In this document: positions 1 through 32,680 of the stretch, one piece after another
How positions within the stretch are numbered: position 1 is the first letter of the stretch
How the letters are laid out: each line of letters opens with the position of its first letter
Source: Roseibium sp. TrichSKD4
GTDB lineage: Bacteria; Pseudomonadota; Alphaproteobacteria; Rhizobiales; Stappiaceae
NCBI RefSeq assembly: GCF_000148725.1
Contig: NZ_GL476302.1
Span: forward strand, 20,260 to 52,939
DNA length: 32,680 nt
Reading direction: 5' to 3'
Position numbers and translations under genes: made by a program
The notes under the pieces: generated by a model
What the model saw: the letters and a program-made list of their open reading frames with translations, nothing else
The model's database searches: none
What the model was told of the DNA's origin: nothing

Positions 1-474
1 TCATCATCCGACCGCGCATGCGGTTGATGGTTTGCTGTCCGTTTTTTCTCGTTGATGCTGCGCAACAGTGGCAAGCAGGTTTTCAACCATGATGGAATCT
101 GGATCATCGCCAAATTCAATCGATGGGCTTTCCAACTGCCCGCCAGCCTTGGATATGGACGCGCGCAATTGCAAGTGTGCCTCCAGACCACGGGCAAGCC
201 TAGAGATATCATCAATGATCACGACAGGATTTCGTGCCCTGTTTTTGCGCAGGAAAGAGAGCATGGCGTCCATTTGAGGACGTTTTGCGTACTTGCCCGA
301 CATATCGTCGGCAAAGACGCGCATGACTTCATATCGTTTGTAGGAGGCAAATTCGCGGCAACGGCTTTCCTGTGAGGCAAGACCGTCGCCTTCGCGAACC
401 TGCTTAGTGCCGGAAACGCGGGCATAAATGACAGCGATTTGTTTTGAACACTTATTGTTTAATCCAGCCACCAT
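1..474 (-). pseudogene. Large serine recombinase, N-terminal part, frameshifted and cut by the window edge
   Basis: The start at 474 opens a resolvase-type catalytic domain. Residues 13-24 contain IYARVSGTKQ, with Ser21 as the expected nucleophile, followed by an IIDDISRLAR segment and an AQHQREK stretch that are typical of serine integrases and resolvases. The frame then runs into a stop at 4-6. One base out of phase the protein continues naturally (NGQQTINRMRGRMM) to the window edge. The switch falls in a run of six A on the coding strand (42-47 on the plus strand), so one missing A, a sequencing error or ribosomal slippage would explain it. The start lies only 6 nt after the stop of the small upstream gene, so the two are probably co-transcribed. 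The DNA-binding half would lie outside the window. The family call is strong; whether the gene is functional is unknown. Confidence 0.8.
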
Positions 475-480
475 TTCGCA

Positions 481-753
481 CTACGCTCCCTTGTCTTGAT
501 TGAATGATTTTGACACCCCCAAATCTTGGTATTCGCCTTCCTGTAATTCTATCACAGGCCTGCAATCCTTTGCATTTTTTGGGACGGAGTTATCCCGAAC
601 CGCGCATGCCATTTGAACCGGATCTGTCTTCCATGCCCGATCCACAGCGTTTTCCATAATGCGCCAAACAGTTCGGATAAGCTCATCCTGTTCTAAGGGG
701 GAAAGATCAAGCTGTTCGACGAGATGTCGAAATTCATCCGGGTTACATTGCAT
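481..753 (-). CDS. Small acidic hypothetical protein upstream of the recombinase
   Basis: This 90-residue protein begins MQCNPDEFRHLVEQ and is rich in charged helical segments. The first 45 residues or so resemble a small helical domain (LDLSPLEQDELIRTVWRIMEN). I do not recognise a family. An upstream ATG at 798 is possible, but the ATG at 753 has a good GAGGATATTTCC leader directly before it, so I prefer that start. It ends 6 nt before the serine recombinase start on the same strand, which suggests an operon and perhaps an accessory or regulatory role for the recombinase. That role is inferred from position only. Confidence 0.6.
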   Translation of the reverse strand: MQCNPDEFRHLVEQLDLSPLEQDELIRTVWRIMENAVDRAWKTDPVQMACAVRDNSVPKNAKDCRPVIELQEGEYQDLGVSKSFNQDKGA

Positions 754-1174
754 GGAAATATCCTCTGAGCCTGACAGCACGAATGGACGCGCCTTCAAGC
801 CGGGTGGTTACTTTGGGGTGTTATTGGGAAAAAGGCGGAGCAAATCGCTCTACGCTTACCAGGTGTGTCAACTGCACACGCACTTTATATGGTGGTCCGG
901 TGGTCCAGTCGCAAGCGATACACTTGGGCGGAGGCGTCGAAAACAATCCCGAACTTTCTGCGCAGAAATACCGATAGTGTTTCTGAGATGCGGGCGAGAA
1001 GGGTAAATTGTTCCTTGCAGCGGGTGTTCCGCTGTCCGGCTTCAAATCCGGTAAACGAGCTGTCTCGATGTGAGGCCGGATTCTCCTGAACTAAGGCATT
1101 ATGCACGAATAAGGGAGGCGCATGCTCGTATGTGATTTGAATGTCCGGCCACCAGGACAAAAAGGAATATGCCT
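754..1174. other. Intergenic region between divergent small genes
   Basis: No convincing gene lies here. Open frames exist on both strands (for example a minus-strand one covering 885-1160), but none has a good ribosome-binding site or recognisable protein features. The stretch should hold the promoters of the recombinase operon (leftward) and of the small gene at 1175 (rightward). No clear -35/-10 pair could be assigned by eye. Confidence 0.4.
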
Positions 1175-1333
1175 ATGAGCAATAAAGATTGTAATATTGG
1201 TTCGTACTATGACGAAAAGTTTAATCGCCTCAGCGAGCGCACAAAGGCGGCTTTGAAAAATATCGAGCTTGAATGTGAAGCCATCAATGACCTGTTGGAA
1301 GGTCATGCAAATTCATCCGAAGACGCAGAATAA
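1175..1333 (+). CDS. 52-residue hypothetical protein
   Basis: The small reading frame begins MSNKDCNIGSYYDEKF and ends EGHANSSEDAE. The ATG at 1175 is preceded by AAAAAGGAATATGCCT, a good Shine-Dalgarno with about 8 nt spacing. An in-frame ATG at 1169 lies too close to that site. The product is acidic and predicted to be mostly helical (ERTKAALKNIELECEAINDLLEG), with no signal peptide or membrane segment. No family was recognised. The leader resembles those of the genes starting at 753, 2167 and 29583, which supports the idea that it is a real backbone gene. Confidence 0.5.
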   Translation: MSNKDCNIGSYYDEKFNRLSERTKAALKNIELECEAINDLLEGHANSSEDAE

Positions 1334-1480
1334 ACTCAACATTCAAATGGTTTTACAGCCCTGTTGGCTGCAAGATGTGTGCAGGTGTATGACACTGCAC
1401 CCCTTGCGAAGGGAGATGGCTAGCGCTCTCCCGTTCGATCCCTCTTGCATCCGGCTCACGGTCTGAACCGAAGTTCAAGC

Positions 1481-1503
1481 TGCCGCCAACTGGCTTGGCG
1501 ACA
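1481..1503 (-). terminator. Possible terminator hairpin after the 211-residue gene
   Basis: The sequence is an inverted repeat: TGCCGCCAA, a 5-nt loop, then TTGGCGACA. On the minus strand it folds as a 9-bp stem with one G-U pair. It lies about 30 nt beyond the stop of the leftward gene at 1532-2167, between two convergent genes. There is no T tract, so if it terminates transcription it is weak or factor-assisted. Confidence 0.3.
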
Positions 1504-1531
1504 GTTATGGTGTTAGATCTGGACGTCAAGA

Positions 1532-2167
1532 TCAGGCTGTTTCGCGATTGGAATTGCTGCCTTTCAGAGCGTCACGGCGGTGTTTGTCGGCGCGGATTTT
1601 GGGCTGATAAAAACGATCCTCGAATTGCTTGCCTTCTTCATAAAAGTCACGGCCTTCAAGCGTCTTGAATTCCTCACTGATGATCTTCTTGGCAGCAACG
1701 TCGGTGATAGATAATTGCGTTGCCATCACGGCGGCCTGATGCGCATAGGCGCGATGGAAAGGCATCGGATCAGGATCATTGCCCGGTTCTGGATCACCTT
1801 CAATCATTTGAAGCACCTCATAGGCATAAGGTACACCCATCGCTATGCTTTCATCGTCAAGCTCTTCAGCCGTTTTCAAAAGGCGTTGGCGCAGCTGGTC
1901 GAGCGTTTGGCCAAATAAGGCCTTGAACAAATCACGTATGATGGTCTCAGCGCGATTTGCACTTATACCTTTCTGTGTCAGGGAAATAACAAATGCATAA
2001 ATGCCGAGTTTCTCGATAAAACTCCCGGTCCGATGGATTTCGCGATTGAGAATGGCACAGATTGAGACGAATTCCTCAAATTGCGGGTCAGTCAGCAATC
2101 TTGCGCTGTAAATGTTCCTAGCATCGGCAACCATACCAACATCAATGGGTTCAAAAATTGAGTTCAT
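1532..2167 (-). CDS. Hypothetical protein, 211 residues
   Basis: I do not recognise this protein. It is soluble and helix-rich, has no signal peptide or membrane segment, and ends in a basic tail (KIRADKHRRDALKGSNSNRETA). The ATG at 2167 follows AAAGGATATTTCC, a strong Shine-Dalgarno in a leader almost identical to those of other genes in the window (753 and 29583). Its neighbours are small unknown genes and an intergenic region leading to ardA, so it is probably part of the mobile-element backbone. The coding call rests on length, the ribosome-binding site and lack of competing frames. Confidence 0.65.
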   Translation of the reverse strand: MNSIFEPIDVGMVADARNIYSARLLTDPQFEEFVSICAILNREIHRTGSFIEKLGIYAFVISLTQKGISANRAETIIRDLFKALFGQTLDQLRQRLLKTAEELDDESIAMGVPYAYEVLQMIEGDPEPGNDPDPMPFHRAYAHQAAVMATQLSITDVAAKKIISEEFKTLEGRDFYEEGKQFEDRFYQPKIRADKHRRDALKGSNSNRETA

Positions 2168-2850
2168 GGAAATATCCTTTCATAAAAATTGAGTTTTGAA
2201 AAAGGATCGATTCCAGATGACATACGTCCGTATTTGAAGGAACGGGCAAGTCTCAAAAGTTTGCGGAAAACTGGCGTGGCTTTTTCCATTCCTGCAACAG
2301 CTTCAATGCTGAGGGATGCAGGATCATAGGGAAACGATCAAAGTGGAAAAGCCGACAATTATGGCTGAGAGAATTTCAGTTCAACACTCAATTAAGGCAA
2401 AAAAGGCGCATTCAAATGGCAATTTGATGGCGCGTGCCAAGTGATGCAATTGAGATCTGAGTTGCCGTTACCGGCGATAGCAAAATCGAGATGATGCACC
2501 GTGTCACATTTTTGACATCGGTTTCATCACCGCGTTCTCCGAACCGGACGAGCAAGTTTCCACGCATCCAGCTCTCCGTGCACAGACTTTTGCTCCGGGT
2601 CGCTTATAGCATGGTCTGCATAGCCCAATCATAAATCAATTCTAGCGCAGTCTTATTTATCTTATTGAAATGGGGAAGCCGAGAGGCACTGCCTCTTCTC
2701 TCCCCAAAAGAAAAATAGCACCTGACCGAGTGGTGATCAAAGATCACTGGCCCGCACCACAGGGGCGATTTTTCTTTTCCCCTCCCATCTCCGTTCTCGC
2801 CGAAGGGCAATGTTGCATGAGCAACCCACACCCAATTTATGGAGGAAAGA
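2168..2850. other. Long non-coding region with divergent promoters and an intron remnant
   Basis: About 680 bases without a supportable gene separate the leftward 211-residue gene from rightward ardA. Promoters for both should be here. The only recognisable element is a group II intron domain V-like hairpin at 2541-2574. A minus-strand open frame at 2604-2831 shows no protein-like features. Confidence 0.5.
2541..2574 (-). ncRNA. Group II intron domain V-like hairpin (remnant)
   Basis: Read on the minus strand, this 34-nt stretch starts GAGCTGGATGCG, has a GGAAAC-type apical loop and ends CGTCCGGTTC. It matches the length and layout of bacterial group II intron domain V: an outer 8-bp stem (GAGCTGGA with TCCGGTTC, including G-U pairs), an AGC near the 5' side, an opposed CG bulge region and a GAAA-like loop. 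No reverse transcriptase is encoded on either side, so this appears to be an isolated 3' fragment of an intron. The assignment is from memory of the domain V consensus and was not run through a covariance model. Confidence 0.55.
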
Positions 2851-3356
2851 ATGGAGATACTTTTACACGCGCAGCCCTATGACATCAGTGCAACGGGCTT
2901 TTATTTCAAAACGGCTGAGGAATACGACCGCAAAGTCAGGGGCTTGAAAAATGCCTATGGCGATCCCGTTGAGGAATTTGAAATTCAGTTCATTGACGGA
3001 GAAGAGATCGATTGCGAATTAGCCAAGGCCATTGGGATCAATCAGGCGAATTTTCGTGATTACCTGATTTGCGGAGAGGACTGGGAGGACTGGCATAAGA
3101 TCAACACAATCATTGCTATTGGTGAATTGGGTTATGATTTTGATGCTCAGTGCGATCCTGATCACCATGGCATTGATATCTACTATGTCGAGACCATGCG
3201 GGAATTGGCGGAGCAGTTTGTCGATGAAGGCTTGTTTGGCGAAGTGCTGAGAGTTTTCAGTTCTATATCGACTTTGATGCCATCGCTCGTGATTTAGCCG
3301 TTGAATATAGCGAAATCTGTATTGCAGGCGAACGCCTGATTTACCGAGCAAGCTGA
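2851..3356 (+). pseudogene. ardA: ArdA-type antirestriction protein, frameshifted near the 3' end
   Basis: ArdA proteins are acidic DNA mimics that block type I restriction enzymes and help incoming plasmids establish. The sequence shows the alphaproteobacterial pattern: MEILLHAQPYDISATGFYF at the N-terminus, then EEFEIQFIDGEEIDCELAKA, and DIYYVETMRELAEQFVDEGLFGE. The start at 2851 has GGAGG five bases upstream; an ATG at 2839 precedes that site and is unlikely. After about residue 131 the frame diverges and stops at 3297. In the -1 frame the expected tail continues (ESFQFYIDFDAIARDLAVEY to LIYRAS) to a TGA at 3354-3356, so one base is missing near 3241-3252. Either the gene is broken or the read has an indel. 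Some ArdA proteins tolerate C-terminal loss, so partial activity is possible. Confidence 0.8.
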
Positions 3357-3368
3357 GGGGGTCTGACA

Positions 3369-3794
3369 ATGACATTACCCCTCAAAAAGCACTGTGGCTA
3401 TCACGCGGGCCATCCTTGGTATTATTTGCTGGGCGGCGATATTCCGAGGCCAAGGCAAATTCTGAATCTGGTCAGGCTTGGGGATTATCGCGGCTACGCC
3501 GAGGCTGATATCAACGAAGCTGACAATAGATCCGAACCCAAACGATCAGCAGAATTGCGGAAGTTTCAAAAGAAATTTACAGCTGACTTGAAACGGGATT
3601 TAGCAATCTACCGCAAGGTTGTCAGGAAATTGCGCGAGGAGCGGGAACAAAATCCACCGCGCGAGCCGCTTCAACGCTGCGAGGATATTCACACCGCTAT
3701 GAGCCTCAAGTTTTCGCATCTGGTCAACGATTTTGCCCACTTGGTGTATCTGGATGAGCTGCTAACACGGCAGGGCGATTTATTCGATTTTTGA
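3369..3794 (+). CDS. Hypothetical protein downstream of ardA
   Basis: This 141-residue protein is basic and soluble. The first 60 residues include HPWYYLLGGDIPRPRQIL, followed by a charged helical section (KFQKKFTADLKRDLAIYRKVVRKLREEREQN) that may form a short coiled coil. It begins 12 nt after the restored ardA stop with a GAGGGGGT leader, so it is probably in the ardA operon. I do not know its family. Position suggests a plasmid-establishment role but nothing in the sequence proves this. Confidence 0.65.
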   Translation: MTLPLKKHCGYHAGHPWYYLLGGDIPRPRQILNLVRLGDYRGYAEADINEADNRSEPKRSAELRKFQKKFTADLKRDLAIYRKVVRKLREEREQNPPREPLQRCEDIHTAMSLKFSHLVNDFAHLVYLDELLTRQGDLFDF

Positions 3795-3817
3795 GTTTCA
3801 ACTGGAGCAGGCAACAC

Positions 3818-4378
3818 TCACTTATGATCTTCCAAACGCCGCAATGACCTCGTCACCGTCCAGGGGTGAATGCCGAATTGGTCTGCGATCTCAGATATTG
3901 TGCATTCACCATTGTCGAGTTTGCGTTTGGCAATACGAATGTCACAAGGCGTCATGACAGGAGGCCTGCCAATATGAACGCCTTTTGCCTTGGCTATGGC
4001 CTGCCCTTGTTGTACCCGCTCAGAAATACGTTCCCGCTCATGTTGGGCAACCGCCGCAATAACAGTGTAAGCCAATCTTCCATCGGCATTGCTGGTATCA
4101 ATCGCCAAATTGAGAATTTGAAAATGGACGCCACGAGCGCGGAGTTTGTCCGCCTCTGACAAAGCATCCATGGTATTGCGGAACGCGCGGTCAATGGAGC
4201 TGATGACCAGCGTATCTCCTTCGTTCAACAGGTCGATGGTTTCTTGATAGACGGGGCGTTGTATATCCTTCGCGCTGATGGTTTCGGCCATGATGCGGTC
4301 ACAACTGTCGACCAGAAGCTTAAATTGCCTGTCAGTTATCTGCTCATTTGAACTTACGCGAACATACCCGATTTTCAT
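3818..4378 (-). CDS. Serine recombinase of the resolvase/invertase family
   Basis: This is a complete small serine recombinase of 186 residues. Residues 3-13 read IGYVRVSSNEQ, with Ser9 as the expected nucleophile. VISSIDRAFRNTMD (about 58-71) carries the conserved arginines, and ERERISERVQQGQAIAKAKG forms the long E helix. The C-terminus (CTISEIADQFGIHPWTVTRSLRR, about 159-181) is a helix-turn-helix. Length and order match Tn3-type resolvases and Pin/Hin invertases. Likely roles are multimer resolution of the plasmid or DNA inversion. It is divergent from the gene at 4570, and the 190-bp gap would be a natural place for its recombination site, although I could not define subsites. No transposase partner is adjacent. 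Confidence 0.88.
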   Translation of the reverse strand: MKIGYVRVSSNEQITDRQFKLLVDSCDRIMAETISAKDIQRPVYQETIDLLNEGDTLVISSIDRAFRNTMDALSEADKLRARGVHFQILNLAIDTSNADGRLAYTVIAAVAQHERERISERVQQGQAIAKAKGVHIGRPPVMTPCDIRIAKRKLDNGECTISEIADQFGIHPWTVTRSLRRLEDHK

Positions 4379-4569
4379 TGTGTTTCAGGCCTTTAGGGAT
4401 TCACTTCTGCATGAGGTCATGCTACAAAAGTCATCCCTTTCGTGGTTCGGAGTATTCCGCTTCTCCGAAGATTTAATCATCTCTCTAACGTGTTGATATT
4501 TATTCATTTCAAGGTTTATTTTATCAAATCTGAACAATCACATGCAAACTTCCGCAAAACCCATGACTT

Positions 4570-4932
4570 ATGTTGAGTAGGGTTTCGTTAACTTTAAGAA
4601 AATCTAAACTTTTCTATGCCATACTACTGGCAATAATGATAAGCGGCATACAGATACATGATGCGAGTGCCTTAACCGGCGATGAGATACTCAAAACGCT
4701 CAAACCCAACGAACAATTCCACTACATATCAGGGGCAATTGGCGGCATTGCCTATGCCCGTTTTGTCAGAGACAAGCCCTCTGAAACCGGCATGAAATGC
4801 ATGCTGAACTGGTGGTACAGGCCAAACAGCACAGCAGCTTGGGATACGGTCAAACAATGGCTGGAACATCATAAAGAAAAGACCGCCGAGATTGTTCTCT
4901 ACGCTCTATTGTCAAAGGAGTGTGGTCAATAA
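4570..4932 (+). CDS. Small exported protein, unknown function
   Basis: The 120-residue product starts with a basic region (LSRVSLTLRKSK) and a hydrophobic core (LFYAILLAIMISGIQI), and ends the leader with DASA before LTGDEIL. This is a signal peptidase I-type site after about residue 34. The mature part of about 86 residues contains two cysteines (MKCML and SKECG) that could form a disulfide in the periplasm. I recognise no family with certainty. The stop overlaps the next start (TAATG at 4930-4934), so translation is coupled with the 248-residue protein that follows. Confidence 0.65.
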   Translation: MLSRVSLTLRKSKLFYAILLAIMISGIQIHDASALTGDEILKTLKPNEQFHYISGAIGGIAYARFVRDKPSETGMKCMLNWWYRPNSTAAWDTVKQWLEHHKEKTAEIVLYALLSKECGQ

Positions 4933-5678
4933 TGTTGAGGATGATGAACGATTTTGAACTTCGTGCGCTGCGGCAAGAGCAGCGTGATAATGAACGGGCA
5001 AAATGGTTCATCGCCTCCAAACGACGCGAACAGGAAAAGGAAGTTCGCGATGAGCGGGCGGAGCAGAATGTTGGCGATCTAGCCGCCAGCCTTGTTGTAG
5101 CTGATCCGATTGAAGTGAAATCGTTTCGCGCCGATCTGGATACTTATGACGTCGCTACAATCGAAGCCATCATGGAAAATCGTGAGATACTGGAACGGCT
5201 TTATCGCGAACGAGACCTACTGCTTGAACGCGCCTACAAACAAGATGATGGCACGCGTGTCTTCAAGTCGGAGGATGGCGTTCGGGTATTTGATGACCAT
5301 GGCAATCTTGTATCGCCTGATCGTGTTGATCCAGACGAAATCGCAGATCATTATCCAAGTGCGGAATCCTACCTGGAACAATTGCGCCTGATCGAACAGC
5401 ATGAAGCAATTGATCAAAATCTGATAGGCTATCAAACTCAATTGGATGACGCACGGGACCGGTTGGACAGTGGTGAACTTTCCCAATCGGAATTTGATGA
5501 CCTCAGATCATCCATAGAAAACAACATGCCAGTCGAAGTCAGGCGCAAGCTACCGGACTATGATCCAACGCAACAGGCAGAATTGAAAACTAAATTCTCC
5601 GCGTCTGCGACCCATACCGCAAAACTCAGCCCGGCAGATATGGCAATTGATCCAACCATGGTGCCGGGACTGGGATAA
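4932..5678 (+). CDS. Hypothetical coiled-coil-rich protein
   Basis: The 248-residue protein starts MLRMMNDFELRALRQEQRDN and is strongly charged and helical in its first 60 residues. A second helical section near residues 150-200 includes YLEQLRLIEQHEAIDQNLIG. The ATG at 4932 overlaps the TAA of the previous gene and has AAAGGAG about 11 nt upstream. A GTG at 4920 in frame is less likely. No enzymatic motif is visible. The protein ends MAIDPTMVPGLG at 5678, but a different frame stays open and protein-like to 5888 (see findings), so the true C-terminus may be longer. Context suggests a plasmid or mating-related pair with the exported protein upstream. Confidence 0.7.
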   Translation: MLRMMNDFELRALRQEQRDNERAKWFIASKRREQEKEVRDERAEQNVGDLAASLVVADPIEVKSFRADLDTYDVATIEAIMENREILERLYRERDLLLERAYKQDDGTRVFKSEDGVRVFDDHGNLVSPDRVDPDEIADHYPSAESYLEQLRLIEQHEAIDQNLIGYQTQLDDARDRLDSGELSQSEFDDLRSSIENNMPVEVRRKLPDYDPTQQAELKTKFSASATHTAKLSPADMAIDPTMVPGLG

Positions 5679-6124
5679 GGGAAACAATTTCGGTCCGCTC
5701 AGTTGAACGAATTGAACATGCTGTTCGCCTCCGAGATGACCTCAAATGCGGGAGGACTAAACACCATGGGGCGTTGCCTCCCAACCGTTTCGGTAGCGTT
5801 TTTGATTTACACAAAAATGGGTGTGGAAGTAGTGACTCTACTGCTGATTGGTTGGGTGAGTTTTTTGAATCGGGTAGTTTGTAAAAATTACGTATACATT
5901 CTCTGCTAAGTGCAGGTGCTGATGGCCTGACTCAGCTGTGCCAATTTGGATGCCCCAATGAAATGCAAACTTTCAATATGGCCTTGTAGACTGGGCGTTT
6001 TTGAAAATCGATCGTGGTTAAATTGATGTACATGATGCGTTTGAATTGCAGGAATGGGTTTTAAAGGTTTAACCGCGTCCCCAAGCGCAGCCGAATCTGC
6101 GTATTTCAAGAGAAATGATAATAC
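5679..6124. other. Intergenic or degraded coding stretch before the toxin-like locus
   Basis: No gene is certain here. From 5675 to about 5888 one frame is open without a start codon and reads like protein (IRETISVRSVERIEHAVRLR, later NRFGSVFDLHKNG and EFFESGSL before a TAA). An alternative 47-residue hydrophobic frame starts at the ATG near 5765 after GGAGGA. The remainder to 6124 holds nothing I recognise and probably contains the promoter of the DUF4274 gene. Confidence 0.35.
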
Positions 6125-6673
6125 ATGAGCAAAATGGATTTAATGCAACAATGGTGGGCGGACCAAGAGGCTGTATTATATCCAGCTGAACAGGTGCCGA
6201 AAATCATCGAATGGCTCGGGTATCAAACTCCTGATACTTGGCATCAGATTGTCCTGACCTGGAACTACGACTTCTCTTTAGAGGTATTAGCTTGGATCTT
6301 GGAGCAAGAAAACTGTGATCGCGGCACTGCGGCAAGGGTTTTTCTTGTCGAAGGTGTGGGGTACTGGATCTGGGATGCTTTGGACGATGAAGCTAGAGCA
6401 ATGGATGAAACTCACGTTTGCAATATCGTTCTCAGAAACTGGAAAAGATATAAAACCAGCGAGCTAAAACATGGATATGACGTTCCGAAAAAAATTATAG
6501 AACTTGTTTCAAACAAGAGCTTCACGGGCCACTTGGCAAAGTCGCCAGTGAAGGAGATCTTGGATTATGACGGAAAGCGAGAGGCTAACTCCAAGTACGC
6601 CTCAGAAGACGGCAAAATTGTAATCGATTTCGACTTCTGGGTGAAGTCGAAAGGAATCGAGTTGATGAATTAG
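6125..6673 (+). CDS. DUF4274-type protein, possible immunity protein
   Basis: The 182-residue soluble protein contains a central block (DTWHQIVLTWNYDFSLEVLAW followed by ILEQENCDRGTAARVFLVEG, about residues 37-78) that matches the DUF4274 pattern of a WH..V..WN.D..LE.L.WI..Q..CD.GTA..F segment. DUF4274 proteins are commonly found near contact-dependent and other polymorphic toxins, but their biochemical role is not established. The gene lies about 200 bp before an Imm11-like gene and 880 bp before the RTX/AHH protein on the same strand. A role as a second immunity or accessory protein of that locus is inferred from position. There is no signal peptide, so it acts in the cytoplasm. Confidence 0.7.
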   Translation: MSKMDLMQQWWADQEAVLYPAEQVPKIIEWLGYQTPDTWHQIVLTWNYDFSLEVLAWILEQENCDRGTAARVFLVEGVGYWIWDALDDEARAMDETHVCNIVLRNWKRYKTSELKHGYDVPKKIIELVSNKSFTGHLAKSPVKEILDYDGKREANSKYASEDGKIVIDFDFWVKSKGIELMN

Positions 6674-6880
6674 CCGCTGAAATAAATAACAGCGCCAGAT
6701 CTTCGAAGTGCATCCAGCTGGTAGGCGGAAATTCCTTTCTGTTTGAAAGCGAAGAGATTGGTGCGCGAAAGCCAATATTTGCGACGAAACGCACAAGATC
6801 GGAGCCTGCAATGTCAACCGCGCGCTTGTTGCGCGTAATCTAAGAGTTTTAGAGCCAAGACGATATTGGGTAACAAATCA

Positions 6881-7525
6881 ATGAATGTATTCGAGCTATC
6901 TGGCGATGTCGGCAGTAACTATTGTGTAAACGGTGTTTGGTGTCTTACTCAGTCTCGTTTCTATGATGAAGTAAGCGATAAATGGATACCTGCGCTTGAA
7001 ACGAAACTGTTAGATGGAAAAAACATCACGGTTGAATCAAGGGCAGAGTATCTCTCCAGATGGTACGTTTTAAATTCAGATACGCTAGTTCAGAGTTACT
7101 TTATACTAGGTGATTTCAGCAAGTTGCGACTGAGCTTCCCACTCTTCAGTGCAAGCTTGAAGAAAATATTTGAAAGCGTCATTCCGGACGGATTTGAGTA
7201 TATCGAGATTGAGAAGGTCTGGGCCGAAAAACAGGCCTGCCCTATCCCTGGAGGTCCATTCTATCTGGCCAATCTGCTTGTCGAGCGCGACACTTGGGAT
7301 GATGAACTCACTGAAATTTATCCGATGACGCGAGTTGACGGGACCCGTTACGAGAGTATCGACGGGACCAAAAAGTTTGTCCAAAAATCAAAGCTGCATG
7401 GTGCCACGATATGGCGCGAGTGCAGAACAAATCATGTTTTGTGTACGCAGGAAGTGAAAGACATCCTCCAGAAAGCGGGTGTCCAAGGTATTCATTTCCA
7501 GTCTGTGCGTGTTTCGGACAAGTAA
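6881..7525 (+). CDS. Imm11-like (DUF1629) immunity protein
   Basis: The 214-residue protein shows typical DUF1629/Imm11 features in its second half: IPGGPFYLANLLVERDTWD, then a block around ATIWRECRTNHVLCTQEVKD, and a C-terminal GVQGIHFQSV. Imm11 proteins are predicted cytoplasmic immunity proteins that neutralise nuclease toxins, and as I recall they are often encoded next to AHH-type nucleases. The gene ends 31 nt before the start of the RTX protein that has an AHH-like N-terminus, so the pairing fits. A TTG at 6866 could extend the frame by five codons. I prefer the ATG at 6881, though neither start has a strong ribosome-binding site. Confidence 0.75.
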   Translation: MNVFELSGDVGSNYCVNGVWCLTQSRFYDEVSDKWIPALETKLLDGKNITVESRAEYLSRWYVLNSDTLVQSYFILGDFSKLRLSFPLFSASLKKIFESVIPDGFEYIEIEKVWAEKQACPIPGGPFYLANLLVERDTWDDELTEIYPMTRVDGTRYESIDGTKKFVQKSKLHGATIWRECRTNHVLCTQEVKDILQKAGVQGIHFQSVRVSDK

Positions 7526-7556
7526 TTTCAATAAAATTCTATCTGGAGTGCTAATA

Positions 7557-10500
7557 ATGTCAAAATTGCAGAACCACCATCTTATTCCGCAAGAGTACCT
7601 TCCAGGTGGGAGGAATGAACACATAATATTTAAAATAGAGGGTGTGAAAGAGTTATTTCAAAATAATGATCCCAAGTACAATATAATGGGCCTGCCTTCG
7701 GAAGTTAATGAGATTTTCCAAAAGCATGGCGGGTATCATTCTGGATATACAAGATTTGTTAGTGCCCAATTGCAACAGATTTACGATCAAGGTCTGACAG
7801 ATCCAGCTCTCATCAAGAACCAACTTGTTGGTTTGACCAATGTTCTGAAGGTGAACCTAGCCAATCCAAATTTTGATGTTCCGCTAAACATACAGAATGC
7901 GGATGCCATTTTCCAAGGCTGGGCGGACTCCATTAAGTTTAGGGATTATACCGGGAATGCGGACATTCCCGCCGTCGAATTAGATCCCGCCAATCCGCAG
8001 GCTTACATTGATTATCAAAACAAGCTCATGAGCAAGACAGCCTTTTTGACAGGCTCTGAGCTGGGGCTGTCATTCAGTGTCGGCCAAAATGGCGATTTCA
8101 GTTCCCGTCATGTGGATGGAGACTCGATTTTTAATACGTTTCGCTATGACAGCATTGATGCAGGCGAGCAAGTAGACAAACTCAAGCAGCTGGTCGGCGA
8201 TATTGAGGCTGTTCGTGATATTCTCAAAGATGTTGAATTTGATCCAACCAGTCTTGAAGACCGGAAGACACTGGCTTTTGTCGTCAATGGTGTTTCTTCG
8301 GGCGAACTGAGCATAGAATCGGCCAAAACAATCGCGGCGTCTTTTCATGATGTGACGAGTGGAATTCCTGACGTTTTTGAGGTAGGTGCAGATGATGTTT
8401 CTTCTACCAAACCGACCGTTTTATATAGTGCAGCTGCTACAGGTCTGGCTGGTGGGCTTATCATTGCTAAAAATCTAGGGGTTCTATCGGACCTCGGGGA
8501 GTTTTTGGTTACTTCCGCCAAAGCAGACGAATTCATAGAAAATGGCCAGCCAGAAGAAGCTGCTAAACTATGGTCGGTCTATGCATTTGAACTTGCCGGG
8601 GCTTCAGCAACAGCAGGCGCGGGGGCAAACGTAGGTGGCACGTATGGCGGTTTCTGGGGTGCGTTAGCAGGAGGGGTTGCAGGCGGAATAGTCGGCAGTA
8701 TTGGCGGAAAAGCGCTCGGGGAGCTGCTTTACGACAGAGATCCGTTGTCTTTTCAAAAGTTGTTTCCGGGTCATTTGCCAACGGATGTCATTGGTGACTT
8801 TGTCAGAAATGAAGATGGTCGCTGGGCTAACCTTCACAAGGATCTGAATGATCCAGATCTGTTTGTGTCGGACGTGGGGCAGATTGAAGAGCTTGAACAG
8901 CAGAGAAATTCTCGACTTGAGTATAATGATTACATCGATTTTAAATTAGGGGCAAAGAAAGATCCGAATTCAATCGATAGCTGGACCTATGCAGGTGCAA
9001 ATGGAGATCGGGGTATTTGGATGGGGGCTGACCCGGGTCATCTCCCCGATGCTGAAACAATTGAGCTCCTGGATCAAAAGCGAGCCCAAAGACTTGAATT
9101 AAATGCGACCGTTGACGCGATCCGGCTGGAGGATTACTCCGAAGCTCAAGGCAGATTTGAAAACGACATTCTGGTAGTCTCCGAAAGAATCTACGGATCT
9201 CACGCCGAGACAATTCAAAACAACACGAACTGGCTAAACGAAGATGCGTTCCAGTACGGAACGACTGATTTTGACAGTTTGTCCCATGGCTTTGATATCG
9301 CAACGAGGTTTATTCACGGCAATTTAGGTATAGGCACCGAGAATTTTGGTTCTCATTTTGCTTCGATACGCAACGATGGATTGATTGCAACCGGTGGGAA
9401 TTGGCAAATTACTTCGGTTACTGCGAATAATCCTGGTTTCTGGGCAGAGGTAAATGCTGCGATTTCCGACTGGCATCAGCCAGGTCGAGCCAATGTGATT
9501 CATACAACAGCCTCACGGGAAGTATCGCGATATTGGGGGGACTTCAGCGCTGGTAATCTTTACCGTAATACACGTGTAGAAGATATTGCTTTCTCTGTTT
9601 CTTATCTTTCTAGGTGGTCAACGTCCATTGCGGAAGTTGATCCATTGGTTCTGGATCTAGATGGTGATGGCGTCGAACTGACCTCGTTTTCTGACAATTA
9701 TCTGTTCTTCGACATTGATAATGATGGGCATCTGGAGCGGACCGGATGGGTTGCGCCCGATGACGCCATGCTGGTGCATGATCTTGATGGCAACGGTAGA
9801 ATAGATGACATCACCGAAACACTGTCAGAATATTATGGTGCAGCGTCAGGAACAGGTGCCATATACGGCTCTTCCTTTGAAGCACTCACGACGCTTGATA
9901 GCAACGGAGATGGAGTTGTCGATCAGGCGGATAGCCAGTATGCCGCGTTGCGGCTTTGGCAAGATGCCAACCAAAACGGCCAGACTGACGAAGGGGAACT
10001 TGTCACGCTCGTCGATGCTGGCGTTACCCTACTTTCATTGTCTGACGAGGCTGATGGCGCGTTTGTCGGCGGAAACGAAGTCAAATCTAACAGCACCTAC
10101 ACCAAATCCGACGGCAGCCGTTTAACACTGGCTGCGGTGAATTTTATTGCGGACCCTAGTGGTCTTCATGCTGAAGTCGATGGACAGGGAATCCGGATTG
10201 AACTGGAAGACGGCTCGGCCACTTACACTGTTGGCGATGCAAACGGTGAAATTGTTACATCATCTGATAAAGGTGCCACCAATCTGATAGGTGGAATTGG
10301 TGATGATGTCCTGACAGGTGATGACCAGAACAACTGGCTGGTTGGGTCTTTGGGTTCGGACACCCTTCATGGCGGTGGAGGCAATGACTATCTGGTTGCA
10401 GATGCTGCCGACATTTCAGTCAGTCAGAGTAATGTTCAAGGTGGGACTGGTTTCGATGTTGCCCAGTTTGTTGGTGATCAAGGCATCATATTCAATCTGC

Positions 10501-13500
10501 AAAAGTCCCAGGTCGAGATGGCCATCGGGACAGATCATGCAGACATTCTGTCTTCCGGATCATCGGAACAGTCTATCATCAACGGTGGCGCTGGTGATGA
10601 TATTATCTTCGGCGGTGGTGCGGATGATGTTCTGAATGGCGAAGAAGGTAAAGACGCCATCTATGGGAACAGTGGCGACGACCTTATTCGAGGTCATCGG
10701 GGAGCTGATACTCTGGAAGGTGGTCTTGGCAACGATATTCTGCAAGGGGGCCTTGGAGAAGATGTTCTTAGAGGCGGTGCTGGCGAAGATCTTCTTACAG
10801 GCGGACAAGGCGACGATCATCTGCACGGAGGTGGAGGTTACGATGTTGCTGAATATTCGGGGTCATATGCTGACTACATTGTAACGTCCAATCTGGACGG
10901 GACATATACCGTTACCGACAGAAGAAATGGATCACCCGACGGTGCAGACAGGTTAAGTGATGTTGAAGCGCTGAACTTTGCCGACATTAATGAGGTGCAG
11001 ATTGACGGAGACAATCCACTGCCTGTCAAGGATGTGGTGCGGGTAAGTGCAGAGGAGGATGGGAAGACCTATCGCATTGCCATATCTGACCTGCTGGCCA
11101 ATGATCTGGATTATCAGGGCGATAGCCTTTCTTTGCGTGAAGCCTTTGAGGCGACAGGGGGCTCTGTTTCCCTTGATGATGGCGAAGTTGTTTTTGTTGT
11201 CGAAGATGGCTTTAGCGGCATTCCTTCCTTTTCCTATCGAATAGCCGATGAGCACGGAAATAACGGTATTCAGGTCGGGGTTACCGGAACAGACTTGACG
11301 GCTGAAATGACAGGGAAGGTGACGCTTGTTCTGGAGCATCACCCTGAGGATCCGCAATTTCTTGAACAGTGGTATCTGCCTGAAATCAATGTCCTACCGG
11401 TTTGGAAGGACTACACGGGGCAAGGTGTGACGGTTGGGGTTTTTGAGCCAGGGCCATGGGATGCTGAAGACTATGGCCAGATTGACTATTCTCATCCTGA
11501 TCTGCTGCCGAATATAGACCAGGAAGCACTTCGAACACAAAATCCCAATATTGAGCCAACCCAGCATGCGACGCTCGTGGCTGGTGTTATCGGCGCTGCA
11601 AGAAACGACATTGGATCAGTTGGGGTTGCGTATAATTCTACGCTCGCAAGCGAAGGAATAAGCGAGAAAGACATCAGCGCCCTGAGAAAATGGGGTGATT
11701 ATGACGTTGCCAATAATAGTTGGGGTCCAGAGGACCAATTTGGCAATTCTATCTCTGACAGGGATGGAAATTCAAAAGCCTATATGATCATGGAATCGGC
11801 CATTCACGACGGTCGGGAAGGTTTGGGCACCATATTGGTCATGGCTGGAGGAAATGGTCGGCAAAAGGGGTTTGATACCAACGGTTCTGATCTGACAAAC
11901 AATCGTTATGGCATTACAGTCGGGGCAATCAATGCGGAAGGCGATTTGGGGAACTTGCAGGTAGCCAAGGCTCCGTTCTCAAATCCGGGGGCATCCATAC
12001 TAATTTCGGCGCCGGGGTCAAATATTACCTCAACATCTCGGTTATTAGAAAATGCGAATGGTTCAATTTTTGGCAGCGACTACGAAACAACTCAAGGAAC
12101 GTCATTAGCTGCACCAATAGTGTCCGGCGTGGTTGCCTTGATGTTAGAGGCTAATCCTTCACTAGGCTGGCGGGATGTTCAAGAAATTCTTGCGATGTCT
12201 GCCGAGAAAATTGATGACCCAAATACGGAATGGCATATCAACGGAGCAGTGAACTGGAATGGCGGTGGGATGCACTACAGCCAGGACTATGGGTTCGGAC
12301 TTGTCAATGCACATGCGGCTGTTCGGCTGGCCGAAACCTGGCAGAAACAAAGTAGTCTGCATAATGAGGTTCAGCTTAGTTATCAAAGTGGCGGCTTGAA
12401 TTCTATCTTACCAGACGGGGTAGGAGAATTTGCCAACACCATCTCTGTCGCAGATCATATCAAGATTGAGAACGTAGAAGTACAGCTCGACCTTCATCAT
12501 ATGCAACTGGGCGACGTAGAGGTTTTGTTAGTCGGTCCGGATGGTACTGAGAGTGTTTTGATAAACCGCCCGGGTGTTGCGTCAAATAGTGATGGTTCTG
12601 GCAGGGGATATGATGCTCTTGACAGAATATGGCTTACTTCGACGACCAACCATTGGGGTGAATACAGCGCTGGCGACTGGACCTTGATAGTAAAGGACAA
12701 GGTAACAGGAGAAAGTGGGAAAATTCGGAGTTGGGAACTCCGAATTTTCGGTGAACAAGCAAGCCAAGACGATTTGTATGTATATACGGGTGAGTTTTCC
12801 GATCAGTCGAACGGAGATTCGCTGACCGTTAGTGATGGTGACGGATACGATATAGTTAATACGTCTGCGATTTTGGAAGATGTTATTATTGATCTTAGTG
12901 GTTTTAACTGGAGTAAAATATCTGGTCAGCCAGTTGTTTTTAATGAAGGAGCTTCCATCGAAACTGTCTATGCAGGTGATGGAAACGACTTAATTTCTGG
13001 AAACAAGTTAAACAATATTTTGTTCGGTGGTCGAGGTCATGATCTTTTACGCGGTAATACAGGCGATGATATAATATTTGGCGGAAATGGCGACGATATT
13101 ATTCAATATACTATTGGGGATGGGGCAGACGTCATCGAGTCCTTTTATCTTGGAAGATCGATGGCACAGGGAATGGACACACTCTCCTTTGAGGGTATCG
13201 GCGCAGACGATGTTGCATTGTTTCAGTCAGGTTATGACCTGAATATTCAAATCTTGAGCAGCGGAGAGAGAATAAGAGTAACCAATAACTTCAGGGCAAA
13301 ATCAGATCTCTCTGCTCTACATGATGTAGATCAATATGCGGTTGATCAGATCATATTCTCCGATGGCACCAAATGGAATACACAGGAGATATTAGATAGA
13401 GCCATCGTCAAAGGAAGTTCAGAAGCGGACCTCCTGTACGGCACGGAAAATGATGAGAAATTTAATCCCGGAACAGGTAATGATTCAGTGTTCGGCGGCG

Positions 13501-16500
13501 GGGGAAACGACACATTCCTTTGGAAGAAGGGAGATGGAAATGACACCATTTCCGCCAGTATTGCCGATCAAAAAAACGCAGAACATGACGTGTATATGCA
13601 AGGACTTGGTCAGGATCTCCTGATTCTGGAAGATGTTCTGCCAAACGAAGTAGAAATCGAGCGGCTTGGATCTGATATTGTATTTACGGTTCTTAAGACT
13701 GGGGAAAAAATCACACTCGCAGAAAGCTATGTTACTTTCATAGACTATGCGACAAACGAAGTTATGGACAATGCTCCCGTTGACTTTGTCAGCTTCTCAA
13801 ATGGTGATGTTTGGACATTATCCGAACTAAAAACGCTAGCGGAAGATGCTGATGGTGTTTCTGACGAGGTGACACTGCGAGGAGCGGTTTTGGATGAGAG
13901 GTTCCCTGGCGAAATTGCAGCAAAAAGGGAGATTATTCGTGGAACTCGAGGCGACGATCTTCTTCAGGGGACCAACAATAATGATGTCTTTAGGGGAGGG
14001 CTGGGAGATGACACCCTATTTGGTGGGGATGGCGATGATGTCTACCTTTGGAAGAAGGGAGACGGCAATGATAAAATTGCAGCTAGCTCCCTGTCATCAG
14101 AGGGGGATGAGTATGGCGTAGTTGCGCAAGGACTTGGTCAGGATCTTTTAATTTTGGAAGATGTCCTGCCGAATGAAGTGGATATTGATAGGGTTGGATA
14201 TGACCTAGTTATCAAGGTTCATGAAACCGGTGAAACGATTACTCTCTCAGAGAGCTACATAGAGTTCGTTCACTATTTATCGCGTGAGGTTTTGGACAAT
14301 GCACCTGCGGAAATAGTCAAGTTCTCTAATGGCATTGTCTGGACGTTGCCCGAACTTGAGGCGCGTGCCGTAGTACGTGGAACCGATGGTGACGATACAC
14401 TGCTTGGTACAGACTTGGATGACGTGTTTGAAGGGGGGAGAGGAGATGATGTCATCTACGGTTTTAGTGGAAATGACCAGTTCCTCTATGCTGAGGGTGA
14501 TGGCAATGATGTAATAAAAGCAACAATAGATCAACCAGGCCAGCAAATATTGGGGGCGGCAGCTCTTGGCGACGATATGTTGGTCTTTAAAGACTTGAAT
14601 GAGGATGATGTCGAGCTTTATAGAGATGGCGTCGACATTAAAGTTAAGATTAAGAGTACTGGTGAATTAATTACATTTGAAGACCAATTGCAAATATTCA
14701 TTAATGCTGCTGATCGCGAAGAAATTGAAAATATTTCTGTTGATGTGATTCGGTTTGCGGATGGTACAACATGGACCGCCCGGGATATCGCGCTTCTAAC
14801 ACCAATTGAGGGTACGAACGGTAATGACTACCTTACGGGCAGTCATACCGTCTGGCTGGACGTTATTGTCGGCGGTCGAGGCGACGACACTATTAGGGGG
14901 GCAAACTCCAGATACGCATCCCTTGATGTTGAGGATGTGCTTATAGGTGGAAGTGGAGATGACAAGCTTTATGGTTACGCCGGTAGTGATGTTCTCGATG
15001 GTGGATATGGCGACGATTTCCTGAATGGAGGCGCTGGCGAAGACCGCCTTGAAGGAGGTGAAGGTAATGATAGATTGCTTGGAGACGCTGATGCAGATGT
15101 AATAATTGGCGGAAACGGCATTGATGAAGTCTATTATTACACGTCGAATGCAGCTGTAATTGTTGATTTAAATGACGCACTTCCTGAACATGGCGGGCAT
15201 GCGGAGGGGGACGTCTTATTTAGCATAGAAAACATCCTGGGCTCTTCTTATGCGGATACGCTAAGAGGAGATGATGAGGGTAATTCGATTGATGGTTATT
15301 ATGGCGATGATCTTCTTTATGGTTTAGGGGGTGACGATGATCTTAAAGGTGCGGCCGGAAATGACACTATTTATGGTGGAGCGGGTAGTGACTTAATTTA
15401 TGGCGGCTACGGAGATGATTATGTGGTCGGCGGTTTGGGTGACGATCACTTACAAGGCGGCGGCGGCCATGATGTCTACAAATATTATCACGGCGATGGA
15501 AATGATGTTATCTCTGACTTTAAGGGTGTAAATATCATTGATTTCGACAACATCTCGAGTACTGAGGTGATTTTTGATCGGATTGGTTACAATGGAGCTG
15601 ATCTTCAGATCAACGTTGGTGAATATAGTGATAGTATAGTTGTTAAGTACTACTTTGATAGACAGTTCTCTCCGATATTTTCTTTCAATTTTGCTGATAA
15701 TGCTGTGCTTGGTTTTGCAGATTTAGAAGAGCAATTTTTCCATGTTGTCGGAACTGATCAAGACGATCTGTTAAATTACGTGCTGGACGGCGATTACACG
15801 ATTACTGGCGGTGCAGGTGATGATACTATTGTGACAAGCGCCGGTGATGACACATTCGTTTATGCTTTGGGCGACGGAAATGATATAATTCGTGACCGGT
15901 TGGGTGAAAATAGATTAATACTTGAGGATATCAATGCAGATCAGGTAGTAATTATTAGATCTGGCGCTTCCGATATCGATATTAAATTCAAGAATACAAA
16001 TGAAAATATACACCTAGAAGATGTTTTGCTGGGAAGTGTTGCAGAAGATTTTAGAATAAATTTTGCCGACGGTGTGGTTTGGAACAAAGGGGACTTAGCA
16101 GCGCAAGGAGCTATATTTGGTTCTAATGCCAGCGATAATATAACTGGTTCTTATTACAATGATGTCATCGAAGCTGGTAGGGGAGACGATAACCTACAGG
16201 GTGGTTATGGTGACGATACTTACATCTTCAATTCCGGGGACGGCGTAGATCAAATCATAGATGGAATAGGCACCAATATTGTCAAAGTAAATGGCGTGGC
16301 CCCTTCAGACGTCGGCGTTGTCTATAATAGTGAAGACATCGTACTTGAGTTGGGAGGAAATGGCGATAGCATTGTCTTGGACGACTTTCTACCAAGGTGG
16401 AACCAAGAAATTGTTATTAAGTTCGATGATGGTACTGAATGGCTGCGTAATAATCTCCTTCCCGATGCGTTATCATTAATGGGTTCAAATTCAGACGAGG

Positions 16501-18536
16501 TACTTTCCGGCGGTCACAATGATGACTTAATTGAAGGTGGTTCTGGAGACGATGAATTGCGAGGGGGTATTGGGTCCGACAAATATGTCTATTCGCTGGG
16601 TGACGGCAACGATGTGATTTTGGACGGAAATGGCGCTAATTCTGTTTTGCTTCGAAGTATTTTGCCAGAACAGATTGAGTTGGCGAGCAATTTGGAGAAG
16701 GATCTATTGGTGAATTTCATCGAGTCTGGAGAACGGTTGACCATTAAAGGGCATTTTGGAAGCTCTGCAGGCACCTTCAGTCTTGAGTTTTCCGATGGAA
16801 GTTCCTGGGGCGCTGAAGAGATACTCAGAAATACTCCAATATATGGAACAGATGATAATGACTACCTTTCCGGGACGTCCGGGGACGACATTATCAGTGG
16901 AGCCCAAGGAAATGACACCCTTGCGGGCGGCGGCGGCAATGACACTTATATTTACAATCGTGGAGACGGGAATGATGAGGTCTTGGACCGGTCAGGTCAA
17001 AACACGCTTATACTAAAAGACATTATTTCTTCTGACGTCTATTTATGTGGTGCATCATCTAGGAACGGATATGTGATTGATAAGGTTACTTGGGAAACTA
17101 TATATATACCAAACGCATTTTCCAGTTCGAGTAGTTATTATCGAAAGTCTAATATCCAAAAAATCAAGTTTGCGGATGGTGTTGTATGGGACCGAAGTAC
17201 ATTTTATTCGAAGAAATCTGATATTAAAATGGGTTCCGCAAATGACGATCGACTGTACGGCAACTCTACCGGGAAATCTACACTTATTGGGGGTGAGGGG
17301 GACGATCAGTTAAACGGTTACCATTGGATAGATGACGAGTATATATATCGATTAGGCGATGGCAATGATGTTATCGTGGACTTTGGTGGTCGAAATCAGC
17401 TTAGTTTTGCAAATGTGAGTAAGCAGGATATCGAGTATTTTGTCTCCTATGGGGACTTGATGGTAAAGATCCTCGCTACAGGAAGCGAAATAAAGATACT
17501 GGACGCTTCAAATCTTACTCGGCCTATTGACACATCTATAAAATTCTTTGATGGAACCGTTTTTTCATCATCATACCTCGCTGCAGTTGGATATTCTTTA
17601 CAAGGTGTCAGTGACCAACTTGATATGACGACATCTCGTGTCTTGGAGGGCACGATTAACGATGATGTTATGAGCCAATATCACAGTTCCATTCCCACGG
17701 AGTTTCGGGCGGGTGCTGGTGCGGATATCGTTAATGGCACCAACGCGGATGATGTGATTTTTGGTGGTATCGGAAACGATACTCTTCGAGGCGGAGCAGG
17801 AGACGATATCTATCTCTTCAGTAAAGGCGATGGGCAAGACATTGTTAGTGACATTTCCGGAAATAATCACATCGTATTACTGGATGTTACGGACAGTGAA
17901 GTTGAGGTCGAGAGGGTCGGTGAATCCATAAAGTTAATTGTCACTAACACCGAAGATACGGTGCTGGTATCGAACGCCCTACAACTTGGTGAAAGAGGTC
18001 TTGGAAGCATTAGATTTAACGACGGAACTATATGGGGTCATGAGGAATTGCTTTCCAAGATAAACGAGTTTCAAGTGTCAGGAATACACTATGGAACATC
18101 CAAAAATGACGTTTATTTCGGTGGCGAAAATACTGATGATGTTAGCGGCGAAAGTGGAAATGACTATCTAAACGGTAAAGATGGAAATGATTACCTTTAT
18201 GGCGGTTCAGGTGCCGATCGGATAATTGGTGGAGAAGGTGCGGATTGGTTGGAAGGAAATAGTGGCTCTGATTTGCTCGTTGGAGGCGCGGGTGATGATA
18301 CCTTTTACTTCGGATATAATTTTGATATGGACACGATCGCAGACTTCCAAGCGGGTCCTGCAGCAGGAGACGTCATCCAATTGGATAACCTGCGTGTAAG
18401 CAGCTTTGAGGAAGCCGTTGCGTTAGCTGAGCAGCAAGAGAATGATGTTGTTTTTGATTTCGGTCGAGGTGACACTCTAACATTGTTAGGTGTTAATCTT
18501 TCTAATTTAACTAGTGACGATTTTTGGTTTTCTTAA
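7557..18536 (+). CDS. Giant RTX exoprotein with AHH-like nuclease, S8 protease and P domain
   Basis: The 3,659-residue protein (about 380-390 kDa) starts at 7557 with TGGAG 8 nt upstream. Domain order by residue: 6-75, AHH/HNH-type motif (NHHLIP at 6-11, NIMGLP, then HGGYH with His57 and His61); 280-395, glycine-rich hydrophobic segments; about 697-863, LDLDGDGVE region with EF-hand-like DxDxDG motifs common in RTX proteins; 908-947 and 993-1108, RTX nonapeptides; 1151-1237, cadherin-like domain; 1258-1595, subtilisin-like S8 domain (His1337, Asn1433, Ser1516 in GTSLAAP); 1608-1732, kexin-type P domain; then eleven RTX modules each ending in an F(A/S)DG.W block; and a C-terminal DTFYF/DDFWFS region typical of type I secretion substrates. 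There is no Sec signal. Calcium would fold the repeats outside the cell. No type I exporter is nearby. A nuclease toxin role is inferred. Confidence 0.92.
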   Translation: MSKLQNHHLIPQEYLPGGRNEHIIFKIEGVKELFQNNDPKYNIMGLPSEVNEIFQKHGGYHSGYTRFVSAQLQQIYDQGLTDPALIKNQLVGLTNVLKVNLANPNFDVPLNIQNADAIFQGWADSIKFRDYTGNADIPAVELDPANPQAYIDYQNKLMSKTAFLTGSELGLSFSVGQNGDFSSRHVDGDSIFNTFRYDSIDAGEQVDKLKQLVGDIEAVRDILKDVEFDPTSLEDRKTLAFVVNGVSSGELSIESAKTIAASFHDVTSGIPDVFEVGADDVSSTKPTVLYSAAATGLAGGLIIAKNLGVLSDLGEFLVTSAKADEFIENGQPEEAAKLWSVYAFELAGASATAGAGANVGGTYGGFWGALAGGVAGGIVGSIGGKALGELLYDRDPLSFQKLFPGHLPTDVIGDFVRNEDGRWANLHKDLNDPDLFVSDVGQIEELEQQRNSRLEYNDYIDFKLGAKKDPNSIDSWTYAGANGDRGIWMGADPGHLPDAETIELLDQKRAQRLELNATVDAIRLEDYSEAQGRFENDILVVSERIYGSHAETIQNNTNWLNEDAFQYGTTDFDSLSHGFDIATRFIHGNLGIGTENFGSHFASIRNDGLIATGGNWQITSVTANNPGFWAEVNAAISDWHQPGRANVIHTTASREVSRYWGDFSAGNLYRNTRVEDIAFSVSYLSRWSTSIAEVDPLVLDLDGDGVELTSFSDNYLFFDIDNDGHLERTGWVAPDDAMLVHDLDGNGRIDDITETLSEYYGAASGTGAIYGSSFEALTTLDSNGDGVVDQADSQYAALRLWQDANQNGQTDEGELVTLVDAGVTLLSLSDEADGAFVGGNEVKSNSTYTKSDGSRLTLAAVNFIADPSGLHAEVDGQGIRIELEDGSATYTVGDANGEIVTSSDKGATNLIGGIGDDVLTGDDQNNWLVGSLGSDTLHGGGGNDYLVADAADISVSQSNVQGGTGFDVAQFVGDQGIIFNLQKSQVEMAIGTDHADILSSGSSEQSIINGGAGDDIIFGGGADDVLNGEEGKDAIYGNSGDDLIRGHRGADTLEGGLGNDILQGGLGEDVLRGGAGEDLLTGGQGDDHLHGGGGYDVAEYSGSYADYIVTSNLDGTYTVTDRRNGSPDGADRLSDVEALNFADINEVQIDGDNPLPVKDVVRVSAEEDGKTYRIAISDLLANDLDYQGDSLSLREAFEATGGSVSLDDGEVVFVVEDGFSGIPSFSYRIADEHGNNGIQVGVTGTDLTAEMTGKVTLVLEHHPEDPQFLEQWYLPEINVLPVWKDYTGQGVTVGVFEPGPWDAEDYGQIDYSHPDLLPNIDQEALRTQNPNIEPTQHATLVAGVIGAARNDIGSVGVAYNSTLASEGISEKDISALRKWGDYDVANNSWGPEDQFGNSISDRDGNSKAYMIMESAIHDGREGLGTILVMAGGNGRQKGFDTNGSDLTNNRYGITVGAINAEGDLGNLQVAKAPFSNPGASILISAPGSNITSTSRLLENANGSIFGSDYETTQGTSLAAPIVSGVVALMLEANPSLGWRDVQEILAMSAEKIDDPNTEWHINGAVNWNGGGMHYSQDYGFGLVNAHAAVRLAETWQKQSSLHNEVQLSYQSGGLNSILPDGVGEFANTISVADHIKIENVEVQLDLHHMQLGDVEVLLVGPDGTESVLINRPGVASNSDGSGRGYDALDRIWLTSTTNHWGEYSAGDWTLIVKDKVTGESGKIRSWELRIFGEQASQDDLYVYTGEFSDQSNGDSLTVSDGDGYDIVNTSAILEDVIIDLSGFNWSKISGQPVVFNEGASIETVYAGDGNDLISGNKLNNILFGGRGHDLLRGNTGDDIIFGGNGDDIIQYTIGDGADVIESFYLGRSMAQGMDTLSFEGIGADDVALFQSGYDLNIQILSSGERIRVTNNFRAKSDLSALHDVDQYAVDQIIFSDGTKWNTQEILDRAIVKGSSEADLLYGTENDEKFNPGTGNDSVFGGGGNDTFLWKKGDGNDTISASIADQKNAEHDVYMQGLGQDLLILEDVLPNEVEIERLGSDIVFTVLKTGEKITLAESYVTFIDYATNEVMDNAPVDFVSFSNGDVWTLSELKTLAEDADGVSDEVTLRGAVLDERFPGEIAAKREIIRGTRGDDLLQGTNNNDVFRGGLGDDTLFGGDGDDVYLWKKGDGNDKIAASSLSSEGDEYGVVAQGLGQDLLILEDVLPNEVDIDRVGYDLVIKVHETGETITLSESYIEFVHYLSREVLDNAPAEIVKFSNGIVWTLPELEARAVVRGTDGDDTLLGTDLDDVFEGGRGDDVIYGFSGNDQFLYAEGDGNDVIKATIDQPGQQILGAAALGDDMLVFKDLNEDDVELYRDGVDIKVKIKSTGELITFEDQLQIFINAADREEIENISVDVIRFADGTTWTARDIALLTPIEGTNGNDYLTGSHTVWLDVIVGGRGDDTIRGANSRYASLDVEDVLIGGSGDDKLYGYAGSDVLDGGYGDDFLNGGAGEDRLEGGEGNDRLLGDADADVIIGGNGIDEVYYYTSNAAVIVDLNDALPEHGGHAEGDVLFSIENILGSSYADTLRGDDEGNSIDGYYGDDLLYGLGGDDDLKGAAGNDTIYGGAGSDLIYGGYGDDYVVGGLGDDHLQGGGGHDVYKYYHGDGNDVISDFKGVNIIDFDNISSTEVIFDRIGYNGADLQINVGEYSDSIVVKYYFDRQFSPIFSFNFADNAVLGFADLEEQFFHVVGTDQDDLLNYVLDGDYTITGGAGDDTIVTSAGDDTFVYALGDGNDIIRDRLGENRLILEDINADQVVIIRSGASDIDIKFKNTNENIHLEDVLLGSVAEDFRINFADGVVWNKGDLAAQGAIFGSNASDNITGSYYNDVIEAGRGDDNLQGGYGDDTYIFNSGDGVDQIIDGIGTNIVKVNGVAPSDVGVVYNSEDIVLELGGNGDSIVLDDFLPRWNQEIVIKFDDGTEWLRNNLLPDALSLMGSNSDEVLSGGHNDDLIEGGSGDDELRGGIGSDKYVYSLGDGNDVILDGNGANSVLLRSILPEQIELASNLEKDLLVNFIESGERLTIKGHFGSSAGTFSLEFSDGSSWGAEEILRNTPIYGTDDNDYLSGTSGDDIISGAQGNDTLAGGGGNDTYIYNRGDGNDEVLDRSGQNTLILKDIISSDVYLCGASSRNGYVIDKVTWETIYIPNAFSSSSSYYRKSNIQKIKFADGVVWDRSTFYSKKSDIKMGSANDDRLYGNSTGKSTLIGGEGDDQLNGYHWIDDEYIYRLGDGNDVIVDFGGRNQLSFANVSKQDIEYFVSYGDLMVKILATGSEIKILDASNLTRPIDTSIKFFDGTVFSSSYLAAVGYSLQGVSDQLDMTTSRVLEGTINDDVMSQYHSSIPTEFRAGAGADIVNGTNADDVIFGGIGNDTLRGGAGDDIYLFSKGDGQDIVSDISGNNHIVLLDVTDSEVEVERVGESIKLIVTNTEDTVLVSNALQLGERGLGSIRFNDGTIWGHEELLSKINEFQVSGIHYGTSKNDVYFGGENTDDVSGESGNDYLNGKDGNDYLYGGSGADRIIGGEGADWLEGNSGSDLLVGGAGDDTFYFGYNFDMDTIADFQAGPAAGDVIQLDNLRVSSFEEAVALAEQQENDVVFDFGRGDTLTLLGVNLSNLTSDDFWFS
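12990..18300 (+). repeat. Tandem RTX modules, eleven copies
   Basis: The coding sequence repeats a unit of roughly 350-900 nt: GG.G(D/N)D nonapeptides, then a GDGND.I block, a D.L.L.D section, and a closing (I/V).F(A/S)(D/N)G..W block. GDGND-like blocks occur near 13110, 13530, 14050, 14490, 15490, 15870, 16230, 16600, 16960, 17355 and 17825. Copies two and three are closest: both contain GQDLLILEDVLPNEV, and their DNA is highly similar at about 529-bp spacing (near 13601 and 14130), which suggests a fairly recent duplication. Confidence 0.85.
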
Positions 18537-18824
18537 TGCCGGAGTTGTTCGGTCTTCCACTTTAGTGTGTTTTCAGGCCATGACCTGAGACCCGGAATGG
18601 TAATCCTCCCTTTTACCTCGCGTTTTTGTTTGGCTGGTGATTCACTTTGTTTATTGTACTGCATTGACTCTTTGTACTTTCAGCCATAAAAAGCGGTTTC
18701 CGAAATCGCGAGGCCAAAGCGAGCGTATCTGATTGAAAGGGTGCAGTTGGAGCCATCACGTTTACCTGCTGGCTTGAGTAGGGCTCGATAAATTTGGGGG
18801 AGCCTATAAGGCTTCCCCAATGCT
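18537..18824. other. Region between the RTX gene and the IS-displaced gene end
   Basis: No gene is seen between the RTX stop and the orphaned 3' end of the minus-strand cassette. The two units are convergent here. The only clear structure is the hairpin at 18796-18818. Confidence 0.45.
18796..18818 (-). terminator. Terminator-like hairpin of the four-gene cassette
   Basis: GGGGGAGCCT, loop ATA, AGGCTTCCCC forms a 10-bp stem with one G-U pair. On the minus strand it begins 6 nt after the ancestral stop codon of the last cassette gene (18825-18827) and is followed by AAATTT rather than a strong T run. Its position right after the restored reading frame supports it as the original transcription terminator, now separated from the cassette by the IS5 insertion. 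Confidence 0.55.
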
Positions 18825-18891
18825 TTAGACCTCATATAACGATCTTCCGTCGTGTTTTAGGGCGTAAGCTAAACACGACGCCTTACCATTG
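18825..18891 (-). pseudogene. Orphaned 3' end of the last cassette gene, cut off by the IS5 insertion
   Basis: If the IS and one copy of the duplicated target are removed, the frame of the gene at 21536-22510 continues in phase through CTA ATT AGC into 21 further codons (NGKASCLAYALKHDGRSLYEV would be split here as NGKASCLAYAL and KHDGRSLYEV) and a TAA at 18825-18827. The original protein would have been about 343 residues. The in-phase continuation, the natural stop and the hairpin right behind it make this a confident reconstruction. Confidence 0.85.
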
Positions 18892-18899
18892 CTAATTAG
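18892..18899. repeat. Left copy of the IS5 target repeat CTAATTAG
   Basis: The 8-bp palindrome CTAATTAG occurs here and at 21546-21553, directly flanking the IS5 element. Because it is a palindrome, the exact duplicated part (for example central TA, AATT or all eight bases) cannot be fixed from this copy alone. Confidence 0.75.
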
Positions 18900-18916
18900 T
18901 CCGCCCTGAACAACGT

Positions 18917-19664
18917 CTAAGCCATTGATGTTGCGCGTGGCCGAAGCAATACGCAAATATTCGATTTGACCGGTTTGGGGATGGGGTTTGTGATCCAGAG
19001 CAGCAAAATGATCAGTGCATTGAGGATCAGACGCAGGTTATGACCGGCTGCGGCCAGCAGGGCGTTGATGGCATCGCCATTTTTGCCATTGAGGAAGTTC
19101 CGGTCAAGTCGTCCATCTGTTTTCATGTGGCCGATGGTGGCCTCGATCGCTGATCGTCGTTTCAGCTCACGCTTCATCTGTGCCGTCAGCCCGCGCTTCT
19201 GGCCGGAGATCATGACCTTGGCGTCGCCCTCATAATCATGCCCCCGATAGCCACGGTCCACATAGACACGCTCAGCTTTGGTGCCGCAGACTTTCTCAGC
19301 CTGACTGATGGTGTCATTCAAGGTGTGCCCATCATAGGGATTGCCCTCAAAAGCCCTCGCCGCAAGAACCAATCCTTCCCGATTGGTCGTGGCAATGCCA
19401 ACCTTGGCCCCGAACTCGTAAGGTGTTCGCGCCTTGCCCTTGGCAATACAGGCCACTTCCGGCGCATGCATGGAATAAATCTTGTTTTTGTCCTTGGGGG
19501 TCTGGGCCAGAAGCCGCTCCACCAGTCCCAGCAGACGGGAGAACCGGTGCTCAAGACCTTCGTTGCCTGCGATCTTGCGGGAGATGTCGCGATAGACCCG
19601 GCCCAGATAGGTCTTCAGCTTTTTGAGTTCCCGGCGCATCCGCTTGAACTGTTTGGCATGGGCA
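18917..19664 (-). pseudogene. IS5-family transposase, C-terminal part
   Basis: This is the downstream part of the DDE transposase. It reads YAHAKQFKRMRRELKKLKTY from the insertion point, contains ERVYVDRGYRG with the second catalytic Asp, and EATIGHMKTDGRLDRNF with the catalytic Glu, as in IS5-family enzymes. It joins in frame with the part at 20834-21433 once the IS630 element and one TA are removed (GGCCGTTA plus TGCCCATGCC gives GRYAHA). An ATG inside this fragment could start a 240-residue product, but no functional enzyme is expected. Confidence 0.88.
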
Positions 19665-19666
19665 TA

Positions 19667-20831
19667 ATACCAAACGTCAGATGAAGTGACTCATATTTGG
19701 GCTTCCGGTTTTGTTGCGAATATGATTCCAGATGGCAAACGATGGGAGTTTGCCATGGGAGCCGCGATACCGCTTCGAGATGACTTTGACGGTTGTACCC
19801 TTCGCCGGTTGGCGAGGGTGTGCCGGGACGCCAAACAGACCCGTCGCCTTTTGTCATTGGCGGTGATCTATGATGGGGGGAGCCGTTCGGACGCAGCTCA
19901 TATTGGCGGAGTGACGCTCCAAATCATTCGCGATTGGGTGCTGCGTTTCAATGCTTCTGGTCCCAATGGTCTGAAGGATACGCCCAAGTCAGGTCGCCCC
20001 TCAAAACTTGACGAGCAGCAGCGTCGTGCGTTGATCGAGATTGTCGAACGAGGCCCGTATCCATCGGTGGATGCAGTGGTACGTTGGCGCTTGAAGGATC
20101 TCGCTGCGTGGATCCTGTCTGAATTTGGCATTGTCGTTGACGAGCGTACCGTATCGCGGGAGCTGAAGAATGCGGGTTATCGGCGTCTGACGGCCCGGCC
20201 GCAGCATCCGGCGCAAAACGAGTTTGCCGTCGAGGATTTTAAAAAAGCTTCCCAGCCGAACTGGCGGAAATCGGCAATCAGCTTGAAAGCGGCACCCCGA
20301 TAGAGGTTTGGTTTCAGGACGAGGCGCGTGTGGGTCAAAAGACCAAGATCACAAGGCGATGGGCAAAACGCGGGACAAGGCCGCGGGCCCCCAAGGATCA
20401 GCGGACAAAGTCAGCATGGATATTTGGGGCCATCTGCCCGGAACGGGGTGTCGGTGCTGCGCTCGTCCTTCCCAAGTGCAACATCATGGCCATGCAAATG
20501 CATCTTCAGGAAATCTCGTCGCAAGTCGCTCCGGGAGCCCACGCCGTTGTCATCCTTGACCAGGCTGGCTGGCACACATCTGGCAAACTCGACATTCCCA
20601 ACAACATTACCCTTCTCCCATTGCCACCGAGGTCTCCCGAATTGAACCCGGTCGAGAACCTATGGCAGTTCATCAGGGATAACTGGCTGTCAAACCGGGT
20701 CTTCAAATCCTACGAACAAATCATCGATATCTGTTGCCGCGCATGGAACAGGTTAATTGAACAACCATGGACCATCATGTCCATCGGAATGCGAGATTGG
20801 GCCCATCGGTTCTGAATTTTGACGGTTGGTA
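19667..20831 (+). mobile_element. IS630-family insertion sequence inserted in the IS5 transposase
   Basis: The element is about 1.17 kb. Its ends read ATACCAAACGTCA on the left and TACCAACCGTCA (reverse complement) on the right, and it is flanked by TA at 19665-19666 and 20832-20833. A TA target duplication is the hallmark of the IS630/Tc1-mariner group. Removing it restores the IS5 transposase reading frame exactly. Boundaries may be off by one base because the left end has one extra A. Confidence 0.87.
19755..20815 (+). CDS. IS630-family transposase, needs a -1 shift at an A6 run
   Basis: The first frame (19755-20303) carries the helix-turn-helix half (RRLLSLAVIYDGGSRSDAA, GGVTLQIIRDWVLRFN). 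The second (through 20815) carries the DDE catalytic half with VWFQDEARVGQ, VVILDQAGWHTSG and SPELNPVENLWQF. The frames join by a -1 shift at AAAAAAG (20241-20246 is the A run): TTT AAA AAA then AGC TTC CCA gives KKSFPAELAEIGNQ. The fused product would be about 353 residues, the usual length for this family. Frameshifting on A-rich slippery runs is known in IS elements, so this may be a normal way to make the enzyme rather than damage. The start at 19755 (MGAAIPLRDDFDG) is chosen because it begins the conserved region. Confidence 0.85.
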
Positions 20832-20833
20832 TA

Positions 20834-21433
20834 ACGGCCCGCCATCAAGGCCGCCTTTTTGGCAACTCTGGTATGGCTGCGACGCAAGATGATGCCGGCC
20901 CTCTTGGCCTGGCGCACCAGAAGCTGCAAGGCCTTGTGATAAAGACGGCTATCGGTGGGATGGGCAATGGCTTTGGGTTGAACGGTCGTATCAACCAAGA
21001 CCCGCTCAAGGCTGCTCTTCTTGATCGTCCCGCTCTCAATCGCAACACCTACCGTAGCAGAAAGAAGCTTTTCCATTCCCTCAGGACCAATCCGTTTGCG
21101 CCAGCGGGTCATGGTTGAGGGATCAATGGGGAATTGGTGCTGGAAAAACTCAAAACCGCAGAAAGACTGCCAGTAGGGGTTTTCAACCCAACGCTCAACC
21201 GTCTCTTCATCGGAAAGATCGTACATGTGCTTGAGAAAGTGCAGCCCGGCCATCAGACGCGTTGGTTTGGCCGGTCGTCCCAAGGGGCGATAATGCCTGC
21301 CGAACTCCGCATCAAATTCATCCCAAGGCATCAGACCAGACAGCCGCACCAACGAATGGTTCATATCGATGATTGCGGCCAGGCGTTCCTTGAACAGATC
21401 GCCACACCGTTTGTTGCGTTTTGAAGGTCTCAT
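20834..21433 (-). pseudogene. IS5-family transposase, N-terminal part
   Basis: The frame starts at 21433 with MRPSKRNKRCGDLFKERL and includes RPAKPTRLMAGLHFLKHMYD, the DUF772-like N-terminal region of IS5 transposases, and LERVLVDTTVQPKAIAHPTD with the first catalytic Asp. It is cut at GRY by the IS630 element. Beyond that the frame reads 26 or so residues of IS630 DNA to a stop at 20753. It continues in the fragment at 18917-19664. Confidence 0.88.
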
Positions 21434-21535
21434 GAGAATATGCCAGAAAATGCGTGCTTCGGATCAACTAACCGGCATATTCACACATCCAAAACCCAAT
21501 GGGTATCCATACTCTTCAATCAGTTAAGGGGTTTT

Positions 21536-22510
21536 TCAGCGCGAACTAATTAGTGTTTCTTTTGTGTAGTGAAGCGCGTATTGACTCGGCTGCGCATAGT
21601 AGATCGGCACTTCTGGTTTTCCAGATTTCTCAGCAGCAACCGCAAAAAGGCACATCGCCAGCGAAACAGGCTTCGGACCAAAAGGCAGCATATATGACGT
21701 GCGGTCTCCGTTGCCTGTGACTCTACATATCGCGTCAAAGGTTTGCGATACATCTACTGCTGAGATTTGGATAAAGTCTATGGGATCTATCTTTCTTAAC
21801 CCATCATTTTCACGACCGACAATCCGCTCCATGGTTTCAACAAATTTCCAGTTTCGCTTCAGGCCTGGCGGCCCTGGTGGGAAAGGGAACAACATTTTCA
21901 AGGCACGAGGCCTGTCTTCACCGAACATTCTAGAGAAACTCAACAAATGAAATCCGACACCGACAAAAGCAAAATCGTGCTCGCTGCGACCATCAATTGA
22001 GGGGAAACCCTGCAACGGGCGAAGTGCCTCAGGGTTTGTTGAAATAACTTTTGCGTATTTTGTTCCTTGAGTATACGCAACGACCAAATTCTTCACACGG
22101 TCATCGTTCACCAGTAGCTGGACCATCGGAAAAAACCAGCGCTTTGGAAACGACGTGATATCAAGCAAAACGTGGGAAGAAACAGCAATGGCTTTCTCCA
22201 CGTAGTCGGCAATTTCATCAAGCGAAGATTTTAATTCACCATACAGCTTTTCGTATTTACCTGACAGCCTTTGCTCAATCCGGTTCCAGGCACCCGCTAG
22301 CACGCTTTGTGTGGTCGCGGGGTCTTGGGGAAATGGATCCTCAATTTGAATTAAGAAAAGTCTTTCTGAGTTTTTTTCGAGCTCAAAAATTGAATCAACG
22401 CTTCTTGTCTCTGTTCCGACACAGGCCAGAACAGTCCACTTGTCATTGTTTTTGAAGTGAGGAAAAATCCAGCTGGCGTCTCCCCAAGCTCTAAATTTAA
22501 AATTCTTCAT
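21536..22510 (-). CDS. Fourth gene of the defence-like cassette, 3' end replaced by IS5
   Basis: The 324-residue protein begins MKNFKFRAWGDASWIF. Two conserved-looking segments stand out: VLLDITSFPKRWFFPMVQLL (115-134) leading to VVAYTQGTKYA, and MLPFGPKPVSLAMCLFAVA (274-292) leading to PIYYAQPSQYA. Both look like strand-loop-helix elements of Rossmann-type folds, and GPKPVSLAM recalls the ligand loop of CARF-like nucleotide sensors. No known catalytic motif is evident and I cannot assign a family. Its ATG overlaps the stop of the ATPase gene (ATGA, 22507-22510). The last two residues (SR) come from the IS; 21 native C-terminal residues lie at 18825-18891. Whether the shortened protein still works is unknown. 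Confidence 0.8.
   Translation of the reverse strand: MKNFKFRAWGDASWIFPHFKNNDKWTVLACVGTETRSVDSIFELEKNSERLFLIQIEDPFPQDPATTQSVLAGAWNRIEQRLSGKYEKLYGELKSSLDEIADYVEKAIAVSSHVLLDITSFPKRWFFPMVQLLVNDDRVKNLVVAYTQGTKYAKVISTNPEALRPLQGFPSIDGRSEHDFAFVGVGFHLLSFSRMFGEDRPRALKMLFPFPPGPPGLKRNWKFVETMERIVGRENDGLRKIDPIDFIQISAVDVSQTFDAICRVTGNGDRTSYMLPFGPKPVSLAMCLFAVAAEKSGKPEVPIYYAQPSQYALHYTKETLISSR
21546..21553. repeat. Right copy of the IS5 target repeat CTAATTAG
   Basis: It matches the copy at 18892-18899 and marks the right boundary of the IS5 element inside the fourth cassette gene. Confidence 0.75.
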
Positions 22511-24525
22511 TGATCAAATAGAGACCGTTCTTCATTTTGTATTTTATTTGAAAGTACTGACTTATAACCAGATTCATATATCCAATTAGCTACTTCGCTA
22601 ACTTTTGCATAATAAGGTTCTTTTGTCCTAATGTATGGAATTCTAAAATGCGGACAAAAAACTGGATGAAAATAAAACTTCTTCCGTTGCCTGCGGTCTC
22701 GGTTTTTGGTCGTGTGATCAAGCATCAACATGTTGCCATAGTCAGATAGCTCTTCCAAAAATCGCAAAACTTCAGGCATTTCTTTCAATTCATGTTCCGA
22801 AAGTGAAAAGCCCGTGTGTCCCGGGTTGCTCAGTTTCTCATCTGAAAATAGTTTCGCAGCTAATTTTTCTGCAACCAAATTAACAAACTGCAGGCGTTCA
22901 GAACTTCTACCCGTTTCTTGAGCCATTTTTTCAATCCAGAAATTACTTGCTTTGAGAATACCAATCGACTGCACAATTTCAGCGATTTTAGGCAACGTCG
23001 ATCGCACCTCAGACTCTTCACCTGCATATTGGATCCAGGTATCCCAAATGAATTGGTTTAAACTCAAAAACACTAGGATATTCCCGCCGGATAGTCCGAC
23101 GATTTCATCGGCGCCGCACCAATAAGGTCTTTGATGAGCCTGTGAAGCGATTTGCAGTGCTGCAGCTTCCCTCCTTTCTTTTCGCCAATAAGATTTGTCT
23201 TGCCACGGCAACTTGCTGTTCGGTACGTTTAGGTCGTACTTGTCTCCCTTCTGCCGTATCCAAATCTCACCGAGTTTCGCTGATAGAAGATCACTTGCAG
23301 CAAGTTCTTTGAGCTTGTTTCTTGTCTCCGGTCGCCAGCTGGCTTCGAGTTTAAGGATCTTTTCGGGCTGTCTTATGTTAAGCTTGTTGACACGTTCACT
23401 GGCTTTGAGTTGTGGGCCATACACAGTTTCAAGTTGATCTGCTGGTTCAACTTCATCTGAGTTTTCAATTTGGTTCGCGCTCAGAAGAAGGTCATCTCTA
23501 AAGCCCGCAAATTTTAGTCGACGAACAAAGACGTCTCTAGCAAAGTTCGGGAATATATCAATTCTTTGATCTTCTTTTCTCTTTAATAGAATATCTAAAT
23601 CGACATACTTATAGTCACGTTCTTCTTCGAGTCTCGCATCGGTACCTTGAATTCGACTGTGTCTACGCCACGCGTGTCCTCGTGCTCCAATCCGATATGA
23701 TACAGCTGCATCTCGGGCAGCCAGAGCTCTATTAATCACAGACCGATAGTCTACTTTTTTGCCTTCGGTGTTGCGTGAAGAAATATTGCCCAGTTCTTCA
23801 TATTGATCTACGTCAACAAACAAACTTGTGTCGTTGTCAACAATGCCAGCAGTTTTCAATGCAACAATACAATCTCGTATCGGATGTCCAATTTGAGTGC
23901 GAGTATTCGAAATTGAGGGATCTAATACTTTATCTTTGCGATGAAGGTACCTTCGAAAAATCCTAATTCGTCTTTGTATTCTTTCTTGAAGTTCGACAAA
24001 TGTGGAACAAGGCCCAAGCCAACCCTCCCAAATTGAGAGATCAGAAATAACTGGTGCGACTTCGTTGTACGCACTTCTACCTGTCTGTAACCCGACTTCT
24101 GTCCGTAAATGCGCTGGCCCATTCACGAGAGAGTTCAATGATTTGAGAAACCCATCAACTATCAAATAGTTTAAAAAATCAGCAAAAAGAAACTCTATTT
24201 CTTCCGGATCTTCGTCGATATCTTTGCGTAATCCGAAATCAATTGCGCTTTGATGAGCCAAATTTACGCTGGCGCTAATAAATTTTCTTCGCTTTTCGGG
24301 AACAGGGAAGTCCTCACCTTCTGCATCGTATTCAATACGTACTGTAGGTTGAAGTAAGCCAAGGAGCATGCTTTTGCCACTACCTTGAATTCCAGTTACA
24401 ACCACGTTCCCTGGAATAAATATGGGTAAAGCGTGAGGAACTAGATAATCGCTGAATATTGTCACAAATTCTCGTGAGGTAAATCGATCCCCGACGTAAA
24501 GCTCAAAAAACGGATTTGATTTCAT
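22507..24525 (-). CDS. P-loop ATPase, ORC/CDC6-like AAA type, in the defence-like cassette
   Basis: The 672-residue protein begins MKSNPFFELYVGDRFTSREF. It has a Walker A motif GIQGSGKS at 45-52 right after VVVTG, and a Walker B-like LFVDVDQYEEL at 235-245. The N-terminal NPF..LYVGDR signature and the late Walker B fit, from memory, the ORC/CDC6-like AAA ATPases found next to phosphoribosyltransferase-like genes in predicted conflict systems. The C-terminal half has no motif I can name and may contain winged-helix or other sensor elements. Its ATG overlaps the stop of the upstream gene (TAATG at 24523-24527) and its stop overlaps the next start, so the three proteins are likely made in fixed ratio. 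A likely role is an ATP-driven switch or scaffold. Confidence 0.82.
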   Translation of the reverse strand: MKSNPFFELYVGDRFTSREFVTIFSDYLVPHALPIFIPGNVVVTGIQGSGKSMLLGLLQPTVRIEYDAEGEDFPVPEKRRKFISASVNLAHQSAIDFGLRKDIDEDPEEIEFLFADFLNYLIVDGFLKSLNSLVNGPAHLRTEVGLQTGRSAYNEVAPVISDLSIWEGWLGPCSTFVELQERIQRRIRIFRRYLHRKDKVLDPSISNTRTQIGHPIRDCIVALKTAGIVDNDTSLFVDVDQYEELGNISSRNTEGKKVDYRSVINRALAARDAAVSYRIGARGHAWRRHSRIQGTDARLEEERDYKYVDLDILLKRKEDQRIDIFPNFARDVFVRRLKFAGFRDDLLLSANQIENSDEVEPADQLETVYGPQLKASERVNKLNIRQPEKILKLEASWRPETRNKLKELAASDLLSAKLGEIWIRQKGDKYDLNVPNSKLPWQDKSYWRKERREAAALQIASQAHQRPYWCGADEIVGLSGGNILVFLSLNQFIWDTWIQYAGEESEVRSTLPKIAEIVQSIGILKASNFWIEKMAQETGRSSERLQFVNLVAEKLAAKLFSDEKLSNPGHTGFSLSEHELKEMPEVLRFLEELSDYGNMLMLDHTTKNRDRRQRKKFYFHPVFCPHFRIPYIRTKEPYYAKVSEVANWIYESGYKSVLSNKIQNEERSLFDQ

Positions 24526-25481
24526 TATACCCTGTTAACCCTTGGAAATAGCGGTTTCCAGCTGATTGATTCTCTATGGAAAATCGTCAACGTATTGTTC
24601 GGACAATTGGAGTACATTACAACCTGTGCGCCGGTCTTTTTGAAACCAAGCATAGATTCAGGGTTAGGAGCATCTAATCGATCTTGTAAACGGAGAAACA
24701 GGTCCCAGATTTTTGCATTCAATTCTGGGTTAGCGCTTGCTGAACCTATTTTGAACATAGCTTCTTCTGGTATCAACATCCCGGGTGAATAATCGATACC
24801 ATTTAGACTTTGTGTTCTTTCCCGTATTTTTTCGTCGCCTTTTGGACAAACGACTAACGGACAAATAAGGAAGTTCAAGTCCCGGAAATGCTTCTCGACA
24901 AAGTCGAGTGCATCCTGAACTTGAGTTCCAGAACCAACAAAATCCTCCAAAAGAATAATTTTTGTTACATCGTTTTTTTGCAGATACGCTCGGATTTTGT
25001 CTTTGTCGCCAAATTTTACAAGAGATTTCCAGTCAGGTCTATGTTCCATGGTCTTCAGACCATTTACTTTCAAAAAAGAGTTAATCCGCAAGCTATCTGT
25101 AATTGGGCAGATCCAACATGCATTCAACTTGTATTTTATTTCATCATCAATCGTTGTGCTGAATGGGTTCAGCTCATCTTGTTCAATAATCCAACGGCTC
25201 AATGTGCCGCCGTACACCGAGCGATATAATGCTTCGAATTCTTTCCTACCCATAAAAAATAGCTCAATGAGCAGAGCCAATAGCAATTTTTGATCTCTTT
25301 CATCGTCGAGGTTATTTAGCCAGGAAATCAATCTATCTTCAAAGACTTGAAACTGATTTGGCTCATATTCTTGATATAATTTTCTGCCAAGAAATTTAAT
25401 AAACGATACAGATCCTGCCTCAAGGTGGTCCGTTTCTGAGGCATAATCCCATTCTACAGGGAGCTCAGTTAAGTTGCTCAT
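24525..25481 (-). CDS. Phosphoribosyltransferase-like protein of the defence-like cassette
   Basis: The 318-residue protein carries IILLEDFVGSGTQVQDAL (about 175-192), which matches the PRPP-binding loop of type I phosphoribosyltransferases (two acidic residues followed by G-S/T-G-T). A C-terminal block includes QVVMYSNCPNNTLTIFH and SWKPLFPRV. Proteins of this type (PRTase-CE-like, as I recall the name) are predicted effectors or nucleotide-metabolising components in bacterial conflict systems. Possible activities include base exchange on NAD or nucleotides, but that is conjecture. Its start overlaps the methyltransferase stop by four bases (ATGA, 25478-25481). Confidence 0.82.
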   Translation of the reverse strand: MSNLTELPVEWDYASETDHLEAGSVSFIKFLGRKLYQEYEPNQFQVFEDRLISWLNNLDDERDQKLLLALLIELFFMGRKEFEALYRSVYGGTLSRWIIEQDELNPFSTTIDDEIKYKLNACWICPITDSLRINSFLKVNGLKTMEHRPDWKSLVKFGDKDKIRAYLQKNDVTKIILLEDFVGSGTQVQDALDFVEKHFRDLNFLICPLVVCPKGDEKIRERTQSLNGIDYSPGMLIPEEAMFKIGSASANPELNAKIWDLFLRLQDRLDAPNPESMLGFKKTGAQVVMYSNCPNNTLTIFHRESISWKPLFPRVNRV

Positions 25482-26650
25482 ACCAAATACCTCGCAAAAG
25501 CCGCAACTTTCTGTGCAACAGGTGGCGGAACCGCATTGCCAATCAGTCGGTAACAGATCTTTGGTGTCTCTGAAAACGTGAAGTAATCTGGAAAACCTTG
25601 AATTCGTGCTGCTTCCCGAACGGTCATTCCGCGATGCTCTTTTGGATGCAAAAAAAGCTGATGGTCCCCAAATCTAGTATCAACTGTCGGAGAACTCTCT
25701 AATAGCGACAACCTACGATATTTGCCGTTGAAAGTGTTGGTAAGGTCGTAGAGATCATTAATTTGGCGTAGGTACCCCTTTTGGAGCAAACGCCGAAGCA
25801 CCTCATCTACGTTGACTGTGCATTCAGAATTAATTTCTTCAATTGAAACCGGGTCAGCATCTCCAAAATTTCGCTTCCTGTTCCTTCGACGAAGCGTCCT
25901 TATCAGCTCTAGAATCTGTCTTTCTTGCTTGGTTGTGTGACCAAAGACCTCAGGAATATGCCAGGTTGGAACCGAGAGTGCGCTTGCGCGAACATTACAT
26001 AGTTTTTGCCCTGGTTTAATGGATTCCGCTATCTTGTGGTGGCGAGTTCCGGACGCGAATACTCTGGGCTTATGCGAATAGTCTTGCATCGGCAGATCGT
26101 TAAAAACGTCTTTTAAAATTACTTTCGAAGATGCGCCTGAAAGTATGTCTGTTCGAAAGTATCTTCGATCACTTCTCGCGAATATAAATGCGCGCTTTCT
26201 TCTCTGGGGAACTCCAAAATTGTCACATGAAATGATTTTTATTTCCACATGATAGCCGCTGCCGCGAAGTATATCAAGTCCGATATTAAGTAAAGGGGAA
26301 TTTCTAATGTTTATGATACTTGCAACATTTTCTATAATTGCAAGTTTCGGAGATTCTTTTTTAATTATCTCACACGTATTTATAAGAAGGTTGTTTCTCG
26401 GATCATTTACTCGGTAACCTCCTGCCGTAGAGAATCCTTGACAAGGTGGCGTTGCAATCAGTATGTCGAAATTGGAAGGGATGCTATCTAGGCGATTTAC
26501 ATCAATTCTTCTTGCGCACAACTTCACGTTTCTGTTGTAAGATGATACAGCATAGCTATCAGAGTCATATGCTGCTAATATAGATATTCCTGCATTTTCG
26601 AATCCAAGATCCATACCCCCGCAACCGGAAAACAAACTAATGGCCTTCAC
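25478..26650 (-). CDS. DNA (cytosine-5) methyltransferase, first gene of the cassette
   Basis: The 390-residue protein has the C5 methyltransferase motifs in order: FSGCGGMDLGF (7-17, SAM binding), TPPCQGFS (67-74, catalytic Cys70), IENV (106-109), QRRKRAF (149-155), and GNAVPPPVAQ (371-380). Start is GTG at 26650 with AAGGAA about 8 nt upstream. The target-recognition region contains an insertion (about 239-305, TKQERQILELIRTLRRRN then VDEVLRRLLQKGYLRQINDLYDLT) that looks like a winged helix. No restriction endonuclease gene is adjacent. It probably marks self DNA for the three coupled genes downstream, as in modification-based defence, or autoregulates the cassette. Confidence 0.92.
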   Translation of the reverse strand: MKAISLFSGCGGMDLGFENAGISILAAYDSDSYAVSSYNRNVKLCARRIDVNRLDSIPSNFDILIATPPCQGFSTAGGYRVNDPRNNLLINTCEIIKKESPKLAIIENVASIINIRNSPLLNIGLDILRGSGYHVEIKIISCDNFGVPQRRKRAFIFARSDRRYFRTDILSGASSKVILKDVFNDLPMQDYSHKPRVFASGTRHHKIAESIKPGQKLCNVRASALSVPTWHIPEVFGHTTKQERQILELIRTLRRRNRKRNFGDADPVSIEEINSECTVNVDEVLRRLLQKGYLRQINDLYDLTNTFNGKYRRLSLLESSPTVDTRFGDHQLFLHPKEHRGMTVREAARIQGFPDYFTFSETPKICYRLIGNAVPPPVAQKVAAFARYLV

Positions 26651-26893
26651 TCAAAGTTTCCTTTTCCGAATTCACGAATCTTTCAGCAACTGCGAAAACG
26701 TAACACTTCGATTTGAAAATGTCTTTTTGTCTTGCGATAGAACGTTGTGGTGATAGCGTATAGCTTCAGCATTGATGGTTCCCCTTATGCTGAATTAAGG
26801 CGCAAGGAATGACGCGCGGCATTGAGGCTGACTAGATTTCGAATGTGATGCGGGTCAAGGTCCAAGTTGCCTTGTTATGTACCGAATTACGCA
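26651..26893. other. Promoter region of the cassette and end of the mating-related block
   Basis: The 240-bp gap precedes the leftward methyltransferase gene and follows the stop of the leftward gene at 26894. It must hold the cassette promoter. The stretch is AT-rich near 26690-26750, but I could not assign -35/-10 boxes with confidence, and no clear operator repeat is visible. Confidence 0.4.
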
Positions 26894-27316
26894 CTACTCC
26901 CCAATGTCTTGAATGATTACGTTTTCAGTTTCGTTCTCCATGTCATTTCTGGCTCGTGCGATGGCCATGCGGACGTTTTGGACTGTCCATATAGTGTGCC
27001 AGAAGATTGTTCGTTCCTGCATATATTGACCTACGCGCAGGGCAGCAATGGAATAGCCACCGACTAAGATAAGCGCACTGACAGATATGATCAGGAACAT
27101 TTCTGACCAGTACAAAAGATCGCCGAATTGATAACAGAACAGGATCAATCCCAAACCCAATATTCCTCCGATGATAAGCGGCTCGCGGCCTACAATGACG
27201 GATTGATTGGCAAGAATGGCTTCGTCTTTGTAGCGGGTTGAGAGGGTTTTGTTCGTGACTTTGATGCCTTGGGCATTTTCAAAATAGGTTTTGGTTTTTG
27301 GGGTAGCTTTTTCCAT
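26894..27316 (-). CDS. DUF6232-like membrane protein
   Basis: The 140-residue protein starts MEKATPKTKTYFENAQGIKV. A N-terminal segment (YFENAQGIKVTNKTLSTRYK) followed by AILANQSVIVGREP fits the DUF6232 pattern, and two membrane helices follow (PLIIGGILGLGLILFCYQF and MFLIISVSALILVGGYSIA). The rest is a charged tail. The ATG at 27316 has GGAGA about 9 nt upstream. A five-codon longer start at 27331 overlaps that site. It is the last gene of the leftward block of small membrane proteins behind the coupling protein; a role in mating or surface regulation is possible only by position. Confidence 0.65.
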   Translation of the reverse strand: MEKATPKTKTYFENAQGIKVTNKTLSTRYKDEAILANQSVIVGREPLIIGGILGLGLILFCYQFGDLLYWSEMFLIISVSALILVGGYSIAALRVGQYMQERTIFWHTIWTVQNVRMAIARARNDMENETENVIIQDIGE

Positions 27317-27361
27317 GATTGAGTTCTCCATAGTTTGCCGTTGTGATGATTGTTTAAGCGG

Positions 27362-27865
27362 CTATTTCCAGGGCAGCGCACCGCACTGACCATTGCTGGC
27401 GATTGCCATGATGTTTTGATCGATGGAACCTAAGCTTTTTGGCGTATGCGTTCTCAGACTTGCCACATGCAGTGTCATTTTGAGGCCCATGCCATCAAAG
27501 GCGGTATCAACTGCGCAGCCGCAGATGCTGGAGCGATCAATCTTTGACATGCGGAATTTTTGTGGACGCATTTGTTCCACCATGCGCTTTGCAGCTTCCA
27601 GACTTTCCTTGACCCCTGGCATGTTGCCAAGTGGCGAGTTCTCGTACATTTGGATGACGATTTGCGCTTGGCGGAATTTTTCGTTGTTTGGCGGCGATGT
27701 GGTCTTTTCTGCATATTGCAAACTGGCTTCGCATTGCGGAATGAGACGCTTTTCAGCGAGGCGTTTTTCGACTATTGGCTGTAGCCAGAGCATGGTGGCA
27801 GCACCGTAAACAATGAGGCCTGCCAGAAGCGCAGGCGGAAACAGGCGTGCGGGAAGTTCCATCAT
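27362..27865 (-). CDS. Membrane-anchored hypothetical protein, 167 residues
   Basis: A single N-terminal helix (LFPPALLAGLIVYGAATMLW, about 8-27) is followed by a soluble domain, probably periplasmic, with cysteines at IPQCEAS, SSICGCAVD and NGQCGA. The cysteine pattern suggests disulfides in the periplasm. Start at 27865 follows GAGGACATCAATC. It sits 45 nt before the DUF6232-like gene in the same leftward block. No family was recognised. Confidence 0.65.
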   Translation of the reverse strand: MMELPARLFPPALLAGLIVYGAATMLWLQPIVEKRLAEKRLIPQCEASLQYAEKTTSPPNNEKFRQAQIVIQMYENSPLGNMPGVKESLEAAKRMVEQMRPQKFRMSKIDRSSICGCAVDTAFDGMGLKMTLHVASLRTHTPKSLGSIDQNIMAIASNGQCGALPWK

Positions 27866-27937
27866 GATTGATGTCCTCTTATTCAGGTCAGATTTTTGAG
27901 GGAAGGGGAGACCGTTGCTTTTGAGTGGTAAAACGGC

Positions 27938-28366
27938 CTACTGAAACCGACAATGAGATTTGACGAATGGGTTCAGCGTTTGAGGGGTAAGGTCAAAGGA
28001 CGCCAGAACCTCGTTGCTGAAGGTGTTGATTTTGGGCAAATCAGCGCCGTTAACATCGGCAATGTGTAAGGTTTGATTGGAAGCGGTTACGCTTCCTTTT
28101 TTGCTGACATAGCACCATTGTTTTTCAATTGTACGATTGCGGCTTGACGCAAATTGAACACCGGTGACGACTTCGAAGCCTTGATGCTTGTGCTTGCTGA
28201 AGAGTACGTATTTCTTGATGTCACCGGGATCATTGCCAGGAAGGAAATCCTCAAAGCGCCACAGTTCATCGAGAATGTCTGTGAGTATCAGAAACAGGGC
28301 TACGCTAGCAAAAGCGGATGCAATTAGAATTCTCAGTGACCGGATGAACCGTTGAAGGAATGTCAT
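27938..28366 (-). CDS. Membrane-anchored hypothetical protein, 142 residues
   Basis: An N-terminal basic segment and one helix (RILIASAFASVALFLILTD, about 11-29) precede a soluble domain with two cysteines (KQWCYVS and SHCRFQ). Its start overlaps the stop of the 406-residue membrane protein (ATGA at 28363-28366), so the two are translationally coupled and probably work together. The family is unknown. Confidence 0.7.
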   Translation of the reverse strand: MTFLQRFIRSLRILIASAFASVALFLILTDILDELWRFEDFLPGNDPGDIKKYVLFSKHKHQGFEVVTGVQFASSRNRTIEKQWCYVSKKGSVTASNQTLHIADVNGADLPKINTFSNEVLASFDLTPQTLNPFVKSHCRFQ

Positions 28367-29583
28367 TCCTTGCGTCCATCACCCAATTGGCCGCGATTGT
28401 TGGTGTCAATCGATCCGGGATTGAGATTGAGATCAATATAGTCAGGAACATCAAGTCCACGATTTCCGGGCTTTTGCGGAAAGTCATCAATCATTTTCAA
28501 TTGTTTTGCCGCATCAATCAGTTCAACGGCGGTCCAATGATTGCGTGGATCGTCTTTGGAATCGCGCTCATCGCGCAAAAGCGTTTTGAACATCAAAATT
28601 ACAAGGGGAAGCAAATCCAGTCCCAAGGCCGTCGCAATGGCGGGAAGGATTGATTGCCAATATTCTAAGACCCCGCGCATGATATTCGGGCTCTCAAGTG
28701 TCAGCGGTTCAGGCAACTTACCCTGTTCGATCTGACCTATGGATTTGGCAATATTGTTCGCCTTTTCTTGGCTTTCAGTGATGAACCCATCAATGATGTC
28801 TCGCTGGCTTTTGGTTTTGATATTTGCGGGCAGAACAATGCCAGCGGTTAAGTTTTCCAAACCGCGAACCGTTGATGCCAAGACATCCTGCCCAGCCATT
28901 TGCGCGATAACACCATTGAGACAGGAAAGGTGTTCACCCGCTTTATCAATGTTACCGGAGGTGATTGTTACGCGTAATAGACCGAGACATTGATCTCCTT
29001 TTGATTGAAGCTGGTCAACTTTATTCGTTGAGGCTTGCATTGCCTTGACAACGGAATGGACGCGGCCAGCCACTTGGCCCATTGTGTTGGAGATTGCGCC
29101 TTCGCCCGCAGAGGCGGACGTGCCTCCAGAGCTGACTTCCATTTCCTGCAAAGTTAGAGTGTCGCTATGCAGGGAGGATATGTCAGACGCAATGGAACGT
29201 GATTTTTGAATGCCTCTGACGGCAAGATTATACTGATACTCCACGCGCTCAACGGCGGCTCGTTCAGCAAGTCGATCAATTTCACCGCGCGTGAGTGACG
29301 CTACGTTCCAATAGCTTGAGAGTGAGACAATAAGGCTCAAACCGGTCCAGACCACAAGCCAGCCGGCAATACGTTTCGACCGGCTTTTTAAGTCAGGCAA
29401 GGTTTCAAAGGCCCAGTTCCAGAACAGGGATAATGAAAGGGCAACGGCAACGCCTGTCATTGCGCAGACGGACTTGAGCCACCAATCATCTGGTGCGACC
29501 AGGGAAGACAGGCCATCATAGTTCAATACGCCGGAAACGACCGCTACAATGAAGATGACGGTTTGTGTCCATTTTTTTGTCAT
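28363..29583 (-). CDS. Multi-pass membrane protein of the mating-related block
   Basis: The 406-residue protein starts MTKKWTQTVIFIVAVVSG at 29583, after AAAGGAAAATATCC; an upstream ATG at 29622 has no comparable site. Three N-terminal membrane helices (about 7-21, 34-56 and 70-90) precede a long helical, probably coiled region with Ser/Gly-rich linker (SSGGTSASAGEG), then a fourth helix (LPAIATALGLDLLPLVILMF) and a charged cytoplasmic tail. The layout resembles stalk-like membrane proteins but I cannot name a family. It is coupled to the 142-residue protein downstream. Confidence 0.7.
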   Translation of the reverse strand: MTKKWTQTVIFIVAVVSGVLNYDGLSSLVAPDDWWLKSVCAMTGVAVALSLSLFWNWAFETLPDLKSRSKRIAGWLVVWTGLSLIVSLSSYWNVASLTRGEIDRLAERAAVERVEYQYNLAVRGIQKSRSIASDISSLHSDTLTLQEMEVSSGGTSASAGEGAISNTMGQVAGRVHSVVKAMQASTNKVDQLQSKGDQCLGLLRVTITSGNIDKAGEHLSCLNGVIAQMAGQDVLASTVRGLENLTAGIVLPANIKTKSQRDIIDGFITESQEKANNIAKSIGQIEQGKLPEPLTLESPNIMRGVLEYWQSILPAIATALGLDLLPLVILMFKTLLRDERDSKDDPRNHWTAVELIDAAKQLKMIDDFPQKPGNRGLDVPDYIDLNLNPGSIDTNNRGQLGDGRKE

Positions 29584-29666
29584 GGATATTTTCCTTTCAT
29601 ATGGAGCATGTTCTGGACGCAAAACCGTTTGCCTGCAGGCAGGCTGGTGAACATGCGGATCAAAAT

Positions 29667-30017
29667 TTATGAAAAAAGTAGTTTGGACAGATCGAGCGGG
29701 AACAATCCAATCACTGGACAGTAAGTGCCGCCGCGATTTTCAATATGCCGCCAGCCATCGAACAAGGTGAGGTAATCGCACTTGAAATAAACCGGAAAGA
29801 GCCCGTTACCATTCCACGTATATTGCATGCGTAGAGCAGGTTGCCCGCAGAGTGAGAGGAGAATGAGTGGAACACCGATCACTGCGCCAATCTTGGCAAA
29901 GGGCAACCAGTAGGGCATGCGCAATTTGTAATCCGCATTCGGCGTGGTGGATTGTGGAGTGGGAAGTTTTGGTTTCTTGCTACGTAGAAACGCACCAAGT
30001 CCATTGAAGGGTGACAT
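29667..30017 (-). CDS. Small membrane protein, 116 residues
   Basis: The protein starts MSPFNGLGAFLRSKKPKL with a strong AGGAGG site 6 nt upstream, and has one membrane helix (PFAKIGAVIGVPLILLSLCG, about 39-58). The C-terminal part carries three cysteines (one in CGQPAL at the helix end). It is the first gene after the coupling-protein fragment in the leftward block. No family was recognised; a role in plasmid transfer is guessed from position. Confidence 0.65.
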   Translation of the reverse strand: MSPFNGLGAFLRSKKPKLPTPQSTTPNADYKLRMPYWLPFAKIGAVIGVPLILLSLCGQPALRMQYTWNGNGLFPVYFKCDYLTLFDGWRHIENRGGTYCPVIGLFPLDLSKLLFS

Positions 30018-30081
30018 AAACGCCTCCTGTCTTTGGCTGCATGAATTTTGAAGGAAAGGAAGGGAGGGGAACCTGGAGCGG

Positions 30082-30945
30082 CTACGCTCGGTATTCTATC
30101 GGGAAATGGCCTTCGGCAGGGCTGCCTGGAACATCGTCGATCCGATAGATCCACGGATCGATTTGTTTGTAGTGAACCAAATCAAGCATCAGAGGCGGAT
30201 TTTGTTCCTTGAACAATATCGCGGTGAATTTGGGCATTCGTGTCAGTTCATCAAGCCGAATGAGAGGAATACCCTCTTCATTGACGCTCACATCAAACTC
30301 ACCGCCTTGTTTTGGAATAGTCGCGCTGTCGGTCACGATGGCACGTTGGCCTGCACGTTTGGAGTATTCTTCTGCTTCTTCCACATTGCGAATATCCATC
30401 GCCATGAAGACGGCTGCCTGTGTCCAGAACATGGAGGATAATTGCCCGTAGCGTGCTTTCAGGCTTTCCTGATCCTGAATAAAGGCAAACAGGCGCACGC
30501 CTCTCGTGCGTCCTATTTTCAAAACACGTTCAATGACGGGGATTGGCGCGGTTGATAAGTTCTCAAACTCATCTGCAATTATGGTGACTTGGGGATGGAA
30601 GCTGTCTGCTTCAATAGCAGTTGTGCAAATTGAGTTCAGGGCAAGTCCGGCAAATGTGTCATTAATGCCGGACTTTTCAGGGGGCAGGATAATATGGAAT
30701 GTTACGTTCTTGTTTGGGTTTTTGATGTCCGATAATTTAAAGGTGGAATATTCGCAAGATTTGCCAATCGGGGTGGCGGGTTCAAAGATTGTCAGCCCTT
30801 CCTGAGTTTCAGTGATAAAGCTCTGTGCGGATTTTGGATTGTTCTTGAACTGGCTCAAAAAACGTTTGCCTGCCCGTGCAATAGCTCCATCAAAATGGGG
30901 AATGATTGCCATGCGGGAAAAGATCTCCAGCAGATCTTCTGTACC
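30082..30945 (-). pseudogene. Type IV coupling protein (VirD4/TraG-type), C-terminal part, cut by IS66
   Basis: Coupling proteins are hexameric ATPases that bring relaxase-DNA complexes to the mating channel. The fragment has VTIIADEFENLSTAPI, a Walker B-like DE segment of TraG/VirD4 enzymes, followed by GRTRGVRLFAFIQDQESLKA and a C-terminal SVNEEGIPLIRLDELTRMPK. The Walker A half is absent. The frame runs on through 31170 but the residues beyond about GTEDLLEIFSRM are encoded by the IS66 end. The 5' part should lie beyond the IS, outside the window. Conjugation driven by this gene should be lost unless another copy exists. Confidence 0.78.
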
Positions 30946-30992
30946 GTGAGCGTTCGGTATTCCCGCTCTGACGGGGAGCGCAGTGGGGTGAT

Positions 30993-31018
30993 AATGTCCA
31001 TTTTCGTTAATGGACATT
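30993..31018 (+). promoter_or_regulatory. Hairpin covering the tnpA start codon
   Basis: AATGTCCATT and AATGGACATT are a perfect 10-bp inverted repeat with a 6-nt loop. The second arm contains the ATG at 31010. In the mRNA this could mask the start and keep transposition low, but it could also be an operator. Confidence 0.4.
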
Positions 31019-31417
31019 GTGAGGCACATTTTGGGTACGAAGAAGGGCAGCAAGAAGCGGTTTTGGTCGGATGACGAGAAGCGGTCGATCTGTTTGCAGG
31101 CCAGAGTGCCGGGGGTTTCGGTTGCGCAGGTTGCGCGCCGCTCTGCGATGAATGCGAACCTGATCCACAACTGGCTGCGTGATGAGCGGTTTGCGCCAGA
31201 AGACAGCGATTGCGTCCTTGATGGAGCGGCGTTTCTACCAGTGGAGATAGAGGGCCCGCAGGCCGCACCAGGCCACCAGATCGCGGCGCTTGCCTCGGAT
31301 ATGCCGTTGTCGGCTCAGCGGGTTGATATCACGCTGTCGGACGGGCGGCGGGTATTGGTGGAAGGGACGACGGCGCTGCCGACGGTGCTGGCTTTGGTTG
31401 AAGGTCTAATGCCGTGA
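31010..31417 (+). CDS. tnpA: IS66 accessory protein TnpA
   Basis: The 135-residue protein has an N-terminal helix-turn-helix of the IS3/IS66 Orf1 type: [19 protein letters not shown] then [20 protein letters not shown]. The C-terminal half includes [13 protein letters not shown]. It is the first of three IS66 genes; its last four bases overlap the tnpB start (ATGCCGTGATCC region, 31414-31417). In this family TnpA and TnpB are required with the TnpC transposase. Confidence 0.88.
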
Positions 31418-31761
31418 TCCCCGTGCCGTCCAACGCGCGGGTTTGGCTGGCTGCCGGGGTGACGGACATGCGGCGCGGGTTCAACACTTTGGCGGCTCAG
31501 GCGGAGAAGGTTCTGGAGCTTGATCCCTATTCTGGACATCTGTTTGTGTTCCGGGGACGGCGCGGTGATCTGCTGAAGATCATCTGGTGGGATCGACAGG
31601 GCGCATGCCTGTTCAGCAAGCGCCTTGAGAAGGGCCGGTTTGTTTGGCCTGCTGCGAAGGACGGTAAGGTCAGCGTGACGCCCGCGCAATTGTCGATGTT
31701 GCTTGAAGGCATAGACTGGCGGATGCCGCAAAAAACATGGCGGCCCCTGAGCGTCGGATAG
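31414..31761 (+). CDS. tnpB: IS66 accessory protein TnpB
   Basis: The 115-residue protein is a typical IS66 Orf2 protein: [40 protein letters not shown] and [17 protein letters not shown] are all family hallmarks. It overlaps tnpA by four bases and starts GTG/ATG-type at 31414. It is intact. Confidence 0.92.
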
Positions 31762-31830
31762 GCCAATATATTGGCGTTTGCGCGCCTCTCGGGATTCAAC
31801 TTACGCCCTTGATCTGATATAAGATCGAAG

Positions 31831-32680
31831 ATGCTGAAGGACCTTGATATCACCCCGGAGGACCCCGCCGAATTGAGGGCGGTGAACCGCCTTCTGGCCG
31901 ACGAGGTCAAGGCTCTGAGCCTCAAGGTCGAGCAGCTTCAACACCAGTTGCACGGGGCCAATCGGCATCGGTTCGGCTCCAAGTCTGAGGGTCTGGATCA
32001 GCTCAATCTCGATCTGCTCGAGGACGCCGAGATTGTTGAGGCCGCTGAAGACCAGGCAAAACAGCCCGCCCCGTCGCAGGAGGGAGTTGATCCAAAGCCG
32101 AAGCGCAAACACAGCCGCAAGCCCTTGCCGGATCATCTGGATCGGGAAGACGAGGAGCTCTCTCCCGGTGATGAATGCGGTCGTTGTGGTGGCAACTTGC
32201 GCACCCTGGGTGAGGATGTCACCGAAGAGTTGGAATACGTGCCGGGACGCTTCAAGGTGAAGCGGATCATCCGGCCCCGCAAAGCCTGTTCATGGTGCGA
32301 GGCGATTGTGCAAGCGCCGCTGCCATCGCGCCCCATTGAGCGTGGGCGGCCCGGACCGGGATTGTTGGCCCATGTTCTGGTAAGCAAATATGCCGATCAT
32401 TTACCCCTCTATCGCCTGAGCCAGATCTTTGCCCGTGAAGGCGTCGATCTGGACCGCTCGACCATGGCCGACTGGGTTGGTCGCTCGACGGCCCTGCTGG
32501 AACCTCTTGCCGATGCCATCGGACGGATGGTGCGGCAAGGACCTGCGCTTTTTGCCGACGATACGCCCATCAAAATGCTGGCCCCCGGCAACAAGAAGAC
32601 CAAAACGGCGCGGGTCTGGACCTATGTGCGGGATGAGCGTGCCTGGTCTGGCCAATCGCCACCCTGTGCATGGTATCAGT
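31831..32680 (+). CDS. tnpC: IS66 transposase TnpC, partial
   Basis: The frame begins at 31831 with MLKDLDITPEDPAELRAVNR and is open without a stop to the window edge (283 codons). It shows the IS66 order: an N-terminal coiled coil (LADEVKALSLKVEQLQHQL), the NRHRFGSKSE motif, a zinc-binding CGRCGG/CSWCEA pair, and the start of the DDE domain with LFADDTPIKML. The C-terminal half is outside the window. It follows tnpB after 69 nt. Confidence 0.9.
   Translation, partial: MLKDLDITPEDPAELRAVNRLLADEVKALSLKVEQLQHQLHGANRHRFGSKSEGLDQLNLDLLEDAEIVEAAEDQAKQPAPSQEGVDPKPKRKHSRKPLPDHLDREDEELSPGDECGRCGGNLRTLGEDVTEELEYVPGRFKVKRIIRPRKACSWCEAIVQAPLPSRPIERGRPGPGLLAHVLVSKYADHLPLYRLSQIFAREGVDLDRSTMADWVGRSTALLEPLADAIGRMVRQGPALFADDTPIKMLAPGNKKTKTARVWTYVRDERAWSGQSPPCAWYQ

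Follow-up and report, generated by a model that had tools for sequence, protein, structure and literature searches.

A methyltransferase-PRTase-ORC-CARF6 gene cassette in Roseibium and other bacteria: a possible immune-type unit coupling a DNA mark to nucleotide signalling

Introduction

What does a DNA methyltransferase do when it is encoded together with a phosphoribosyltransferase, an ATPase and a ligand-sensor-like protein, with no nuclease in sight? The question is raised by four adjoining genes in a 32,680-nucleotide stretch of Roseibium sp. TrichSKD4 (hereafter the window). A preliminary description of the window, made from the sequence alone, had taken them for an under-described defence system. 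Here we analyse the four proteins, the conservation and neighbourhood of their genes, and their likeness to known systems. Loci and genomes that must be told apart are designated L and G, respectively.

Results

Organization of the cassette

Four ORFs of the minus strand occupy positions 21536-26650 of the window in the ORF list. In transcription order, they encode a C5 DNA methyltransferase (25478..26650, 390 aa, GTG start), a PRTase-CE protein (24525..25481, 318 aa), an ORC-CDC6-like AAA+/STAND ATPase (22507..24525, 672 aa) and a CARF6 sensor (21536..22510, 324 aa), the last gene being truncated at its 3' end by an insertion sequence. From the first gene to the last, neighbours overlap by 4 nt (ATGA), 1 nt (TAATG) and 4 nt (ATGA), so that the overlap-coupled arrangement on one strand first described is indeed present.

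The four proteins

The methyltransferase matches Pfam DNA_methylase (E 7.9e-64) and, over its cut-off, the NCBIfam dcm model. It carries FSGCGG, PPCQG, ENV, QRRKR and GNA, which we take to be the catalytic motifs of an active-looking C5 DNA methyltransferase; on the Pfam match and these motifs, this component of a type II restriction-modification (R-M) system is present. The second protein matches PF24390 (PRTase-CE, E 2.1e-35) and the PADLOC family PRTase_III-A (E 1.5e-30), with a PRPP-loop-like motif, LLEDFVGSGTQ, at residue 177; its profile finds a faint match in the PDB to the PRTase-type protein TT1426 (E 0.015). The third matches PF24389 (ORC-CDC6-like, E 8.9e-38), contains the Walker motifs GIQGSGKS and FVDVDQYE, and has a C-terminus that looks winged-helix-like. 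The structures nearest to a model of the ATPase of the Roseobacter insulae locus L001 are the archaeal PABY2304, Sso1545 and Cdc6/Orc1 ATPases, with no match under E 0.001 in the plain Foldseek list. Single CARF, ORC and PRTase proteins used as sequence queries against the PDB gave no matches. PRTase and ATPase are thus members of conflict-associated, not housekeeping, families (PF24390, PF24389, PRTase_III-A), as had been supposed. Since ORC-CDC6-like, PRTase-CE and HD-CE carry consecutive Pfam numbers, the link between them is probably already familiar to Pfam curators.

The fourth protein, previously left as "unknown Rossmann-like", has no Pfam match. It is however recognized over residues 4-322 by the PADLOC CARF6 model PDLC01923 (E 7.5e-139), and the structures nearest to a model of its L001 counterpart are Can1, Csm6, Csa3 and Can2. 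The sequence match, together with the CARF-type Rossmann fold modelled for the L001 relative, places it in the CARF superfamily as a CARF6 protein, a clade reportedly named by Makarova et al. in 2020. Arg36 and Lys280 are invariant in an alignment of 17 CARF proteins, from which L005 was excluded for an internal stop in its CARF gene. The CARF profile yielded two chance-like matches in the PDB, and no effector fused to the CARF6 protein is evident. This identification moves the reading of the whole unit from restriction-like towards nucleotide-signal-like.

The CARF6 gene in the window

Eight CARF6 relatives are 329-345 aa long versus 324 aa in the window, where the reading frame terminates inside an insertion sequence. 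This element (18900..21545, minus strand, with DUF772/DDE_Tnp_1 transposase pieces recognized by Pfam) lies inside the CARF6 gene and has in turn been interrupted by an IS630-like element (ORFs 19686-20815, plus strand, Pfam). Its inverted ends, at 18892-18914 and 21531-21553, are 87% complementary, and CTAATTAG flanks it on both sides, at 18892 and 21546. Beyond the element, a stretch of the minus strand at 18825..18899 resembles the missing C-terminal end of the protein: read alone, its frame 0 is like the ends of the relatives. With this end the protein loses the final strand of the model (residues 328-335). Because the gene is cut by an insertion sequence, the window copy is damaged and may be either silent or stuck in a single state; it may fail to work whatever the family does.

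Conservation and distribution of the four-gene set

Conserved linkage of the four genes, which the preliminary description had proposed as a check on its defence reading, is found in nine other loci, identical in gene content and order. Scanning genome contigs for the fourth protein gave 27 pattern matches that reduce to five loci, all with the four genes in order; one of the five, L005, has an internal stop in the CARF gene. The CARF6 model was matched in 4 of the 390 genomes of the order of Roseobacter, two of them already found and two new with all four genes (L047 and L048). In the Verrucomicrobiota sample it was matched in 3/288 genomes, with full four-gene loci in L050 (a second copy in G005) and L054 (G830), while the weak match of G787 (E 7.2e-12) belongs to a calcineurin-ORC-CARF6 unit (L055). 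The two matches among 398 Pseudomonadota genomes are G001 and the weak match G576 (E 7e-6), a PRTase-ORC-CARF6 unit without C5 methyltransferase (L066). The four-gene set therefore accompanies all nine close CARF6 relatives and neither of the two weak ones.

Over the ten loci, intergenic gaps range from -43 to +15 nt; the start codon was taken as the first in frame, so that long overlaps may be overstated. Pairwise distances of the four proteins are strongly correlated in nine of the ten loci (r 0.956-0.993; L005 was excluded for its internal stop), none of 5000 permutations reaching each value, and shared ancestry alone also gives high r. The G+C content of the cassette is lower than that of its flanks in 8/8 loci computed. 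Both L005 and L050 are found in a metagenome-assembled genome (MAG) named Verrucomicrobia; the L005 relaxase looks Rhodobacterales-like by eye, and L005 may be misbinned or recently transferred. By eye, a trpF-like ORF (6741-7436) lies beside the L005 unit and a trpC/trpD-like stretch (5631-7255) beside the L050 unit of this one MAG, and both units may belong to one trp region.

Relatives were also sought in plasmids and phages. Megablast of window positions 21000-27500 against plasmids gave no match, CARF and ORC protein queries found no relative in plasmids, the ORC ATPase query found none in phages, and neither did CARF and ORC scans of viral contigs. With the PRTase of the Aliiroseovarius locus L003 as query, one distant plasmid match was obtained, L061, a PRTase-ORC-CARF6 locus with its ORC frame in pieces.

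A wider family built on the ATPase and CARF6

The ORC-CDC6-like model was matched over cut-off in 14 of the 398 Pseudomonadota genomes, all of which were inspected (69 below cut-off were left out, except G576), and CARF6 adjoins the ATPase in 9/14; this count includes both G654 (L042) and its near copy G512 (L071), which has the same contig position and gene sizes. The five ORC matches without adjoining CARF6 are L046, a 1239-aa protein, and the short or weak matches L067, L068, L069 and L070. Loci L006-L039 being short, neighbourhoods were taken solely from those extended. CARF6 candidates beside seven other ORC-type ATPases all match PADLOC CARF6 models.

ATPase and CARF6 stay paired, and it is the enzyme encoded before the ATPase that varies: PRTase-CE, HD-CE or calcineurin-type. 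HD-CE units are L041, L062 and L064 by Pfam, L043 by eye and L063 by an HD profile; this profile was built from two sequences including L043, so it is no test of L043, and L063 rests on the same profile. Calcineurin-type units are L042 and L055 by Pfam, and L071 as the near copy of L042. In L041, L062, L063 and L064 the HD gene has a C5 methyltransferase gene immediately before it; in L043 the methyltransferase gene is three genes away. On the Agrobacterium plasmid of L064 (3875-12860), the genes that come after the C5 methyltransferase-HD-ORC-CARF6 unit are annotated as thyX, vsr and a second C5 methyltransferase. A third type has HAD/SIS-like, PfkB and NADAR genes alongside the PRTase (L044, L049 and L066 partly by Pfam, L045 by eye), the SIS match being below the Pfam cut-off. 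Related sugar-base links may be the substrates of both PRTase-CE and NADAR; a NADAR gene is also near the NF053875 PRTase of L052. Each class forms a clade in the CARF6 tree (methyltransferase-PRTase 0.997, HD 0.998, SIS type 0.999); the ORC tree gives no support to the base of the methyltransferase-PRTase group. Since PRTase- and calcineurin-ORC-CARF6 units exist without adjoining C5 methyltransferase, the core can do without the mark.

The methyltransferases of the two classes

In a tree of the catalytic part, the methyltransferases of the PRTase and HD cassettes do not group together, deep nodes being weak (0.10, 0.23 and 0.83). Between-class likeness over residues 1-160 is 0.294, compared to 0.309 with plasmid methyltransferases. 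As the classes are apart in the tree and no closer to each other than to plasmid methyltransferases, the C5 methyltransferase seems to have been recruited twice, once per cassette class.

Residues 201-325, which by their position we take as the target-recognition region and which may also serve contacts, are more alike than residues 1-160 within both classes: 0.553 vs 0.452 for the ten sequences of the methyltransferase-PRTase class, and 0.527 vs 0.444 for the four of the HD class. Five control plasmid methyltransferases (H1, H2, H4, H5 and H7, five of the 15 plasmid matches listed; few and of mixed specificity) show the opposite trend, with 0.132 for residues 201-325 and 0.362 for residues 1-160, and an annotated endonuclease adjoins three of the five. 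Among the PDB matches listed for the methyltransferase profile, the catalytic parts alone are aligned. R-M units usually diversify in the recognition region. The simplest reading of its conservation here is a DNA target that would be fixed within each class.

Genomic surroundings

The preliminary description had placed the cassette on a mobile element, beside ardA and a toxin locus. The mobile surroundings are borne out, but ardA is not: no ArdA family match was obtained among 30 window ORFs scanned against Pfam. As for the toxin locus, it corresponds to a 3685-aa ORF (7479-18536) that combines RTX repeats with subtilase and P-proprotein domains and has an Imm11 ORF before it; the two together span 6866-18536. 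A TraG/TraD-type coupling-protein ORF (30082-31170, 362 aa, part of the profile matched) and an IS66 TnpB ORF (31414-31761) are, judging from these matches, conjugative-element surroundings. Resolvase ORFs are located at 4-474 and 3818-4378.

Among the relatives, an integrase gene is near L002 (Pfam) and, by eye, near L003 and L047, and relaxase-like genes are seen by eye near L001, L002, L005 and L047. In four loci the methyltransferase gene has an HTH gene immediately upstream: L002 (3112-3829, R-M control-protein-like PADLOC matches), L003 (3044-3487, by eye), L005 (57-1144, by eye) and L047 (6027-6729, Pfam HTH_3). A small ORF with hydrophobic stretches separates the HTH and methyltransferase genes in L002, L005 and L047.

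PADLOC applied to ten neighbouring proteins of the relatives gave one strong candidate-defence match and one control-protein-like HTH gene, the rest being weak or without match; no dense defence island was seen in this set. In L043, a PDC-M33A match (6077-7966, E 5.3e-191) lies between the C5 methyltransferase and the HD-ORC-CARF6 unit. An 853-aa protein with HD-CE fused to an HSP90-like ATPase domain is encoded in L004 (14110-16671), about 5 kb from the four-gene unit.

Comparison with known systems

The cassette resembles type II R-M systems by its C5 methyltransferase, encoded first in the operon, and by the control-protein-like HTH gene upstream in L002. It differs from them by its recognition region conserved within each class and by the lack of an endonuclease. 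As first noted for the window, no nuclease gene is seen inside the unit, and ORF inspection of the ten loci (with flanks partly scanned with profiles) revealed no cognate restriction endonuclease between the genes or directly beside them. R-M proper is thereby ruled out as a membership.

The PRTase is related to that of retron type III-A (PRTase_III-A, see above). Retrons have a reverse transcriptase; none is present among the four proteins, which therefore do not form such a retron. The PRTase is also distantly related to the DS-32-type PRTase, with 18.4 bits against an NF053875 equivalog cut-off of 250 bits. At the NF053875 loci L052 and L053 the neighbours differ, being other large ORFs and a NADAR-type ORF, and DS-32 membership was rejected. 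The DS-number naming in PMC13092281 suggests that DS-32 is a system of the DefensePredictor paper. Regarding BREX, with its BrxC ATPase, the cassette differs in having no PglZ/PglX-type family: the four proteins have no match to PglZ or PglX families in Pfam, NCBIfam and PADLOC (for the methyltransferase, among its best 25 PADLOC matches).

The fourth protein is like the CARF6 proteins of PADLOC (CARF6--CARF_CARF_CARF) in matching their model; what sets it apart is a C5 methyltransferase and a PRTase as fixed partners in a four-gene unit. Unlike the type III CRISPR CARF proteins Can1, Csm6, Csa3 and Can2, it has no evident fused effector, and Cas10 models over cut-off are found in none of eight host genomes. 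CARF proteins are familiar above all for reading the messengers that CRISPR Cas10 makes (PMC12669027). In the eight host genomes, whose completeness is not given, Csm1 over cut-off was found in 0/8, Cmr2 had no match (0/8), and SMODS was matched in one, G005; each of these synthase models matches some control genomes. A type III CRISPR or CBASS partner was rejected on these counts. Three weak partial Csm1 matches, from frames of 194-246 aa, extend over no more than the first 59-77 positions of a 753-position model; they are probably HD-domain proteins. With no Cas10 model over cut-off in the eight hosts, a CRISPR-type cyclic oligoadenylate is unlikely as CARF ligand in them. No Cas10 or SMODS messenger synthase is present inside the four-gene unit either, and the enzyme that makes or breaks the ligand would most naturally be the unit's own PRTase or, in the other classes, the HD or phosphoesterase protein.

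Among the papers listed by literature searches, none describes a methyltransferase-PRTase-ORC-CARF6 unit in its title or the start of its abstract, and Makarova 2020 and Burroughs 2015 may mention it in their full texts. The constituent families are known in public libraries.

Discussion

Our preferred reading, to which we give a probability of about 0.45, is that an immune-type cassette, moved horizontally, here couples a DNA mark to nucleotide signalling; the four-gene unit is probably anti-viral. It is favoured by the nine other four-gene loci, the co-divergence of the proteins, the patchy distribution, the low G+C content and the CARF identity, and also by the exchangeable enzyme on a constant ATPase-CARF6 pair, the apparently separate methyltransferase recruitments with class-specific recognition regions, and the Cas10 models over cut-off in 0/8 host genomes. 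Against it count the damaged window copy, the lack of an ArdA match in the ORFs scanned, of a dense defence island, of CARF or ATPase relatives in viral contigs and plasmids and of ATPase relatives in phages, the core units without adjoining methyltransferase, and the few, mixed-specificity control methyltransferases.

In such a cassette the methyltransferase, with its motifs, would put m5C on one class-fixed DNA site and so protect resident DNA. The ORC/STAND ATPase would bind DNA or an invader product and assemble with ATP on unmarked DNA; it would then switch the PRTase, which may draw on PRPP to produce, modify or deplete a nucleotide. The CARF protein would bind a nucleotide ligand and act as receiver or brake of the signal, and the cell would arrest its growth or block replication of the invader rather than cut DNA. 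A more specific version is methylation-gated nucleotide-signalling immunity: the ATPase would detect DNA without the fixed m5C, the PRTase would make a phosphoribosylated nucleotide messenger, distinct from cyclic oligoadenylates, for the CARF protein to read, HD-CE and calcineurin versions making or breaking other messengers on the same ORC-CARF6 core. So detailed a scheme is, taken as a whole, improbable.

Other explanations have to be set beside the immune cassette. The cassette might be an R-M analogue without nuclease, in which host methylation holds in check a toxic PRTase-ATPase-CARF complex and loss of the mark frees it, stabilizing the element as an addiction module does. A methyltransferase encoded first and overlapping the PRTase gene, the HTH genes upstream in four loci (with the control-protein matches of L002 and HTH_3 of L047) and the relaxase- and integrase-like genes near several loci would all suit such a module. 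The recognition region conserved within each class, which departs from the usual R-M diversification, and the PRTase and calcineurin types without adjoining C5 methyltransferase would not, and we hold this explanation to be rather doubtful, about half as probable as the immune cassette. Slightly less probable again, and in our opinion unlikely, is a scheme in which the PRTase is a direct effector draining a nucleotide or base pool, and the CARF protein either works as a brake, by binding or cleaving the signal, or senses a host nucleotide altered by phage. Methylation would then have a side role, for example shielding the element from other systems, which leaves unexplained why C5 methyltransferases with class-specific recognition regions seem to have joined the core twice.

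The same relaxase- and integrase-like genes, and the resemblance of the ATPase model to DNA-bound Cdc6/Orc1 proteins, could also point to housekeeping of a mobile element, the ORC-like ATPase and the methyltransferase controlling its replication, partition or transfer. The ORF lists show no recurrent replication gene beside the cassettes, however, and the constancy of CARF6 as a partner, the patchy distribution and the faint similarity of the PRTase profile to the solved TT1426 all argue against it; this is by far the least probable of the explanations considered.

With regard to the immune cassette, intact relatives of about 5.1 kb are small enough for cloning. The unit is a conserved one in which a CARF reader, without Cas10 over cut-off in eight hosts, is accompanied by a DNA methyltransferase and a nucleotide-type enzyme that can be exchanged. 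If the immune reading is true, DNA self-marking and nucleotide-messenger immunity, two separate ideas, would be joined in one cassette, and a new messenger would be implied.
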